Positions 1-64,000 of a stretch of 64,000 nt of DNA are shown here, one piece after another. Within the stretch, counting starts at the first letter, position 1; every line of letters starts with the position of its first letter. The DNA lies in assembly GCF_024385525.1 (NCBI RefSeq), contig NZ_JANFLU010000001.1, positions 434,001 through 498,000 on the forward strand, written 5' to 3'. The position numbers were made by a program, and so were the translations under genes. The stretch comes from Arthrobacter sp. zg-Y238. Its GTDB lineage: Bacteria; Actinomycetota; Actinomycetes; Actinomycetales; Micrococcaceae. The notes under the pieces were generated by a model. The model had not been told where the DNA came from. It ran no database searches and saw nothing but the letters and a program-made list of their open reading frames with translations.

Positions 1-441
1 GAGCAGGGGGCTCACCGGGGCCTGGACGTAGCTGCGGTGCAGCAGGGTTGAGGAGACAATGTGCCAGCTGCTGGACAGGGTCACCGGGTCAGCGAGCTTC
101 CAGCCCGCCTTTTCCAGTGCGCCCCGCAGCTGTCCCTCGCTGCCCAGGAAGGCCAGGTTGACGGCGTCGCCGAACAGGCCGGCACTGGTGCGGGTGCGGC
201 CCATGAAGTAGTTCGGGATGAAAATCTGGGTCAGGACCCGGTCCAGGCGCGGCAGCACCAGATACGCCAGCGCCGCCCAGAACACCACCAGAAACCAGAC
301 GTGCCGTTGCTGAAGGCTTTCCTCCAGCAGGAACACGGCAAACCAAGCCGCCCCGATGGCGCTGAACGTGAAGAAAGCCCAGTCGACGGCGGTTGCCGCC
401 GGTCCGCCGTCGGACTCCTCCACGGGGCCCGGCCGGATCAT
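1..441 (-). CDS. LssY C-terminal-domain membrane protein (partial, runs off the window)
   Basis: The frame is open from an ATG at 441 to the window edge, giving 147 residues of the N-terminal part. After a short polar start there are two hydrophobic segments (about residues 23-45 and 51-70), then a soluble stretch with GRTRTSAGLFGDAVNLAFLG and a following GWKLADPVTLSS. This pattern is typical of the LssY C-terminal domain, found alone or attached to PAP2/DedA membrane proteins. The biochemical role of the family is not well defined. It lies 7 bases downstream of the small gene at 449-688 and is probably co-transcribed with it. The C-terminus is not visible. Confidence 0.6.
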   Translation of the reverse strand, partial: MIRPGPVEESDGGPAATAVDWAFFTFSAIGAAWFAVFLLEESLQQRHVWFLVVFWAALAYLVLPRLDRVLTQIFIPNYFMGRTRTSAGLFGDAVNLAFLGSEGQLRGALEKAGWKLADPVTLSSSWHIVSSTLLHRSYVQAPVSPLL

Positions 442-448
442 CCGGAAG

Positions 449-688
449 TCAGAGCCCCGGTATTTCGCCGTTGGACTTGGCTTCGATCCAGTCCACGGCG
501 GCATCCGGCAGATAGTAGGACCCGCTGCCATCGGAAGCCATGCCTCGGCTGCGGGAGATGTCCTCCACCACCCACGCCTCCACCGCGTCGCCGTTATTGG
601 CGGTCAGCCACTCGCGGGACTCAGAGGTGAGCATCGGCCACCAGAGGGCAATGCCCAGGTCATCGCGCTCAAACTGTTCATCAGTCAT
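449..688 (-). CDS. Small hypothetical protein (79 aa)
   Basis: The ATG start gives MTDEQFERDDLGIALWW and the product ends ...KSNGEIPGL. It is acidic and soluble, with no membrane segment or known motif that I can see. The longer open frame upstream (to 847) runs through low-complexity Arg/Pro codons, so the internal ATG is preferred, although no Shine-Dalgarno sequence is obvious. It directly precedes the LssY-like gene on the same strand. I do not recognise the family. Confidence 0.5.
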   Translation of the reverse strand: MTDEQFERDDLGIALWWPMLTSESREWLTANNGDAVEAWVVEDISRSRGMASDGSGSYYLPDAAVDWIEAKSNGEIPGL

Positions 689-835
689 GGCTAAAACTCT
701 GGCACTAACGGGCCGGCGGGTCGACGGTCTGCGCTTCCCGGTTACCGGCCGGCCGTGAATTCCGGTGCAGGCGCAGCGGTGAGCCAGCAGTGGTGTACCG
801 GGCCGTCGCGGGGAGGGCGTGGAGGGTCTGCTGCA

Positions 836-929
836 TCGAAAGAGCACAAATTACCGATTTTCAGCCGAAAAACGGTAACTATTGCCCTTTCGATTCGCGA
901 AACGGTAACTATTGCCCTTTCGATTCGCG
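836..929. repeat. Dispersed hairpin element, copy 1, with a 30-bp tandem duplication of its right arm
   Basis: The left arm (836-856, TCGAAAGAGCACAAATTACCG) pairs with the right arm (873-893, CGGTAACTATTGCCCTTTCGA) at about 17 of 21 positions. The right arm plus flank (873-902) is then repeated directly at 903-929. The same arm consensus, CGGTAAYTAnTGyCYTTTCG, occurs at 45401-45467 and 48983-49044. The rest of the gap from 689 to 1026 shows no convincing gene. The element lies upstream of the guanidine riboswitch and could influence that transcript, but this is inference. Confidence 0.75.
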
Positions 930-1026
930 CCAGGACCACGGCATCAGCCGGTTCACCCGCCGCGAAGCCAGGTTGCCCCGGAAAACCGGACGTGCGACCG
1001 TGGAAGGGAGGCCGCGACACGGTCTC

Positions 1027-1068
1027 CCGGACGAGGGGTGCCGTACCCGGTGTGCGACAAGACGGCCC
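1027..1068 (+). promoter_or_regulatory. Guanidine-III riboswitch
   Basis: The segment reads CCGGACGAGGGGTGCCGTAC then CCGGTGTGCGACAAGACGGC. It matches, nearly base for base, my memory of the guanidine-III (ykkC-III) aptamer: CCGG-ACGAGG, GCCGU, ACCCGG, ACAAGACGG. The 5' CCGG can pair with the internal CCGG, and GCCGT pairs with ACGGC to make the pseudoknot. It ends one base before the ribosome binding site AAGGGAG (1069-1075) of a SugE/Gdx gene. That gene is the expected target, because these riboswitches sense guanidinium and control its export. Translational control is inferred from the overlap with the binding site. Confidence 0.9.
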
Positions 1069-1081
1069 AAGGGAGACTCTC

Positions 1082-1396
1082 ATGTCATGGATTGTTCTGG
1101 TGCTGTCCGGCGTCCTGGAAGCAGTGTGGGCCACCGCCCTGGACAAATCACAGGGCTTCAGCCGGTTCTGGCCCTCCGCCATCTTCGTTACCGCCCTGCT
1201 GGCGAGCATGGCCGGACTCGCTTATGCCATGCGGGAACTGCCGCTTGGCACCTCATACGCTGTCTGGGTGGGCATCGGCGCCACGCTGACCGTCATCTAC
1301 GCCATGGCCACGGGCGCGGAATCGGTGTCCCTGCTGAAGATCCTGTTCCTCGCCATGATCGTCGGCGGCGTCATCGGACTGAAGACACTCCACTAA
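1082..1396 (+). CDS. sugE: Small multidrug resistance family guanidinium exporter (Gdx/SugE type)
   Basis: A 104-residue, four-helix SMR protein. The start MSWIVLVLSGVLEAVWATAL carries the LE..WA signature that separates Gdx/SugE guanidinium exporters from EmrE-type multidrug pumps, with the proton/substrate-coupling Glu at position 13. Helix breaks are visible around KSQGFSR, MRELPLGTSYA and TGAESVS. SMR proteins work as antiparallel dimers in the inner membrane. The guanidine-III riboswitch immediately upstream and the AAGGGAG ribosome site fix both the start and the function: export of guanidinium in exchange for protons. It appears to be a single-component exporter. Confidence 0.92.
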   Translation: MSWIVLVLSGVLEAVWATALDKSQGFSRFWPSAIFVTALLASMAGLAYAMRELPLGTSYAVWVGIGATLTVIYAMATGAESVSLLKILFLAMIVGGVIGLKTLH

Positions 1397-1427
1397 AAAG
1401 GCGCCCACGCCCGCTAGATTGGACGGC

Positions 1428-2114
1428 ATGACTGCTGCGGGGGCCGTGCTCGAGATTTCCAACCTACTGGTGGGCTACGCCGGTGCACCCGTCTGCGGCG
1501 CCATCACCGCCTCGGCGGACGTCGGCGAGATCCTCGGCGTCGTGGGCTTCAACGGCGCCGGCAAATCCACCGCCGCCCGCACCATCGCCGGGAAACAGCT
1601 GATGCTCGACGGCGAGGTACGCGTACACGGGCTGCCCGCCAACGAGGACGCCATCCCGTTCCGCCGGCAGGTGGCCGCACTCTTCGACGAGGATGCGTTC
1701 TTCCCTTCCCTGTCACTGCGGGAACACCTGCAGCTGGTCGCCCGCGGGCACGGGGTCGCGGACCCGGACGCCGCCGTCGACGCGGAACTGGACTTTTTCG
1801 GCCTGCAGGACCGCGCCGACGCCGTCCCGGAGTCGGTCTCCTCCGGCCAGCGACGGCGGCTGCTGCTCGCCTCGGCCCTGATCCGGCCGTCCTCCCTGCT
1901 GATCCTCGACGAACCGGAACAGCGCCTGGACCCGGTGATGCGCGAACGGGTGGGGAAGCGGATCCGCCGGTACGCCGACGACGGCGGGACGGTGCTGCTC
2001 GTGACCCACGACCCCGCGCTGCTGCTGGCGACGGCGGGACGCTGCCTGCTGATCGATGACGAGGTGCAGGAGATCGAGCCGGCGCTCGCCGCGGCCGAGA
2101 TCGCGGGCCGGTAA
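1428..2114 (+). CDS. ABC transporter ATP-binding protein
   Basis: A 228-residue ABC ATPase with Walker A GFNGAGKS (about residues 40-47), signature SSGQRRRLLLA, Walker B LLILDEP followed by a degenerate D-loop (EQRLDP), and the switch histidine in LVTHD. The ATG at 1428 is chosen over a TTG three codons upstream. It is followed 3 bases later by a polytopic membrane gene, so the two form an ATPase-permease pair of the ABC exporter type. The substrate cannot be read from the sequence. Confidence 0.85.
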   Translation: MTAAGAVLEISNLLVGYAGAPVCGAITASADVGEILGVVGFNGAGKSTAARTIAGKQLMLDGEVRVHGLPANEDAIPFRRQVAALFDEDAFFPSLSLREHLQLVARGHGVADPDAAVDAELDFFGLQDRADAVPESVSSGQRRRLLLASALIRPSSLLILDEPEQRLDPVMRERVGKRIRRYADDGGTVLLVTHDPALLLATAGRCLLIDDEVQEIEPALAAAEIAGR

Positions 2115-2117
2115 CCT

Positions 2118-3665
2118 GTGACGCTCAGTGAAGCCGCCGGCCTGCCGACGGAGTTCAACCCCGCCCGCTACAGCCGTGTCGCCTCGCGGGAACACCGCCG
2201 CGGCAGCGTCCGCGTCCGGGATGTGCTGCTGGATGCCTATGCCACCTTGCTGGGGGTCGCAACCATCGGAGCGCTGGCCGGGGGACTGGTTTTAGCGATG
2301 CGGAACGAGGTCGCGAAGGCTCTGGGTCCCGGAACCGGCGGCCGCCGCACCATCGTGGCCGCGGACTGGAGTGCCCTGCCCGACGGCGCGGCGGTGACCG
2401 TCCTGCTGTTCGCGGTCCTGGCTGCGGTGATGGCCGGGGCGCGGAAGCTCGGGCCGGTGGCCGTGGCCTCGGCCGAGGGGTACTGGTGGCTGAGCCTGCC
2501 CGTGGACCGGCGCTCCTTCCTGGCCGGACCGCTGCTTCGCCGGGTGGGCCTGGTCTGGGCGGGAGGTGCGGTCCTATACCTTCCGGTCGGCTTCATCACC
2601 GACCTGCAGGCAACATTGGAAGGCCAATTCCTCGGCGCCGCCGTCTTCGGGCTGGCCGCGGTCTGTGCCCTGCTGGTTTCGGCCCTGCGGCAGTCGGCGG
2701 GGAACGGCTTCCCGGGCGGAGTGTCGGGCGCGGCCGGCGGGCTGGTGCTGCTGGCCGTGCTGAGTTTCTTTACCCGGCTGGCCGCCGCCGGGGAACTCTG
2801 GCCGTCCGCCGCAGCGCTTGCCGCCGTCGTCGGACTGTGGGCGCTGGTGTTCGCGCGGATGGGTGCGATCCCGGGCCGCGAGCTGATCCGCGGCGGCGGG
2901 GTGTCCGGGCACGCCGGTGCCGCGCTGTATCTGATGGACACCAACGAGCTCGGCCGGGCGTTCGCCGGCACTCCGCGCGGCCGGACGACCTCCCGTGCGC
3001 GGCGCTGGTACGCCAGGGGATCGCGCACCCCGTTCGGCGCACTGCTGCGGGCGGATGCCACCGCGTTCCTGCGCACTCCCGGGACCTGGGCCCGTCCCGT
3101 ACTGCTGCTCCTGCTGTGCCTCACGGTTCTGCTGTCCGCCGGGCAGCAGCCGGCGCCGCTGCAGCTGGTCATCATCCTGCTCACCGTCTGCGCGGTGGTT
3201 CCGGCGCTGGGTGCCCTGGCCCGGCAGACCGCGGTCACGCCGGGGCTGGACGCGCTGCTGCCGCTGTCCCCGGCACTGGTGCGGCTGAGCCGGACGGCCC
3301 TGCCCGCCGCCGCACTGGTGCTGTGGTCTGCAGGGTTCTGCGCCGTCCTGGTGCTGCTGGGTGCGGGCAGTCCGGCGTTGATCGGGCTCGGTGCGCTCGC
3401 CGGGGTCGGGTTTGGCGCCGCGGCGGTGCGGGGTGCCTACCGGCCGCTGCCGGACTGGACCGCTCCGCCGACAGAGACCGTGTTCGGCCCGGTGCCGTCC
3501 GCGCAGACCGGGTCTCTGGCCCAGGGGCTGGACGCGATCCTGCTGGCGGCGGTGCCGCTGCTGCTCGGCCTGTTTCTTGGCTACGTTCCCGGAGTGCTGC
3601 TCCTGGCGCAGGCGGGCTTTTCCGCGGTCTGCGTCCTGCTGGTGATGTACTCGCGTTCGAAGTAG
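2118..3665 (+). CDS. Polytopic membrane protein, ABC permease partner (DUF6297-like)
   Basis: The GTG start lies 3 bases after the ATPase stop. The 515-residue protein has an N-terminal cytoplasmic stretch and then many hydrophobic segments rich in Ala, Leu, Val and Gly (about 10-12), split by a polar loop around residues 255-310 (ELGRAFAGTPRGRTTSRARR). No catalytic motif is visible. The architecture and context fit an actinobacterial ABC-2-like permease of the DUF6297 type working with the upstream ATPase. The family label is recalled rather than searched. Confidence 0.7.
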   Translation: MTLSEAAGLPTEFNPARYSRVASREHRRGSVRVRDVLLDAYATLLGVATIGALAGGLVLAMRNEVAKALGPGTGGRRTIVAADWSALPDGAAVTVLLFAVLAAVMAGARKLGPVAVASAEGYWWLSLPVDRRSFLAGPLLRRVGLVWAGGAVLYLPVGFITDLQATLEGQFLGAAVFGLAAVCALLVSALRQSAGNGFPGGVSGAAGGLVLLAVLSFFTRLAAAGELWPSAAALAAVVGLWALVFARMGAIPGRELIRGGGVSGHAGAALYLMDTNELGRAFAGTPRGRTTSRARRWYARGSRTPFGALLRADATAFLRTPGTWARPVLLLLLCLTVLLSAGQQPAPLQLVIILLTVCAVVPALGALARQTAVTPGLDALLPLSPALVRLSRTALPAAALVLWSAGFCAVLVLLGAGSPALIGLGALAGVGFGAAAVRGAYRPLPDWTAPPTETVFGPVPSAQTGSLAQGLDAILLAAVPLLLGLFLGYVPGVLLLAQAGFSAVCVLLVMYSRSK

Positions 3666-3731
3666 AAGCGGCAGCCCATCATGCGTGCCTGCACCCTTGT
3701 GCGGGGAAAAACCGGAGGGTGGAGTTGGGGG

Positions 3732-4283
3732 ATGGGATCCCTTACATACTCCATGAACTGCTCGCTGGACGGGTACAGCGCCGACGCTGACGGTAACTTT
3801 GCCTGGCTGGAGCCGACCGAAGATTTTCTTGCCTCCCATTCCGAGGACCTGGAGGACGCGGCCACCGTGCTCTACGGGCGGCGGATGTACGAAACCCTGT
3901 CCGTGTGGGAGACCGACCGCGCGGCATCGGTTGGCCTTCCGGGGACTGACAGGTTCGCGGATGCCTGGTCGGCGGTGCCCAAGGTGGTGTTTTCCTCCAC
4001 CCTGCAGGATGTTTTCACCGGCCGGACGACTTTGGCACCCACCCTGACTCCGGAAGCCGTGGAACGGGCCAAGGCCGCGGGAAACGTCATGATCGGCGGA
4101 CCGGAACTGGCCAAGAGCGCCATGCGGATGGGGCTGGTGGACATTGTGTCGCTGGTGATCTGTCCGGTAATTGCCGGCGGCGGCACGCGGGCCCTGCCCG
4201 ACGGGTTGCCGCTGAACCTTCGCCTCCTGCGGGAACAACGCCTCGACAACGGGGGAGTCCGGGTGACCTACGCCGTGGGCTGA
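3732..4283 (+). CDS. Dihydrofolate reductase family protein (RibD C-terminal-like)
   Basis: The likely start is the ATG giving MGSLTYSMNCSLDGYSAD, 16 bases after a GGAGGG run; the frame upstream is not protein-like. The 183-residue product has the order typical of RibD-C/YyaP-type reductases: S.DGY..D..G near the start, TVLYGRRMYETLSVW, DRFADAWSAVPKVVFSSTL, then GNVMIGGPELAKSAMRMGLVD and PVIAGGGTRALPDG. Such proteins bind NADPH, but their substrates are mostly unknown. It stands alone and converges on the next gene. Confidence 0.85.
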   Translation: MGSLTYSMNCSLDGYSADADGNFAWLEPTEDFLASHSEDLEDAATVLYGRRMYETLSVWETDRAASVGLPGTDRFADAWSAVPKVVFSSTLQDVFTGRTTLAPTLTPEAVERAKAAGNVMIGGPELAKSAMRMGLVDIVSLVICPVIAGGGTRALPDGLPLNLRLLREQRLDNGGVRVTYAVG

Positions 4284-4290
4284 GGCGTTG

Positions 4291-4328
4291 CTTCCCGCGC
4301 GGCGGCCGGATCAGAGCCGCGCGGGAAG
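4291..4328. terminator. Bidirectional hairpin terminator between convergent genes
   Basis: A perfect 13-bp inverted repeat: CTTCCCGCGCGGC at 4291-4303 pairs with GCCGCGCGGGAAG at 4316-4328 across a 12-base loop. It sits exactly between two convergent genes (stops at 4283 and 4343). There is no long T tract, as is common in high-GC actinobacteria. Confidence 0.75.
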
Positions 4329-4342
4329 AACCCGGCTACCGC

Positions 4343-5059
4343 CTAGAAGAGGCGTTCGGCCACGTTCACCCGGGTGGCCGACGCCAGTGCAGACTCGACC
4401 TTCTCCTTGGGCGTTGTGCCCGGAGCCGAGGTCATCAGCTGGTCGTCGGGTGTGCTGGCATCCGCAAGGTACAGACGGGTGTAGCCTGCGGAGTCCGGCT
4501 CAAACCTCCAGCTCTCGGCCACGGTGCCCGCGTCGACGACGTCGTAGCCCAGCGCGTCGATGAGTGCGGCCGCCTCGGCCTTGGCCGAGTCGTCGTCAGA
4601 GGCGATGGGCAGCGCGGAGCGGTCAGCGGACCCGGCGGGGCGGGCCAGAAGCGGAATGTGATGGGCCAGGATGTTATTGAAGGCCTTGACGTACTGCGCT
4701 CCGGGAAGCCGGCTCTGCACCAGTTCGCTGGTGGTCACTGTGCTGTCATCAAGCTCGGCGATGTGCCCGTCCCGCGACGGGTAGTAATTGCTGGTGTCCA
4801 GGACGATCTTGCCGGCCAGCAGCCCGTCCGGAAGATTCCGGACCGCGTTCAACGGAATGGAAAGCACGACGGCGTCGCCGGATTTCGCGGCGTCTTCCAC
4901 CGTTCCGGCCTGCGCCAGCGGCCCGAGGTCGGCCACCAGTTCCGAGAGCGTTTCAGGTCCCCGCGAGTTGGCAATCACGACGTTCATACCCGCCGCAACC
5001 GCTAGCCGTGCGACTGCGGATCCGATGTTTCCGCTTCCAATGATTCCCAATGTCGGCAT
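4343..5059 (-). CDS. NAD(P)-binding reductase, F420:NADP oxidoreductase-like
   Basis: A 238-residue protein starting MPTLGIIGSGNIGSAVARLA, a GxGxxG/A Rossmann motif right at the N-terminus as in NADP-dependent F420 reductases and ProC-like oxidoreductases. Further features are NSRGPETL (phosphate-binding loop after beta-2), VVLSIPLNAVRNLP and VLDTSNYYPSRDG. The C-terminal half is helical. The upstream extension of the frame (to 5269) is Pro/Ser-rich and rejected. True F420 specificity is unproven, but the same window carries an F420 locus at 24-31 kb, so the role is plausible. Confidence 0.75.
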   Translation of the reverse strand: MPTLGIIGSGNIGSAVARLAVAAGMNVVIANSRGPETLSELVADLGPLAQAGTVEDAAKSGDAVVLSIPLNAVRNLPDGLLAGKIVLDTSNYYPSRDGHIAELDDSTVTTSELVQSRLPGAQYVKAFNNILAHHIPLLARPAGSADRSALPIASDDDSAKAEAAALIDALGYDVVDAGTVAESWRFEPDSAGYTRLYLADASTPDDQLMTSAPGTTPKEKVESALASATRVNVAERLF

Positions 5060-5198
5060 TGCGTATCCCTTCGATGATGTTCGGTTGGACTGGCACGCGT
5101 GTACTTCGGCAGTCCCTAAAGGAGGCAACTGCCCCTGCCGTGAAGGAATTCCCCTAGGCGACGGCGTCCCTGACGGCGGATTCCGGGCGGCGGACGCG

Positions 5199-6239
5199 CT
5201 AGGCGAACCGTATCCCGGCGGACATCGCGAGGTTTCGGGCTCCGGTGAAATGTTCGGCCGTGGCGGCACGGTTCAGCAGCCGTGCCGCCCGAACCATGAG
5301 GTTTCCCCGCCGACGCCGGCCGGCGTCGTAGCACTGCAGGCCGGCGGTCACGTCGGGAGCCGAACTGAGTGCGTCGATCAGGGCGACCGCGTCCAGAAGA
5401 GCGTCACAGGCGCCGCGGCCAAGGTTCGGTGCCATTCCGTGCGCAGCGTCGCCCAGCAGTGCCAAGTTGCCGGAAATGTAGGACGGGAGCGGCGGAACGT
5501 CGAACAGTTCCCGGTAATCAATCGGGTTTCCGTCCAGTTTCCCCAGGACCCGGGTGACGTCCGGATGCCACCCGCGGTAGAGGCTGCGCAGCAGTTCTGC
5601 CCCCTGGGCACCGATAGCCTCCGGGGAACCCAGCGGAGGAAGGTCCGTGGAACGGAGGCAGGCAAACCAGTTAGTGCTACCGGCATCCAGCGGCGTAATG
5701 CCGAACAGGCGGCCGCGCCCCCAGGTCTCGCTGACTCCGCCGGCCGGGCCGGGGACAACGCCCCGAAAGGCCACTGTTCCAAGCGCCCGGGGCGATATTC
5801 CGGTGGAGGCGGTGCGCAGGCGGCTGAAGATTCCGTCGGCGGCCACAACAACATCGGCAGAGGGCAGGGTTGAGGGCCCTGCAACCGGTGAATTCCATTG
5901 GATGACCCCGGCGGGCAAGTCCCCGGATAACGCCTCCAGCAGGACGGTGCGCGGCACCAGGCGGGCGGTCCGACTGCGGCCCATGGCGGCGATCTGGCTG
6001 CCGTCCGGTTTCAGGATCCGTGCGCCCTGCTCCACCACCGAACCGGCGCGGACTGCGTCACCGGCGCCCAACGCGTCGAGGGCCCGCATCGCCTCGGGCC
6101 ACATGGCCGGCGCCGTTCCGCTGCCGGGCAGGTTCGCGCCGCGTTCGAGCACCTGGACCGACCATCCTGCGCGGAGCAGCCCCCGCGCAACGGCGGTTCC
6201 TGCGATACCCGCTCCGACGATCAGTGCTGAACCGCGCAT
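5199..6239 (-). CDS. FAD-dependent monooxygenase/oxidoreductase
   Basis: A 346-residue flavoprotein. The FAD-binding dinucleotide fold is at the start (ALIVGAGIAGTAVARGLLRAG, then VQVLERG). The second FAD motif is NLALLGDAAHGMAPNLGRGA (about residues 270-290), with an ADVVVAADGIFSRLR motif between them. This order is that of the class A aromatic hydroxylase (UbiH/PHBH) superfamily. It is shorter than most (about 380-400 residues) but looks complete. The substrate is unknown. The 139-base gap to the reductase gene at 5059 shows no gene. Confidence 0.8.
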   Translation of the reverse strand: MRGSALIVGAGIAGTAVARGLLRAGWSVQVLERGANLPGSGTAPAMWPEAMRALDALGAGDAVRAGSVVEQGARILKPDGSQIAAMGRSRTARLVPRTVLLEALSGDLPAGVIQWNSPVAGPSTLPSADVVVAADGIFSRLRTASTGISPRALGTVAFRGVVPGPAGGVSETWGRGRLFGITPLDAGSTNWFACLRSTDLPPLGSPEAIGAQGAELLRSLYRGWHPDVTRVLGKLDGNPIDYRELFDVPPLPSYISGNLALLGDAAHGMAPNLGRGACDALLDAVALIDALSSAPDVTAGLQCYDAGRRRRGNLMVRAARLLNRAATAEHFTGARNLAMSAGIRFA

Positions 6240-6319
6240 GACCTCTCCTCATCAATGGTCCGGTTCCGGCCGGCTCGGGGGCGGCCCCTGCCTGCTGTAG
6301 ATTCCGCTCCTGCCGGAAT

Positions 6320-7036
6320 CTACGCCGCCTGCTGCCTGCTGTCGACGTCGGCCTCGTGGACCGCTCCGCTATTCCGCACCCGGCGGAAGCCGACGACCGT
6401 CAGGTAAATCCCCAGCGACGCCTCCCAGATGATCTCCGGAAGGGTGGCCAGCGCGGACGGAACCGAGGACTGTCCGTAGGCGCCGAAAAGCACGGCAATA
6501 CCGGACAGCGACATCAGCGGACCGCCGATCAGCCCGAACAGTGCCATCGGCCGCGGCACCAGGTGCGAGCGGTACATCAGGAACCCCAGCAGCAGCCCGT
6601 TGCCGATGCCCACCACGAACCCCGGGCCGAGCAGGAAGGTCCAGCCGTGCACCGCCACCAGCGCCCGGGCCACGGGCAAGTACTCCCCGGCGTCGGCCCC
6701 GGCGGTCTGCCGCAGCGTCACCACGGTGAGCACGCTGAGAATCCCGACGGAGATCAGCGCGCATTCCATGATGCGGGCCGCGACATAACCGACCGCAGCG
6801 GTCTCGCTGTGCCGGCGGAGGACGGGAAACAGCACGACGGCGGTGCCGATGTTCGCGACGATCAGCACCAGTTCGCAGACCGTGCCGAGCAGGATCCGGG
6901 TGTCCGTGCCGGGTCCGGCGAGGTAGTCCGGGCCGGTCAGCAGCGGTGCGTACAGGGCAGCCCCGGCGATGGCGGAGGCGAAGGTGAGGAGGAAAAGGAT
7001 CCCGGCGGTCCGGGCGGTCCGGTTGGAGGCGTGCAT
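6320..7036 (-). CDS. DUF4386-type integral membrane protein
   Basis: The start MHASNRTARTAGILFLLTF is chosen for its GGAGCACC ribosome site; an upstream ATG at 7105 would place the start inside the operator region. The 238-residue protein has about six hydrophobic segments with a conserved-looking RIMECALISVGILS helix, as in the DUF4386 family of unknown function. It diverges from a TetR regulator gene across a region with two matching palindromes, so it is most likely the TetR target. A role in envelope stress or efflux is possible but not shown. Confidence 0.75.
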   Translation of the reverse strand: MHASNRTARTAGILFLLTFASAIAGAALYAPLLTGPDYLAGPGTDTRILLGTVCELVLIVANIGTAVVLFPVLRRHSETAAVGYVAARIMECALISVGILSVLTVVTLRQTAGADAGEYLPVARALVAVHGWTFLLGPGFVVGIGNGLLLGFLMYRSHLVPRPMALFGLIGGPLMSLSGIAVLFGAYGQSSVPSALATLPEIIWEASLGIYLTVVGFRRVRNSGAVHEADVDSRQQAA

Positions 7037-7057
7037 GGTGCTCCTGTCGGCCAGAAA

Positions 7058-7105
7058 GTGTACTGCGTACACCTGATGCGACGAACCTAGGTGTATGTCG
7101 TACAC
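7058..7105. promoter_or_regulatory. Twin TetR operators in a divergent promoter region
   Basis: Two copies of the same dyad lie between the divergent genes: GTGTACTGCGTACAC at 7058-7072 and GTGTATGTCGTACAC at 7091-7105. Arms are GTGTAC/GTACAC with a 3-base spacer, and the centres are 33 bases apart, about three helical turns. The spacing favours cooperative binding on one DNA face. Binding by the neighbouring TetR protein is inferred from location. Confidence 0.75.
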
Positions 7106-7139
7106 TCTGTCAAGGATCGATTTCCCGGAAGGCGGCTCT

Positions 7140-7841
7140 GTGGGACAGGTACCGAAGGATCGGCAGCAGGAAGCATCCGCGCGCCGGCCGCGACTGAACC
7201 GGGACGCCGTGCTGCGCGCCGGCGTCGTACTGGCCGATCAGGTGGGCATCGACGGCTTCACCATGCGCACGCTTTCCCAGGAACTCGGCGTGGTGCCCAT
7301 GGCGCTGTACAAGCATGTGGCGAACAAGCAGGAACTGCTCGAGGGCATGGTGGACCTGGTGTGGGCGGAGGTCACGGAGCCGGACAGGGGACACGGCTGG
7401 AAGCAGGCGATGCGTGATCGTGCCGTCTCCCTCCGGGCCGCACTGGTCACGCACCGCTGGGCCGTGGGGCTGATGGAGGCGGCCGGCCGGCCGGGACCGG
7501 AGAACCTGCGCCAGCACAACGCGCTGCTGGGCTGCCTGCGGCAGAGCGGATTCTCCTTCCGCAGCACCGTCCACGTCACCAGCCTGCTGGATGCTTACGT
7601 GTACGGCTTCGCACTGCAGCAGAAGACCCTGTCCTTCGAGACCCCCGAGGAATCGGCCGAGGCCGCGGCAGCCACCCGCGACGGTGAAACGGCGGAGGCG
7701 GCCGCCCGGTATCCGTACCTGCTCGAAGTGGTGGGGGAGCTGGCGAAGGAAGGCTACGACTACGACGCCGAGTTCACCGTCGGGCTGGACGTCCTGCTGG
7801 ACGGCATCGAGGTTCTGCGGGGTTCCTGGCGCGACGGCTAG
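7140..7841 (+). CDS. TetR family transcriptional regulator (TetR_C actinobacterial type)
   Basis: The start is GTG at 7140, behind an excellent GGAAGG ribosome site 7 bases upstream. The ATG at 7095 would lie inside the second operator and is rejected. The 233-residue protein has an N-terminal helix-turn-helix (RDAVLRAGVVLADQVGIDGFTMRTLSQELGVVPMALYKHVANK split over about residues 20-62) and a helical ligand domain of about 150 residues like that of TetR/tetracycline-repressor-type C-domains. It probably represses itself and the divergent DUF4386 gene through the twin palindromes. Confidence 0.88.
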   Translation: MGQVPKDRQQEASARRPRLNRDAVLRAGVVLADQVGIDGFTMRTLSQELGVVPMALYKHVANKQELLEGMVDLVWAEVTEPDRGHGWKQAMRDRAVSLRAALVTHRWAVGLMEAAGRPGPENLRQHNALLGCLRQSGFSFRSTVHVTSLLDAYVYGFALQQKTLSFETPEESAEAAAATRDGETAEAAARYPYLLEVVGELAKEGYDYDAEFTVGLDVLLDGIEVLRGSWRDG

Positions 7842-7997
7842 GTTCGCCGGCGCGGATGGCGTGAACGACGACGTCGCCGGCTCCACGTTTCGCCGCAGGA
7901 GCCATGTCCGGTGACCATGGACCCCCCGACATGAGGTAGATTTTTCGCGCAGGACTAATGAGCAAGTATTTTGGCTACATTCCGGGGGTAACTGCCA

Positions 7998-8525
7998 ATG
8001 GATCTAATCATCGCCGTGGTCTGCCTCGCGGGCATCATAGCTATTAATTGGTGGGTCCAAAAGTACCCTAACCGGTCCAAGGAATACCCGGAACGAATCC
8101 GAATGACGAAACTGATAATGATTGTCGGTTGGCTTTCCATCGGTATCGGAGTCCTAGTGGGTCTGGTGGGGTTTACCACGGACACCGACCCCCTCCCACC
8201 CCGCATTGCCGGCGCCGGCATGCTTCTGATCGGGCTGATACTCCTGGGCATGTATCGCAACTTCTACATTGTGCCGGGCGAATCTGAGATTGCTTTCCGC
8301 ACTATGTTGGGCAGGGAGCATGTCCTTCCCTACAGTGACATTGCGAGTTATCAGATGTCGCAAGTGAATCGGCGGACGTACGTGACGGTTAAGTCGATTC
8401 ACGGCGTCAAGCTTGGCCTGGACATCGCTATCTACAATGTGAGCCCCCTGCTGCGGGCCATCGAGCACCACGAGGCAACCGGGCGCTGGCCCGTCCGGGG
8501 TGAACTGCCCCTGCAGAAGCAGTAA
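7998..8525 (+). CDS. Membrane protein with C-terminal PH-like domain
   Basis: A 175-residue protein. Hydrophobic segments lie at about residues 2-20, 38-60 and 70-88; then comes a soluble domain (FYIVPGESEIAFRTMLGREHVLPYSDIASYQM...KLGLDIAIYNVSPLLRAIEHHE) whose strand pattern resembles bacterial PH-like domains. Base composition is visibly more AT-rich than its neighbours, suggesting transfer. The 156-base gap before it holds no gene. I do not know its function. Confidence 0.7.
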   Translation: MDLIIAVVCLAGIIAINWWVQKYPNRSKEYPERIRMTKLIMIVGWLSIGIGVLVGLVGFTTDTDPLPPRIAGAGMLLIGLILLGMYRNFYIVPGESEIAFRTMLGREHVLPYSDIASYQMSQVNRRTYVTVKSIHGVKLGLDIAIYNVSPLLRAIEHHEATGRWPVRGELPLQKQ

Positions 8526-8718
8526 TCAGGGGCTTTGCCCGGGTCCGGAGACGCTCAATCAGGACTATGAGGGGGGGAGCGGACATGCTGGTCATCCTGC
8601 CACCGCGCGGCTCTTGCCCCGCACAGCGGGTGATGCGAACGTGGGGGAAAGTCCGTGAAGCTGTGCGGCTGCGGACTGCGCCGGCACTCCGATCCGGACC
8701 CCAGGTGTAAGGAATCCC

Positions 8719-9288
8719 ATGGAACCCGAGGAACTGCTCGTGGCGCTGAACGCAGGCGAAACAATTACCGCCGGGTCACCCCTGCATGAAGCCATGCACC
8801 ATGCCAGTCAGGCCGCCTTGCAGATCACCGGCGAGCTCAACGGCGGCTACCACGAACCGGCCCGGGTGCGGGAGCTGCTCTCCCGGTTGACCGGGAAACC
8901 GGTGGATGAATCCGTGGCCCTGTTTCCGCCGTTCTCCTCCGACTTCGGGAAGAACATCAGCCTGGGGAGACGGGTGTTCATCAACGCCGGCTGCCGGTTC
9001 CAAGACCAGGGCGGGATCCGCATCGGGGACGACTGCCTGATCGGCCACAACGTTGTCCTGGCCACGCTCAACCATGATCTGTCGCCGGCGCACCGGGCGG
9101 ACATGCATCCGGCGCCGGTCACGCTCGGCCGGAACGTCTGGCTCGGCTCCAACGTCACGGTCCTGCCGGGTGTGACCATCGGCGACGATTCCGTGGTGGC
9201 CGCCGGCGCCGTCGTCACCAAGGATGTTCCGGCACGGTCCCTCGCCGTCGGGTCGCCGGCACGGGTGATCCGCTCGCTCGCGGATTAG
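8719..9288 (+). CDS. Sugar O-acetyltransferase (maltose/galactoside acetyltransferase-like)
   Basis: A 189-residue left-handed beta-helix acetyltransferase. The N-terminal helical part is followed by hexapeptide repeats (NISLGRRVFINAGCRFQDQG, IRIGDDCLIGHNVVL). The catalytic-type His is in ATLNHDLSPAHR, and the C-terminal coil is VWLGSNVTVLPGVTIGDDSV with VVTKDVPARSLAVGSPARVI, the acetyl-CoA-binding signature of the LacA/Maa/NodL group. It is an acetyl-CoA-dependent trimer in known members. It is not in an obvious operon. Confidence 0.88.
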   Translation: MEPEELLVALNAGETITAGSPLHEAMHHASQAALQITGELNGGYHEPARVRELLSRLTGKPVDESVALFPPFSSDFGKNISLGRRVFINAGCRFQDQGGIRIGDDCLIGHNVVLATLNHDLSPAHRADMHPAPVTLGRNVWLGSNVTVLPGVTIGDDSVVAAGAVVTKDVPARSLAVGSPARVIRSLAD

Positions 9289-9404
9289 ACCGGCGGGCGG
9301 CAGGCGTGTGGCGTGCGCAGCTCTTTAATTGCGGCTGACGCCGGTGTTAGCTTGAGGCACGGATCGAATCGATGTGCGGGAGCCCGTACAGGAAGGAGAT
9401 CGCC

Positions 9405-10553
9405 ATGACCGAGCATCTCCACAAATTCGCGGATCTCTACCGCAAACAAGGACCCTGGTGTGCCGCCTATGTTGATGCAGGGGCCGGAACCGTGGAAGGT
9501 CGGGAAGCGGCCGAAGTCCGCCCGGGCGCTGTCCGGAGGGCGCTGGCGGAAAAGGGGGCTCCGCCGGCGGACCTTGAGGCCATGGAAGCCGCGGTGGCTC
9601 CTGCCTACGGCGTGCCCGCCCCGGTGTCGCGCTTCGTCCTCGTCAGGCAGGGGACGGAGGAACTGAACGAACTCCTGCCCGGCCCGCTGATGGGCCCGAA
9701 GCACCTTTCCGTGGGGCCCGTTCCGGACCTGCTGCCGCTGCTCAAGCACCGCCCGGAAGAATTCCCGTACATCGTTGCGGAAGTTTCGAGGGAAGGTGCC
9801 GAGATCCGGCTGGCATACGTGGGCCGCCCCGGTCCCGCCAGCGTCCAGGACGTTGAAGGCTCCAGCGAGGACATCCGTAAACTTTCCGTCGGCGACGGCT
9901 GGGCGCAGGACAAGCAGCAGCGCAGGACGGAAGGCATCTGGCGCCGGAACGCGGACGAGGTCGCGGGACAGATCGACAGCGTCGTGGACAGCAGCGGCGC
10001 CCGGCTGATCGTGCTCGCCGGTGATGTCCGTGCCCGCGGACTGGTGCAGGACCAGCTCGCCGAAGCGCACAGGAATCTGGTCCGCATGCTCGATTCGCAT
10101 ACCCGTACCGGCGGCGCCCATCATGAGGGTTTCGAGGACCGTGTCCAGGAACTGATTGCCCTGGAGTGGGCGGACGAGCAGGAACAGATCATGGACCGCC
10201 TCGCCCTGCAGCAAGGGCAGGCCAACCCCGAGTCGACCACCGGCATCGGTGCTGTTGTCCAGGCCCTTCAACAGGCGCAGGTGGACGTGTTGATCCTGAA
10301 TGACACTGCGCTCGCCGACCACCAGTTGCTGGCCCTCGCCGTCGAGCCGTGGGTGGCCACTGCGGAGGAACAAGCGCTGGGCTCAGACGTGCTGGGCAAG
10401 GTTTCCGCTCCCGTGGCCCTGCTGCGGGCGGCCGCCCTGACCGATGCGCGACTCCTTCTGGTGCCCGACGGCGTCCTGCCCGGCGGAGCCGGCGTCGCCG
10501 CGCTGCTACGCTGGCCCACCGGTCCGGAAGCACCCGGAAGGAACGCGGCCTAG
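9405..10553 (+). CDS. baeRF family 2 / Vms1-like release factor-fold protein (Rv2629-like)
   Basis: The start MTEHLHKFADLYRKQGPWCA is preceded by AGGAGAT. The 382-residue protein begins with the VSVYVDA-like strand (WCAAYVDAGAG). It continues with an eRF1 domain-2-like region (GSSEDIRKLSVGDGWAQDKQQRR) and a C-terminal L7Ae-like part (QVDVLILNDTALADHQLLAL, then DARLLLVPDGVLPGGAGVAALLRW). This is the arrangement of the bacterial archaeo-eukaryotic release-factor families, including mycobacterial Rv2629. Relatives are linked to peptidyl-tRNA hydrolysis and ribosome rescue, but the bacterial role is not settled. Confidence 0.75.
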   Translation: MTEHLHKFADLYRKQGPWCAAYVDAGAGTVEGREAAEVRPGAVRRALAEKGAPPADLEAMEAAVAPAYGVPAPVSRFVLVRQGTEELNELLPGPLMGPKHLSVGPVPDLLPLLKHRPEEFPYIVAEVSREGAEIRLAYVGRPGPASVQDVEGSSEDIRKLSVGDGWAQDKQQRRTEGIWRRNADEVAGQIDSVVDSSGARLIVLAGDVRARGLVQDQLAEAHRNLVRMLDSHTRTGGAHHEGFEDRVQELIALEWADEQEQIMDRLALQQGQANPESTTGIGAVVQALQQAQVDVLILNDTALADHQLLALAVEPWVATAEEQALGSDVLGKVSAPVALLRAAALTDARLLLVPDGVLPGGAGVAALLRWPTGPEAPGRNAA

Positions 10554-10566
10554 AGGCAGTCCCGGA

Positions 10567-11205
10567 TTAGCGCTGGCGGGTGGCCTGGACGACGACGTCG
10601 CGCAGGGTGACCTGGCTGCCGTCCGGCGCGGTCATGGAGCGCGGATGTTCCTCGGCGACGGTGATGCTCCACGTCGCCGGATCCAGGAGCGCTCGGATGG
10701 ATTCGGCAGTCACGATCGTGTCGGCGGGCGGGTGGTGCCCGTGCGCCGTCGTCGCCTCATCGTCGTGGGCGTGCCCGACAATCAGGAGGGTGCCGCCAGG
10801 AGCCACCCACTCCGCGACCCGGGTATAGAACGCCAGCTGCGGCATCGCCGGGTGGGCGTAGTTGGTGGTGACCAGGTCAAAGCGGCGTCCCGGTTCCCAA
10901 GAGACCAGGTCCGCCTCGATCCAGTCCACGCTGCCGGACAGCGTCTGCGCTTCGGCACGCCGGGACGCAGCGGCGAGGGCAGATGCGGATACGTCCGCAC
11001 CCACTACCGTCCAGCCGTGCGCGGCCAGTTCCAGGGCTTCCGCGCCCGTTCCGCAGCCGGCGTCGAGCGCGCTGCCTGCCGGGAGCTCCGCCGCGAGGCG
11101 TGCCACGTAAGGGTTCGCGGGCGGCTGGTGGCCCGCGGCCGGATCGGTGTCCGGGGCCTCGTGCCAGTGCTGCTCCCAGTAGTCCTTGTCGAAGCTGTGT
11201 GTCAT
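10567..11205 (-). CDS. Class I SAM-dependent methyltransferase
   Basis: A 212-residue protein starting MTHSFDKDYWEQHWHEA. It has the full class I methyltransferase order: motif I ALDAGCGTGAEALELA, the acidic end of beta-2 VVGADVSASAL, DWIEADLVSW, and motif IV FDLVTTNYAHP. GGTLLIVGH follows. The C-terminal part is RSMTAPDGSQVTLRDVVVQA, as in tellurite/thiopurine-type methyltransferases. The substrate is not evident. It converges on the baeRF gene with a 13-base gap. Confidence 0.85.
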   Translation of the reverse strand: MTHSFDKDYWEQHWHEAPDTDPAAGHQPPANPYVARLAAELPAGSALDAGCGTGAEALELAAHGWTVVGADVSASALAAASRRAEAQTLSGSVDWIEADLVSWEPGRRFDLVTTNYAHPAMPQLAFYTRVAEWVAPGGTLLIVGHAHDDEATTAHGHHPPADTIVTAESIRALLDPATWSITVAEEHPRSMTAPDGSQVTLRDVVVQATRQR

Positions 11206-11236
11206 TGTTCCAGCGTAGTCCCAGGCCGATCCGGAG

Positions 11237-11692
11237 CTAGCTGGAGGTGAGCTCCCCGGCCAGAAACCGGTTCCGTGACTCAATGAGCCTCCGGAGGTAG
11301 CGGGCCAGCACCAGTTTCTCGACCAGGCGCCCGACGATGCCGAACGGCACCTCGAACTCGATGCGGTCAACCATTGTGCTGCCCGCGGTGTCCTGATGGA
11401 ACTCATGGACGTGCCGGAACCGCCGGAACGGGCCCTTGACCTGTTCGTCGACGAAACGGTCCGGCGGTTCCATCTCGGTGATCCGGCTCGTCATCCGCAG
11501 CGGAACGCCGAAATGCCAGGCCCGCCAGGTGACGTCCTCACCCAGCGAGATGAGGCCGGACGTCACGCCGCAGACCGCCTCTTCACGGGACCGTGCCATG
11601 GAGTCCTTATGCGCATCAATGCTTCGGGCACGGTCAAACAGCTCCGATGCGGGCAGGGCTATCCGGGTGGTGCACTCGAAGTAGACGGTCAT
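11237..11692 (-). CDS. SRPBCC (START/Bet v 1-like) ligand-binding protein
   Basis: A 151-residue protein beginning MTVYFECTTRIALPASELFDRARSID, the typical first strand and helix of cell-division-inhibitor/cyclase-like SRPBCC proteins. GEDVTWRAWHFGVPLRMTSRITEMEPP and TMVDRIEFEVPFGIVGRLVEKLV follow, with the long C-terminal helix. Such proteins bind hydrophobic ligands in a cavity; no catalytic residues are diagnostic. It lies 31 bases upstream of the methyltransferase on the same strand and may be co-transcribed. Confidence 0.8.
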   Translation of the reverse strand: MTVYFECTTRIALPASELFDRARSIDAHKDSMARSREEAVCGVTSGLISLGEDVTWRAWHFGVPLRMTSRITEMEPPDRFVDEQVKGPFRRFRHVHEFHQDTAGSTMVDRIEFEVPFGIVGRLVEKLVLARYLRRLIESRNRFLAGELTSS

Positions 11693-11774
11693 GGTCAGAG
11701 TATGGCAGGGCGTTCTGCAGCCAGCGGCGCGCGGACTGATTAGGTTTTAGATAATGTCAGGGAAGGAGGCTGAA

Positions 11775-12260
11775 ATGAGAAACCATGCTGCAGGGAACGA
11801 CGATAAATCTCCCCGCCTAGAATCGGTCTGGCCGGGCGCTTTATTCATCATGCTCATTGGCATGTTCATTGCCATCACTGCGTTCATCCCCTACAACATT
11901 GACCGGCGCCTAATGAATAACGGGACTAGCGCCGAAGGCACGGTCATTGACTTTGACGAACAATCGTCAAGAGGGTCAACGACAAAGGTTACAACTGTTT
12001 CCTTTACCGATTCAGACGGGGGTACACATACCATCGAGGAAAGAGCAGGGGTTCGCACCGCGACTCCTGACATAGGTTCCAAGCACACGGTGTATTACAA
12101 CCCGGACCGTCCTGATAAAGCGGTGGTGGAAGGATGGGAAAAGAGTGCCGGTTCCGGCTTTGGCGCCGGGGGCTTTTTCATTATGTTCGGTGTCTCCCTA
12201 GTGGTTATGGAAAAGTTCTCCTCGAAACGCGCTAAGGGAGCCGGCAGCCCCGTGAAGTAG
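11775..12260 (+). CDS. DUF3592-type membrane protein
   Basis: The ATG at 11775 follows AAGGAGG by 6 bases and is preferred to the ATG at 11754. The 161-residue protein has one N-terminal membrane segment (about residues 22-42), an extracytoplasmic beta domain with the DUF3592-type pattern (SAEGTVIDFDEQ ... VSFTDSDGGTHTIE ... GSKHTVYYNPDRPDKAVVE), and a second membrane segment near the end. AT-richer codon use than its neighbours resembles the gene at 7998. Function unknown. Confidence 0.75.
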   Translation: MRNHAAGNDDKSPRLESVWPGALFIMLIGMFIAITAFIPYNIDRRLMNNGTSAEGTVIDFDEQSSRGSTTKVTTVSFTDSDGGTHTIEERAGVRTATPDIGSKHTVYYNPDRPDKAVVEGWEKSAGSGFGAGGFFIMFGVSLVVMEKFSSKRAKGAGSPVK

Positions 12261-12298
12261 CACCGGCAACTGCCCGGTCGCCAGGCATCCCGGGAAGG

Positions 12299-12991
12299 TC
12301 AATATGTCCCGGGAGATGGTCCCACCGGTCCCGAAGCTCCCGGGCAGGCCGGGGGATTGCGATCTTTCCGCCGCGCGCAGATGGATGCCAGGTTTATCGA
12401 GACCGGCATCATGACGACTGTCCGCGAGGTCCTGGGCCGACGCGTCCTTCGCCGGGAAATCAGACGCACTTGAGCCGGAGCTGCGGGCCCGGCCGGAACC
12501 TCGGCGCGGATCTCGTCGTCGACGTTCACCCGCCCGCGGCTCAGCACGATGCCCATGAGTCCCGTCTTCCGCACGACTTTTCCGGCGCTGTTGAGGGGCA
12601 GCACTGTTTTGAGCAGCCCGGCCTGGAAGCGGTCAATCTGCCGGCAGGGGTTCCGCAGCCCGGTCACCTGGACGACGGCGTCGGGCCCGATCCGCAGGAG
12701 TGTTCCCTCGGGCAGGTTCAGGAGGTCGATGCCGCGGGTGGTGATGTTTTCGCCGAGGTCGCCGGGACCCACCTCGAAGCCGTCCTGCGCCAGTTCCTCG
12801 AATAGCTCCGCGTGGATCAGGTGCACCTGCCGCAGGTTGGGCTGTCTCGGGTGGGACCGCTTTCTGAACACATGCTGCACGGTGGTGCCGGAATGCGCGT
12901 CTTCGTCGACGCCCAGCCCTTCCACGAGCAGAACCGATTCCACCAGGTCCTTGCTGAAGTTGTGCCTGCTGCTTTGACTCGGCAGGCGCAA
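12299..12991 (-). CDS. MOSC domain protein, copy 1 (damaged duplicate of the gene at 23476)
   Basis: The MOSC core is almost identical to that of the gene at 23476-24039 (shared LVEGLGVD.DAHSGTTVQH, GDLGENITTRGIDLL, GLRNPCRQIDRFQ with the conserved Cys). DNA similarity runs from about 12460 to 12985 and then stops. An extra G near 12485 shifts the frame, so the expected ...KCV stop at 12460 is missed and an unrelated Arg/Pro-rich tail is added. The N-terminal extension of copy 2 is also missing, leaving only a TTG start. MOSC proteins handle the molybdenum cofactor or activated sulfur; this copy may be a pseudogene. Confidence 0.65.
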   Translation of the reverse strand: MRLPSQSSRHNFSKDLVESVLLVEGLGVDEDAHSGTTVQHVFRKRSHPRQPNLRQVHLIHAELFEELAQDGFEVGPGDLGENITTRGIDLLNLPEGTLLRIGPDAVVQVTGLRNPCRQIDRFQAGLLKTVLPLNSAGKVVRKTGLMGIVLSRGRVNVDDEIRAEVPAGPAAPAQVRLISRRRTRRPRTSRTVVMMPVSINLASICARRKDRNPPACPGASGPVGPSPGTY

Positions 12992-13172
12992 CCGGCTTTT
13001 GGATGGCTGTGGCTTTAATCAGCTCAACGCCGGGGTGGTAGGCATCTCCTTCGCGCACCTCTGCCGCCAGCGTGGAGGGTTCGCAAACCCATAGTCGGTC
13101 AGCGTGCGCAGGAAAAGAGTCCCTGACGCAAATGGGAAATTTCTTAGAACCCGTATGGACATTCACATTTTG

Positions 13173-13210
13173 GCAACACACTGTTGCGAACACACTGTTG
13201 GGAACACACC
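13173..13210. promoter_or_regulatory. Overlapping palindromic/direct repeats upstream of the SpaB_C gene
   Basis: The unit AACACACTGTTG is repeated with a 15-base period: GCAACACACTGTTGC is a perfect 6-3-6 dyad, followed by GAACACACTGTTG and GGAACACACC. They lie 34-71 bases before the ATG at 13244, in promoter position, so an operator is likely. No regulator gene is adjacent. Confidence 0.5.
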
Positions 13211-13243
13211 TACCGAAGTCAAGACGATCATTTTGGGGATGAT

Positions 13244-14248
13244 ATGAGCCGCGTAATGCAATCGAACACTGGTCATCGAGAGGCAGCTACCCGTCCTGTG
13301 CAGCACGACAGCACGGCTGTGTGGTCCATGTTGACTGTAGAGCCGGAGCGCAGGGATGCGGGTGATGAAATAGTCCGCCGCATTGTTGCTCCGCTGATTT
13401 CCGGAACGAGGACCGGGGGAGAGCGCTGGTTTGGCTTTTCCCGCAGGCTGGAATCCGCCCATCCGGCCGTGCACCTGCATGTGCGTGCCGCCGACGACGT
13501 CGTTAAGCGGCTTTGGAAGTTTGTGTACGCGTTGGCAGACGAAAGCGCTGCCTCACTGGGTCCCGTGAAGATCTCCCGGTGGCCGGACATCACTTATCCA
13601 CCCCGATCAGGCGAACCAGCGCACGAAGTAATGGAAGCGGCATTTGCCCGGTTCGGTGGACCGAAGGGCTTGGAACTGGTTTCTGAGGTTGCCGACTTGT
13701 CCTCGGACCTGGCTTTGTGGGCAGTCAACCGCTTTCCCCGCCTCAACATGCGCTCGATGCTGGCCGCCCTGCTTCTCTTCGACACCGGCCACGCCATGAT
13801 GCGCGGACCGCGGTCGGCTGTGTGGCCCGACCGCAGAACCACTAGCTGGGACTACTACTGGAACGCTCATCTGCACGCCTGCACAGGTTCTTTTGGTTCG
13901 CACTCCGGGCAGGCACGCACGGCAATGATGGCCCAGATGGCACCCCGGGTTATGCCTGCGCATAGGGTGATGGCCGCCCTTGCCTCGGAGTCGGCAGTGG
14001 ATATCTGGCGGAAGCGCTGGGCAAGGGCCATCGATGAGTATTTGTACCGAGCAGACAAGCAACGCATCAGTCGCAGTGCGCAGCAGCTGGCTATGGGGGC
14101 TAGCGGGCTAGCACTCAACCGGCTGGGCTTTCCACCCCGGGAACAGGGGGCGCTTGGGATATACGCGCGTGCCTGGAGCAAGGATATTGAAGCGCAGTAT
14201 TCGGGTCAGGAGCGCTCGCCGCAGCCGTCGAAGCCGGGTAAGAAATGA
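13244..14248 (+). CDS. Stand-alone SpaB_C / thiopeptide-type bacteriocin biosynthesis protein
   Basis: The start MSRVMQSNTGHREAATRP follows TTGGGGATGAT. The 334-residue protein matches the lantibiotic-dehydratase C-terminal (SpaB_C) pattern. It opens with VWSMLTVEP...EIVRRIVAPLI, then ERWFGFSRR and PAVHLHVRA, where the family has WFFIRY and PHLRLRF. FARFGGPKGLELVSEVADLSS is the family's RYGG...E.F..DS segment. Late come AMGASGLALNRLGFPPRE and its NRLG motif. In RiPP pathways this domain performs glutamate elimination or cycloaddition on a precursor peptide. No precursor, LanB N-domain or transporter is visible nearby, so the substrate is unknown. Confidence 0.75.
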   Translation: MSRVMQSNTGHREAATRPVQHDSTAVWSMLTVEPERRDAGDEIVRRIVAPLISGTRTGGERWFGFSRRLESAHPAVHLHVRAADDVVKRLWKFVYALADESAASLGPVKISRWPDITYPPRSGEPAHEVMEAAFARFGGPKGLELVSEVADLSSDLALWAVNRFPRLNMRSMLAALLLFDTGHAMMRGPRSAVWPDRRTTSWDYYWNAHLHACTGSFGSHSGQARTAMMAQMAPRVMPAHRVMAALASESAVDIWRKRWARAIDEYLYRADKQRISRSAQQLAMGASGLALNRLGFPPREQGALGIYARAWSKDIEAQYSGQERSPQPSKPGKK

Positions 14249-14302
14249 CGGCGTAGGCGGCCCACGCCAGGGGCCACCGCTTATGTTCCGGACGACGTTT
14301 TC

Positions 14303-15064
14303 CTAGAACTGGATTCCCCGGGAGAGGCCACCGTCCGCGAGGACGTTCGCTCCGGTCATCCGGGAGGCGCACGGACTGGAGACGAAAACAACGACGTCGG
14401 CCACCTCCTGCGCGCTGCCCATCCGTCCGGTGGGATTCAGCGCCAGGGACGAGGCAAACATCTCCGGACTGTTCCGTTCCATGCTCTGCCAGACGCCGCC
14501 GTCGTGATAGGTGTTACCCGGCGACACCGTGTTGGCGCGGATCCCGGTTCCGGCCAGCTGGAAGGCCAGCCCGGCCATATAGGCGATCAGCGCGGACTTG
14601 ACCGTGCCGTACGGTCCGGACGCGAAATCAACCTCCCGGCCGGAGACGCTGGAAATGGCCACCAGCGACGGCGACTCGCTGCGCCCAACATGCGGGATCG
14701 CCGCCTGCATCAGGCGCACGGTTCCCATCAGGTCTACCCGCAGGCACGCCTCCCACGACTCGGCACTGTCATCGATGGCCAGGGCGCTGACGTTGCTGAC
14801 CACCGCGTCCAAACCACCGAAGCGCCCGGCGACGGCATCCACCCAGACGGCCACCGCGTCGCCGTCGCCCACGTCCAGAACGGTGCCTTCCACCTTCACG
14901 CCACTGCCGGCCAACGCCGTTTCGGTGGCACTGATTTCCGCCGCGTCCCGGGCGCAGAAGGCAACGTTGGCCCCCTCCGCGGCGAACGCTTCCACGATGG
15001 CCCGCCCGATTCCCCGGGTTCCGCCGGTGACCAGTGCCGTCTTGCCGTTCAACTGCAGATCCAT
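14303..15064 (-). CDS. Short-chain dehydrogenase/reductase
   Basis: A 253-residue classical SDR with cofactor motif TGGTRGIGRA (about residues 14-23), DVGDGDAV (adenine site), VVSNVSAL (NNAG equivalent), catalytic Ser in AISSVSG and Tyr-x3-Lys in YGTVK. The sequence SPGNTYHDGGVW follows, where most have PG.v.T. Asp-rather-than-Arg discrimination is unclear, so the NAD/NADP preference is not assigned. It is 27 bases downstream of the formamidase-like gene on the same strand, probably one transcript. Confidence 0.85.
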   Translation of the reverse strand: MDLQLNGKTALVTGGTRGIGRAIVEAFAAEGANVAFCARDAAEISATETALAGSGVKVEGTVLDVGDGDAVAVWVDAVAGRFGGLDAVVSNVSALAIDDSAESWEACLRVDLMGTVRLMQAAIPHVGRSESPSLVAISSVSGREVDFASGPYGTVKSALIAYMAGLAFQLAGTGIRANTVSPGNTYHDGGVWQSMERNSPEMFASSLALNPTGRMGSAQEVADVVVFVSSPCASRMTGANVLADGGLSRGIQF

Positions 15065-15091
15065 GGTTTCCTCCGGGGCAGGTTGTCGGGT

Positions 15092-16093
15092 TTAGAGAAG
15101 TTCTTCACTGCGCCGGCGCAGGTCGGCGTGCAGCCCGCCGTAGGCTGCGGCCTGCGGGAACAGGGACTTGCGTGCCTTGACCACCACGGAGTAGTTGGCG
15201 TCCACGGCGTTGGCGATCGGTGCCTGCGCTGTCTGGGTGAGCAATTGGTAGGCGTCCATCTGGTGCAGGCCGAACAGCTCGCCGAACCAGCGCACCATCT
15301 CCACCTGGCCGATGCGCCAGGAATCCTCCATGGGCCGGGACGAGCCGACCGCCATCCACTCGGCGTCGGTCTCCAGCCGAGGCCAGGTTGGGGCGCCGCC
15401 TTTGATCAGTTCCACCAGGATCGTGGAATGCATGGCCCCTTCGACGGCGGTGCCGCAGGCTTCACCTTCGCCCTGGCGGTAGTGCCCGTCGCCGATGGAG
15501 AACAGCGCGCCCGGCTGGTTCACCCCGAGGTACACGGTGGTTCCGGCCTTCACCTCGGGGGCGTCCATGTTTCCGCCGAAGCGTTCGGGGACCAGGGAGG
15601 AGCGGACCTCCCCGCCGGGAGGAGCCACCCCCACCGTTCCCAACATGGGTTCCAGCGGCAGAGCGACCTCAAAGTCCCCGAACCGGGCGGAGAAACCGAC
15701 GGTGGAGCGGGCCGAGTCCACGTGGTAAATCCAGGTGGTGTCCGGCAACGGATCCTGCAGGAACGCGGTGCGGTCGGTGCTGGTGAGCCCGCCGAAGAAC
15801 GGGATGGTGGCGGAGGCGCCGTAGCTCCGCGCCGGGGTCAGTTCCACGATGTGCAGGGCGAGCGTGTCGCCGGGTTCGGCGCCTTCAACGTAGAACGGTC
15901 CGGTCTGCGGGTTCACGAAGTTGAGGTCGACCTTCTCACTGGAGAGGTCCTCGACCGTGGTCAGCGCGTTGTTGAACGCGTCCTCTGACCAGAGCTTCAA
16001 GGCGGTTCCTGGTCGAACCTTCATCACGGGCTCGGCCCCGCCGAAGGTATAGACCAGCTGGTCCGGACGCGGGCGGTACTCAAGGATTTCCAT
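15092..16093 (-). CDS. Acetamidase/formamidase family protein
   Basis: A 333-residue protein of the FmdA/AmdA family, beta-rich with the diagnostic segments VRPGTALKLWSEDAFNN, GPFYVEGAEPGDTLALHIVE, NMDAPEVKAGTTVYLGVNQPGALFSIGDGHYRQGEGEACGTAVE (residues split here across the active site) and HQMDAYQLL near the end. Known members hydrolyse formamide or acetamide to ammonia and a carboxylate in the cytoplasm. Co-orientation with the SDR suggests a shared transcript. The sequence points to the family but not to the exact substrate. Confidence 0.85.
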   Translation of the reverse strand: MEILEYRPRPDQLVYTFGGAEPVMKVRPGTALKLWSEDAFNNALTTVEDLSSEKVDLNFVNPQTGPFYVEGAEPGDTLALHIVELTPARSYGASATIPFFGGLTSTDRTAFLQDPLPDTTWIYHVDSARSTVGFSARFGDFEVALPLEPMLGTVGVAPPGGEVRSSLVPERFGGNMDAPEVKAGTTVYLGVNQPGALFSIGDGHYRQGEGEACGTAVEGAMHSTILVELIKGGAPTWPRLETDAEWMAVGSSRPMEDSWRIGQVEMVRWFGELFGLHQMDAYQLLTQTAQAPIANAVDANYSVVVKARKSLFPQAAAYGGLHADLRRRSEELL

Positions 16094-16467
16094 GGGGCCG
16101 GATGCTATCGAAGGTTTCCGGTTCTGGATATAGGCGGCGGGGGCCGGGCGAGAATGACGGCCTGCTAAGGCTCTTCACTGATTTCCGTCGGGATGACTTA
16201 AGGAATGAAGCTCGGCATTTCCCTGATTCAGCGTTGCTGACCTCGATATGACATTCCAGTCACCGCACTTTCTTTCGGTGCGGAAAGTTTCAGGGTTTCC
16301 GCCGCCGAATATGCGTCCGACAGACGAATTTCGCCTAACCGGAACCGCATGGCAGGATTCCCTTCGATAAGCAGAAACTTCATCCTGGAGAACACCCCGG
16401 GTTCTGGAGTGTTGACATCTTGGACTACTGAAGAACGACCCTGATCACAGAAAAGGCATACCTTTTA
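16094..16467. other. Intergenic region of 374 bases with promoter-like signals
   Basis: No gene is supported. A hairpin CCGCAC/GTGCGG lies around 16264-16284. TTGACA at 16414-16419 could be a -35 box for the TM2 gene, but I find no good -10 at the right spacing. Immediately before the ATG at 16468 is the perfect 6-bp inverted repeat AAAAGGCATACCTTTT (16451-16466), which includes the only Shine-Dalgarno-like bases and could mask them. Confidence 0.4.
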
Positions 16468-17238
16468 ATGAGCACTACCGACACAAGTTATATGACCACC
16501 ACCGCCACCAAGAAGTCCTTCGTTGTGACATGGCTGCTCGCGCTTTTCCTAGGCACGCTGGGCATCGATCGCTTCTACTTGGGCAAGATCGGGACCGGTG
16601 TCCTGAAGCTCCTGACGGGTGGCGGTTTCGGTATCTGGACGCTGGTCGACCTGATCATCACCCTGACCGGCAACCAGAAGGACAAGAACGGTCAGCCTCT
16701 CGCCGGATACCCAGAGAACAAGAAGATGGCGTGGATCGTCACAGCCGTCGTCTGGGTCCTCAACATCGTGGTTTCGCTGGTCATGGTCCTCACCGGAGCG
16801 CTGGCAGTCGGCTCGGCCGTTGAGAACAGCCAGACAGTGTCCCAGGAGGACAACGGCACGGCAGTCGAGGCCCCGGCTCCCTCAGAGGAGTACACGGTGG
16901 CCCCCGCTCCCGTCGAGTCGGAAGATTCCACCATGGACTCGTCAGTGCCGGAGGAATACCGGGCCGCTATGGAGAGTGCTGAGGGCATCAACTTTCTGAG
17001 CCCGAGCAAGGCCGACTTCTACGACAAGCTGATCTTCGCTGGCCACTCCCCGGAGGCGGCTCAGTATGTCCTGGACAACTTTGACGTGGACTACAAGGAG
17101 AACGCGCTGAAGAATGCCCAGAACTATAAGGACGGATGGGACAAGACCCCCGAGGAAATCCGCGAGCAGCTCGTCAGCGAACACGGCGAGCAGTTCACGC
17201 CGGAGGAAGCCGACTACGCCATTCAGAACCTGAAGTAG
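16468..17238 (+). CDS. TM2-domain protein with C-terminal Ltp-like repeats
   Basis: A 256-residue membrane protein. Residues about 15-70 form a TM2 domain (VVTWLLALFLGTLGIDRFYLG, GVLKLLTGGGFGIWTLVDLI). A third hydrophobic segment follows at about 88-116, then an acidic Ser/Pro/Glu linker. The tail has two helix-hairpin repeats (EEYRAAMESAEGINFLSPSK... and ENALKNAQNYKDGWDKTPEE...FTPEEADYAIQNLK) of the type called host cell surface-exposed lipoprotein (Ltp). In streptococcal phage TP-J34, Ltp blocks phage DNA injection. Here the repeats are anchored by TM2 helices instead of a lipid. An exclusion role is inference. Confidence 0.8.
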   Translation: MSTTDTSYMTTTATKKSFVVTWLLALFLGTLGIDRFYLGKIGTGVLKLLTGGGFGIWTLVDLIITLTGNQKDKNGQPLAGYPENKKMAWIVTAVVWVLNIVVSLVMVLTGALAVGSAVENSQTVSQEDNGTAVEAPAPSEEYTVAPAPVESEDSTMDSSVPEEYRAAMESAEGINFLSPSKADFYDKLIFAGHSPEAAQYVLDNFDVDYKENALKNAQNYKDGWDKTPEEIREQLVSEHGEQFTPEEADYAIQNLK

Positions 17239-17269
17239 CCACCTCCGCCGGAGTCTGCGGCACCTTCAA

Positions 17270-17307
17270 GGAATAGCCAGAAGCGCACGGTTGCTTCTGG
17301 CTATTCC
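17270..17307 (+). terminator. Intrinsic terminator after the TM2-Ltp gene
   Basis: A perfect 15-bp inverted repeat, GGAATAGCCAGAAGC at 17270-17284 and its complement at 17293-17307, with an 8-base loop and a short T run, 31 bases downstream of the stop codon. Confidence 0.85.
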
Positions 17308-17383
17308 TTTGCCCGGATGACACGGTCCGCTCTACGAAATCATGCAGCCCGATTTGGTAGGCGGCCTGGCTGGGCGTACCCGG

Positions 17384-18997
17384 TCAGGCGCGGGACTCGT
17401 CCCTGAGGAGCCAGACCGCACTGTCCGCCGGAAGCAGTCCCGCATCGGTCAGGGGCGATGATGCCAACACAACGCTGCCTTGCGGAAGGGCACAGGGCTC
17501 CTCACCCATGGCCACGGCAAGCAGGAACCGGTCCCCGCGCTCGCAGATGAGCAACCCGTTGTCCTGGACGTGCCAAGTGCTGGCGTCGTCAGGGGAGAAG
17601 ATCTCTTTTTCGGTCAGCTGCCTCCGCAATTCGAGCGCCTCAGTAACGAGATGCAGAGTTGACCCGCGATCGTTCCTGTGTGCTTCCACAGATCGCGATC
17701 CCCACAAAGCCGGTGTCGGCAGCCAAGGTTCGGCTGCCGCTGCGGGGGAGAACCCGTAGGCATTGTCGGGCGCGATCGTCCAGGGCACCGGGACACGAGC
17801 CCCGTCACGGGACACCCCGGCCCGGGTCCACATGGGATCCGCTCGGGCGTGGAGCGGCACCTCAGCTTCGGGCAGGTTAAGCTCCTGGCCTTGGTAGATG
17901 TACGCGCCACCGGGCAGTCCCAGGATGGCGAGCAAGCCCGCACGCGCGCGGAGGGTTCCGCGTTCACCGCCACCGAACCGTGTCACAGAGCGGACAATGT
18001 CGTGGTTCTCGAGTGCCCAGGTCAGCGGCGCCCCGTGTTCTTTCCGAGCGGCTTCGAGTTCAGTGCCGACTGCGGCCCAAGCTGCGGCATCCCAGCCCAG
18101 CTTCACGAAGGCAAATGCGAAGGCCTGATGCATCTCGTCATGCCGGGTGTACCGGGCAGCGCGGTGCGGTTCCAGATTCACCTCGCCTACCAGCACCCGA
18201 GTGGGGGAGTAAGAGTCGGCAACGCGGCGCCAGCGCCGGTACACCTCGTGCACTTCATCCTGATCGGATACCTGCGGGTTGGAGCGCAGCCCGTCGACGA
18301 CGGCGTCAGTGCCTTCAGTGTCGGGCAGCCCGTCCGCTTTGAACAGGGCGTGTGCGACGTCGATGCGCACGCCGTCCACGCCCTTGTTGAACCAGAACCG
18401 GAGCACGCCCTCGAAGTAGTCGCCCACTGCGGGGTTGCGCCAGTTCCAGTCCGGCTGCTCCGGGGAAAAGAGGTGCAGGTACCACTCCTTGTCCGTGTCC
18501 GAGCCAGGATTCACCCGGCTCCAGGCACGGCCGCCGAAGACGCTCTGCCAGTTGTTCGGCGGGGTGTCGTCATCAACGCCGTTCTCGAAGTGGAACATCG
18601 CCCGTTCGGGTGAGCCTGAATCGGCGGCGACGGCAGCTTGGAACAGAGGGTGCTCCGATGAGCAGTGGTTGGGCACCACGTCGAGGAAGATCCGAAGCCC
18701 CAGAGCGTGCGCTGCCTCGAGCACTTGGTCGAATTGTTCCATGGTGCCGAAGAGGGGATCGACCGCACAGTAGTCGCTGACGTCGTAGCCCTGGTCCACC
18801 TGCGGGGAGGGCTGGAACGGGGTCATCCAGATGCCGTCGACGCCGAGTGAGGCAATGTACGGCAGGCGGTCCAGCAGGCCCGCAAGATCGCCCACCCCGT
18901 CACCGTTGCCGTCGGCGAAGGAGCGTGGATAGACCTGGTAGATGACGGCGTCCTGCCACCAGCCGGGCTTCTGCCCCCGGGCCGTCGGCCGGCTCAT
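17384..18997 (-). CDS. Glycoside hydrolase family 13 alpha-glucosidase
   Basis: A 537-residue GH13 enzyme. Conserved regions appear in order: DVVPNH (region I), GVRIDVAH (region II, nucleophile Asp), GEVN (region III, general acid Glu) and ENHD (region IV, transition-state Asp). The start WWQDAVIYQVYPRSF...DGVGDL is typical of oligo-1,6-glucosidase/alpha-glucosidase, cytoplasmic with no signal peptide. Its ATG overlaps the permease stop (ATGA). It is the last gene of the lacI-binding protein-permease-permease-GH13 operon, so it hydrolyses the imported alpha-glucoside. Confidence 0.93.
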   Translation of the reverse strand: MSRPTARGQKPGWWQDAVIYQVYPRSFADGNGDGVGDLAGLLDRLPYIASLGVDGIWMTPFQPSPQVDQGYDVSDYCAVDPLFGTMEQFDQVLEAAHALGLRIFLDVVPNHCSSEHPLFQAAVAADSGSPERAMFHFENGVDDDTPPNNWQSVFGGRAWSRVNPGSDTDKEWYLHLFSPEQPDWNWRNPAVGDYFEGVLRFWFNKGVDGVRIDVAHALFKADGLPDTEGTDAVVDGLRSNPQVSDQDEVHEVYRRWRRVADSYSPTRVLVGEVNLEPHRAARYTRHDEMHQAFAFAFVKLGWDAAAWAAVGTELEAARKEHGAPLTWALENHDIVRSVTRFGGGERGTLRARAGLLAILGLPGGAYIYQGQELNLPEAEVPLHARADPMWTRAGVSRDGARVPVPWTIAPDNAYGFSPAAAAEPWLPTPALWGSRSVEAHRNDRGSTLHLVTEALELRRQLTEKEIFSPDDASTWHVQDNGLLICERGDRFLLAVAMGEEPCALPQGSVVLASSPLTDAGLLPADSAVWLLRDESRA

Positions 18998-19884
18998 TTG
19001 GTGGCACCCGAGGTGAGTCCCTCGACGATCCGCCGCTGGAAGATGAGAACCATGATGACCAACGGGACGGTGACGATCACTCCCGCTGCCATTTGCTCAC
19101 CGAAGGGTGCCTGGAACTCCGTCGCCCCTGTGAACTTGGAAATGGCGACCGTGGCAGTCTGCCGTTCGGGATCATTGATCATCGACAGCGCGATGATGAA
19201 CTCGTTCCAGCTGTGGATGAACGTGAGGATCGCCGTCGTGAAGACGCCGGGGGCGGCCAACGGCAGGAGGATCTTCCGGAACGCCTGCCACTTCGTGCAG
19301 CCGTCAATCATCGCCGCCTCCTCCAGGTCGAAGGGCAGCGCCTTCATGAAGGTGGTGAGATTCCAAACGGCAAGCGGGATGGCGAAGGACAGGTTGGGCA
19401 CGATCATTGCCTGGTAGGTGTTGATCCAGCCGATGTCCGTGAACAGGCGCAGCAGTGGCACCACCACGGAGATGCCGGGGAACATGGAGGTGGCAATAAC
19501 GAGGCCGAGGATCACGGACTTGAACCGGAAGTTCAGCCGCGAGATGGCATAGGCGGCGAAGATCCCGAGCACTAGTGCCGCCGTCGTCGTGGTGCCGGCG
19601 ACGATCAGGCTGTTCAGCAGGGCCTGGCCGAACATCGTGGATCCGTCGAAGACCTTCAGGTAGTTCTCGAGTGAGAAGGGCTGGGGAATGAGGGTGTTGT
19701 CGAAGATATCTGCCGTGCGGCGGAAGCTGGAGACCAGCATCCAGTAAAAGGGTGAGAGGCAGTACACGAAGATCGCGGCGAGGCCGAGGTACGTGAGGTA
19801 ACTCTTCGCGCCGCGCTTCGCGGGTTTCCGCTGCGGGGCGGGGTCGGGGGTGTCCGCGCGTGTCAGGAGGGGGATCTGGGTCAT
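18994..19884 (-). CDS. Carbohydrate ABC transporter permease (MalG-like, CUT1)
   Basis: A 296-residue permease starting MTQIPLLTRADTPDPAPQR, with six membrane segments and the EAA loop EEAAMIDGCTKWQAFRKILLPLAAPG (about residues 205-230; the G..I.P spacing contacts the ATPase). The start is fixed by the ATGA overlap with the upstream permease; the longer open frame is in the wrong phase for that gene and is rejected. It is the second permease of a CUT1-type sugar importer. Confidence 0.93.
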   Translation of the reverse strand: MTQIPLLTRADTPDPAPQRKPAKRGAKSYLTYLGLAAIFVYCLSPFYWMLVSSFRRTADIFDNTLIPQPFSLENYLKVFDGSTMFGQALLNSLIVAGTTTTAALVLGIFAAYAISRLNFRFKSVILGLVIATSMFPGISVVVPLLRLFTDIGWINTYQAMIVPNLSFAIPLAVWNLTTFMKALPFDLEEAAMIDGCTKWQAFRKILLPLAAPGVFTTAILTFIHSWNEFIIALSMINDPERQTATVAISKFTGATEFQAPFGEQMAAGVIVTVPLVIMVLIFQRRIVEGLTSGATK

Positions 19885-20879
19885 GCCTTTGCCTTCCGGG
19901 AGCCGGCCTTGCGGAGGGTACGCGTCTCCTTGGTCCCGGCGACGTCGGCGCCGAGCAGCTTCACGAAGACGATCGCGACCAGGGCCACGTACAGGAACAG
20001 GATGATGGCGAACGCCGACGCCGAGCCGTAGCGCAGCTGGTTGGATTCGTCCCAGGCGAGCATCGAGAGGGTCTCCACGGATTGTTTGCCGGGGCCGATC
20101 AGGACGAACGGCAGGTCGAACATCCGCAGGGCGTCGAGCAGCCGGAAGAGGACGGCGACCAGCAGCGTCGGCTTCACGAGCGGCAGGGTAATCGAACCCA
20201 GCGTGCGCCACCAGCCGGCGCCGTCGATGCGTGCGGCCTCGTACACCTCCTCCGGGATGACCTGCATGCCGGCCAGGACGAGCAGGCCGATGAACGGTGC
20301 CGTTTTCCAGACTTCGGCGATGATCACTGCGGCTTTGGCCTGGAAACCTTCGGCGGTCCAGAGGATTTCCGTGCCGATCAGGGTGTTGGCGATGCCGTCC
20401 GACTGGAAGATCCAGCGCCACAGCAGTCCCGAGACGGCGGTGGGGACGGCCCACGGGATGAGGATGCTGGCGCGCAGGATGCCCCGGCCGCGGAACGCCC
20501 GGTTCATGGCCAGGGCCAGGCACAGCCCGAGCACGGTTTCCAGACCGACGGTGGTGATGGTGAAGAAGGTGGTGTTGGCGAGGGCGTTCAGGAACCGTTC
20601 CCCGGACTCCCCGGCAAGGAGGTCCAGGTAGTTGGCCAGCCCGACGAAGGTCTCACCTTCGGCCACGAAGCCGTCTTCGTCGAGCCCGGATTCCTCCCGG
20701 AAGAGCGACTGGTAGAGGGCGGACACCAGGGGGTAGGCGATGACCAGGCCCAGGACCAGCAGGGTGGGGGACAGCAGCAGCGCGGCCATCCTGCCTTCGC
20801 CGGAGGTGCGGGTGCCGGGCTTGTGCTTGGGGGCCGGGCCGTCGGGACGGCGCGGGGGCGCAGCGGTGCTGGTACTCAT
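19881..20879 (-). CDS. Carbohydrate ABC transporter permease (MalF-like, CUT1)
   Basis: A 332-residue permease with a basic, Pro-rich cytoplasmic N-terminus (MSTSTAAPPRRPDGPAPKHK), about six membrane helices and the EAA loop EEVYEAARIDGAGWWRTLGS with ITLPLVKPTLL. It follows the binding-protein gene and overlaps the next permease by 4 bases. No ATP-binding gene is in the operon, so a shared ATPase of the MsiK type encoded elsewhere is expected, as is usual in actinobacteria. Confidence 0.93.
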   Translation of the reverse strand: MSTSTAAPPRRPDGPAPKHKPGTRTSGEGRMAALLLSPTLLVLGLVIAYPLVSALYQSLFREESGLDEDGFVAEGETFVGLANYLDLLAGESGERFLNALANTTFFTITTVGLETVLGLCLALAMNRAFRGRGILRASILIPWAVPTAVSGLLWRWIFQSDGIANTLIGTEILWTAEGFQAKAAVIIAEVWKTAPFIGLLVLAGMQVIPEEVYEAARIDGAGWWRTLGSITLPLVKPTLLVAVLFRLLDALRMFDLPFVLIGPGKQSVETLSMLAWDESNQLRYGSASAFAIILFLYVALVAIVFVKLLGADVAGTKETRTLRKAGSRKAKA

Positions 20880-20954
20880 GGAGTTCCTAACTGTGCACGG
20901 GGAATGGGAATCAGACGGCGGCCGCGGGCACAGGCGCCTGCGGCCGCCGGCGGC

Positions 20955-22277
20955 CTATTCGGCGGAGAGCTCTTCGAGCTTCGCCTGCATGTCGGCCAGG
21001 GCCGTCTCCGGATCCTTCTCCCCGGTGAGTGCCGCGTACGCCTCTTCCTGAATGGCCGTCGTCGTCGCGCCGTACTTCACGACCTGCGGGCGCGCCTGCG
21101 CGTTCTCCAAAGATTCCAGGAGCGTGGGATAGAACGGGCGCTTTTCAACAACGGCGGGATCCTCGAGCAGTGAGGGGTAGACGGGAGCCCGCGAACTCTT
21201 GTCCAGGCGTGCTTTCGACTCTTCCTCGCTGGTGAAGAACTTGATGAAGTCCAGGGCCGTTGCCTTGTTCTCCGTGAACGGCGAGACGGCGAGGTTCCGG
21301 CCGCCCAGCGTGGAGACCCCCGGATTGTCGCCGATGCCGGGAACCGAGCTGATGCCGAATTTGTCCACAACGGCGCTGGAACCGTCCGTGGCGGTCAGCG
21401 AGGAGTAGACGAACGGCCAGTTGCGCAGGAACACGAGATCGCCTTCTTGGAAGGCCCGGCGGCCCTGCTCCTCGATGTAGGTGATGGCGTCACTGGGAAC
21501 CAGGCCCTCGTTGAAGGCGTCGGTGAGCTGGGTGAGTCCGGCGAGGGCTTCGGGGGTGTTCACCGTCGGGGCACCCTCATCGTCGAAGACCTGGCCGCCG
21601 GCTGATCCGACGGCTTCGGTGAAGTTCACCGTCAGGGCCTCGTTTTTGTCGAACTGGCCCGCGTAGCAGGACATGCCCTCCGCCTCGGGGAGGGCGAGGA
21701 CCTTCTCGCACGCCGCCGTCATCTCTTCCCAGTTCGTGGGCGGGGCTTCGATGCCGGCCGCCTGGAGGAGGTCCGTGCGGTGGTAGAGCAGGGCACCGTC
21801 CGTGTAGTACGGGGCGCCGTACAGCGTGCCGCGGTAGGTTGCGGTCTCCACTGCGGCAGGGACCATGGTGTCCGTGGGCAGTGCGTCGTCGGGCAGCGGC
21901 ATGATCCACCGGTTCGCGGCGAACTCGGAGGTCCAGACGACGTCGAGGTTCAGGACGCTGAAGGTCTCCGACTTGATCTGGGCGTTCTGCACCAACTGCT
22001 GGCGCTGCTGGTCCGCGGAATCGGGCAGCTCGACGAACGTCACCTGCTCCTCGGGGTGCTCGGCGTTCCATTTGTCGATAGTGTCCTGCGCGGCGCCGGA
22101 GGCATCCCGGGAGGAGACATAGTTGATGGGGCCCCGGCCCTCGAACGCTGCGGCCGCGTCCTGCTGCGCTTCGGGTTCTTCACTGTTTCCTCCGCCGCAG
22201 CCGGTGAGGACCAGGCCGGAGATGGTCAGTGCTGCTGTTCCGAGGAGGATCTGTCGAAAGTGGCGTCGTTGCCTCAT
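20955..22277 (-). CDS. Extracellular alpha-glucoside-binding lipoprotein (CUT1 solute-binding protein)
   Basis: A 440-residue lipoprotein. It has a basic start (MRQRRHFRQ), a hydrophobic segment and the lipobox LVLTGC with Cys near residue 26, then GGGNSEEPEAQQDAA as a flexible tether. The mature part is a family-1 sugar-binding fold: SRDASGAAQDTIDKWNAEHP, NLDVVWTSEFAA, DDALPTDTMVPAAVETATYRG, then YGAPYYTDGALLYHRTDLL. It lies 37 bases downstream of lacI and upstream of the two permeases. Confidence 0.92.
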   Translation of the reverse strand: MRQRRHFRQILLGTAALTISGLVLTGCGGGNSEEPEAQQDAAAAFEGRGPINYVSSRDASGAAQDTIDKWNAEHPEEQVTFVELPDSADQQRQQLVQNAQIKSETFSVLNLDVVWTSEFAANRWIMPLPDDALPTDTMVPAAVETATYRGTLYGAPYYTDGALLYHRTDLLQAAGIEAPPTNWEEMTAACEKVLALPEAEGMSCYAGQFDKNEALTVNFTEAVGSAGGQVFDDEGAPTVNTPEALAGLTQLTDAFNEGLVPSDAITYIEEQGRRAFQEGDLVFLRNWPFVYSSLTATDGSSAVVDKFGISSVPGIGDNPGVSTLGGRNLAVSPFTENKATALDFIKFFTSEEESKARLDKSSRAPVYPSLLEDPAVVEKRPFYPTLLESLENAQARPQVVKYGATTTAIQEEAYAALTGEKDPETALADMQAKLEELSAE

Positions 22278-22314
22278 GCTGTGCTCCTTGTAGTGGCGAG
22301 TGGTGCGTGGCTTT

Positions 22315-23298
22315 TTAGTGCTGGTCTTGGGGCGGGCTGGTGGACCCGCGGGCAATGAGGGTGTGCGGCACAATGCGCGGACCGAGGTCGCGGGTGCGCA
22401 GCAGTTTGGCGACCGCCGTCCTGCCCATTTCCTCCAGCGGCTGGGCGACGGTGCTCAGCGGAGGGTGGACGTGCTGGGACGTGGACGTGTTGTCGAAGCC
22501 GAGTACCGAGACGTCCTCCGGCACCCGGCGGCCACGCTCCTGCAGCTCGTTGACGGTGGCGGCGGCCATCTCGTCGCTGACCGCGAAGACGGCGGTGAGG
22601 TCCGGTTCCTGCCGAAGCAGTTCATCCAGGCCCGGGGCGCCGCTCTCGTAGAAGAAGGTGCCGTGGGCGACGACGGCGGTGTGGCCTGCCTCGGCCATGG
22701 CCCGTTCGTAGCCGCGCTGGCGCGGGTGGGCGACGAAGACCGACGCCGGATCCCCGGCGAGCAGGCCGATCCGCCGGTGGCCCAGCGAGAGCAGGTACCG
22801 GGTGGCATCGTAGGCGGCCCGCTCGTCATCAATGGAGACGCTGGGGGAGCCGGACCGGTCACTGATGGCCACGGAAATCAGGGGGATGTTCGGGCCGAGG
22901 ATCTGCCGCATTTCCTGGGTGATGACGGCGGAAATCAGGATGACGCCGGCGGCCCGGTAGGTGCGCAGCGTCCGCAGGTACCCGTCGATGAAGACGGACT
23001 GCAGGCCGGTGCGGCCGAGCATGACCGCATAGCCCTGCTCGCGTGCGGCTTCCTCGACGCCGCGCATCACCTCGGAGGCAAGGGCGTCGGAGACCATGGG
23101 GGCGAGGAGCCCGATCACCGAGGTTTGCCGGGTCTTTAGCCCGCGGGCCATGAAGTCGGTCTCGTAATTGAGGCGGGTTACGGCCTCTTCGACGCGGCGC
23201 CGGGTCTCCTCGGAGTAGCCCACGAGGCCGTTGACCACCCGGGACACGGTGGCCGGGGAGACGCCGGCATGCTTCGCCACATCCCTGATGGTTGCCAT
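22315..23298 (-). CDS. LacI family transcriptional regulator of the alpha-glucoside operon
   Basis: A 327-residue LacI-family repressor starting MATIRDVAKHAGVSPATVSR, the helix-turn-helix, followed by the hinge helix (YETDFMARGLKTRQT). The periplasmic-binding-protein-like core has SVIGLLAP, AISDRSGSPSVSIDDERAAYDATRYLLSLGHRRIG (split segments) and SVLGFDNTSTSQHVHPPLSTV. AAGGAGGC precedes the ATG. It is the first gene of the operon and has operator-like dyads in its own promoter, so it is probably autoregulated and induced by the transported sugar. Confidence 0.92.
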   Translation of the reverse strand: MATIRDVAKHAGVSPATVSRVVNGLVGYSEETRRRVEEAVTRLNYETDFMARGLKTRQTSVIGLLAPMVSDALASEVMRGVEEAAREQGYAVMLGRTGLQSVFIDGYLRTLRTYRAAGVILISAVITQEMRQILGPNIPLISVAISDRSGSPSVSIDDERAAYDATRYLLSLGHRRIGLLAGDPASVFVAHPRQRGYERAMAEAGHTAVVAHGTFFYESGAPGLDELLRQEPDLTAVFAVSDEMAAATVNELQERGRRVPEDVSVLGFDNTSTSQHVHPPLSTVAQPLEEMGRTAVAKLLRTRDLGPRIVPHTLIARGSTSPPQDQH

Positions 23299-23332
23299 GG
23301 CCCGCCTCCTTCTGGTCTCCTGTGTGGGGCGC

Positions 23333-23353
23333 AAACGGTTTACGTAAACGGTT
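23333..23353. promoter_or_regulatory. LacI-type operator in the operon promoter
   Basis: A CG-centred palindrome TTTACGTAAA (23339-23348) is flanked by the direct octamers AAACGGTT at 23333-23340 and 23346-23353. The outer GCGCAA/TTGCGC bases continue the symmetry half a step out of phase. A related CGTAAACGGG lies at 23405-23414. On the minus strand TGTGACA (about 23364-23370) could be a -35, placing the operator across the -10 region. Confidence 0.6.
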
Positions 23354-23419
23354 GCGCGATCTCTGTCACACCCTATGCGGAGGCGTGGAGGATCCATGAC
23401 GTTTCGTAAACGGGCAGGA

Positions 23420-23453
23420 AAAATCCCCTCGAACCCGGGTCCGAGGGGATTTT
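23420..23453 (-). terminator. Intrinsic terminator of MOSC gene copy 2
   Basis: A perfect 12-bp inverted repeat, AAAATCCCCTCG (23420-23431) and CGAGGGGATTTT (23442-23453), with a 10-base loop and flanking A/T runs. It lies 22 bases beyond the stop of the MOSC gene and upstream of the lacI promoter. Confidence 0.85.
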
Positions 23454-23475
23454 CAAAAGGTCTGTCGCCGGGGAA

Positions 23476-24039
23476 TCAGACGCACTTGAGCCGGCGCTGC
23501 GGCCCAGCCGGAAGCTCAACACGGATCTCGTCGTCGATGTTTACCCGCCCGCCTGCCAGCACAATGCCCATGATTCCCGTCTTCCGCACGGTTTTTCCGG
23601 CGTTGTCGCGGGGCAGCACCGCTTTGAGCAGCCCGGTCTGGAAGCGGTCGATCTGCCGGCAGGGATTCCGCAGCCCGGTCACCTGCACCACGGCGTCGGG
23701 TCCGATCCGCAGGAGTGTCCCCTCGGGCAGGTTCAGGAGGTCGATGCCGCGGGTGGTGATGTTTTCCCCGAGGTCGCCGGGGCGCACCTCGAAGCCGTCC
23801 TGCGCCAGTTCCTCGAACAGCTTCGCATGGATCAGGTGCACCTGCCGCAGGTTGGGTTCCGTCGGGTGGAACCGCTTTCTGAACACATGCTGCACGGTGG
23901 TGCCGGAATGCGCGTCTCCGTCGACGCCCAGCCCTTCCACCAACAGAACCGAGTCGACCCGGTCCTTGCTGAAGTTGTGCTTGCTGCTTTGACTGACGGA
24001 GACCACTTGCGGTCCTTCGGGAGTGCGGGTGGCAGTCAT
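23476..24039 (-). CDS. MOSC domain protein, copy 2 (intact)
   Basis: A 187-residue protein beginning MTATRTPEGPQVVSVSQSSK. The MOSC fold is shown by LLVEGLGVDGDAHSGTTVQH, VHLIHAELF-like LIHAKLFEELAQDGF, LRPGDLGENITT-like RPGDLGENITTRGIDLL and the Cys in TGLRNPCRQIDRFQTGL. This small YiiM-like subgroup binds pterin/molybdenum cofactor derivatives or acts in sulfur transfer; the exact activity is unknown. It has its own terminator. About 92% similar by eye at DNA level to the region 12460-12985, which lies 11 kb away in the same orientation. Confidence 0.85.
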   Translation of the reverse strand: MTATRTPEGPQVVSVSQSSKHNFSKDRVDSVLLVEGLGVDGDAHSGTTVQHVFRKRFHPTEPNLRQVHLIHAKLFEELAQDGFEVRPGDLGENITTRGIDLLNLPEGTLLRIGPDAVVQVTGLRNPCRQIDRFQTGLLKAVLPRDNAGKTVRKTGIMGIVLAGGRVNIDDEIRVELPAGPQRRLKCV

Positions 24040-24126
24040 TGACGGATCATTTCATATCCCGCCACGGCCTTCGGGAAGGCGCCAGAGGTCGAGCAAACTC
24101 CCTGCACCTGTCGGTGCGGCTGCCGT

Positions 24127-24702
24127 TCAGGAAACGCCGGGGAGGGAGAAGGAGAAGAACCTTCCCTCCCCAAGAGGGGTCGCGTTGACCCGGTACAGGC
24201 CGGAGACCAGCGCGGCGGACAGGACCGACGACGTTTCACCGGCGGCGACGACCCGGCCGTCGTCGAGGGCAATGATTCGGTCGGCATACCGTGCAGCCAG
24301 GTTCACGTCATGCAGGGCGGTGATCACTGTGAGTCCGTCCCCCGCGAGATCACGCAGCAGTTCGAGGGTTTCGAGCTGCGCGCGGACGTCGAGGTGGGGC
24401 GGCGGTTCCGTCTCCGGCGCCCACCCAGCGGCGTACGGGCCGTCGGGGAAGGCGACGCCGGAGATCCGGTCCTCGAGGCCCAGCGCGAGCAGCATTTCAA
24501 TGGACGTGGATTTGATCGCCACCACCTCCTCCGGCGGCTGCTCGAAGGTCACCGGCGTGCCGCAGTTGTCCACGGTGAACGGGAAGCCCGCCGCGGCGTC
24601 GGGCTGTGGGTCGGGCCGCGCCCCGGCGGAAGGGCCGGCGCACCCGCCGAGCAGGAGGGCGGCCAGCACGGGAAGCATCAACCAGCGGATGCGGCGCGGC
24701 AT
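24127..24702 (-). pseudogene. In-frame deletion fusion: ABC solute-binding lipoprotein joined to the C-terminus of an ABC ATPase (remnant of a proposed F420-0 transporter)
   Basis: The 191-residue frame starts with a lipoprotein signal (MLPVLAALLLGGC, Cys21) and a cobalamin/siderophore-type binding-protein N-domain (PFTVDNCGTPVTFEQPPEEV, then VAIKSTSIEMLLALGLEDRI). Near residue 101 it switches abruptly to an ABC ATPase tail: HLDVRAQLETLELLRDLAGD is the D-loop region, LTVITALHDVNLAARYADRI the H-loop, ending in DGRVVAAGETSSVL. The rest of the binding protein, the permease and the first two thirds of the ATPase are gone. The ATG overlaps the fgd stop. A binding protein-permease-ATPase cassette next to cofE and fgd is the arrangement described for the proposed F420-0 importer of actinobacteria. 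Confidence 0.8.
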
Positions 24703-25721
24703 CAACGCAGTCCTTCCAGACGTGGTTTGAGGTCGCTTTGGAAAAGGTCCATGAACCGGAGCTGGTCGTGGCCCGGGGCGTGGAACACAAGGTGGTTGAA
24801 CCCAAGGTCCACGTATTCGGCGATCCGCTCGACGACGTCGTCGGGGTCCGTGCCCACGATCCACCGGCGGGCGATCTGCTCCAACGGGAGCGCGTCTGCG
24901 GCGCGTTCCATCTCCACCGGGTCGGTGATGCTGTGCTTCTGCTCCTTTGAGAGGGACAGCGGAGACCAGAACCGGGTGTTTTCCAACGCCTTCTCCCGGC
25001 TGTGCTCATAGGAGAGCTTGATTTCGATCATCCGGTCCATCCCGGATAGATCCCGGCCCGCGGCGTCCGCACCCGCAGCCAGCGCCGGCATCAGCTGCTC
25101 GGCATACAGCTCGTGGCCCTTGCCGGAGGTGGCAATGAACCCGTCCCCGGCGCGGCCGGCATATTTCGCCACTACGGGGCCGCCCGCGGCGATGTAGACG
25201 GGTACGCCGCCCGCCGGGCTGTCGTAGACGGAGGCGTTGGAGGTGGAGTAGTAGTCGCCGTCGAAACTCACCCGGTCCCCGTTCCACAGCTCCCGCATCA
25301 GGCGCACCGCCTCGCGCAGCCGGGCGAACCGCTCGGAGAACTCCGGCCAGTCCTGTTCTCCGGGGCCGCGGAACCCGGTCGCGATTTCGTTCAGCGCCTC
25401 ACCGGTCCCCACACCCAGCCAGATCCGGTCCGGGTAGAGAAGACCCAGCGTGCCGAAGGCCTGGGCAATGACGGCGGGGTTGTACCTGAAGGTGGGCGTG
25501 AGCACGCTGGTGCCCAGCCGGATGTGCGAGGTGCGTTCCCCGGCCGCGGCGAGCCAGGCCAGGGAGAACGGGGCGTGTCCGCCCTGATGCCGCCAGGGCT
25601 GGAAGTGGTCGCTGACTGCCGCGGACGCGAAGCCGTGGGCTTCGGCCGCGACGGCGAGCTCCACCAGCTCACGCGGGCCGAACTGTTCTGCGGAGGCCTT
25701 GTAGCCCAGGGTCAGTGTCAT
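24702..25721 (-). CDS. fgd: F420-dependent glucose-6-phosphate dehydrogenase
   Basis: A 339-residue luciferase-like TIM-barrel enzyme that matches mycobacterial FGD1 closely from the first residues: [72 protein letters not shown] and [14 protein letters not shown], to [13 protein letters not shown]. It oxidises glucose-6-phosphate to 6-phosphogluconolactone and reduces coenzyme F420. The start MTLTLGYK overlaps the cofE stop (4 bases), and its own stop overlaps the scarred ABC gene. It supplies F420H2 for the fused flavoenzyme and other F420-dependent reductases. Confidence 0.95.
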
Positions 25722-26539
25722 GATCTGCTGCTTTCTGTGTCGGCGACGGCGTTGAGGCCCGCGGCGAAACCGGCCGCGTAGGCCTCGTCGCTGCCGAGCC
25801 GGAACATGTCCGTCTCCGGGGTGCGGATGATGGACCGGGCGCCGGGGAGGTCCAGCGGGCCGACCGCGTCCGCGTAACCGCGTACTACCGCCACGGGCAG
25901 CCCGAGGGTCTTGCCCTTGACCAGGTCCCCGACGGCGGCGAGTTCGTCGGCCAGGCACGGGCGGGTCACGGTCAGGGGCCGGCCGGCCGAGTCCGGGGCG
26001 CCCTCGAGCTCCTCGAACACCCGGACGCCAGCGGCCCCGATGGCGATGTCGGTCTGCCCCTCCCGCCACGGCCGGCCGATCGTGTCGCTGAGAATCACCC
26101 CAATGTGCGGGCCCGCGGCGCGGATGCCGGCGGCCAGGATCCGGGCCGAGCGGTCGGGATCCTCCGGCAGCAGCAGGACGGTGCCCGCGGGAACGTTGGA
26201 GGCGTCCACCCCGGCGGCCGCTCCCACAATGCCCAGACGGTTCTCGACGATGCGGGTGCCGTTGCGGGTGGCGACCACCCGGGCCGTCTCCGCACTGATC
26301 GCTGCCTCGCGGTCCGCGGCCCGCACCAGCCGCCCCTCGGCCTTGGAGACGATCTTGGACGTCACAACCAGGATGTCCCCGTCCATCAGCGGCCGTGCCG
26401 CGGCGGCGGCAAGGATCAACGCGACAAGGTTGTCGCCCGCCGCGATCTCCGGGAGGCCGGGAAGCGCCCAGACGGACAGTTCCCGCGGCGGGATGGTGCG
26501 CGCCGGGCTGGCTGGTGCGTCGGTGTCGCCCCCGGTCAC
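25718..26539 (-). CDS. cofE: Coenzyme F420-0:L-glutamate ligase, single-domain (CofE)
   Basis: The GTG start overlaps the upstream stop (GTGA). The 273-residue protein has the CofE fold: [108 protein letters not shown]. It adds glutamates to F420-0. Mycobacterial FbiB is about 450 residues because of a C-terminal FMN domain that reduces dehydro-F420-0; that domain is absent here, so the reductase must be encoded elsewhere or replaced. Translationally coupled to its neighbours. Confidence 0.93.
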
Positions 26540-28869
26540 CGTGCGGCTCCCGCGGCGGGCTCGGTGGTCGCCGACGCCTGGTCCGCCGGCTCGAGTTCCG
26601 ACGCGTGGTCCGCCGACTCGTGCTCCGGGGCGATGTAGAAGTTGTCGCGGAACAGGCCCGTGGGGTCCCACACCGCCTTCAGCGCGCGCAGGCGCTGCAG
26701 GTTCCCGGGCGGGAAGGCGCGGGCGACGACGTCGGGCCCGGTGTCGGTCTCGAAGCTCAGGTACATGCCTTCCAGCAGCGGCACCAGTTCCGCCCAACGC
26801 CGGGCCATCTGGTCGCCGCGTCCGCCCAGCATGGCGATCACGAAGTTCGCGTCCCGCCAGCCGTACGCGGTGGCCTCCGCCGGGAGGTTCGCCGCGGCAC
26901 CGCCGGCAGAGCGGATGCTCAGGATGAAGGAGGACTCGGCGGCGAGCAGGTCGGTCAGGACACGCGCGACGTCGGCGCTCAGGTGCCGCACCAACCCGGA
27001 GTGGCTGCGCGGTTCGCCCCGGCCGTGCTGATCGCCCTCCGGCGGCACTTCAAGCAAAGCCGCGTACGGCACCATCTGCACAGACTGGTTCGCCAGCGGC
27101 GCGAGGGCTGCGAAGGGCTGGAGCCGCTCGATCACAGTCTCCGGATCGGAGGAATCCACCACGATCAGTGCCTGGACGGCGGTCGAGCCGGGGCTGCCGG
27201 GGCTGATCATCAGGGATCCGGTCACCGTGGGATGTGACCCCTCGATGGTGGTGCCCCACCCTTCGAGGAAGGCCGCGACGTCGTCCGGCGCGAAGAGGAG
27301 CATCGCGAACCCCACCTGCTCGGACACCGGGTGCGCCTCGAACTCGAACGAGACCACCACGCCGAAGTTCGCCCCGGCGCCCCGCACCGCCCAGAACAGG
27401 TCGCTGTTCTCCTCTGCGCTGGCGTGCACGAGCTCACCGTCGGCGGTCACGATGTCCACGGAGCGCAGGTAATCGATCGTCAGCCCGCGCTCGCGGACGA
27501 ACCAGCCGATCCCCGCCGCCGTCGCCAGGCCGCCGACGCCGACGCCGCCGTAGTCGCCGGAGGTGATCGCCAGCCCGTGCGGGGCCAGGGCCTGCGCCAC
27601 CTCGCCCCACCGGGCGCCGGGCTCCACCCGGACCCGGTTGCCGCTGCCCAGGGTGATCGCGTTCAGTGCGTCGAGCGCAATGACGATGCCGCCGGTGTTC
27701 AGGGACCGGCCGGACAGGCCGTGTCCGCCGCTGAACAGCCCCAGCGGCACGTCCCGGTGGCGGGCGGCGAAGCGCACTGCCTCCTGCACTTCGTCGGGGG
27801 TTTCAGGACGGATGACGACGCCGGGCCGGGCGCCGCGGAAGTAGCTGGAGGTGTAGCGGGCGTACCCCCGGTCGCCGGGTAACAGGACCCGCGGGACGAG
27901 GGCGTCGGGGATCGGATCGTCGCGGAAGGACCGGGCGGGTGCTTCCGGCGAGGCTGGCGCGGCGGCGGCTGCGGGGCCTGCGGGGGCGGCGGGTGCGGGT
28001 GCGGTGGTCGGGGAGCCGCTGCGCCGGCGGGCCTGCTCCACCCGGGACCGGATTGCGGGAGCGGTGACCTGCGCGAACCGGCGGAGCTCGGCCGGGTCGT
28101 CGGTGGCTACGATGAACACGCTCACCCCGTGATCCGTTGCCAGCTCGGCCAGGGCCTCGGCGTGGTACTGCGGGGTGATGTTCATCATCCGGGTGATTTC
28201 CCGCGGATCGCGTCCGGCCTTGCGCGCGGCCTTGTCGATCACCTCGTTGCCGCGTTCGACGTCGCCCTGCTTCATCCAGGGAAGGCTCGGCAGCCAGCCG
28301 TCACCCTTGCGCCCGATGATCCCCTGCATCCGGGGTTTGTAGGCGCCCACCCAGATGGGGATGCGGTGTGCAGGTGTCGGGCCCCGCTGCACGCCTGTGA
28401 CGTGGTGGTATTTTCCTCCCGCGTGCAGGGGCGTCGGATCCGCGGTGTCCCAGATGCCCCGGATGATGTCCAGCGCATCGTCCAGCCCGCCGACCGCGTC
28501 CGGGATGGCCAGCAGCGGGGCGCCCATCGACGCGATCGCCTCGAAATACCCGCCGGTGCCGATGCCGAGCTCCGCGCGGCCGCCGCTGAGCAGGTCCAGG
28601 CTGGCGAGGGAACGGGCCAGCACGGCGGGCTGGCGCAGCGGCAGGTTCAGCACATTGCCGGAGACGTGGATGCGTTCGGTACGGGCGGCGACTACCGAAA
28701 GCAGGGTCCAGGTGTCCAGGAACTGGGCCTGATAGGGATGGTCCTGGAAGGTGACCAGGTCCAGGCCGAGCTCCTCGCTGAGCAGGGCCCGGTCGACCGG
28801 CAGTTGAGGGATGGCGGCGGACGGGGTGATGAAGCTGCCGAAGCGCAGCGGGTGCAGGTAATCGGACAT
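26536..28869 (-). CDS. Fused flavoenzyme: luciferase-like (F420-type) domain plus FAD-binding PCMH/BBE oxidase domain
   Basis: A 777-residue two-domain protein. Residues about 1-280 are a luciferase-like monooxygenase TIM barrel ([45 protein letters not shown] in part, [26 protein letters not shown]). An Ala/Pro linker (about 285-315) leads to a berberine-bridge-type oxidase: [28 protein letters not shown] (His for covalent FAD) and [15 protein letters not shown], with a C-terminal NFYIAPEH. The Cys used for a second FAD link in many homologues is not seen ([10 protein letters not shown]). The start may instead be 6 bases upstream. It overlaps cofE. Confidence 0.85.
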
Positions 28870-28897
28870 GGCCACAGCATGCGCGCCACCAGTGCCA

Positions 28898-28926
28898 TTG
28901 ACAATCCGTAGGTAAGCCGCTTACTT
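28898..28926 (+). promoter_or_regulatory. Promoter of the HxlR gene with an overlapping operator
   Basis: TTGACA at 28898-28903 and TTACTT at 28921-28926 are 17 bases apart. The palindrome GTAAGCCGCTTAC (28912-28924) overlaps the presumed -10. Transcription would start near the GTG at 28934, giving a leaderless message. The divergent flavoenzyme gene starts at 28869, so one operator could control both directions. Confidence 0.5.
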
Positions 28927-28933
28927 TTTGTGC

Positions 28934-29320
28934 GTGACTACTTCTGAGACGGGCCGCGCAAACCCTCCGCTAAGCATCAGTGATGAGGAGTGCCGCCGCC
29001 TGCTCGGCGTGATGGAGGTAGTGGGACGGCGCTGGGCCAGCGGGATTCTGCTTGCCCTCGGGACCGGAGCCGAACGGTTCACCGAAATCGAGCACCGGGT
29101 CCAGGGGCTGTCCGGGCGGATGCTCACGCTCCGGCTTCGCGAGCTCGAGGCCGCGGGCCTGGTCGAACGCCTGGTCGAGCCCACCATCCCGGTCAGCGTC
29201 CGGTACCGGCTGAGTGCGCGCGGCATCGACCTGCTGCGCTCCCTGCAGCCCATCGCCGGCTACGCCCGCCGCTGGGAGACTGACGACGCCGGAGAAGCGG
29301 TCTCCGCCAAGAGTGCCTGA
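28934..29320 (+). CDS. HxlR-type winged-helix transcriptional regulator
   Basis: A 128-residue protein (GTG start, VTTSETGRANPPLSISDEE). It has the HxlR pattern LLGVMEVVGRRWASGILLAL, GAERFTEIEHRVQGLSGRML, TLRLRELEAAGLVERLV and a wing ending VRYRLSARGIDLLRSL. There is no Cys, so it is not an obvious redox sensor. It diverges from the F420 operon (flavoenzyme-cofE-fgd), which it probably regulates together with itself. Confidence 0.88.
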   Translation: MTTSETGRANPPLSISDEECRRLLGVMEVVGRRWASGILLALGTGAERFTEIEHRVQGLSGRMLTLRLRELEAAGLVERLVEPTIPVSVRYRLSARGIDLLRSLQPIAGYARRWETDDAGEAVSAKSA

Positions 29321-29464
29321 GCCGGCGGGCCAGCCGCCGCGGACGCCACCCACGGCGGACGCCACCCAGAGCGGTGGCGGGGGTGCAGGGGAATAATTCC
29401 CGGGCGCTTCGTCCTTCCCTGTACCAACAGAAAGACTCTTACTAGGGCGGGGCAGGCGCATGCC

Positions 29465-30097
29465 ATGAGCTGGAACGTCGTTATACCCGTCAAGAGTCTT
29501 GATGCCGCCAAGTCCCGCCTCCGGCGGGACCGCAGCGGTGTAACCGACCTGGCGCTGGCCTTTGCACTCGATACGCTTTCCGCGGTCCGGAACAGCCGTG
29601 GAGCGGGCACCATCATCGTCGTCACGAGCGATGTCCGCGTCCGTACCGCTTCCCCCGCCGGTACGCTTTTCGTGGATGATCCGGGGCTCGGACTCAATCC
29701 GGCGGTCGCGGCGGGGCTCCACGGCGCGGGTCCCGGCAAGGTTGCCGTCGTCACGGCGGACCTGCCCGGCCTGACGGCGGACGAGTTCGACGCCGTCCTC
29801 GCAGATGCCGGCCGACACGAGCGCGCCATGGTCGCCGATCATTCCGGTCACGGCACCACCATGCTCACCAGCCTCGGCGGCCTGATCGTCCCGCGGTTTG
29901 GTCCCGGTTCCCGGTGGCGCCACGAACGGCAGGGTCACGTGGTCCTCCCGGTGCCGCAGGCGTCCGCGCTGCGCCGGGATATCGACACGGCAGAGGATCT
30001 AGCTGCGGCCCTGCGGAACCGGCTCGGGCCGGAGACCCTGAAAACCCTCGCAGTTGCTGCCACCGGACCGGCCGGTTCAGCTGCGGAGACCGGTTAA
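29465..30097 (+). CDS. fbiD: 2-phospho-L-lactate (phosphoenolpyruvate) guanylyltransferase CofC/FbiD
   Basis: A 210-residue nucleotidyltransferase: WNVVIPVKSLDAAKSRLRR (GTP-binding start), TIIVVTSDVRVRT, FVDDPGLGLNPAVAAGL, KVAVVTADLPGLTADEF and the Gly/Thr loop HGTTMLTS. CofC/FbiD links GTP to PEP or phospholactate to make the donor used by CofD in F420 synthesis. It ends in a 4-base overlap with the convergent cofD. It lies 144 bases after the HxlR gene; the gap holds no gene. Confidence 0.92.
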   Translation: MSWNVVIPVKSLDAAKSRLRRDRSGVTDLALAFALDTLSAVRNSRGAGTIIVVTSDVRVRTASPAGTLFVDDPGLGLNPAVAAGLHGAGPGKVAVVTADLPGLTADEFDAVLADAGRHERAMVADHSGHGTTMLTSLGGLIVPRFGPGSRWRHERQGHVVLPVPQASALRRDIDTAEDLAAALRNRLGPETLKTLAVAATGPAGSAAETG

Positions 30098-31077
30098 GGT
30101 TCCCTCACCTCGCCGGCCAGTTGGAGCGCTCCGGCAACAATGGCCGCCGAATCCTCGTCGGTGTTCATCCACAGCGGAAGTGACCGTGCGGGGATCCCGG
30201 CACGCTCCAGCAGCGGGAGGTCACCGGCGTCAACCGGATCGACCAGCCAGCCGTCCAGGAGGCCGCCCTGTGTCCGTGCCCCGTAATGCTGCCCCACGGC
30301 CGCAGCGGAGACGTCGACCCCGATGACCCCCAGACAGATGTCGGCCATCCCGCGCACGGGCGAGCCACCGATGATGGGCGATACGGCGATCACGGGAGCC
30401 GCCGTTGTCCGAAGGGCAGCCGCCATGCCCGGCAGCGCAATGATCGTTCCGACCGACACCACCGGATTGGAGGGTGCCAGCAGGACGACGTCGGCTGACA
30501 GGATCGCCTCCACGGCTTCCGGTGCGGGGGAGGAGGATTCGATACCCCGGTGGACGAACCGGCGGGTCGGGACGTTGCCGCGGTGGCGCACCCACCATTC
30601 CTCAAAGTGGATCAACTGCGTCCGGCCGCTTCCGTCGACGATTTCGACGTGGGTTTCGACTTCGTCGTTCGTAGCCGGCAGGAGGCGGACGCCCGGATTC
30701 CACCGCAAACAGAGCCGTTGGGTCACTTCGGTGAGGGTCAGGCCCTCCCGAAGAAGGGCGGTCCGGGCAATATGGGTGCCCAGGTCAAGGTCTCCCAGGG
30801 TGAACCAGGGCCAGCCGACGCCGTAGGCGGTCAGTTCCGCACTCACGCGCTCGGATTCGCCGGCCCTGCCCCATCCGCGTTCCGTATCGTTGGCTCCGCC
30901 CAGGGAGTACATGATGGAATCCAGGTCGGGGCAGACCCGCAGGCCCGTCAGCCACAGATCATCTCCTGTGTTGGCCACGACAGTGATTTCCGCCCCGGTT
31001 GCCTGTGCCAGGGTTCGGGCGCCGCGGACGAACCGCGCGCCGCCTACCCCTCCGGCGAGGATCGTTATTCTCTTCAT
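30094..31077 (-). CDS. fbiA: 2-phospho-L-lactate transferase CofD/FbiA
   Basis: A 327-residue protein starting MKRITILAGGVGGARFVRG with GGGGG before the ATG. It has the CofD hallmarks: VVANTGDDLWLTGLRVCPDL, SIMYSLGGANDTERGWG, WFTLGDLDLGTHIAR, RWNPGVRLLPATND, HFEEWWVRHRG and LLAPSNPVVSVGTI. It transfers the phospholactyl/PEP group to Fo, giving (dehydro-)F420-0. FbiC (Fo synthase) is not in the window. It is transcribed towards fbiD, so the two are separate transcripts. Confidence 0.94.
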   Translation of the reverse strand: MKRITILAGGVGGARFVRGARTLAQATGAEITVVANTGDDLWLTGLRVCPDLDSIMYSLGGANDTERGWGRAGESERVSAELTAYGVGWPWFTLGDLDLGTHIARTALLREGLTLTEVTQRLCLRWNPGVRLLPATNDEVETHVEIVDGSGRTQLIHFEEWWVRHRGNVPTRRFVHRGIESSSPAPEAVEAILSADVVLLAPSNPVVSVGTIIALPGMAAALRTTAAPVIAVSPIIGGSPVRGMADICLGVIGVDVSAAAVGQHYGARTQGGLLDGWLVDPVDAGDLPLLERAGIPARSLPLWMNTDEDSAAIVAGALQLAGEVREP

Positions 31078-31126
31078 GCGCCCCCCGTTACCTTTTTCGT
31101 AGCCCGTTCCTGATGCAGGATACGAC

Positions 31127-31159
31127 GACGGCCCCTCCGCGGTATGCGGAAGGGCCGTC
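31127..31159. terminator. Hairpin terminator downstream of the OYE remnant
   Basis: GACGGCCCCTCCGC (31127-31140) pairs with GCGGAAGGGCCGTC (31146-31159) with one mismatch and a 5-base loop, followed by ATTT. On the minus strand it follows the duplicated old-yellow-enzyme 3' end (stop at 31171). Confidence 0.7.
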
Positions 31160-31170
31160 ATTTGTTCGGG

Positions 31171-31330
31171 CTAGGAAACCGGAGCCAGTTCCGGGTAGTC
31201 CGTGTACCCGGCGGCGCCGTCGGTGTAGACGGTGGTCTGGTCGATCTCGTTCAGCGGGTGGTCCTCCTGCCAGCGGCGGGCCAGATCCGGGTTGGCGATG
31301 ACGGGACGGCCGACGACGGCGGGTTCGCCG
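31171..31330 (-). pseudogene. Duplicated 3' fragment of an old yellow enzyme (alkene reductase) gene
   Basis: The last about 50 codons (AVVGRPVIANPDLARRWQED, then HPLNEIDQTTVYTDGAAGYT, ending YPELAPVS and the stop) are the same as the end of the intact gene at 32064-33140, with a few silent differences. Similarity begins at CGGGCTAGG, just 3' of the stop, and ends near 31330, where AT-richer unrelated DNA starts. The 5' three quarters is absent. It is either the relic of a tandem paralogue cut by an insertion or a duplication made during one. Confidence 0.85.
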
Positions 31331-31348
31331 AGTAAAAAGAACAGCCGG

Positions 31349-31930
31349 CTACCAAATCGGCAGTTGTTCTTTCCACGGATGACCTTCGGGAAGGCCAACT
31401 CTTGTGGTTTCGAGGGCAAGATCGCGAAACCGCTGGGGGAGCATCACAGGTATTTCATCTGTAGGCGTGCCGAGAAGGTCCCATCGATCCTCGTACAGTT
31501 CAAAGGCATCGACTCCCACCCGGGACTGTTCCGGCCCGACATTGCGCTTTCCTGGGAGCGCCTCGGGATCGTTAAGCCAGTCCATATGCCCTATCCATGC
31601 GGCAGCGGCCACATGGTCCCTCGGGACAATAAAGGAACGGGGCGCCACAGTAGGTGTCGAAGGATCGAGCATCACAAGCACATACCATTCGTGCTGGGAG
31701 AGTGCTGGCTGCTGGGACTTCAGACCAAGAGGCCACTTCCCCTTTGATCCTTTTGCCTGGATAGCCTTTACTTGAACCTCGATTTGGCGCCGCGGCCCGT
31801 TCGTATTAACTGCGAGGATGTCGGTCCGCTCGAGTCCGTCCCGGGTGAGTGCTGCGGCCCAGTTATGCCGTGCCAACACAGAACACACCCAGTGTTCCCC
31901 TGCGCTTTTGCTCATTTTCGTATCTGCCAT
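31349..31930 (-). CDS. PD-(D/E)XK nuclease-like hypothetical protein
   Basis: About 193 residues from MADTKMSKSAGEHWV; the start is uncertain because no clear ribosome site is present (other ATGs at 31951 and 31915). The core fits a PD-(D/E)XK fold: an early helix with Glu (AGEHWVCSVLARHNW), then RTDILAV, then IEVQVKAIQ, giving D...QxK. Codon use is less GC-biased than in neighbours. It lies between the OYE remnant and the intact OYE gene, so it appears to be inserted. Nuclease activity is inference from this motif only. Confidence 0.55.
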   Translation of the reverse strand: MADTKMSKSAGEHWVCSVLARHNWAAALTRDGLERTDILAVNTNGPRRQIEVQVKAIQAKGSKGKWPLGLKSQQPALSQHEWYVLVMLDPSTPTVAPRSFIVPRDHVAAAAWIGHMDWLNDPEALPGKRNVGPEQSRVGVDAFELYEDRWDLLGTPTDEIPVMLPQRFRDLALETTRVGLPEGHPWKEQLPIW

Positions 31931-32012
31931 GCTCGGGAGCATACTCAACACCAGCTACGGTCCCCGGTAGGCACCCCGCCGACAACCGTTGGTGCACCCA
32001 CGCACATAGAAG

Positions 32013-32047
32013 CGGCAGGCCTCCCACGTTGCGCGGAAGGCCTGCCG
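32013..32047. terminator. Hairpin terminator of the intact OYE gene
   Basis: CGGCAGGCCT (32013-32022) pairs perfectly with AGGCCTGCCG (32038-32047), with a 15-base loop, just beyond the OYE stop at 32064 on the minus strand. Confidence 0.65.
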
Positions 32048-32063
32048 TTGTCCTGCGTGCGGG

Positions 32064-33140
32064 CTAGGAAACCGGAGCCAGTTCCGGGTAGTCCGTGTAC
32101 CCGGCGGCGCCGTCGGTGTAGACGGTGGTCTGGTCGATCTCGTTCAGCGGGTGGTCTTCCTGCCAGCGGCGGGCCAGGTCCGGGTTGGCGATCACGGGGC
32201 GGCCGACGACAGCGGCGTCGGCCAGGTTCTCCTCGAGCAGCATGACGGCGTCCTCGCGGGTGGTGACCGTGCCGAAGCCGGTGTTCATCAGCACCGGGCC
32301 GCCGAAGCGGTGGCGCAGGCCCTGGACCAGCTCGTCGGCCGGATCGGCGTGCAGGATGCTCAGGTAGGCCGGCTTCAGATCGGCGATGCCGTCCACCAGG
32401 GCGGTGTAGGTGGCGGTCACATCGGCGCGGTCGGTTTCCAGCACGCCCTGGATGTTGTGCTCCGGGGAGATGCGGATGCCGGTGTGTTCGGCGCCGACGG
32501 CCTCGGCCACGGCCCGGAAGGTCTCGATGACCATCCGGGCCCGGTTCTCCGGCGAGCCGCCGTAGTTGTCCGTGCGGGTGTTGGAGACGGGGGAGAGGAA
32601 TTCCTGCAGCAGGTAGCCGTTGGCACCGTGCAGTTCGACGCCGTCGAACCCTGCCTTCATCGCGTTCTGCGCTGCGGAGACGAAGTCCTGTACGACGCCG
32701 GGGAGTTCGGCCTCGGTGAGGGCGTGCGGCACCGGGAAGGGCTGCTTGCCGTCGTACGTGTGGGCCATGCCTTCGACGGCGATGGCGCTGGGGGCCTGCG
32801 GCTGGCGGCCGCCGTTGATGTTCTCGTGTGCGACGCGGCCGGAGTGCATCAGCTGGGCGACGATGCGGCCGCCGGCCTCATGCACGGCATCGGTGACGCG
32901 CTTCCAGCCGGCGACGTGCTCCTCGGTGACCAGGCCGGGCATCAGGGCGTTGCCCTGGCCGGTGAAAGAGGGGTAGATGCCGTCACTGATGATCAGGCCC
33001 ATGGAGGCGCGCTGGCGGTAGTGCTCGACCATGATGTCGGTGGGCACGCCGCTGCGGTCGGCGCGCACGCGGGACATCGGTGCCATGACGAGGCGGTTGG
33101 GCAGTTCCATGGTGCCGACGGTGAGGGGGGTAAAGAGTTT
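32064..33140 (-). CDS. Alkene reductase, old yellow enzyme family
   Basis: A 358-residue FMN TIM-barrel enzyme. The TTG start (LKLFTPLTVGTMELPNRLVM) follows AAAGGAA and is preferred to the longer frame. Features: NRLVMAPMSRVRAD, LIISDGIYPSFTGQG, VAQLMHSGRVAH (His/Arg), GFDGVELHGANGYLLQEFLSP with the catalytic-type YL.EF region, TDNYGGSPENRARM, and VGRPVIANPDLARR (phosphate site). It reduces activated C=C bonds (enones, nitro-olefins, nitrate esters) with NADPH in characterised members. Its 3' end is duplicated at 31171-31330. Confidence 0.92.
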   Translation of the reverse strand, partial: KLFTPLTVGTMELPNRLVMAPMSRVRADRSGVPTDIMVEHYRQRASMGLIISDGIYPSFTGQGNALMPGLVTEEHVAGWKRVTDAVHEAGGRIVAQLMHSGRVAHENINGGRQPQAPSAIAVEGMAHTYDGKQPFPVPHALTEAELPGVVQDFVSAAQNAMKAGFDGVELHGANGYLLQEFLSPVSNTRTDNYGGSPENRARMVIETFRAVAEAVGAEHTGIRISPEHNIQGVLETDRADVTATYTALVDGIADLKPAYLSILHADPADELVQGLRHRFGGPVLMNTGFGTVTTREDAVMLLEENLADAAVVGRPVIANPDLARRWQEDHPLNEIDQTTVYTDGAAGYTDYPELAPVS

Positions 33141-33453
33141 CAAGTGGGGGTTCCTTTTGTTGCAGGGCTCAGGGCTGAGCTGTCCTGGGACGGACCTTCG
33201 TCTACTGAGCGACAACTGAAACGGACGCCGAGTCTATTCCAGCTTGGTCCGTATAAGCAGGGCGACCCTCAACACAAGTTCTACCCGTGCAGCCAGGTGA
33301 CAGCCCTGCGGGCATGCGACGAGTTGGAGCTTCTGCAGACCGAGACGAAAGTCGCTGCGGATATCGTCGACATTCAGCGGTAGACGGCGAGTCGCAGACT
33401 CGGGGAGAACGTATCGCTGGAGTATTAGAACAAGTCTATTTTGGGGGAAAATA
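33141..33453. other. 313-base gap at the left edge of an AT-richer island, with a possible gene remnant
   Basis: An in-frame segment from about 33220 to the TAG at 33383 (LFQLGPYKQGDPQHKFYPCS... ending ETKVAADIVDIQR) reads like the end of a protein but has no start. It could be a C-terminal fragment left by the event that brought in the neighbouring ATPase gene. No family is recognised. GGGGGA at 33442-33447 is the ribosome site of the next gene. Confidence 0.3.
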
Positions 33454-36042
33454 ATGTCTGATCAAATACTTGAAGCCGCCGATGAAGTCGCGGTCAGTTC
33501 TCCAGCAGACCCACGTGTGACACTCGCGGCGTGGGCAAACAAACGGGACGAGTGGGTACGGTACGTCGTGCGTCACGTCCTAAGTACGGGAGCGGCATTG
33601 ACCGAAATAGAGGTAGCGCATGCCTATGCACTATTTCGTCAAGAAAAGTCTTTGGACCCGCGAGAGCTTGCGGAAGAACCCGAGATTGAGATCGAGTTGA
33701 GCGCAGACGATGCAGAACTCCCACTCGTCATTACCCGAATCTCCGACGTCTCAGGAGTCAACGCTCTGGTCACCGGTTCTGTCATAGAACCCCATGCAGG
33801 CCTTACGATCCTATTCGGAGAGAACGGCACGGGAAAGACTGGCTATTCACGCATCTTCAAAGCGCTCGCTGGTAGCCGTACGGCAGACGCGATTCTGGGC
33901 GACGTTCGTGCCGATACAAAGCAGCAAAAATCAGCGAAGATTGAATTTTCCTTAGGGGACGACGCCCAAGACTTTGAATGGCGTGGCGAGTTAGGCCACC
34001 CACCATTCACCCGCATGTCCATCTTCGATAGTCCAGCTGTAAATTTTCATGTCGACGACGACCTTGAGTACGTCTATACCCCTGTAGCTCTGGCTCTTTA
34101 CAAGCACGTAATCTCCGGCATAAAAGCAGTACAAGGGAAAATCGAAGCAGCGGTTGCTGACCTGTCTGGAAAGAACCCTTCCTTGCTTGGTCGATTCCCC
34201 AAGTCGTCGACCATCTATTCTCTGATCGAGACCTTGGGGGCATCGACTGACCTCACGGACCTGAGGGGTCGCGCAGACGACAAGCCGAATCAAGATGATC
34301 GAATAGATGCCCAACGTCGTGCCGTCGCCGCACTTGAGGCCAATACCACGGCATCGCAGATTACGATCTGCCAACGCAACAAAGCGGTTCTTAAGCAAGC
34401 GACCAATGTTGTGGATAGTCTTTCTAGCTTTGATCTAACGGGCTTCAACGACGCGTTGACCCAGCGAGCGGACTTGAGGAAGGACTACGAAGCCTTCCGT
34501 GTGGAACTCTTCAAGGCGGCAGATTTGCCCTCTGAGCCGGAATCTACCTGGGAATCCTTCGTTGCCAGCGGCGATGCGTATCGGCAGCACCTTCAAAGCC
34601 TCGAAGTTCACGATTCGGAGAGGTGCTTGTACTGCCGGCAGCCTCTGGACCAACAGGCAAAGCGTCTTGTTAGTAAGTACGGAGAGTTCTTAGCAGACAA
34701 GATCAGTAAGGATCTTGCTGGCATCGAAGAGACCATTATTCGTTTGGCGGCACCAATTGATGCCGTTGATGACGGTGAAGTGAAATCTTTCCTTGTTCAA
34801 CATGGGGACAACGAAGACAAGCCAGCTTTCCATACGGATGTTGCGGCCCTCAGCGTGCTCTTAGGCGCGGTCAGACAGAGGGTTGAAGGTCAGGAGCCTA
34901 CGTCTTCGCAAGACATAGCCGCGCTTCCGCAACTAGGAATCTCATTGAAAAGTTCGCTTGCATCAATATCAGACGAACTTGAACACCTTCTCACGCAGGC
35001 GGCCAACCGCCAGGCAGCACTGCAGGCAGGCAAAACGACACTAAATGAGCTTATAGCTTCGGTGGAGATATCTAAGGCTTGGTCGCAGATCGAAACACAG
35101 GTAAATCAGGCGAAGGAGTCCAATAAGCTCGGTATTCTTAACCGAGCGCTACCTGGATTGACGAGGAGTATTACCGAACTGTCTAAGGCGGCAAGTGATC
35201 AGCTTGTTAATCAGAATTTCGACACACTCTTTGCGGAGGAATGCAAAGCACTTAGGGCTCCAACTTTGAAGCTTGAGTTTCTGGGACGGCAGGGAAAAGC
35301 TCAACGTCGCAAGGTTCTCCATGGCAAGCACAAGCCCTCAAAGGTACTTTCGGAAGGTGAGCAAAAGGTACTAGCCATGGCCGACTTCCTAGCTGAGGCA
35401 CGGCTGGCAGGCATCACTGCCCCGGTAATCTTCGATGATCCTGTATCCAGCCTTGACCACCGGCGGATCAATGAAGTTGCTAGCAGGGTTGCTGGCTTGG
35501 CGGAGGACAACCAAGTCATCGTCTTCACACACGACATCTTCTTTGCCACAACGCTCCTCTCCCTATTCGAGAAGTCAAAGCGATGCGCGTACTTCCAAAT
35601 AACAGATGAGGAAGGCAAAGGTAAGGTAACTAGAGCTACCGGACCGCGCTGGGATACCCTAACCAGTCTCAAGGCAAACATTAACAATACGATCCAGGCA
35701 GCCAAATTAGCAGAGGGTGAAGCCCGAGCCGCTCTTGTGAGGGAGGGGTACGACTGGATTCGCTCATGGTGCGAAGTCTTTACGGAGACGGATCTCCTTC
35801 AAGGTGTTTCACAGCGCTACCAGCCGAACATTCGCATGAACTCGCTGAGCAACATCAAGGCTGAGGCACTTCCCGACGCGATTACTACTGTCACTAGGGT
35901 ATTTGATGATGCATGCAGATACATCAGCGCGCACTCCCAACCATTGGTGACGCTGGGTGTAAGCCCAACACTGTCCGGTCTTGAGGAACATTGGAAAGAA
36001 CTGCAGGACTGCCGGAAGTCCTACAAAGACGCAGATGCGTAG
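33454..36042 (+). CDS. Rad50/RloC-like AAA ATPase with CxxC hook and R-E-H tail (candidate defence protein)
   Basis: An 862-residue SMC/Rad50-like ATPase. Walker A is GENGTGKT (122-129), ABC signature LSEGEQK (632-638), Walker B VIFDDP (658-663) with D-loop SSLD, and FTHD follows. Between the ATPase halves are coiled-coil-like stretches and a CLYC motif (C391, C394) like the zinc hook of Rad50 or RloC. The last 100 residues carry IRSWCE (R770, E774), YISAHSQP (H827) and RYQPNIRM. This spacing recalls the Arg-x3-Glu...His site of PrrC/RloC anticodon nucleases, though the His is further away than in PrrC. Base composition is AT-richer than the surroundings. Function is inferred. Confidence 0.75.
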   Translation: MSDQILEAADEVAVSSPADPRVTLAAWANKRDEWVRYVVRHVLSTGAALTEIEVAHAYALFRQEKSLDPRELAEEPEIEIELSADDAELPLVITRISDVSGVNALVTGSVIEPHAGLTILFGENGTGKTGYSRIFKALAGSRTADAILGDVRADTKQQKSAKIEFSLGDDAQDFEWRGELGHPPFTRMSIFDSPAVNFHVDDDLEYVYTPVALALYKHVISGIKAVQGKIEAAVADLSGKNPSLLGRFPKSSTIYSLIETLGASTDLTDLRGRADDKPNQDDRIDAQRRAVAALEANTTASQITICQRNKAVLKQATNVVDSLSSFDLTGFNDALTQRADLRKDYEAFRVELFKAADLPSEPESTWESFVASGDAYRQHLQSLEVHDSERCLYCRQPLDQQAKRLVSKYGEFLADKISKDLAGIEETIIRLAAPIDAVDDGEVKSFLVQHGDNEDKPAFHTDVAALSVLLGAVRQRVEGQEPTSSQDIAALPQLGISLKSSLASISDELEHLLTQAANRQAALQAGKTTLNELIASVEISKAWSQIETQVNQAKESNKLGILNRALPGLTRSITELSKAASDQLVNQNFDTLFAEECKALRAPTLKLEFLGRQGKAQRRKVLHGKHKPSKVLSEGEQKVLAMADFLAEARLAGITAPVIFDDPVSSLDHRRINEVASRVAGLAEDNQVIVFTHDIFFATTLLSLFEKSKRCAYFQITDEEGKGKVTRATGPRWDTLTSLKANINNTIQAAKLAEGEARAALVREGYDWIRSWCEVFTETDLLQGVSQRYQPNIRMNSLSNIKAEALPDAITTVTRVFDDACRYISAHSQPLVTLGVSPTLSGLEEHWKELQDCRKSYKDADA

Positions 36043-36119
36043 GTTTCGGTAATCTTTGTAAGCCGCTCTCGGCACACGACGTAAAGTGGACTGTCCGGCG
36101 TGCAGGGCAGGTGCTTGTC

Positions 36120-36155
36120 GGAAGACTGACTGCTATCCGGAGCAGTCAGTCTTCC
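36120..36155. terminator. Hairpin, probable terminator of the ATPase gene
   Basis: A perfect 15-bp inverted repeat: GGAAGACTGACTGCT (36120-36134) and AGCAGTCAGTCTTCC (36141-36155), with a 6-base loop, 78 bases after the stop at 36042. There is no T tract. The remaining gap to 36402 holds no gene that I can support. Confidence 0.65.
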
Positions 36156-36402
36156 AACGATCAAGGGAATAGACCAGTGAGTTAGACGTCGGCTGAATAG
36201 AGAGGCATCCAGGGCAGCATAATGTGGCTGGGTTGTCCCCATTCGCCTTGCCTGTCGCTAGACAAAAGGACCGCAGAGGACCCGGCAGCACGGACGGGAT
36301 GAAATTAGCTCGTTAACTGGAGTGTGAAGCTACATCTATTGAACAGCAACCAACTGGGCATGCGAATTGCATGACTACGCCCTGGAGATTCGCCCTGATT
36401 TA

Positions 36403-36870
36403 CTAAAGTCCACGCCAGAGGCGCCAAACTTTTCCGTGTCCCAATGGGTCGTACGTGGAATCTGCTAGCAAGCGCCTCAGTTGAGGATAAGCAGTTCGAT
36501 CCGCCTTGTCGATCTCTGTTGCCACAGGAGCGGTGAGACAAAGGCCTCGGATGTCGCGCCTCCAATAGTCCCACGTATGATCTGTTACCCGCCCAAGGCC
36601 ACGTAATTCGATCTGATCCTCACAGAGTCCTAGGTAGTCTTGCAGTAAGATCCTGTCGTTTTTCGTTACTACCTCCTTTAGCCTAAATCGTTTAGAGCGC
36701 TGGTCCATCAGGGCCCAGAAACGAAGGAGATACTGCATTTCGAAATCCCGATGCATTTGGCGGTTTATGTGTCGGATTTGGATGAACGCAATAGCAACTG
36801 CGAGTAGCGTAAATAGTGAGACAAGGGCAGTTACGCCTTCGGCCCAATTAGGGGGTTGTGTTGAGAACAA
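36403..36870 (-). CDS. Small membrane-anchored protein (DUF4760-like)
   Basis: A 155-residue protein with one N-terminal membrane helix (WAEGVTALVSLFTLLAVAIA, about residues 9-29), then IQIRHINRQMHRDFEMQYLL and a helical, charged cytoplasmic domain (LMDQRSKRFRLKEVV, DYLGLCEDQIELRGLGRV, WDYWRRDIRGL). This layout is that of DUF4760 and related single-helix proteins that often occur in defence or mobile regions. It has AT-rich codon use like the ATPase gene, and converges on it. Function unknown. Confidence 0.65.
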   Translation of the reverse strand: MFSTQPPNWAEGVTALVSLFTLLAVAIAFIQIRHINRQMHRDFEMQYLLRFWALMDQRSKRFRLKEVVTKNDRILLQDYLGLCEDQIELRGLGRVTDHTWDYWRRDIRGLCLTAPVATEIDKADRTAYPQLRRLLADSTYDPLGHGKVWRLWRGL

Positions 36871-37069
36871 GGTTGCCTCACTTAGAATGCGCGTTTGGAA
36901 GTTTTGAGCCTCACGATTGGTGCAAGCCTATCGTGAGGTGAGCGCAGTTTTGACGCGGAACTGTGTAGTGACGGGTCCGCCGGCCAGTTGTTACTGTATT
37001 TGGTTTGTTTACGCGGCGCCTTTTCAAAGTAAACGGTTTCAAGGGTCATTAGAGCCCTAGAGGCTGCCC

Positions 37070-37118
37070 CTTGACGTGACCCGCACCACATGCAACCCTG
37101 ATGATATACGATTTCGTA
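37070..37118 (+). promoter_or_regulatory. Promoter region and GntR-type operator of the homoprotocatechuate operon
   Basis: A perfect dyad TACGATTTCGTA lies at 37107-37118, 17 bases before the first ATG of the operon, with TTGACG at 37070-37075 as a possible -35. A-T-rich dyads of this kind are typical for FadR/VanR-type GntR regulators; the operon encodes one as its second gene. A separate 9-bp inverted repeat CCTCACGAT/ATCGTGAGG lies at 36909-36938. The stretch 36871-37069 otherwise holds nothing recognised. Confidence 0.5.
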
Positions 37119-37135
37119 CTTCATCCAGGAGAGAC

Positions 37136-38620
37136 ATGGGCAACGACGCCACCAAGGACACGCTGAAGCAGGCCGGCAAGGTCATCGCCGTCCACATCAA
37201 CTACCCCTCGCGGGCAGCAGAACGCGGACGCACCCCGGAACAGCCCTCCTACTTCCTCAAGCCCAGCTCCTCCCTGGCCCTGACCGGCGGCAGCGTAGAA
37301 CGCCCGGCCGGCTGCGAGCTGCTCGGCTTCGAAGGCGAAATCGCCCTCATTATCGGCAAGACCGCCCGTCGCGTCACCGTCGAGGACGCGTGGAGCTACG
37401 TCGGGGGAGTGACCGCCAGCAACGACCTGGGCGTGTACGACCTGCGCTGGGCAGACAAGGGCTCCAACCTCCGCTCCAAGGGCGGCGACGGCTTCACCCC
37501 CGTCGGCCCGCACATCCTTGACGCGGCCGACGTCGACCCCGCCGACCTGCGCGTCCGCACCTGGGTCAACGGCGAACTCGCGCAGGACGACACCACCGCA
37601 GACCTGCTCTTCCCCTTCGCGCAACTGGTCGCCGACCTCTCCCAGCTGCTCACCCTGGAACCCGGCGACCTGATCCTCACCGGCACGCCCGCCGGAGCCT
37701 CCGTGGCCGTCCCCGGCGACCGCCTCGAAGTTGAAGTGGACGTCCCCGGCACAGACAAGAGCACCGGACGCCTCGCCACCACCGTCACCGACGGCATCAC
37801 GCCGCTGGCACGGTTCGGCGCCCAGCCGAAAATCGACGACAAGCAGCGCGAAGAAGCATGGGGTTCCGCAGAAAAGGCCGGCCTCGCCCCGCAGCCGGAA
37901 ACACCGCAGGAACAGGCCAAAACCCTCACCCCGGAACTCAAGGCCAAGCTCGAATCCGTCGCCACCGCCACCTTGTCCTCCCAGATGCGCGCCCGCGGCC
38001 TGAACAACGTCTCCATCGACGGCCTCACCGGCACCCGCACCGGCCGCAAGGTGGTCGGCACCGCCCGCACCCTGCGCTTCGTGCCCAACCGCGAGGACCT
38101 CTTCAAGACCCACGGCGGCGGCTACAACGCGCAGAAACGCGCCATCGACTCCGTCGGCGACGGCGAAATCCTGGTCATGGAAGCCCGCGGCGAAAAGGGC
38201 ACCGGCACCCTGGGCGACATCCTCGCGCTGCGCGCCAAGCACAACGGTGCCGCCGCCATCATCACCGACGGCGGCGTCCGCGACTACTCAACCGTCGCCG
38301 GCATCGAGCTGCCCGTCTACTGCGCCAACCCGCACCCCGCCGTCCTCGGACGCAAGCACGTCCCCTGGGACACCGACATCACCATCGCCTGCGGCGGCGC
38401 CACCGTACAGCCCGGCGACATCATCGTGGCCGACGACGACGGCATCCTCGTCATCCCGCCGGCCATCGCCGAGGAGCTCGTGGAGGCCTGCATTCGGCAG
38501 GAACACCAGGAAGAATTCATCGCCGAAATGGTGAAGGCCGGCCACGGCGTCGACGGGCTGTACCCGATGAACGCCGCCTGGAAGGAAAAGTACGAGGCCT
38601 GGGCAGCGGAACAGGCATGA
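37136..38620 (+). CDS. Fumarylacetoacetate hydrolase-family (HpaG-like) protein fused to an RraA-like aldolase/decarboxylase
   Basis: A 494-residue fusion; the ATG follows AGGAGAG. Residues about 10-235 are an FAH domain (SYFLKPSSSL, FEGEIALIIGKTAR, VGGVTASNDLGVYDLRWAD, GTPAGASVAVPGDRLEVEV) as in HpaG isomerase/decarboxylase. After a Gln/Glu linker, residues about 265-480 are RraA-like (TATLSSQMRARGLN, TLRFVPNREDL, GDILALRAKHNGAAAIITDGGVRDY, then DIIVADDDGILVIP), the HMG/CHA aldolase and oxaloacetate-decarboxylase family. It heads the homoprotocatechuate operon; the FAH half probably decarboxylates/isomerises the ring-fission product, and the role of the second half is unproven. Confidence 0.88.
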   Translation: MGNDATKDTLKQAGKVIAVHINYPSRAAERGRTPEQPSYFLKPSSSLALTGGSVERPAGCELLGFEGEIALIIGKTARRVTVEDAWSYVGGVTASNDLGVYDLRWADKGSNLRSKGGDGFTPVGPHILDAADVDPADLRVRTWVNGELAQDDTTADLLFPFAQLVADLSQLLTLEPGDLILTGTPAGASVAVPGDRLEVEVDVPGTDKSTGRLATTVTDGITPLARFGAQPKIDDKQREEAWGSAEKAGLAPQPETPQEQAKTLTPELKAKLESVATATLSSQMRARGLNNVSIDGLTGTRTGRKVVGTARTLRFVPNREDLFKTHGGGYNAQKRAIDSVGDGEILVMEARGEKGTGTLGDILALRAKHNGAAAIITDGGVRDYSTVAGIELPVYCANPHPAVLGRKHVPWDTDITIACGGATVQPGDIIVADDDGILVIPPAIAEELVEACIRQEHQEEFIAEMVKAGHGVDGLYPMNAAWKEKYEAWAAEQA

Positions 38621-39324
38621 GCGCAGCAGCCAACAGCACCGGGCAAGCCACCAGCACCGCCACGGGCACCGGCTCCAAGTCGGAACAGGCCTACGAACAG
38701 CTGAAGGAACGCATCCTCGGCGGGGAAATGAGCCCCGGCTACCGCCTGGTGCTCAGCAGCATTGCCACGGAGATGGGCTTCAGCGTGGTCCCGGTCCGGG
38801 AAGCCATCCGCCGGCTCGAAGCCGAAGGGCTGGTGCACTTTGTCCGCAACGTCGGCGCCAACGTGGCCGGCATCGACCCGGACCTGTACCTGCACACCAT
38901 GCAGACCCTCAGCATCATCGAAGGTGCCGCCACCGCCCTCGCGGCCCCTGACATCAGCGCCGAGGAACTGGCCCAGGCCCGCAAACTCAACAACCAGATG
39001 CGCGAGGTCCTGGACAACTTCGACCCGGTCCGCTTCACCGCCCTGAACACCGAGTTCCACGCCCTGCTCTACGCCCGGTGCCCCAATCCGCACATCCTGG
39101 ATCTGGTCCACCGCGGCTGGAACCGGCTTGGCCGGATGCGCTCCTCGGTCTTCCGGTACGTCCCGGACCGGGCGCACGCTTCGGTGCAGGAACACGAGGC
39201 GCTGCTGGACCTGATCGACGCCGGCGCCCCGGCCCCCGACGTCGAGCACGCCGCCCGCGCGCACCGCACCAACACGCTCAACGCCTTCCTGGCCCAGAGC
39301 CACCAGCCGCCCTCCCCGATCTAA
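38617..39324 (+). CDS. GntR family (FCD domain) regulator of the operon
   Basis: The ATG overlaps the upstream stop (ATGA). The 235-residue protein has a Ser/Thr/Gly-rich N-terminus, the GntR winged helix (YEQLKERILGGEMSPGYRL, SVVPVREAIRRLEAEGLV) and an FCD ligand domain with metal-binding His candidates (FHALLYARCPNPHI, VQEHEALLDLI, HAARAHR). It probably binds the TACGA-TT-TCGTA dyad before the operon and senses a pathway intermediate. The stop codon lies in an 18-bp tandem duplication (CCCCGATCTAAAGAACTT, 39314-39347). Confidence 0.9.
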   Translation: MSAAANSTGQATSTATGTGSKSEQAYEQLKERILGGEMSPGYRLVLSSIATEMGFSVVPVREAIRRLEAEGLVHFVRNVGANVAGIDPDLYLHTMQTLSIIEGAATALAAPDISAEELAQARKLNNQMREVLDNFDPVRFTALNTEFHALLYARCPNPHILDLVHRGWNRLGRMRSSVFRYVPDRAHASVQEHEALLDLIDAGAPAPDVEHAARAHRTNTLNAFLAQSHQPPSPI

Positions 39325-39367
39325 AGAACTTCCCCGATCTAAAGAAACACACGAAAGAGGAACACCC

Positions 39368-40885
<1,518 letters not shown>

Positions 40886-40929
40886 AGCCTCCTCGACACT
40901 TCCCCCGCCTTTTGCAAAGGAGCAAAACC

Positions 40930-42030
40930 ATGGAGATTGAAAACCGCATTCCCACCCCGAGCATCGCCCCGCCGGACATCGTCCGCTGCGCCTACACGGA
41001 CCTGGTGGTCACCGACCTGGAACGGTCCCGGAAGTTCTACGTGGACGTCCTCGGCCTGCACGTCACCGAAGAGGACGACGGCGCCATCTACCTGCGCTCC
41101 CTCGAGGAGTTCATCCACCACAACCTGGTGCTGCGCAAGGGCCCAGTGGCCGCCGTCGCCGCCCTTTCCTACCGTGTCCGCACCCCCGAGGACGTGGACG
41201 TCGCCGAGGCGTACTACCAGGAACTGGGCTGCCGCACCGAACGCCGCAAGGACGGCTTCGTGAAGGGCATCGGCGACTCCGTGCGCGTGGAGGACCCGCT
41301 GGGCTTCCCCTACGAGTTCTTCTACGAAGTGGACCACGTGGAGCGCCTCACCCAGCGCTACGACCTCTACTCCGCCGGGGAACTGGTCCGCCTGGACCAC
41401 TTCAACCAGGTCACCCCGGACGTGCCCCGCGGCCGCGCCTACCTGGAGGACCTGGGCTTCCGCGTCTCCGAGGACATCAAGGATTCCGACGGCGTTACCT
41501 ACGCCGCCTGGATGCACCGCAAGCACACCGTCCACGACACCGCCCTGACCGGCGGTGACGGCCCGCGGATGCACCACTTGGCCTTCGCGACGCACGAAAA
41601 GCACAACATCATCCAGATCTGCGACAAGATGGGCGCCCTGCGCATCTCCGACCGGATTGAACGCGGCCCCGGCCGGCACGGCGTCTCCAACGCCTTCTAC
41701 CTCTACATCCTCGATCCGGACGACCACCGCATCGAGATCTACACGCAGGACTACTACACCGGCGATCCGGACAACCCCACCATCACCTGGGACGTCCACG
41801 ACAACCAGCGCCGCGACTGGTGGGGCAACCCCGTAGTCCCGTCCTGGTACACCGAGGCCTCCCTGGTGCTGGACCTGGACGGCAACCCGCAGCCGCTCAC
41901 CGCCCGCACCGAGACCTCGGAAATGGCGGTCACCATCGGCGCGGACGGGTTCTCCTACACCCGCCCCGACGACGGCGGCAGCTCCTCCGGCGAGGCCGCG
42001 AAGGGCTTCAAGATCGGCACCCAGCTCTAG
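40930..42030 (+). CDS. hpaD: Homoprotocatechuate (3,4-dihydroxyphenylacetate) 2,3-dioxygenase
   Basis: A 366-residue type I extradiol dioxygenase, nearly identical in long stretches to MndD of Arthrobacter globiformis (YVDVLGLHVTEED, LRSLEEFIHHNLVLR, ELGCRTERRKDGF, LVRLDHFNQVTPDVPRGRAY, ISDRIERGPGRHGVSNAFY, RRDWWGNPVVPSWYTEAS). Metal ligands are expected at His in RLDHFNQV, His in PRMHHLAF and Glu in HRIEIYTQ. MndD uses Mn(II) and HpcD enzymes Fe(II); the sequence alone does not settle which is used. The C-terminal 30 residues are Gly/Ser-rich. Confidence 0.96.
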   Translation: MEIENRIPTPSIAPPDIVRCAYTDLVVTDLERSRKFYVDVLGLHVTEEDDGAIYLRSLEEFIHHNLVLRKGPVAAVAALSYRVRTPEDVDVAEAYYQELGCRTERRKDGFVKGIGDSVRVEDPLGFPYEFFYEVDHVERLTQRYDLYSAGELVRLDHFNQVTPDVPRGRAYLEDLGFRVSEDIKDSDGVTYAAWMHRKHTVHDTALTGGDGPRMHHLAFATHEKHNIIQICDKMGALRISDRIERGPGRHGVSNAFYLYILDPDDHRIEIYTQDYYTGDPDNPTITWDVHDNQRRDWWGNPVVPSWYTEASLVLDLDGNPQPLTARTETSEMAVTIGADGFSYTRPDDGGSSSGEAAKGFKIGTQL

Positions 42031-42039
42031 ACCGCGCCC

Positions 42040-42069
42040 GACGACGGCGCCCGGCCCGGCGCCGTCGTC
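42040..42069 (+). other. Intra-operon hairpin between hpaD and hpaH
   Basis: A perfect 12-bp inverted repeat, GACGACGGCGCC (42040-42051) and GGCGCCGTCGTC (42058-42069), with a 6-base loop, in the 101-base gap between the two genes. It could protect the upstream mRNA segment or attenuate downstream expression. Confidence 0.6.
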
Positions 42070-42131
42070 GTCGCACCCTACGAACACACCCCCCCGAACA
42101 CGCCGCACCCTCCGAACCCAAAGGAATTGCC

Positions 42132-42917
42132 GTGCTAGATAAACAGACTCTCCGGGCGGTGGCCGATGAGCTGCTCGAAGCCCAACGCACCCGCACCCCG
42201 GTGCCGCGCCTGACCGAGCGCTACCCGGACATGACCATCGATGACTCCTATGCCGTGCAGAACCTCTGGCGGGAACGGATGATCGCCTCCGGGCGGTCCC
42301 TGGCCGGCCACAAGATCGGCCTTACGTCCAAGGCCATGCAGGCCGCCACCGGCATCACCGAACCCGACTACGGCGTCATCCTCGATGACATGGTGCTGGA
42401 AAACGGCTGCACCCTGGAGTGGGACCGCTACACCCATCCGCGGATCGAGGTGGAGCTCGCGTTTGTGCTCGGCAAGCCGCTCTCCGGGCCGAACTGCACC
42501 CTGTTCGACGTCCTGGACGCCACGGACTACGTGGTGCCCGCGCTGGAAATCCTGGACTCCCGGATCGAGATGGAGGGCCGGACCATCGTGGACACCATTG
42601 CGGACAACGCCGCGATGGGCGCCATGGTGGTCGGCGGGAACCCGGTGCGACCGGCCGACGTCGACCTGCGCTGGGTCTCGGCCCTGCTGTACCGGAACCA
42701 GGGCATCGAGGAAACCGGCGTCGCCGCCGGAGTGCTCAACCATCCCGCTGCCGGCGTGTACTGGCTGGCGAACAAGCTCGCCGTGCACGGCACTTCGCTG
42801 GAGGCCGGGGAAATCATCCTCGCCGGCTCCTTCACCCGCCCGATGTGGGTATACAAGGGCGACACCGTCTTTGCCGACTACGGACCGTTGGGAACCATCA
42901 CATGCCGCTTCGAGTAG
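42132..42917 (+). CDS. hpaH: 2-oxo-hept-4-ene-1,7-dioate hydratase
   Basis: The GTG start follows AAAGGAATTGCC. The 261-residue protein belongs to the MhpD/HpaH hydratase family of the FAH superfamily: ADELLEAQRTRTPVPRLTER, GHKIGLTSKAMQAATGI, PDYGVILDDM, HPRIEVELAFVLGKPL, VVPALEILDSRI, GVAAGVLNHPAAGVYWLANK. It hydrates 2-oxohept-4-enedioate to the 4-hydroxy form that HpaI cleaves. It overlaps hpaI by 16 bases, implying translational coupling. Confidence 0.94.
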   Translation: MLDKQTLRAVADELLEAQRTRTPVPRLTERYPDMTIDDSYAVQNLWRERMIASGRSLAGHKIGLTSKAMQAATGITEPDYGVILDDMVLENGCTLEWDRYTHPRIEVELAFVLGKPLSGPNCTLFDVLDATDYVVPALEILDSRIEMEGRTIVDTIADNAAMGAMVVGGNPVRPADVDLRWVSALLYRNQGIEETGVAAGVLNHPAAGVYWLANKLAVHGTSLEAGEIILAGSFTRPMWVYKGDTVFADYGPLGTITCRFE

Positions 42918-43699
42918 AGGAAACCTTCGCCGCCCGGCTGGCCGGCGGCCGGCAGACCGGCATGTGGGTCTGCTCCGGCAGCCCGCTGGTCGCCGAAATC
43001 TGCGCCGGGTCCGGGCTGGACTGGCTGCTGATCGACGCCGAGCACAGCCCCAACGGGCTGGAGTCGCTGCTGGCCCAGCTGCACGCGGTGCACGGCTATC
43101 CGGTCAGTGCGCTGGTCCGCCCGCCCGTCGGGGACGCGGTGCTGCTGAAGCAGTACCTGGACCTGGGGGCGCAGAACCTGCTGATTCCCATGGTGGACAC
43201 CCCGGAACAGGCGGCCGAACTGGTCCGCGCCGTCCGGTATCCGCCGCTGGGCATCCGCGGGGTGGGCAGTGCCCTGGCCCGCGCGTCGCGCTGGAACCGG
43301 ATCGAGGGGTACCTCGAAAACGCCGCGGAGTCCGTGACGCTGCTGGTGCAGATCGAGACCGCCGCCGCCGTCGAGAATGTCGAGGCGATTGCCGCCGTCG
43401 ACGGGGTGGACGGACTGTTCATCGGGCCGTCGGACCTCGCCGCATCCATGGGCCACCTCGGGCAGCAGGAGCACCCGGACGTTGTTGCCGCCGTCGAGCA
43501 CTGCATCCGCGTGGTGAAAGCTGCTGGCAAACCGGTGGGCGTAAACGCGTTCGCCGAAGCCACTGCCCGCCGCTATATCGACGCCGGCGTGGACTTCATC
43601 CTGGTGGGTGCCGACGTCGCACTCCTGGCCCGGGGCAGCGAAGCCCTGGCCGCCAAATTCATTCCAGCCGCGGACGACGACGTCCGCGCGAGTTACTGA
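42902..43699 (+). CDS. hpaI: 4-hydroxy-2-oxoheptanedioate aldolase
   Basis: A 265-residue class II pyruvate aldolase: GMWVCSGSPLVAEICAGSGLDWLLIDAEH, RPPVGDAVLLKQYLDLGAQNLLIPMV (parts), VRAVRYPPLGIRGVGSALARASRW, LVQIETAAAVENVEAIAAVDGVDGLFIGPSDLA with the metal-binding Glu and Asp. It cleaves 4-hydroxy-2-oxoheptanedioate to pyruvate and succinic semialdehyde, the last step of the pathway. Start within the hpaH 3' end. Confidence 0.94.
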   Translation: MPLRVEETFAARLAGGRQTGMWVCSGSPLVAEICAGSGLDWLLIDAEHSPNGLESLLAQLHAVHGYPVSALVRPPVGDAVLLKQYLDLGAQNLLIPMVDTPEQAAELVRAVRYPPLGIRGVGSALARASRWNRIEGYLENAAESVTLLVQIETAAAVENVEAIAAVDGVDGLFIGPSDLAASMGHLGQQEHPDVVAAVEHCIRVVKAAGKPVGVNAFAEATARRYIDAGVDFILVGADVALLARGSEALAAKFIPAADDDVRASY

Positions 43700-43710
43700 C
43701 AAGGATTCCC

Positions 43711-45186
43711 ATGGCTGCACCTTCCGGCACCGCCGCCGGCCCCCATTCCCCTCGATCCACCCCTCAATCCGCCTCTCGATCCACGCCTCGGGACACCCGC
43801 AAGGTCGCGGTCGCCACGCTGATCGGCACCACCGTTGAGTGGTACGACTTCTTCATTTACGCCACCGCCGCAGGATTGGTCTTCTCCGAGCTGTTCTTCA
43901 AGCCGGCCGGAAGCGAGTTCGCCACCCTCGTCACGTTCGCCTCGGTGGGCCTGAGCTTCCTGTTCCGTCCGCTCGGCGCCTTCCTGGCCGGGCACTACGG
44001 CGACAAGATCGGCCGCAAGGCCATGCTGGTGCTGACCCTGCTGCTCATGGGCGGGGCCACCACGCTGATCGGCGTACTGCCCACCCATGCCACCGCCGGC
44101 ATCTGGGCACCCATCCTGCTGGTGCTGCTGCGCATCATCCAGGGCATCTCCGCCGGCGGCGAATGGGGCGGCGCGGTGCTGATGTCCGTGGAACACGCCC
44201 CGCGCAACCGCCGCGGCCTCTTCGGCTCCTTCCCGCAGCTGGGCGTGCCGCTGGGCATGTTGCTGGCCTCCGGCGTGACCGCGCTGATGACCGGCGTGAT
44301 TTCCCCGGGCGACGAGTTCGTCGAGTGGGGCTGGCGCCTGCCGTTCCTGCTGAGCATCGTGCTGATTGTGGTCGGTTTCCTGGTCCGCAGGTCCGTGAGC
44401 GAAAGCCCGGTCTTCGAGGAAATCGCCGAGAAGAAAAAGCAGACGCAGATGCCCATCGTGGAGCTGATGAAGAACCACTGGAAGCTGGTGATCCTGGCCG
44501 CCCTGGTCTTCGCGGGCAACAGTGCCGCCGGCTACATGACCACCGGCGGGTTCATCCTGAACTACTCCACCAACCCCGAGGGCCCCGTGGCATTGGACCG
44601 CACCGACGTGCTGCTGGCCGTTTCCGGTTCGGCGGCCCTGTGGTTCATCTTCACCCTGGTCAGCGGTTTCATGGCGGACCGGATCGGACGGAAGAAGACC
44701 TACCTCATCGGGTTCGCCTGCCTGGCCCTGACCGTGTTCCCGCTGTTCTGGCTGATCAACACCGGTGACATCTGGATCCTGTTCCTCGGCATGGCCCTGT
44801 TCACCGTGGGGCTCGGCCTGACCTACGGGCCGCAGGCCGCCTGGTACAGCGAGATCTTCCCGGCGTCGATCCGCTTCTCCGGTGTTTCGGTGTCCTACGC
44901 GCTCGGTGCCATCATCGGCGGGGCGTTCGCGCCGACCATCGCCGCGGCATTGGTCAAGGAGACCGGTTCGACGACGGCGGTCTCCGCCTACCTGCTGGTG
45001 ATGATTGTGCTCGCTGCGGCCGCGACCATGATGCTGCGCGACCGGCCGGGCATCGACCTGTCCATCCGGAACCAGGCGGAGCAGGAAGTCGGCGCGACCA
45101 TCTTCGACAAGCGCCGCGGGGTGTCTACGGATGCCCCGGTGTCGAAGGCGGTTGGTTCGGGCACGGGCAAGGTGGAAACCCGCTAG
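43711..45186 (+). CDS. MFS transporter, metabolite:H+ symporter (MHS) type
   Basis: A 491-residue, 12-helix transporter with a Ser/Pro/Arg-rich cytoplasmic N-terminus. The MHS signature is clear: VAVATLIGTTVEWYDFFIYA (helix 1 with the conserved Asp), FLFRPLGAFLAGHYGDKIGRK (helix 2-3 loop), GISAGGEWGGAVLMSVEHAP and a second GFMADRIGRKK. The C-terminal tail is long and polar. It lies 11 bases after hpaI, so it probably imports 4-hydroxyphenylacetate, homoprotocatechuate or a related acid with protons. Confidence 0.9.
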   Translation: MAAPSGTAAGPHSPRSTPQSASRSTPRDTRKVAVATLIGTTVEWYDFFIYATAAGLVFSELFFKPAGSEFATLVTFASVGLSFLFRPLGAFLAGHYGDKIGRKAMLVLTLLLMGGATTLIGVLPTHATAGIWAPILLVLLRIIQGISAGGEWGGAVLMSVEHAPRNRRGLFGSFPQLGVPLGMLLASGVTALMTGVISPGDEFVEWGWRLPFLLSIVLIVVGFLVRRSVSESPVFEEIAEKKKQTQMPIVELMKNHWKLVILAALVFAGNSAAGYMTTGGFILNYSTNPEGPVALDRTDVLLAVSGSAALWFIFTLVSGFMADRIGRKKTYLIGFACLALTVFPLFWLINTGDIWILFLGMALFTVGLGLTYGPQAAWYSEIFPASIRFSGVSVSYALGAIIGGAFAPTIAAALVKETGSTTAVSAYLLVMIVLAAAATMMLRDRPGIDLSIRNQAEQEVGATIFDKRRGVSTDAPVSKAVGSGTGKVETR

Positions 45187-45325
45187 CCGCCGAGCCGAGC
45201 CCGGGAGGCGGCTTGTCCAATGAGGTCCCGCGGCGTGGGGTCGGGCGCCGGCGCGGGCGTTTCCAAGACGGGCACCGACAGCGCGTTTAGCGCTCCCAGT
45301 CGGTGACCCGGCATGCTTAGCCGGG

Positions 45326-45369
45326 GGCCCGGTGGGCTTAGGGGTTCGATTCCCCTAACCTGCCGGGCC
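45326..45369. repeat. tRNA T-arm-like hairpin, copy 1
   Basis: A long hairpin with core AGGGGTTCGATTCCCCT, i.e. a perfect tRNA T-stem with a canonical TTCGATT T-loop, extended by GGCCCGG/CCGGGCC and an imperfect middle. No tRNA acceptor, D-arm or anticodon arm can be built around it (no upstream partner for AACCTGC), so it is not a tRNA gene. The same core recurs at 51124-51155. It may also terminate the hpa operon, whose stop is at 45186. Confidence 0.65.
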
Positions 45370-45400
45370 TTAGCTGTTTCCGGGATGACCGGGCGTCCCT

Positions 45401-45467
45401 GCGAAACGAAAAGGCACTAATTACCGTTCTCCGTCCAAAAATCGGTAATTAGTGCCTTTTCGTTTGC
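45401..45467. repeat. Dispersed hairpin element, copy 2 (most perfect)
   Basis: The arms GCGAAACGAAAAGGCACTAA (continuing TTACCG, 45401-45426) and CGGTAATTAGTGCCTTTTCG (continuing TTTGC, 45443-45467) are complementary over 23 uninterrupted base pairs, with a 16-base loop. They match the consensus seen at 836-929 and 48983-49044. It lies between the T-arm hairpin and the 102-bp repeats. Confidence 0.85.
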
Positions 45468-45477
45468 CGCAGTCGCC

Positions 45478-45778
45478 GCTCGCCGCACGGCGTCCCACGA
45501 AGTGGTGCTGGTGGGGCTGCTGGTTCCTCATCGGGCAACATCCGTACCATTCCGTGGGATGCTGTGCTCGCGCCGGCCCCTCCGCTGCACGGCGTCCCAC
45601 GAGGTGGTGCTGGTGGGTCTGCTGGTTCCCCACCAGGCAACATCCGTACCATTCCGTGGGATGCTGTGCTCGCGCTGACCCCTCCGCTGCACGGCGTCCC
45701 ACGAGGTGGTACTGGTGGGGCTGCTGGTTCCTCATCAGGCAACATCCGTACCATTCCGTGGGATGCTGTGCTCGCGCC
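45478..45778. repeat. 102-bp tandem repeat, about three units
   Basis: The landmark CGGCGTCCCACGA recurs at 45488, 45590 and 45692, exactly 102 bases apart, and the intervening sequence (CATCCGTACCATTCCGTGGG, GGATGCTGTGCTCGCGC) is nearly invariant. Because 102 is a multiple of three, several frames stay open on both strands, but none has a start site or protein-like composition that I trust. The whole 45187-45867 gap contains this array and the two hairpins, and no convincing gene. Confidence 0.85.
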
Positions 45779-45867
45779 GATGCTCGTGCCGACCCCGCCG
45801 CCGCACGATGCCGATGCCAGCAAGCGGCCCCGGCCCGGCCTCGCCAAACACCCGCAGCCTGACCCGG

Positions 45868-46551
45868 TCAGGGCGCTTCGACCGTCGAAGCCTCCTGCGG
45901 CAGCTCGTTCTGGCGCTGAAGAAAAGTCCTGCCGCGGACTGGCTTCTCGCCGAAGGACCGGAACACCAGCGGCAGTCCGCGGGCGGTCCACGGATCCGCT
46001 CCGTCCATCGCCTGCACATGCACGTGCGGCTGCGTGGAATTGCCGGAGTTTCCACAGTCCCCAAGATGCTCGCCCTCGCGGACCTGCTGCCCGGCAGAAA
46101 CCCGGATCGAGCCGGACCGCAAGTGCATCACCCCGACCACCGGGCCGCCGTCGGCCGTCTCGATGAGGACGTAGTTTCCGGCAATCGCCCCGGTTCCCTC
46201 CCGCAGCCGGCCCTGCTGGCCCAGCATGTACGGGATGAGCGCCAGCTGCGACCGCCGGGCTTCATGGTCCGCTTCGCCGTCGTACATGGTGACCACCTGC
46301 CCGCTGACCGGAGCCAGGATCGGACGCCCGAAGGCGAAGAACAGTTCCGGCGGCTCGGTGCCGAACGCGGTGCGCCAGCTGGCCGTGGGAGCCGACCGGC
46401 CGGCGTCGTCCACACCCACGAAGTCGATGGCGTAGGTGGTGGCAAGCAGATGCGTGCCGTGGCTGGGTACCCGCCGCAGGGGACTGTTCTGCACTTTCCA
46501 TTTCCCGGTGAAGGGGAGGGAAACCACCAGCGGGGCATCGGGGGTGTTCAT
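45868..46551 (-). CDS. M23 family metallopeptidase-like protein
   Basis: A 227-residue protein (ATG at 46551, with AAGGGAA upstream). A LytM/M23 domain fills most of it: THLLATTYAIDFVG (the metal HxxxD), PILAPVSGQVVTMYDG, NYVLIETADGGPVVGVMHLRSGSI, GEHLGDCGNSGNSTQPHVHVQA (HxH). No signal peptide or membrane helix is visible, which is odd for a peptidoglycan endopeptidase and suggests a cytoplasmic or degenerate role. It is transcribed away from the choloylglycine-hydrolase-like gene. Confidence 0.82.
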   Translation of the reverse strand: MNTPDAPLVVSLPFTGKWKVQNSPLRRVPSHGTHLLATTYAIDFVGVDDAGRSAPTASWRTAFGTEPPELFFAFGRPILAPVSGQVVTMYDGEADHEARRSQLALIPYMLGQQGRLREGTGAIAGNYVLIETADGGPVVGVMHLRSGSIRVSAGQQVREGEHLGDCGNSGNSTQPHVHVQAMDGADPWTARGLPLVFRSFGEKPVRGRTFLQRQNELPQEASTVEAP

Positions 46552-46774
46552 CATGGTTCCCTTTATAGGCACCCCGCCTCTCGTGCACGATGACTTGCGC
46601 CGGTTCGGGTTCGAGATGGGCGGGGAGACTGCCGCAGGTTCGGGGTCCGGGCCTAACCTGAAAGTGCACTGAGGGTGCGGGCCGGACGACCAGCTCCCTC
46701 GGCAGCTTCTCCGGCATAGGCCCAGCGAACAGCAGAAGCTCCGTCAGGGCTTCGCGGCAACAGGGAGCATCAAC

Positions 46775-47722
46775 ATGTGCACAGGCATCAGGTTCTCGGA
46801 CGGCAGCGGCAACCTCTATTTCGCCCGCAATCTCGACTGGACGTCTGATTTCGGGGAGCGGGTGGTGGTGACGCCCACCGGGTACACCACCAAGTCGCCC
46901 TTCGGGGCGGTGCCGAAGATCCAGCATGCGGTCATCGGCATGGGCATCGTTCAGGAAGACACACCCCTGTACTTCGACTGCGGCAATGACGCAGGCCTGG
47001 CCGTCGGCGGCCTCAACTTTCCGGGGTACGCGCAGTACGCGCCGGCACCGGTCGACGGCGCGACGAACGTCGCCGCATTCGAGTTCCCGCTCTGGGTGGC
47101 CTCCCAGTTCAGCACCGTCGACGAGGTCGAGGCGGCCCTGGACACGGTTGTCATTGTGGACAGGCCGATCAACGACCAGTACCCGAGCTCACTGCTGCAC
47201 TGGTTGATCGGCGACTCGACGCGCGCCATCGTCGTGGAGTACACGAGCGACGGCATGCACGTCTTCCGCGACGACGTCGATGTCCTGGCAAACCAGCCCG
47301 GCTTCGGTTGGCACCACGAGAACCTGCGCAACTACCTCAATGCCTCGCCCGACTTCCCCGAGGAGGTTGTGCTCAACCAGGCGCACCTGACCCCGTTCGG
47401 CTCGGGGTCGCTGATGCGGGGGATCCCCGGCGACTACTACTCGCCGTCGCGGTTTGTGCGCGCGGCCTACGTCCACGCGCACTACCCGCCCAAGACAAGC
47501 GAAGAGGAGAACGTCAGCCGCGCGTTCCACACGCTGCAGCAGGTCGCGATGGTGGAGGGAAGCGCGGCCATGGGCTCGGGCGAGTTTGAGAAGACCACCT
47601 ACACCGGGCTCTTCTCATCCCGGACCATGACCTACTACTGGAACACCTACGACGACCCGGCGATCCAGAGCGTCGCGCTGGCCGATTACGGGGCAGACAA
47701 AACGGAGCTTGTGGTCGTCTAG
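46775..47722 (+). CDS. Linear amide C-N hydrolase, choloylglycine hydrolase/penicillin V acylase family
   Basis: A 315-residue Ntn-hydrolase. Removal of Met1 exposes catalytic Cys2 (MCTGIRFSDGSGNLYFARNLDW), followed by Arg18 and Asp21 as in bile salt hydrolases. GLAVGGLNFPGYAQY (with Asn), then NLRNYLNASP and SPSRFVRAAYVHAHYP (with Arg) complete the active-site set. RBS AGGGAGC precedes the start. No signal peptide, so cytoplasmic. In soil actinobacteria substrates may be N-acyl-homoserine lactones or penicillin V rather than bile salts; this is not decidable here. Confidence 0.9.
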   Translation: MCTGIRFSDGSGNLYFARNLDWTSDFGERVVVTPTGYTTKSPFGAVPKIQHAVIGMGIVQEDTPLYFDCGNDAGLAVGGLNFPGYAQYAPAPVDGATNVAAFEFPLWVASQFSTVDEVEAALDTVVIVDRPINDQYPSSLLHWLIGDSTRAIVVEYTSDGMHVFRDDVDVLANQPGFGWHHENLRNYLNASPDFPEEVVLNQAHLTPFGSGSLMRGIPGDYYSPSRFVRAAYVHAHYPPKTSEEENVSRAFHTLQQVAMVEGSAAMGSGEFEKTTYTGLFSSRTMTYYWNTYDDPAIQSVALADYGADKTELVVV

Positions 47723-47758
47723 ATTCTCCTGCGCGCCCGGGGACCAAGGGAGACTGCC

Positions 47759-48952
47759 GTGCCGAACCTCGCCAGTATCCTCAGCGATACCGCAGCCCGC
47801 TCACCGGCCAGTCCCGCGCTGAGGATCGGCGACAGCATGATGAGTTACGCGGCGCTGGATGGGCTGAGTGCCCGTGCCGCCGGTTTGCTGGCATCCCGCG
47901 GCATCGGCTCCGGTGACCGGGTGGCGCTCCTCTTGCCCGATATTCCGCCGATGGCCGCCCTGTATTACGGGGTCCTGCGGCTCGGGGCCGTTGCAGTGCC
48001 GATGAACCCGTTGCTCGGTGCCCGGGAGATTACGTATCAGTTGGCGGATTCCGGCGCCCCGCTGCTCTTTGCCTTCGGCTACGAGGACATCATTGCCCAT
48101 GCGGACGACGGCGCAGCGGAGGCTGGCACCAATGTCATCCCGGTGAATACCGGCAGCTTCCGTGAGCTGCTCGCCGCCGCGGAGCCGCGTCCGGGGGTGG
48201 TGGACCGAGCCGATAACGACGCCGCCGTCATCCTCTACACCTCGGGAGCCACGGGTACGCCCAAGGGTGCAACGCTCTCGCACGCCAATCTGCGCAGCGC
48301 CGCCGATGCTGCCAGCGGCCTGCTGTCGGTGCAGGACTCCGACGTGCTCTTTGGGGGACTGCCGCTCTTCCACGGTTTCGGGCAGGCCCTGGTGATGAAC
48401 GCTGCCGTGCTGGCGGGAGCTTCCGTCAGCCTGCTGCCGCGGTTCGAACCCGGAACGGCGCTGCAGATGATCGAGCGGGATGGGGTCACCATCTTCGCCG
48501 GGATTCCAGCGATGTACGCGGCCATGCTGGAGCATCCGGCCCTGGGGGAGACCGATACATCCAGTGTGCGATCGGGAATCTCCGGTACGGCGCCGCTGCC
48601 GCGCGAGAGCCTGGAGGGCTTCGAACGGGCCTTCGGCGTGCAGGTCCTGGAGGCATACGGGCTGGCCGAAGCCCTTGTCTCGTTCAATGCCCCGGTTCCG
48701 GAGCGGCGCCCTGGATCGGTCGGCCAACCCGTACCCGGTATGGAGGTGCGCATTGTGGACGGTGCCGCCAACGACGTTCGTGAAGGCGAGGCCGGTGAGC
48801 TGGTCACCCGCGGCGAGGGGCTCATGCTGGGCTACTGGAACGACCCTCAGACAACGGCTGGGGCACTGACGGACGGCTGGCTTCACACCGGCGACCTGGC
48901 GCGGTTTGATGAGCAGGGCAACATCTACGTCGTCGGCCGTGTGGAGGTTTGA
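47759..48952 (+). CDS. Acyl-CoA synthetase (AMP-binding), C-terminally truncated
   Basis: A 397-residue AMP-forming ligase N-domain, from SYAALDGLSARAAGLLASRG through the P-loop ILYTSGATGTPKG, GLPLFHGFGQ, YGLAEALVSFN and GWLHTGDLARFDEQGNIYVVGR. It stops at VGRVEV, where full enzymes (about 500 residues) continue with the hinge Asp/Lys, RGG.NV.P.E and the lid with the catalytic Lys. It therefore should not complete thioesterification and is probably a truncated gene. A GAGGTTTG/CAAACCTC hairpin overlaps the stop, and the dispersed hairpin copy 3 follows at 48983. Confidence 0.8.
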   Translation: MPNLASILSDTAARSPASPALRIGDSMMSYAALDGLSARAAGLLASRGIGSGDRVALLLPDIPPMAALYYGVLRLGAVAVPMNPLLGAREITYQLADSGAPLLFAFGYEDIIAHADDGAAEAGTNVIPVNTGSFRELLAAAEPRPGVVDRADNDAAVILYTSGATGTPKGATLSHANLRSAADAASGLLSVQDSDVLFGGLPLFHGFGQALVMNAAVLAGASVSLLPRFEPGTALQMIERDGVTIFAGIPAMYAAMLEHPALGETDTSSVRSGISGTAPLPRESLEGFERAFGVQVLEAYGLAEALVSFNAPVPERRPGSVGQPVPGMEVRIVDGAANDVREGEAGELVTRGEGLMLGYWNDPQTTAGALTDGWLHTGDLARFDEQGNIYVVGRVEV

Positions 48953-48982
48953 CGGACCGGCACCGCAAACCTCTCCGGAGAA

Positions 48983-49044
48983 TCGAAAGAGCATTAGTTA
49001 CGGTTTTCCGGCCGGGAAACGGTAACTAATGTCTTTTCAATCGA
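48983..49044. repeat. Dispersed hairpin element, copy 3
   Basis: TCGAAAGAGCATTAGTTACG (48983-49002) and CGGTAACTAATGTCTTTTCA (continuing ATCGA, 49020-49044) form an inverted repeat with a GC-rich loop, of the same family as the elements at 836-929 and 45401-45467. It lies just after the truncated acyl-CoA synthetase and upstream of the hydrolase gene at 49085. Confidence 0.8.
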
Positions 49045-49084
49045 GGGGTACCCGAAACCCGCTGTCCCGTGTAGATTACTTCGC

Positions 49085-49981
49085 ATGCGAAACAATACTG
49101 AGGCAGCGGTCACGTCCGAACGAATCAGCATCCCCGTCCCTGCGGGCGGTGCGCTCGCCGGCACCGTACGCCTGCCGGCCGACGCCGCGCCCCGCGCCGC
49201 CGTCGTCATCCACCCTGCCACGGCGGTGGCCGAACGGCTGTACACCGGCTTCAGCGAATACCTGGCCGAAAACGGCTACGCAGTCCTGACCTATGACTAC
49301 CGCGGAACCGGTGCGTCCGGCAGCCCGAAGGCCAACCGGAAGCTGCGGATGCGCGACTGGATGGCCCAGGACGTGCCGGCGGCCGCGGACTGGATGGCCG
49401 AGCGGTTCCCGGAGCTGCCGCGCCTGGCCGTCGGGCACAGCATCGGCGGACACGCGATGGCCCTGGACAACGGCACCGACGGACTGCTGGGGTTCGTGGC
49501 AGTGGCCTCGCACGCCGGTGTCACCAAGGCCATCCAGGATCCGAAGGAACGGCTGCGCGTGGGACTGGTCCTGCGGGTCCTCGGCCCGGTCACCAGCCGG
49601 CTGCTCGGCGCAGTGCCGGGCCGGAAAATGGGCCTGGGCGAGGACATGCCCGGAGGGGCCATGCTCGAGTGGAGCAAGTGGTCACGCCGGCCCAACTACT
49701 TCTTCGACGACCCGAGCATGGATGCCGCCGAACGTGCAGCCCGGGTCAAGACCGAGGTGCTGTCCATCGGCTTCACCGACGACCTCTGGGCCACCCCAGG
49801 ACAGATCAACGCCATCTACAGCCGGCTGACCAACGCCCCGCTGGAGCGGCGCACTTACTCGCCCGACGACGCCGGGGTACCCGCGATCGGGCACATGGGC
49901 TTCTTCCGGCGCGGGGTTAAGGACAAGCTGTGGCCCGAGATCCTCACCTGGCTGGACGGACGGATCGCGAAGCAGCCGTGA
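49085..49981 (+). CDS. Alpha/beta hydrolase
   Basis: A 298-residue hydrolase: AAVVIHPATAVAERLYTGFS, YAVLTYDYRGTGASG (oxyanion region), the nucleophile elbow GHSIGGHAMA, and a late Asp/His region (IGFTDDLWATPGQ, PAIGHMGFF). The long lid with GRKMGLGEDMPGGAMLEWSKW is typical of a serine-hydrolase subgroup annotated only as predicted alpha/beta hydrolases. It overlaps the following MarR gene (GTGA), so the two form an operon and the hydrolase may be the regulator's partner. Confidence 0.85.
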   Translation: MRNNTEAAVTSERISIPVPAGGALAGTVRLPADAAPRAAVVIHPATAVAERLYTGFSEYLAENGYAVLTYDYRGTGASGSPKANRKLRMRDWMAQDVPAAADWMAERFPELPRLAVGHSIGGHAMALDNGTDGLLGFVAVASHAGVTKAIQDPKERLRVGLVLRVLGPVTSRLLGAVPGRKMGLGEDMPGGAMLEWSKWSRRPNYFFDDPSMDAAERAARVKTEVLSIGFTDDLWATPGQINAIYSRLTNAPLERRTYSPDDAGVPAIGHMGFFRRGVKDKLWPEILTWLDGRIAKQP

Positions 49982-50454
49982 CCGCGGGCGGTGCCGGCGG
50001 GGACCGCGGCGCCGGCAGGACGGACGACGGCGGCCGGCGGCGTCCGCCGCGGCTGGTCTTCCTGACGTTGACCGCCGAGCGGCGGCTGCGCCGGTGGATC
50101 GGCCGCCGGGGTGAGGACCGCGGGCTCAGTGCGCCGGCCGCCGGGGTGCTGCTGTATCTCGCTACCCGTCCCGGCGCGAGCACCGGCGAGGTGGCCGAAG
50201 CAGTGGACGCCTCGCCGGCCGGGCTAAGCGGGCTACTGTCCCGGCTGGAGAAAGCCGGGCTCGTCACCCGGGCACCTGATCCGGCCGACCGCCGCACCAT
50301 CCGGGTGAACCTGACCGCCGACGGGAAGGCTGCGCTCGGCGTCGTGCAATCCGCCCTGGGCGAGCTGAACGGAAAGATCACCGACGGGTTCAGTGCCCAG
50401 GAGCTGGCCGTCGTTGCGCGCTGGCTAGAGCACGTGGGGCGAGTGCTGGATTAG
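49978..50454 (+). CDS. MarR family transcriptional regulator
   Basis: The GTG start overlaps the hydrolase stop. The 158-residue protein has an Arg/Gly-rich N-terminus, then a MarR winged helix: LSAPAAGVLLYLATRPGASTGEVAEAV, ASPAGLSGLLSRLEKAGLVTRAPDPADRRTIRV (wing with conserved DxRR), and a C-terminal dimer helix. Its 3' end overlaps the convergent gene at 50390-50866 by 65 bases. Confidence 0.87.
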   Translation: MTAGGAGGDRGAGRTDDGGRRRPPRLVFLTLTAERRLRRWIGRRGEDRGLSAPAAGVLLYLATRPGASTGEVAEAVDASPAGLSGLLSRLEKAGLVTRAPDPADRRTIRVNLTADGKAALGVVQSALGELNGKITDGFSAQELAVVARWLEHVGRVLD

Positions 50455-50866
50455 TCCGGATCCGCGAGGAGACCCCGCCGTCCGCAGCGTCCTGGGCAAG
50501 CCGGATCGTCGCCTTCCAGCCCCACACCGACGTTGCCAGGCCACCATAGCCGGGGCTGTACCACCGCTCCTGCCCTTCATCGTTCGGTTCTGCATTCCCG
50601 ATCACCTGCAGGCGGCCTTCGGTGAAGATTTCGATCCGGGTCAATGCTCGTTCAAGCGGAACGAGTCCCGTCACCTCGGCGGTGCCGGGCGCCGATCCGC
50701 CGCGCCAGGGCAGCAGGGCAATGATGAAATTCGTGCGCACCCGAGGCTCAAGTTCCACAACCTGCAGGCATGCCCAATTGCCGGACGAGCCCTGCACCGG
50801 GACCAGGTCACCGACCATGAGTGAGGTGGCGGAAGTCGGCGAGAAAGGGAACGCTCTGGGTTTCAT
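50390..50866 (-). CDS. Hypothetical protein, possibly immunity-protein-like
   Basis: A 158-residue soluble protein, start MKPRAFPFSPTSATSLMVGD with GAGGC upstream. The body (GDLVPVQGSSGNWACLQVVE, NFIIALLPWRGG, EVTGLVPLERALTRIEIFTE) is beta-rich and reminds me of small immunity proteins of the Imm26 kind, which is a weak guess. The last about 20 residues are read inside the MarR 3' end and look less natural (RIRTNPALAPRALASAQRR), so the true end may have been lost to a frameshift. Confidence 0.5.
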   Translation of the reverse strand: MKPRAFPFSPTSATSLMVGDLVPVQGSSGNWACLQVVELEPRVRTNFIIALLPWRGGSAPGTAEVTGLVPLERALTRIEIFTEGRLQVIGNAEPNDEGQERWYSPGYGGLATSVWGWKATIRLAQDAADGGVSSRIRTNPALAPRALASAQRRPAPGH

Positions 50867-50887
50867 TGGAGCCTCGAGCTGATCGGC

Positions 50888-51088
50888 TCAGACCGCTCCC
50901 CGGCGGAAGCCCCGGTAGCCAAGTACCGCAGCGAGGCCGAGCCAAATGGCACCGGAAACGTAGTCGAACCATTCGGCCGCATTTCCGAAAGCGAGTATTG
51001 AGAACATCAGCATGGCGACCGCACCACAGAAATACATGACGGCGTCACTTGAGCGGTTGTCGGATTCGGTGCCCCCGGGAATTGTCAT
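50888..51088 (-). CDS. Small two-helix membrane protein (66 aa)
   Basis: The start MTIPGGTESDNRSSDAVMYF leads into two hydrophobic segments (about residues 18-36 and 41-59) and a basic end (GYRGFRRGAV). It lies 21 bases upstream of the preceding gene on the same strand, so the two are probably co-transcribed. The upstream open frame is a shadow of the acetyltransferase gene. Function unknown. Confidence 0.55.
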   Translation of the reverse strand: MTIPGGTESDNRSSDAVMYFCGAVAMLMFSILAFGNAAEWFDYVSGAIWLGLAAVLGYRGFRRGAV

Positions 51089-51123
51089 GCTGGGAAGAAT
51101 ACCTTGCTGCTCATGGCCGGCTG

Positions 51124-51155
51124 ACAGGTCAGGGGTTCGATTCCCCTGAGCCTGT
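51124..51155. repeat. tRNA T-arm-like hairpin, copy 2
   Basis: ACAGGTCAGGGG, loop TTCGATT, CCCCTGAGCCTGT (one bulge). The 17-base core AGGGGTTCGATTCCCCT is identical to copy 1 at 45326-45369. No tRNA can be folded around it. It lies between divergent genes starting at 51088 and 51194, which argues against a simple terminator. Confidence 0.65.
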
Positions 51156-51193
51156 TGAACGAAACCGGGGGAGGCCCCGCTTAGGATGGGCGC

Positions 51194-51751
51194 ATGCGCC
51201 AAGATCCGAGCGACTGGACCCCCGTGAGCACCGAGCGGCTGCTGCTGCGCCGCCTCGAACGTTCGGACTACGATGTCGCCATCCGGATCCATACGGACCC
51301 CCGGACCAACCGGCACAATCCGCATAGCCCCACCGTGGAATCCGTGGCACGGAGCCTGCAGGATTTCCTGGACCACTGGGACCGGGAGGGCTTCGGCTAC
51401 TGGGCGGTGGTCGAACACGAGGCCCCGGAGATCGTCGTCGGTTTCACCGGACTACAGCGCGCCGTCGTGGACGGCCGGACCATCCTCAACCTGTATTACC
51501 GCTACGACCCGGCGGTCTGGGGCCGGGGCTATGCGAAAGAGGGAGCAACGGAAGCGGTCCGGCGCGGCCGGAAGCTGCTGCCGGAGCTGCCGGTCCTGGC
51601 CCGCACGACGACGACGAACACCGGTTCCCAGCGGACCGCCCTCGCCGCCGGGCTGCAGCATTTTCCCGGGTTGGACCGGGAGTATGCCGGAGTACCGGAG
51701 ATGTATTTGGCCCTGGGCTGGCCTGGGATCTCTGGCGGAGACCCGCTCTAG
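51194..51751 (+). CDS. GNAT family N-acetyltransferase (RimJ/RimL type)
   Basis: A 185-residue acetyltransferase: TERLLLRRLERSDYDVAIRI, then GFGYWAVVEHEAPEIVVGFTGLQ, the acetyl-CoA pyrophosphate loop YDPAVWGRGYAKEGATEAV, and TTTTNTGSQRTALAAGLQHF where RimJ/L proteins have N..S..v.ek.GF. The substrate, possibly a protein N-terminus or small molecule, is unknown. The 175-base gap after it leads into the ABC operon promoter. Confidence 0.88.
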   Translation: MRQDPSDWTPVSTERLLLRRLERSDYDVAIRIHTDPRTNRHNPHSPTVESVARSLQDFLDHWDREGFGYWAVVEHEAPEIVVGFTGLQRAVVDGRTILNLYYRYDPAVWGRGYAKEGATEAVRRGRKLLPELPVLARTTTTNTGSQRTALAAGLQHFPGLDREYAGVPEMYLALGWPGISGGDPL

Positions 51752-51880
51752 CGATTGGAAGACTGCAGCCGGCCCAAGTGTTCCTTAGCCAGGCACACAC
51801 ACGTGGTTATCCGTTTCGCAAATACGAGGTATCCCAATTACTCTCTTCCTCACATAGTCCGGCTCCTTCACAGTGGTTGC

Positions 51881-51900
51881 AACGTGATGTACGTCACGTT
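51881..51900. promoter_or_regulatory. 20-bp palindrome upstream of the CUT2 ABC operon
   Basis: AACGTGATGTACGTCACGTT is symmetric except for one base pair, 26 bases before the first ATG of the operon. A second, smaller dyad TTGACTGTCAA lies at 51906-51916. These are good candidates for operator sites. The LysR gene downstream could bind them, but a LacI-type site is also possible. Confidence 0.55.
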
Positions 51901-51926
51901 CAACTTTGACTGTCAATGGAGACCCG

Positions 51927-53096
51927 ATGAGAAGCATGAAGCCGAGAATGAAGGCCGGCGCACTCAGCGCCTTGCTCATTGCCAGCCTCGCTCTGGCATC
52001 CTGCAGTACGGCAACTGCAGAGGATGAACCCGCTGACGCAGAATCCGCTTCGGCAGCACCCTCCGGGAGCACCGACGCGTTGGCCGCCGCCTATGAGGGT
52101 ACGGTCGGCACCCCGCCCACCGAATCGGTTCCAGTCCCCGAAGACCTCACGGTCTGGATTGTCTCCTGCGGACAGTCCCAGGTCACCTGCTCGACACCTT
52201 CCCAAGCTGCGGCGGATGCGGCGGAAGCGATCGGCTGGCAAAGCAACATCTGCGACGGCCAACTCAATCCCAACGGCTGGGCCAGCTGCATCCGTCAGGG
52301 TGTGGGCGCCGACGCGGACGTGATCCTTGTGATGGGCCAGGACTGCTCCAGTTTCCAGGGACCCCTCGAGGAAGCCCGTGCGGCAGGAATCACTACGGTC
52401 GGGGTCGGTGCCAACGACTGTGACATCGACGGCGGCGAGCCGCTGTACTCCGGCATAACCAAGAAGCTGGACGGACTGGACAACGAGCAGTGGTGGAACA
52501 TGGTCGGTAAATTGCAGGCAGACTGGCTGATAGGCCAGACCGACGGCGATCTGAAGCTGCTGGAAGTGACGTTTGCAGACGCCAGGTTCGGACCCTGGAT
52601 CAGCGACGGCCTGAACGCCGCCCTTGCGGACTGTGACACCTGCGAAGTCGTGGGAACACTGCAGCTGAGCAACCAGGACGCGGCGAGCGGCACCATGGCA
52701 CAGAAGCTCTCCACAGCCCTGCTCCAGGCGCCAGATGCCAACGCCATCTCCGTTCCGCTGGACGGCTGGTTCCTGGCAGGTCTCTCGCAGGCCATTGTGT
52801 CTTCCCAGCGTTCCGACGATCTGGCCGTCATCGGCACCTTCGGTCAACGCAGCAACCTGGACCTGATTGCGGCAGGCGAAGGCCAAGACGCATCCGTTAC
52901 CTTCAGCCTGGAGTGGGACGGCTGGTCCGGTGTGGACACCGCGCTGAGGCTGCTGGCTGATCAGGAGATTGCCACCTCCGGCGTTGGGCTCCAGGTGGTG
53001 GACGCGGAAACCAATATGCCCGCCGACGGCACCTCCTTCACATACAACCCGGAAATTGATTTCAAGCAGGCGTATCTGGAGGCTTGGGGCAAGTAG
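51927..53096 (+). CDS. ABC transporter substrate-binding lipoprotein (CUT2-associated)
   Basis: A 389-residue lipoprotein: MRSMKPRMKAGALSALLIAS then the lipobox LALASC (Cys near residue 26) and an acidic Ala/Ser-rich tether. The mature part is a periplasmic-binding-protein type 1 fold with VWIVSCGQSQVTCSTPSQAA, DADVILVMGQDCSS, AAGITTVGVGANDCD and a late SLEWDGWSGVDTALRLL. Unusually many Cys residues (in pairs such as CGQSQVTC and CDTC) suggest disulfides. The ligand is unknown; the neighbouring catabolic genes suggest an aromatic compound or glycoside. Confidence 0.85.
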   Translation: MRSMKPRMKAGALSALLIASLALASCSTATAEDEPADAESASAAPSGSTDALAAAYEGTVGTPPTESVPVPEDLTVWIVSCGQSQVTCSTPSQAAADAAEAIGWQSNICDGQLNPNGWASCIRQGVGADADVILVMGQDCSSFQGPLEEARAAGITTVGVGANDCDIDGGEPLYSGITKKLDGLDNEQWWNMVGKLQADWLIGQTDGDLKLLEVTFADARFGPWISDGLNAALADCDTCEVVGTLQLSNQDAASGTMAQKLSTALLQAPDANAISVPLDGWFLAGLSQAIVSSQRSDDLAVIGTFGQRSNLDLIAAGEGQDASVTFSLEWDGWSGVDTALRLLADQEIATSGVGLQVVDAETNMPADGTSFTYNPEIDFKQAYLEAWGK

Positions 53097-54778
53097 TGGC
53101 TGCGGACAACGAAAACCGCCGTTCCGTGCCCGCGGCAGCCGGGGGCACGGAACGTGCGGATGACCAAGCGGGAGCCGTTGCCTTGGCCGCCTATGGACTG
53201 GTGAAGTCATTCGCCGGCGCCAATGCACTCTCGGGCGTGGACCTGACGGTCAACGGCGGAACCATCCATGCGCTGCTCGGGGGCAACGGGTCGGGCAAAT
53301 CGACACTGATCAAGTGCCTCGCCGGCGTCTACCAGGCCGATGCAGGCATGATCAGCATCCACGGAGAAAACCTTCCGGCCCGGCAGGTGACCCCGCGCCG
53401 CGCTCGTGCCGCCGGACTGAGGTTTGTTCATCAGGATCTTGGCCTGTTCGACTCCCTGAGCGTGGCGGAGAATTTCGCGTTGGATGCGGGCTTCCCCACC
53501 AATCCGCTGCACGGGATCCGTTGGCGGGAATTGCAGAACCGGGTGGACGGGTTGCTTGCGCATTACGCCATAGCGGTCCGGGCAACCGACCGATTGGGTT
53601 CGCTGCGGCCCAGCCAAAAAACCATGGTGGCCGTGGCACGAGCCCTCGCCGACCAGCAGGACAGCGAATACACGCTGCTGCTGGACGAGCCGACGGCGTC
53701 TCTCGCTGAGGACGAGTCCAGGGAACTGATGGCGGCACTGCGCTCCCGTGCCAACCACGGGCAGACAATCGTGCTGGTGACGCACCGTTTCCGTGAAATC
53801 GAGGAAGTTGCAGACCACGTAACAGTGCTCCGCGACGGCATCGTTGCCGGCGGCGGACCCGTGGCTGATACGTCCATCGCTGCCATCGTTGACATGATGT
53901 CGGGCGCCGGACCCGCGGGCTCCGGTCTTACAGCCGGACCCGCCGGACCAGCCGGACCCGTCAGCGAAGAGGCGGTCCTGGGAACTCCGGCGCCTCAGGC
54001 CCCGGGGGCCGGCACGCGGAGCCCCCTCTTCGAAGGCAGGGATCTTTCCAGATACCCGCTGACTGACGTAAACCTTTCGGTGGCGTCTGGTGAAATCGTG
54101 GGCCTGGCCGGGCTGGCCGGTTCAGGCCGCTCTACTGTCCTGCGCGCGATCTTCGGAGACACCTCCCTGGCCGGCGGAAGCATGAGCTTGGACGGATCGC
54201 CCCATGAGCCGTCCTCTCCCGCGGACGCGGTTCGTTCCGGCGTCGTCTTCGTACCGGAAAACCGCCACCGGGATGCAGCCTTCCTGGACCTCGGAGTACG
54301 GGAAAACGCCTCCGCCACCGTCATCGGGCGCTACTGGCGCAGGCTCGTGATGAACCTGCGGATGGAACGCGATGAGACCCACCGGCTGCTGGCCGACCAT
54401 TCGGTTCGCGCTGACGGAATAGAGATCCCGATCAGCAGGCTCTCCGGCGGCAACCAGCAGAAGGTGATCCTGGCACGCTGGTTGCGGCGGAAACCCCGGC
54501 TGCTCCTGCTCGACGAACCAACGCAGGGAGTCGATGTGACCTCCCGCCGGGATATCTACCGGTCGCTGCGGGACATTGCAGCACAAGGGTGCGGAGTGCT
54601 GGTGGCCTCCAGCGACCTCGACGAACTCGCCGAGCTGTGCGACCGGATCCTGGTCCTGGTGGAAGGCCGTATCGTCGCCGATCTTGTCCCCGCGGACACC
54701 GGACGCAGCGAGCTTGCCGCTGCCGTGATGGCCGCAGACCACACCGTCCGTGCCACTCAAGAAGGATCAAAAGACTAA
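53096..54778 (+). CDS. Sugar-type ABC transporter ATP-binding protein (RbsA/MglA-like, two ATPase domains)
   Basis: The GTG start overlaps the upstream stop by one base. The 560-residue protein has two ABC domains: the first with Walker A LGGNGSGKST and Walker B TLLLDEPTAS but a weak signature (LRPSQKTMVAVARALA), joined by a Gly/Pro-rich linker (about residues 265-305) to a second with AGLAGSGRST (degenerate Walker A), SRLSGGNQQKVILARWL and LLLLDEPTQGVD. This asymmetry is normal in RbsA/MglA-type CUT2 ATPases. Confidence 0.92.
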   Translation: MAADNENRRSVPAAAGGTERADDQAGAVALAAYGLVKSFAGANALSGVDLTVNGGTIHALLGGNGSGKSTLIKCLAGVYQADAGMISIHGENLPARQVTPRRARAAGLRFVHQDLGLFDSLSVAENFALDAGFPTNPLHGIRWRELQNRVDGLLAHYAIAVRATDRLGSLRPSQKTMVAVARALADQQDSEYTLLLDEPTASLAEDESRELMAALRSRANHGQTIVLVTHRFREIEEVADHVTVLRDGIVAGGGPVADTSIAAIVDMMSGAGPAGSGLTAGPAGPAGPVSEEAVLGTPAPQAPGAGTRSPLFEGRDLSRYPLTDVNLSVASGEIVGLAGLAGSGRSTVLRAIFGDTSLAGGSMSLDGSPHEPSSPADAVRSGVVFVPENRHRDAAFLDLGVRENASATVIGRYWRRLVMNLRMERDETHRLLADHSVRADGIEIPISRLSGGNQQKVILARWLRRKPRLLLLDEPTQGVDVTSRRDIYRSLRDIAAQGCGVLVASSDLDELAELCDRILVLVEGRIVADLVPADTGRSELAAAVMAADHTVRATQEGSKD

Positions 54779-55839
54779 TGGATAGCAGCCACACACCCCT
54801 CGAGACCCGGGAGGCCAAAGTTCCTGGTCCGGCCGGGCCGGAAAGCTCCCGGGCCCGGCCGCAACGCAGTGCGGGAGGCCGGCTTCTGGGCGCGCATCTG
54901 GAACGTTTTGCCCTCCCGCTGCTGCTGGTCCTGATCATCGCCTTCTTCGGCGTTTTCCCGGCCAGCTCCACTGTCTTTCTCAGCGGAGCCAACGTCTCGG
55001 TGGTGCTGGCAAACCAGTCCGTCGTTACCCTTGTCGCCCTCGCCCTGATATTTCCCCTTGTCGCAGGACACTTTGATTTCTCGGTCGGCGGTATCGCGGT
55101 CCTGAGCAGCGTAGTTACCGCGGCTTCCATGGCGCATTTTTCGCTGCCGCTGTGGCTGTCCTGCCTGCTCGGAGTGGCAGTAGCTGCGGTTGTGGGAGCG
55201 GTAAACGGGCTGCTTGTGGCACGGTTTGGGATGAACGCCTTCGTCTCCACCCTTGGCATGGCCACACTTTTGGGCGGACTCATCCAGTGGTACACCGGCG
55301 GGCTAGCCATCATCGGCGTGGATCCGGTGTTCACGAAGTTCGGCAGCAGCAGCTGGCTGGGCCTGCCGCGGGTGGTGTTCGTGGTGGCAGTGCTCGCTTT
55401 CCTGGCCTGGTATCTCCTGACACATACTCCCTTCGGCCGCTCCCTCTACGCCATTGGGTCCAACAACCGAGCCGCCGTCCTGGTGGGCCTGCCGCTGCGC
55501 CGCTACACACAGACCGCCTTTTGCCTCTCCGGAACCCTGGCCGGGCTGGCAGGAGTCATCCTTGCGGCACGAACGGGCGGGGCCAATGCGGACAACGGAA
55601 CCTACCTGCTTTTCCCTGCCCTGGCAGCTGTCTTCCTGGGAGCAACCGCCATACTGCCGGGCCGCTTCAACGTTGTCGGAACCGTGTTCGGAGTGCTGTT
55701 CGTGGCGGTCAGCGTCAGCGGCCTGACACTGAGCGGCGCTGCCAACTGGGTGGACCAGGTCTTTAACGGCGTGGCTCTTCTTGTCGCCGTCGGGCTGTCC
55801 AGTTATCTCGGCCGGCGCCGTTCGGGCCAAGGGACGTAG
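54778..55839 (+). CDS. ABC transporter permease (RbsC-like, CUT2)
   Basis: The start overlaps the ATPase stop (TAATG). The 353-residue protein has a polar N-terminus of about 40 residues and then eight to ten membrane helices, with VAGHFDFSVGGIAVLSSVVT, NGLLVARFGMNAFVSTLGMA, GRSLYAIGSNNRAAVLVGLP and ARTGGANADNGTYLLFPALA characteristic of BPD_transp_2 permeases. It completes the importer with the binding protein and ATPase. Confidence 0.93.
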   Translation: MDSSHTPLETREAKVPGPAGPESSRARPQRSAGGRLLGAHLERFALPLLLVLIIAFFGVFPASSTVFLSGANVSVVLANQSVVTLVALALIFPLVAGHFDFSVGGIAVLSSVVTAASMAHFSLPLWLSCLLGVAVAAVVGAVNGLLVARFGMNAFVSTLGMATLLGGLIQWYTGGLAIIGVDPVFTKFGSSSWLGLPRVVFVVAVLAFLAWYLLTHTPFGRSLYAIGSNNRAAVLVGLPLRRYTQTAFCLSGTLAGLAGVILAARTGGANADNGTYLLFPALAAVFLGATAILPGRFNVVGTVFGVLFVAVSVSGLTLSGAANWVDQVFNGVALLVAVGLSSYLGRRRSGQGT

Positions 55840-55903
55840 CGAAAGGGCAGCTCAACCACCCCGACGAGAAGAAGGCGGTAGCCGCTCACCTATGCTGTCC
55901 CGC

Positions 55904-56860
55904 ATGAAGTCCATCGATCTGAACCTCCTGCCGACGCTTCAGGCCCTGCTCCGGCTGCGCAATGTCTCGAGGACGGCCGAATACCTGCAGCTGAGTCAGC
56001 CGGCTACAAGTGCCGCGCTTTCCCGGCTGCGCCGCTATTTCGACGACGAACTACTCGTCCGTTCCGGCAGGCACTTCGAGCTCACCCCGCTGGCACAGGA
56101 CCTGGTCCCGCTGGTGGACGAGGCGCTGCAGGGCCTGGACCGGGTCACCGGCATCCGCAGCAGGTTCGATCCCTTCACCAGCGACCGCGAGTTCACCATC
56201 GCAGCGTCGGACTACGCAGCAACGGTGATTCTGGAACCGCTGCGCCGCATCCTGCAGGTCGAGGCACCCGGTGTCAGCGTGAACGTTGTCTCGGGAGATG
56301 CGATGCCCCTGCACCAGGCCGATTTCACCCGCTGCGACCTGATGGTGGGACCCACCGGGTACTCCCTGCCCGGGGAGAAAAAAGCGGTCTTCCGGGACAG
56401 CTTTGTGGCGGTGGTCGATTCCGGGAATCCCATCGTGCTGGCGGAGCCCCTCCGTGCGGAGGACCTGGGCAGGCTCCCGCACGCCGTGGGTAACTTCGGT
56501 GCATCGATCAAAACCCCTGCCGACCTCTTCTGGGAAACGTTGGGGGTTGAACGCCGGGTCGCCGCGCAGGTATCCGGGCTGCTTGCCCTCCCGCTGCTCG
56601 TCGAAGGAACGGACCTGGTGGCGGTGGTTCCGAAAATGCTCGCCCTCAAATCCCAGCGGGGAGCAGGGATTTCGATCATTGAATTTCCCGCGGAGACGGA
56701 ACCCGTGCTGGTGGAGGCCATGTTCTGGCACCCCAGCCGGGCCGAAGACCCGGCGAACCTGTGGCTCCGTTCCGTGGTCCAGCGCGCCTGCGCCCAACGG
56801 CACCCGGAGAACAACGTCGTGACCCGCACGGCGGAGGTCGGCGGGACACCGCGGCCCTGA
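55904..56860 (+). CDS. LysR family regulator (NodD-like group)
   Basis: A 318-residue regulator starting MKSIDLNLLPTLQALLRLRN, with the helix-turn-helix RNVSRTAEYLQLSQPATSAALSRLRRYF, the usual DDELLVRSGRHFELTPLA wing end, and a two-lobed effector domain (REFTIAASDYAATVILEPLR). An upstream ATG at 55892 is an alternative start; neither has a strong ribosome site. It is followed, 5 bases after its stop, by the convergent catabolic operon, and follows the ABC operon; it may control either or both. Confidence 0.88.
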   Translation: MKSIDLNLLPTLQALLRLRNVSRTAEYLQLSQPATSAALSRLRRYFDDELLVRSGRHFELTPLAQDLVPLVDEALQGLDRVTGIRSRFDPFTSDREFTIAASDYAATVILEPLRRILQVEAPGVSVNVVSGDAMPLHQADFTRCDLMVGPTGYSLPGEKKAVFRDSFVAVVDSGNPIVLAEPLRAEDLGRLPHAVGNFGASIKTPADLFWETLGVERRVAAQVSGLLALPLLVEGTDLVAVVPKMLALKSQRGAGISIIEFPAETEPVLVEAMFWHPSRAEDPANLWLRSVVQRACAQRHPENNVVTRTAEVGGTPRP

Positions 56861-56864
56861 CGGT

Positions 56865-57866
56865 TCAGCCCCGCTCCGCGGCGCCGTCGTAACTGCGCGG
56901 CAGACGCTGCCGGGGCCGGGCACGCACCAGGGTGGATGCTTCACGGCGGGGTCCCACGGTGTTGGTGATGGTGCCGATGCCCTCCACCGTCATGCTGACG
57001 CTGTCCCCCGTCTGCAGGGGCGGCGGAGCCTGATCGCCGAGACGTCCCCACAGCTCGGCGAGGCAGCCGCTGCCGCAGGTGCCGGACCCCAGCACATCGC
57101 CCGGAAGCACCCGGGAATCCTGCGAGGCGTAGGCCACCAGCTCGGCAAACGGCCAGCCCATGTTGGACAGCAGGTCCTCGCCGACCCGGGACCCGTTGAC
57201 GTCCACGCTCATCCGCAGGGCCAGGAAACCGTCGGAGTCGTGCCGGTGAGCGAACTCGTCGGCAGTGACAATCCAGGGACCCAGGGTGCCGGCGAAGTCC
57301 TTTCCCTTGCAGGGACCCAGACTGACCTTCATCTCCCGGCGCTGCAGGTCCCGGGCGGACCAGTCGTTAAATACCGTGTAACCGAAGATGTGCTGCTGCG
57401 CCTGCACGGCGCTGAGGTTGCTGCCGCTGCTGCCGCGGACCCGGCCGACGACGGCGGCGACCTCCGTTTCGAAATCCAGTTGGCTGCAGCCGGCCGGGAT
57501 GGGAATCTCTTCACCCGTGGCCCGGATGGTGTGCGGATTGCTGAAGTAGAAGGTGGGGGCCTGATACCACTCCTCCATAACGCCGGGTGCGCCGTCGATG
57601 CTGATCCGCATCCCCTCGACGTGTTCCTCGAAGGCAACAAAGTCCCGCAGGGTGGCCGGGACCAGCGGAGCCAGCAGCACCACGGCGGACAGCGGCGCGG
57701 ACGAGGCGGCTCCGATGACCCGGTCCGCGGTTGCCAGGGTCTCCTCCAACCCGGCCTCGAGCAGGTCGTTGGCAGTCTGTCCCGCGGGAAGTGCGTAGGC
57801 CCGGTCCTCATGGATGAAGCCGGAGCGGACCTCGCCGCCGTCGTTCCAGCGTGCGAGCTTAACCAT
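56865..57866 (-). CDS. Fumarylacetoacetate hydrolase family protein, distal copy in the meta-cleavage operon
   Basis: A 333-residue FAH-superfamily protein beginning MVKLARWNDGGEVRSGFIHE, with GGAAGG before the ATG. The FAH core is FVAFEEHVEGMR, APTFYFSNPHTI, IPIPAGCSQLDFETEVAAVVG (Glu/metal site), FGYTVFNDWSARDLQRREM, GKDFAGTLGPWIVTADEF and GSGTCGSGCLAELWG. Members hydrolyse C-C bonds of beta-diketones or decarboxylate/hydrate oxo acids. It is the last gene of the operon and overlaps the previous one by 8 bases. Confidence 0.88.
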   Translation of the reverse strand: MVKLARWNDGGEVRSGFIHEDRAYALPAGQTANDLLEAGLEETLATADRVIGAASSAPLSAVVLLAPLVPATLRDFVAFEEHVEGMRISIDGAPGVMEEWYQAPTFYFSNPHTIRATGEEIPIPAGCSQLDFETEVAAVVGRVRGSSGSNLSAVQAQQHIFGYTVFNDWSARDLQRREMKVSLGPCKGKDFAGTLGPWIVTADEFAHRHDSDGFLALRMSVDVNGSRVGEDLLSNMGWPFAELVAYASQDSRVLPGDVLGSGTCGSGCLAELWGRLGDQAPPPLQTGDSVSMTVEGIGTITNTVGPRREASTLVRARPRQRLPRSYDGAAERG

Positions 57867-58977
57867 CGATTTCAATTCCTTCCCTAGAAGCGGCAGCACT
57901 GGCTCCGGCCTCTGCACGGCCCGCCCGGACCCCGAGGGCCGCGGCATTGCCGGCGAGGATTTCCTGCTCCTCCCGGACGGAAAGACCGGCGGCTCGAACG
58001 TCCCCTATCGGGTCTTCCGAGCCCATGTCGAACGGATAGTCGGAGCCCAGCAGGATCCGGTCCGCCCCGGCGGCCCCGGCCAGTGCGTGCAGTTCGGCAG
58101 GACTGTGGGTGAGCGAGTCGAACCACAGGCGGCTGATGTACGACGACGGCGGGGCGGCGCAGCCGCGTGCCTCCGGCCGAACCCGCCAGGCATGGTCGGA
58201 CCGGCCGAGCGTGGTGGGCAGGTATCCGCCGCCGTGTGCCGCGATGACCCGCAGCTCCGGATACCGGTCCAGCACCCCGGCGAAGATCAGGTGGGAGAGT
58301 GCGACGGCGTTTTCGGCCGGCTGCGAGACGGTATTCGCCAGGTAGAACCGGTCCAGCCGCTCATCCAGCGAGCATCCGAAAGGGTGCAGGAAAACGAGCG
58401 CGCCGAGTTCTTCGGCCCGGGCCCAGAAAGGCTCCAGGCGAGCGTCGGACAATTCCACGGTCCCGGCGTTCGGCCCCTGTCCCGGGACCCGGTCGAATCC
58501 GGGGGCGTAGGACCCGATTTCCACCCCCAGCAGGCCGCAGTCGAGCACCGCGTGGTCCAGTGCCGCGACCATGGCCTCCGGGTGCTGCAACGGAACCAGG
58601 CCCAGTCCCGCAAGCCGGCCGGGGGCGGACGCCACCAGCTCCATGACCGCGGTGTTCGCGCGGCGGGCGATTTCCCCGCCGAGCTCGGGGCCGGCGAAAT
58701 AGTAATAGTGCGACGGCGAGGGCGAGACCAGCTGCACGTCGACTCCCGCGGCATCCATGTCCGCGAGCCGCCGGGACAGGTCCACCAGCCGCGGCCAGCG
58801 TTCACGGATCATGGCGCCGGAGACTTTCACCGATTCGGGTCCCTGCCGGCGGGCATCGAGCTCCTGGGCAGCAGCAAACTCCGCCGGAGCGCTGGCCGCC
58901 ACATACTCCTGCAGCGCCGGCAGCACCACGTGGGCGTGGACGTCCACGACCGCGGGCCCGGACTTCTTTCCGGTCAT
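57859..58977 (-). CDS. Amidohydrolase family 2 protein, ACMSD/resorcylate-decarboxylase-like
   Basis: A 372-residue TIM-barrel metalloenzyme. The metal-binding HxH is at the N-terminus (VVDVHAHVVLPAL). Then come VDVQLVSPSPSHYYYFAG, GLGLVPLQHPEA, VFLHPFGC (His), VIAAHGGGYLPTTLGR (His) and the Asp in ILLGSDYPFDMGSEDP. The layout is that of amino-carboxymuconate-semialdehyde and gamma-resorcylate decarboxylases, which remove CO2 from aromatic or muconic acids. In this operon it may decarboxylate the substrate before or after ring cleavage. Confidence 0.88.
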   Translation of the reverse strand: MTGKKSGPAVVDVHAHVVLPALQEYVAASAPAEFAAAQELDARRQGPESVKVSGAMIRERWPRLVDLSRRLADMDAAGVDVQLVSPSPSHYYYFAGPELGGEIARRANTAVMELVASAPGRLAGLGLVPLQHPEAMVAALDHAVLDCGLLGVEIGSYAPGFDRVPGQGPNAGTVELSDARLEPFWARAEELGALVFLHPFGCSLDERLDRFYLANTVSQPAENAVALSHLIFAGVLDRYPELRVIAAHGGGYLPTTLGRSDHAWRVRPEARGCAAPPSSYISRLWFDSLTHSPAELHALAGAAGADRILLGSDYPFDMGSEDPIGDVRAAGLSVREEQEILAGNAAALGVRAGRAEAGASAAASREGIEIDG

Positions 58978-60101
58978 GCGGGCTGGCTCACGGTTGCCGC
59001 AACTTTAGCGATCACGCCCGGCACGTCGGCGTCACGCATCCGGCCTTCGAGCATCCACTGTCCCAGCTGCACCGATCCCCCGATGACGGTGCGGGCCCGT
59101 TCCAGCCGTCGCTGCGTGAAGGCCTCCCAGAGTGACTCATCCAGCCTTTCCCGGCTGGTCAACAGATCCGCCAGGACCGCCCCGTCTTCCACGGCCATGG
59201 CCGCTCCCTGGGCAATGGTGGGCGGGCAGCTGTGGGCGGCGTCGCCGATAATCACGGCCCTGCCGCGGTTCCAGGGTCCGTCCACCAAGTGGGCGGTGAA
59301 CCGGGTGTAGTTGATCCGCGCACTGTGGTCCAGGCTGGCCCGGATCTCCGTCCACGGCCCGCCGTAGGCTGCTGCAAGTTCGGTCATGATCTTCGGGCCG
59401 TCCTCCACCCTGCGCTCCTGGGCGTCCTCGACCAGGTAGGCGTACATGCTGTCCTGGCCGGTGGGGCAGTACCCGGCAATGTAGCAGGGCCCGCCGTAGG
59501 TCAGATCGGTGCGGACCACGTCGGCCGGCCGGTCCACGAATGCCCGCCAGATTCCCATCCCGGTGGGCTCCGGTTCGGTGGTGATCCCGATCGCGGCCCG
59601 CACCGTCGAGTGCAGCCCGTCGGCGCCGATCAGCAGGTCATAGGTGAGGCGGTCGCCGTCGTCGGTAATGACCGTGACTGAACCAGCGTCCTGTTCCACC
59701 CCCTTGAGCCGCCTGCCGTAGCTGATCCGCACTCCGGCATCGGCGGCGCGGCGCCTGAGCGCGTCGGTAAGGTCCGGCCGGTACATGCCCAGGGTGGCGG
59801 GCAGGTCCGGCCCGCCGGTCCGGACGTCGTCAACCACGGACAGCACGGTTCCCGCCGGATCCGGTGCGCGGAAGCCGAGCTCGCTGAAGGCGAAGCCCTT
59901 GCTGGCAATCTCGTCCCAGATGCCGAGCTGCCGGAAGATCCGCAGGGCGTTGCCCTGCAGGGTGATGCCGGAGCCGAGCGGGGACGGTGCCGCTTCCTTC
60001 TCCAGCACTTCCACGTCCACGCCCGCGTCGGCCAGCAGAATGCCCGCCGTTAACCCGGCTGCGCCCGAACCGACAATGCCTACCCTGTTCACAGCTGCCA
60101 T
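58974..60101 (-). CDS. FAD-dependent aromatic monooxygenase
   Basis: A 375-residue class A flavin hydroxylase: VGIVGSGAAGLTAGILLADA (GxGxxG), VEVLEKEAAPSPLGSGITLQ, DLLIGADGLHSTVRAAIG (DG motif), and RGRAVIIGDAAHSCPPTIAQGAAMAVED in part (second FAD motif). It resembles salicylate and 3-hydroxybenzoate hydroxylases and would put a hydroxyl on the ring to make the diol for the dioxygenase. Overlaps the amidohydrolase by 4 bases. Confidence 0.9.
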   Translation of the reverse strand: MAAVNRVGIVGSGAAGLTAGILLADAGVDVEVLEKEAAPSPLGSGITLQGNALRIFRQLGIWDEIASKGFAFSELGFRAPDPAGTVLSVVDDVRTGGPDLPATLGMYRPDLTDALRRRAADAGVRISYGRRLKGVEQDAGSVTVITDDGDRLTYDLLIGADGLHSTVRAAIGITTEPEPTGMGIWRAFVDRPADVVRTDLTYGGPCYIAGYCPTGQDSMYAYLVEDAQERRVEDGPKIMTELAAAYGGPWTEIRASLDHSARINYTRFTAHLVDGPWNRGRAVIIGDAAHSCPPTIAQGAAMAVEDGAVLADLLTSRERLDESLWEAFTQRRLERARTVIGGSVQLGQWMLEGRMRDADVPGVIAKVAATVSQPA

Positions 60102-60145
60102 GATGCAAACTCCCTTGTTTTCATTCCGGCGGATTATGTAACGGC

Positions 60146-61156
60146 TTACTTCAAGGCGATGGGATTAACCGGCGAGCCGACGGCACCGGTGATCGGCAGC
60201 GGAGCCGCGGTCAGCAGAAAGTCATATTGGCCGTCCGCCGCGCAGGACGCGGCAAGCTGCTCCGGGTCCCACATTTCGCCCAGATAAAGGCCGAGGTTGG
60301 GGATGGCGATCTGGTGCAGCGGCTGGAACGCGGTGTCGAACTCGTTCGGCCGGACCTCGAAACCCCACGTGTCGGTGGCGATCCCGGCGATCTCGCTGCG
60401 ATGCAGCCAGGGCGCCATGCTGAAGGAAAGCCCCGGCGCCGGCCCGCCCGCATAGTCCCCCCACCCCTGCCGCAGGGTCCGGGCATACTGGCCGGTGCGC
60501 AGCACCACGATGTCACCGCGCCGGATCTCCGAGCTGGGCCCCTGCTTCTCGATGGTGGCCTCGATGTGCTCGGCGGTGATGGCGAATCCGTCCGGCAGCT
60601 CCCCGTCGTCGCTGCCCGCGCCGGGGCCCAGCGCCCGGCCGACGTCGAGCAGCACGCCCCGGGTCACGATCCGGGCCGCCGCGGTCTGGATTCCGGTGAG
60701 CTGGTCACCTTCGCTGGTCACCACCTGCCCCGCCCGCCGGCCGTTCCAGGCCTTTCCCCGGTCGAAAATGTGGCCGAGCCCGTCCCACTGCGTGGAGCAC
60801 TGCAGCGGCATCGCGATGAAGTCGTCGGCTCCTCCGATGCCGTGCGGAAATCCCTGGTTGCCGAACTCGGCTTCCGTGCCCGTGTCGGTCATGGTGTGGA
60901 CGGGGTTGATGCGGCGGCGCCAGCCCTTCTGCGGACCGTCGGTATTGAACGGCTGGGACAGGGAGAAGGTCTGGCCGGTGCGGACCAGCCGGGCGGCCTC
61001 CACCCGCTTGGCCTCGTCGATGAAGTTCAGCGTGCCCAGGACGTCATCCGGACCCCAGCGCCCCCAGTTGTTGTGCGCAGCCGCCATCGCCTCGATGCTT
61101 CCCAGCGCGTCGTCGCGGCGGATCAGCTCCTGGTCTTCGGCATTGATTCCGGTCAC
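60146..61156 (-). CDS. Cyclase family protein (PF04199, kynurenine formamidase-like)
   Basis: A 336-residue protein of the cyclase family: NNWGRWGPDDVLGTLNFIDE, FSLSQPFNTDGPQKGWRRR, FIAMPLQCSTQWDGLGHIFD (metal ligands replace the common HxGTHxD with a QWDGLGH variant), RGVLLDVGRALG, EIRRGDIVVLRTGQYA and GIATDTWGFEVRP. Members hydrolyse N-formyl, amide or lactone bonds. In this operon it may open a lactone or amide made during degradation. Its stop is 44 bases before the monooxygenase start. Confidence 0.85.
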   Translation of the reverse strand: MTGINAEDQELIRRDDALGSIEAMAAAHNNWGRWGPDDVLGTLNFIDEAKRVEAARLVRTGQTFSLSQPFNTDGPQKGWRRRINPVHTMTDTGTEAEFGNQGFPHGIGGADDFIAMPLQCSTQWDGLGHIFDRGKAWNGRRAGQVVTSEGDQLTGIQTAAARIVTRGVLLDVGRALGPGAGSDDGELPDGFAITAEHIEATIEKQGPSSEIRRGDIVVLRTGQYARTLRQGWGDYAGGPAPGLSFSMAPWLHRSEIAGIATDTWGFEVRPNEFDTAFQPLHQIAIPNLGLYLGEMWDPEQLAASCAADGQYDFLLTAAPLPITGAVGSPVNPIALK

Positions 61157-62127
61157 GGTGCCACCTCATCCCTGCAGCGCACAAGCTGCGTTCCCAACCC
61201 GGTAATCGTGCCTTCCATAACGTCGCCGTCGCGGAGCAGCCGCCCCCAGTGCGCCCCGTTCCCGGCGGGGCTGCCGGTCAGAACCAGGTCCCCGGGCAGC
61301 AGCGGCATCTGCTGGGAAGCATGCGAAACCAGCTGGGCCACGGTGAAGATCATGTCGGCGGTCGATTCCGACTGCATGGTGTCGCCGTTCAGCCGCAGCG
61401 TCACCATCAGGTCCTGCGGATCCGCCACGAACTTTGCGGGCAGCACCAGCGGTCCGGTCGGCAGGAAACCCGGGGCGTTCTTGGACCGGTACCAGTCACT
61501 GCCGATGGCCGGCATGTCCTTGCGGAAGACCAGGTCCCGGGTAGTGATGTCGTTGACCATCGTGTAGCCGAAGACGTAATCCAGGGCCTCCTCGGGGCTC
61601 ACACGGAACGCCCGCTTGCCGACGACGGCGGCGAGCTCCAGTTCCCAGTCATGGGACTGGCTGTAGGCCGGGAGCACCAGATCCTCGGTGGCGGAGGCCA
61701 TCGCCGTCGGGAGGCCGATGAAAAAGTACGGGGTACCCTCGCCGGCCCGCCGGTCCATCGTGGCGGCGGTCCGTGCCCGGATTTCCTCCTCCGTGCCTTC
61801 ACCGTCGCGGTGCGCCACTGCCAGGTCAATCACGTGCTGGCGGTAATTGGCCCCGGCCTGCAGGACCTGCTGCGGCCGCAGCGGCACAAGCACCGTGAGG
61901 TCCGCGTAGTCCAGCCAGCCGGCGGACTCACCGGCGGACTCTTCCGCAAGCCGGTCCAGCTGGCCCTCGGCCTTGTCCCAGTGTTCGATTACCGCTTCCA
62001 AGGTGACCCTGTTTCCGGGCAGGTCCAGGTTCGTGTCCGTCAGCGGCAGGACGCGGCCGCCGGATTCCAGTCCGGCCCGGGTCTCACCGGTGCCCGGGTC
62101 CCGAAACGTGATCAGCGAGTAGGTCAT
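61153..62127 (-). CDS. Fumarylacetoacetate hydrolase family protein, proximal copy in the meta-cleavage operon
   Basis: A 324-residue FAH-family protein: VLQAGANYRQHVIDLAVAHR, PYFFIGLPTAMASATEDLVL, SQSHDWELELAAVVGKRAFR, DYVFGYTMVNDITTRDLVFR and LLPGDLVLTGSPAGNGAHWG. It probably hydrolyses the ring-fission product formed by the upstream extradiol dioxygenase, or a later intermediate; having two FAH-family genes in one operon implies two successive steps. Its stop overlaps the cyclase start (4 bases). Confidence 0.88.
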   Translation of the reverse strand: MTYSLITFRDPGTGETRAGLESGGRVLPLTDTNLDLPGNRVTLEAVIEHWDKAEGQLDRLAEESAGESAGWLDYADLTVLVPLRPQQVLQAGANYRQHVIDLAVAHRDGEGTEEEIRARTAATMDRRAGEGTPYFFIGLPTAMASATEDLVLPAYSQSHDWELELAAVVGKRAFRVSPEEALDYVFGYTMVNDITTRDLVFRKDMPAIGSDWYRSKNAPGFLPTGPLVLPAKFVADPQDLMVTLRLNGDTMQSESTADMIFTVAQLVSHASQQMPLLPGDLVLTGSPAGNGAHWGRLLRDGDVMEGTITGLGTQLVRCRDEVAP

Positions 62128-62131
62128 CGAC

Positions 62132-63163
62132 TTAGCCCCTGCCGTGCTTGGCGTAGGGGTTGATCAGCGCTTGTTTCATTTCCTCCGAGGCGCCTTCCTC
62201 CGTGGCAGTGAACCCGTCCGCCAACGGGAAGGATTCGGTCAGCGAATGCGGCATGGCCCCGTTGCGGTAGAAGTTGTTTGATCCCTGGGAAGGCGTCCAG
62301 GTGCGCGGCTCCCAGTCCGGCACGTAGTTGCGGTAGCCGCCCGAGTTCAGTTCCACCCGCAGCGCACTCGGCTCCCGGAAGTACAGGAAGTTCTGCTCTC
62401 CGATGCCGTGGATGGAGGGGCCGTATTCCATCGGGGTGCCGTTTTCCATCAACACGTCTGCGGCGCGGAGCAGGTCCTCATGGGAATCCACCCAGAACGC
62501 GATGTGGTTGACGCGTCCGGCCCGGCCCGAGGTATCCATGACCACCCCCAAATCGTGCGATTTTTCATTGGTGGTAAGCACGGAGAAGACGGTGATCGGC
62601 GCCTCGTCCAAGGTGGTGAAGGCCATGATCCGGAAGCCCAGGGCAGCGCTGTACCAGTCGGCGAACCCGGTGACATCGCTGCTGGCCACGGTCACGTGAT
62701 CCAGGAAGCGCGGCGCCGCGGCATGGCTGCTCCGCCGTTCCGGCCGGTCCGGGTAGATGGATTTCCAGTCGGGTTCCGCTACATACGGTTCCACTTCGTA
62801 GAACAGTTTCATCGGGTGCCCGTAGGGGCCGGTGAACTGATAGGCCTTGCCGTGCGCGTGCCCGCCCGGAATCCATTCGCCCTGCACACCCGCGGCTTCC
62901 ACGTTTGCCGCCGCCGCCTCGAGTGCCTCAGCGGAGGCCGTGCGCCAGGCCATGTTCGCCAGGGACGGTTCTTCCCCTGGCCGCACCACCAGGCTGTACC
63001 GGTAGTGGTCACCCCAGCAGCGCAGATAGGAAACGCCGTCAAGGGAATCCACCAGGCGCATGCCGAACTTCTCCACGTAGAACCGGGTGGAGGCCTCGAC
63101 GTCGGGGCTGGTGATTTCCAGGTGTGCCAGATGGGAGAGCAGTCGTTCCACGGGCTTTCTCAC
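62132..63163 (-). CDS. Type I extradiol ring-cleavage dioxygenase (VOC superfamily)
   Basis: A 343-residue two-module vicinal-oxygen-chelate enzyme, GTG start. The N-module is LLSHLAHLEITSPDVEASTR...YVEKFGM. The catalytic C-module has FLDHVTVASSDVTGFADWYS (first His ligand), VNHIAFWVDSHEDLLRAADV (second His) and YFREPSALRVELNSGGYRNY (Glu ligand), plus GIGEQNFLYF. It cleaves a catechol-type diol next to the hydroxyls. First gene of the operon, with an inverted repeat just upstream. The closest substrate class cannot be told from sequence. Confidence 0.9.
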   Translation of the reverse strand: MRKPVERLLSHLAHLEITSPDVEASTRFYVEKFGMRLVDSLDGVSYLRCWGDHYRYSLVVRPGEEPSLANMAWRTASAEALEAAAANVEAAGVQGEWIPGGHAHGKAYQFTGPYGHPMKLFYEVEPYVAEPDWKSIYPDRPERRSSHAAAPRFLDHVTVASSDVTGFADWYSAALGFRIMAFTTLDEAPITVFSVLTTNEKSHDLGVVMDTSGRAGRVNHIAFWVDSHEDLLRAADVLMENGTPMEYGPSIHGIGEQNFLYFREPSALRVELNSGGYRNYVPDWEPRTWTPSQGSNNFYRNGAMPHSLTESFPLADGFTATEEGASEEMKQALINPYAKHGRG

Positions 63164-63167
63164 AATC

Positions 63168-63196
63168 GTTAGGTGCGGAGCTTTTCAGAACCTAAC
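63168..63196. promoter_or_regulatory. Inverted repeat at the start of the meta-cleavage operon
   Basis: GTTAGGT (63168-63174) and ACCTAAC (63190-63196) form a perfect 7-bp dyad with 22-base centre-to-centre spacing, 5-33 bases upstream of the dioxygenase start. It could be an operator straddling the promoter or a small mRNA hairpin near the ribosome site. Confidence 0.45.
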
Positions 63197-63321
63197 TGTG
63201 ATCGTCACCACGTAGTTGTGGAAGCGCTCTTTTCCTATGGCAGGTATCCATGCGGTGGATGGCCGGCCGGGCCCGCTCCGAAGGGCCCGGCCGGCCTCCT
63301 CCACACGCGGGTCCCTCGGCC

Positions 63322-64000
63322 TCATCGGGCGTTGAAGCCCGCGTCCACGGGGAGAGTCACGCCGGTGATATACCGGGCGTCGTCGCTCACCAGGAAAGCA
63401 ATCGCGTTGGAGATATCGATGGCCTCGACCCACGGAACAGGCATCAGGTTCTTGACCGCATCGCCGCTGTCCGGGTTGTCGGCGAACAGCTTCTCGAGGA
63501 CCGGATTCTGGACCATGGGGGTCGCGACTCCCGTCGGGTGGATCGAGTTGACGCGAATGTTCTGCGGGCTGAGCCAGTTGGCGAACGATCTCATGAGCCC
63601 CACGACTCCGTGTTTGGCGGCGGCATAGCCGGTTCCGGCTCCACCGTTGCCGCCGGTTCCCTTGAGGCCCTGGGTGGAACTCGTCAGGACGATGGAGCCC
63701 GCCTGCTTCGCGATGAGGTTTGGCACAGCAGCAATCACCGTGTTGTAGACGCCTGTGAGGTTGACGTCGATGACATCGAGGAAAGGCTGCTCGCGATCAC
63801 CACTCAGTCCGAGAGGTGCAATGCCTGCGTTGGCCAGGATGATGTCGATGGGGCCGACGGTAACCTCGCCCTCCTTGACCGCCTTCTCGAGCGCGGCGAG
63901 GTCGCGTACATCAGCCTGCTGGGCGAAGATCCGGCGGTCGAGAGCTTCGACGAGGCGCACCGTCTCGGCAAGGTCCTCCGGGGTCGCCATGTCGTATTCG
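63322..64000 (-). CDS. Mycofactocin-coupled SDR family oxidoreductase (partial, runs off the window)
   Basis: Only the C-terminal part is present; the frame continues past 64000. The visible start EYDMATPEDLAETVRLVEAL, with RRIFAQQADVRDLAALEKAV, is the insertion typical of mycofactocin-dependent SDRs, which keep NAD tightly bound and pass electrons to mycofactocin. Then come ILANAGIAPLG, VLTSSTQGLKG (Ser), YAAAKHGVVGLM (Tyr-x3-Lys), IHPTGVATPMVQNPVL and ITGVTLPVDAGFNAR. It is 158 bases upstream of the dioxygenase gene and may supply that pathway. Confidence 0.85.
   Translation of the reverse strand, partial: EYDMATPEDLAETVRLVEALDRRIFAQQADVRDLAALEKAVKEGEVTVGPIDIILANAGIAPLGLSGDREQPFLDVIDVNLTGVYNTVIAAVPNLIAKQAGSIVLTSSTQGLKGTGGNGGAGTGYAAAKHGVVGLMRSFANWLSPQNIRVNSIHPTGVATPMVQNPVLEKLFADNPDSGDAVKNLMPVPWVEAIDISNAIAFLVSDDARYITGVTLPVDAGFNAR

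Follow-up and report, generated by a model that had tools for sequence, protein, structure and literature searches.

The stretch analyzed here, 64,000 nucleotides of Arthrobacter sp. zg-Y238 (contig NZ_JANFLU010000001.1) that we refer to as the window, carries a group of F420 genes adjoined by a chimeric open reading frame of 191 residues (24127..24702, minus strand). Next to the chimera on the same strand are fgd (24702..25721, start codon placed by eye), encoding an F420-dependent glucose-6-phosphate dehydrogenase, and cofE (25718..26797), encoding the F420-0:L-glutamate ligase. Both had been named as its neighbors in a preliminary description of this DNA, and both score above the curated cut-offs (TIGR03554, 613 bits against 420; TIGR01916, 227 bits against 180.65, the cofE open frame exceeding the gene and being matched from residue 108 on). 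Farther along lie cofC (29465..30097, plus strand; 2-phospho-L-lactate guanylyltransferase; TIGR03552, 129 bits, cut-off 105) and cofD (30094..31161, minus strand; TIGR01819, 347 bits, cut-off 257.45), the latter for the 2-phospho-L-lactate transferase that joins FO to the phospholactate part of the cofactor, and the genome therefore has CofC, CofD and CofE of the F420 pathway, each over its cut-off. Between cofE and the cofC/cofD pair is an ORF of 779 residues (26536-28875, minus strand), 97% identical in a second genome of the species, which fuses a luciferase-like to an FAD-linked oxidase domain; the former, of F420 type, scores 121.6 bits with TIGR03619 (cut-off 166.9) and the latter is BagK/FevA1-like, far below cut-off.

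The chimeric frame is free of stops throughout (24702-24127) and consists of residues 1 to ~101 of a TIGR03868 binding lipoprotein followed by the C-terminal ~90 residues of an ATPase of the TIGR03873 family. The frame itself, the NCBIfam matches and the alignment to an intact relative described below identify it as the remnant of a binding protein-permease-ATPase cassette. TIGR03868, the model of a putative F420-0 binding protein, aligns with chimera residues 41-107 (E=2e-19, profile positions 1-67 of 287), and TIGR03873, the model of the cassette ATPase, with residues 99-176 (E=1e-25, positions 163-240 of 256). The half derived from the binding protein (24399..24702, minus strand; TIGR03868 E=6e-19 on 24391-24702) comprises a signal peptide, Cys21 within a lipobox-like LLGGC and the start of the N-lobe, and the half derived from the ATPase (24127..24397, minus strand; TIGR03873 E=4e-23 on 24127-24390) retains the D-loop, the H-loop and the tail; the portion of the gene with Walker A, signature and Walker B is missing from the window. 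When the halves are scanned apart the best NCBIfam families are again TIGR03868 and TIGR03873, in agreement with the initial assignment of the frame to a binding protein and an ATPase of an F420-0 cassette. A Pfam-A search was uninformative, with 2-3 families per protein at E<=1, every one below its gathering score. With two partial profile matches and the permease missing, the window does not contain a complete binding protein, permease and ATPase.

Intact cassettes, which the preliminary description had proposed to look for in relatives, exist in the genus. A search of 29 of its genomes with TIGR03868 matched 20 at E<=0.001; in 16 the match is full-length and exceeds the cut-off, one of the 16 being G059, the genome marked as belonging to the same species as that of the window (G000). 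The G059 locus lies on a single 3.64-Mb contig and contains cofD, cofC, cofE, fgd, the binding protein (330 residues), the permease (355 residues) and the ATPase (257 residues) in the order of the window, with the intact cassette occupying the syntenic position of the scar. Identity to G059 is 97.6% over 24399-31322 and 94.5% over 23473-24397, and between these aligned blocks 2251 bp of G059 are missing from the window: the remainder of the binding protein, the entire permease and, as far as Walker B, the ATPase. The stop-free frame and the additional 2251 bp of G059 together bear out the proposal that the frame is an in-frame deletion scar. Because 2251 leaves a remainder of 1 on division by 3, the binding-protein frame is joined to the ATPase frame, an in-frame outcome that would arise by chance about one time in three, so that the open frame alone means little. 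A relocated permease was considered and rejected, since none was found elsewhere in the window's genome, where the best of 6 matches has 38% identity; further matches to the chimera in the same genome reach at most 45%.

In the ungapped-register alignment to G059, with its 2251 missing bp, the deletion junction is at 24396..24399 (minus strand), the last clear match to the binding protein being at 24399 and the first clear match to the ATPase at 24397-24396. It had been suggested that a GAACCG-like stretch at the junction was the microhomology used. GAACC is indeed common to both parents in register, but beyond it the window follows the binding protein (one mismatch, then CCGC) before following the ATPase; since binding-protein letters are retained past this stretch the crossover did not take place inside GAACCG, and we have abandoned the suggestion. 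The 7-bp AACCACC, common to the parents at shifted registers, was rejected as well, as a crossover there would yield a shorter join than that of the window. Exact words shared by the two G059 breakpoint regions reach at most 10 bp when 300 bp are compared, and at most 7 bp when the comparison is limited to 25 bp. We regard the join as blunt or almost so, except for a single letter of uncertain parentage.

Compared with G059 the remnant shows 22 differences (17 mismatches in the 304 bp of the binding-protein half, 5 in the 271 bp of the ATPase half), corresponding to 16 synonymous and 6 nonsynonymous changes with no stop, counts that include changes in the G059 lineage, where the genes are intact. 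In the neighboring genes, full-length in both strains, the synonymous and nonsynonymous differences number 20 and 5 for fgd, 16 and 10 for cofE, 13 and 5 for cofD, and 4 and 4 for cofC. Most of the substitutions in the remnant probably date from a time when the genes were intact and so predate the loss, which makes the deletion look recent relative to the split of the strains.

Could the scar be an artefact of assembly, the strain really having an intact cassette that has been collapsed? The window's genome is a draft of 20 contigs, in keeping with such an account; however, the junction lies inside a contig of 685 kb, the words shared by the breakpoint regions are too short for ordinary assembly collapse, and the permease is on no contig of the assembly, so that we consider an artefact highly improbable. 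It is equally improbable, in our judgment, that the chimera has been retained as a functional short lipoprotein or regulator. Its open frame, intact signal peptide and lipobox and few nonsynonymous changes are what one would expect of a retained protein, but the few changes are explained by recency, the product has no complete domain, and among the matches listed (59 genomes) no protein outside the window's own genome spans both halves. A match in G043 to chimera residues 56-179 falls on that genome's own ATPase gene, beside its intact binding protein. Conservation of the fused protein as a family, named at the outset as a finding that would speak against a scar, is for this reason rejected over the same matches. 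The chimera, which retains no entire ligand-binding protein and no ATP-binding site, should be non-functional.

The intact cassette of G059 was compared with the putative F420-0 ABC transporter defined by TIGR03868, TIGR03869 and TIGR03873 (hypoth_equivalog models of NCBIfam). Its binding protein (414.8 bits, cut-off 392.4) and permease (447.7 bits, cut-off 437.35) exceed the thresholds, and its ATPase, at 301.2 bits, falls below that of TIGR03873 (372.4), although this is the best of 179 families. It resembles the putative transporter in its family scores and in the adjoining cofE and fgd; the differences are that the window copy is a deletion remnant and that the G059 ATPase is below cut-off. 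The F420-0 transporter is a prediction of TIGRFAMs, whose notes propose it for hosts that do not synthesize F420 de novo but have cofE and F420 enzymes, a proposal that probably goes back to Selengut and Haft (2010). G059 corresponds to such a host, with cofE and fgd beside the cassette and cofH not found at E<=0.001, and differs from the proposal in that the cassette is accompanied by cofC and cofD, which it does not need. The cassette belongs to one superfamily with the FecCD/BtuCDF-type importers of siderophores, heme and cobalamin, and the G059 permease also matches BtuC/FhuB and the ATPase FecE/BtuD, all below cut-offs. It differs from them in being surrounded by genes of F420 metabolism and in scoring highest with the models dedicated to F420-0.

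No FO synthase, whether CofG plus CofH or FbiC, was found in the window's genome. The cofH search, which would detect the second half of FbiC as well, gave no match at E<=0.001 in any of the 29 genomes of the genus, including G000 and the single-contig G059; the same search matches 11 of 14 control genomes, over cut-off in 3. cofG was not found in G000 at E<=1e-40 in the search of the order sample described below, a sample that does not include G059. Synthesis of F420 from scratch is therefore not expected in spite of cofC, cofD and cofE, and with the cassette the strain should have lost the one source of deazaflavin that could be identified. These results bear directly on the preliminary description, according to which uptake had been lost and synthesis kept; the loss of an F420-0 importer from a strain with a complete F420 pathway would then have been neutral. 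The cofC and cofD on which it relied are present, over their cut-offs; the synthesis that was to have been kept finds no support in the cofH and cofG searches, and we think a neutral loss of this kind very unlikely. Strain-level loss of vitamin or cofactor salvage genes by deletion is a general notion, and the window resembles it in the simple deletion of an importer that leaves a remnant ORF. It differs in that the precursor synthase is also not found, so that the loss predicts a phenotype and not redundancy.

Within the genus cofE is present in 17 of the 29 genomes, exactly the 16 with an over-cut-off cassette plus the scar genome, and cofD exceeds its cut-off in 2, G000 and G059, both genomes of the window's species; weak partial cofD matches in 17 others (18.9-21.3 bits) were not counted. 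In the 15 other cassette genomes the cassette occurs with cofE and an LLM gene and, over the 14-15 kb fetched, without cofC or cofD, and these genomes fit the original F420-0 proposal of cassette plus cofE. The window's species combines the cassette (intact in G059) with cofC, cofD and cofE, yet no FO synthase was found. Import of F420-0 would make CofC and CofD superfluous and import of FO would not; as far as gene content can tell, the presence of cofC and cofD points to FO rather than F420-0 as the substrate of the G059 cassette.

The searches were extended to 297 genomes sampled evenly across the order. TIGR03868 exceeds its cut-off in 73 of them, and 12 further genomes with only weaker matches, 4 of which carry cofG (G042, G084, G094, G149), were not counted as having the cassette; cofD exceeds its cut-off in 110, with 3 weaker genomes not counted. 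The same 54 genomes have cofG over cut-off and cofH at E<=1e-50, cofH exceeding its own cut-off in 30. Among the 110 genomes with cofD, 50 have the FO synthase (cofG) only, 38 the cassette only, 2 both and 20 neither (Fisher p=1.6e-12 for cassette versus cofG, a value that treats as independent genomes that are not). Counting genera gives a fairer view than such tests: 46 contain cofD, of which 14 have cassette-only genomes, 19 cofG-only genomes, 2 both and 14 neither, some genera being counted twice, and one, g44, has both alternatives in different genomes. Only 2 of the 73 cassette genomes, G231 and G315, also have cofG. Cassette and cofD occur together in 40 genomes; in 22 of these fewer than 5 kb separate cofD from the gene for the binding protein, and cofC is present in 14 of the 22 loci as fetched, a common order being binding protein-permease-ATPase-cofD followed on the opposite strand by cofC-cofE-LLM gene. 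In the other 18 the distance ranges from 9 kb to another contig, so that the linkage of cassette and cofD is not universal. Genomes lacking cofD have the same block without cofC and cofD, even within a single genus (g18; G151 versus G064, G179, G207, G277 and G287). In 33 of the 73 genomes with the cassette, cofD does not reach its cut-off; FO import would be no help there, and F420-0 or F420 fits better. Besides the window's genome, 19 genomes of the order sample (family f17 and others) carry cofD but lack both cofG and a cassette that exceeds the cut-off, one of them, G310 of f17, having a divergent cassette of 38-47% identity; cofD can thus persist without either, and such genomes may obtain FO by another route, perhaps a different import system, or use CofD in another role.

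A quick tree, calculated without bootstrap, was built from 88 binding proteins, 87 of the 88 extracted plus that of Nesterenkonia haasae, for which the state of cofD was not scored; several rows are long, that of G310 very long. The G132 locus, whose contig breaks off directly behind the gene, was left out for that reason, and G059, with cofD ~5.6 kb away, was labeled by hand as cofD-bearing and 'near'. The cofD label requires 9 changes on this tree, compared with 29 on average when labels are shuffled, and is therefore strongly clustered. A division of the cassettes into two subfamilies with and without cofD was nevertheless rejected, since at least 4 of the 9 changes are forced by well-supported branches; one and the same transporter family is found with and without cofD, and gain and loss of cofD are indistinguishable on this tree. 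The binding protein of G059 is sister to that of N. haasae (SH-aLRT 100), apart from both clades of its genus-mates, and in N. haasae, too, the genes run cofE-fgd-binding protein-permease-ATPase (65-85% identity), while the 18 kb fetched gave no match to cofC or cofD. This grouping suggests that the cassette of the window's species was acquired horizontally. The binding proteins of G231 and G315 are sisters on the same tree, with support of 88.

Taken as a whole, the data make it likely, in our judgment, that a recent, strain-specific deletion of 2251 bp knocked out a deazaflavin-precursor importer, probably one for FO. The deletion took most of a three-gene ABC importer and fused its two ends in frame. 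In its intact form the importer would take up a deazaflavin precursor, most likely FO, since the strain encodes CofC, CofD and CofE while no FO synthase was found; CofC and CofD would turn imported FO into F420-0 and CofE would then convert it into F420, to serve Fgd and other F420 enzymes. The window strain would depend on another entry route for FO or F420, or be F420-deficient. More generally, F420-0 import would be redundant where CofD is present, and there the cassette named for F420-0 probably imports FO, to judge from gene content. Less likely in our view, though a serious alternative, is that F420-0 or F420 is the substrate of the cassette throughout these genomes, the adjoining cofC and cofD being leftovers or passengers. 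The 33 cassette genomes without cofD are in keeping with such a uniform substrate, as are the 15 others of the genus, which lack not only cofC and cofD in the fetched loci but also any genomic cofD over cut-off. A gene without substrate should decay, however, and that cofD has persisted without FO synthase in cassette genomes of 14 genera (38 genomes), frequently in one operon-like block with the cassette, counts against leftovers. We are evenly divided about a broader proposal, in which the family is a deazaflavin salvage importer, carrying FO in cofD-bearing actinobacteria, where importer, CofC, CofD and CofE would replace FO synthase in many genera of one order, and F420-0 or F420 in genomes with cassette and CofE, the window strain being a natural knockout beside an intact strain of the same species.

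FO is found outside producing cells, having been reported in the supernatant of Mycetohabitans rhizoxinica (ISME J, PMC11104420). In a 2021 review of F420 (PMC8498797) the single mention of a 'transporter' concerns what may be an exporter in M. rhizoxinica, and the terms uptake, salvage and auxotroph are absent, as are salvage, uptake and transport from a paper on CofC and CofD (PMC8764529). In the literature searched, mostly without subscription journals, no experimental treatment of the F420-0 transporter was found by its exact name, and the titles and abstract starts listed in these searches include no treatment of FO uptake. A same-species pair with and without the cassette, cofH being found in neither, makes transporter function directly testable, nature having provided in the window strain a test of the substrate of the predicted transporter. 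Cassette and FO synthase hardly ever coincide in genomes with cofD, a distribution suggesting that FO produced by their neighbors may sustain many actinobacteria. It follows as well that cofC, cofD and cofE alone are insufficient to call an organism an F420 producer.

Divergence from G059, calculated in bins of 250 bp, is 2.0-5.2% around the scar and 0.4-6.2% across 24.4-31.3 kb. A recombination tract around the scar was rejected, as the bins there stand out little, though dS of the binding-protein half is 0.18, compared with 0.04-0.08 in the ATPase tail, fgd and cofE. At 23.47-23.75 kb divergence climbs to 11-18%, beside a stretch absent from G059. This stretch (17313-23473, ~6.2 kb) has no counterpart at that place in G059, where ~90 bp separate the flanks; its end is ~0.9 kb away from the junction of the scar, and it contains, by eye, an alpha-glucosidase, two sugar ABC permeases, a sugar-binding lipoprotein and a LacI-type regulator. 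A second strain-variable region near the cofC and cofD genes, 33163-37068, does not align to the G059 locus and has flanks that are 95% identical. The scar itself is adjoined by a MOSC-type gene (23476-24039), of which there is a second copy 11 kb away (~12458-12979); the MOSC-type gene of G059 matches both, with DNA identities of 94% and 89%.
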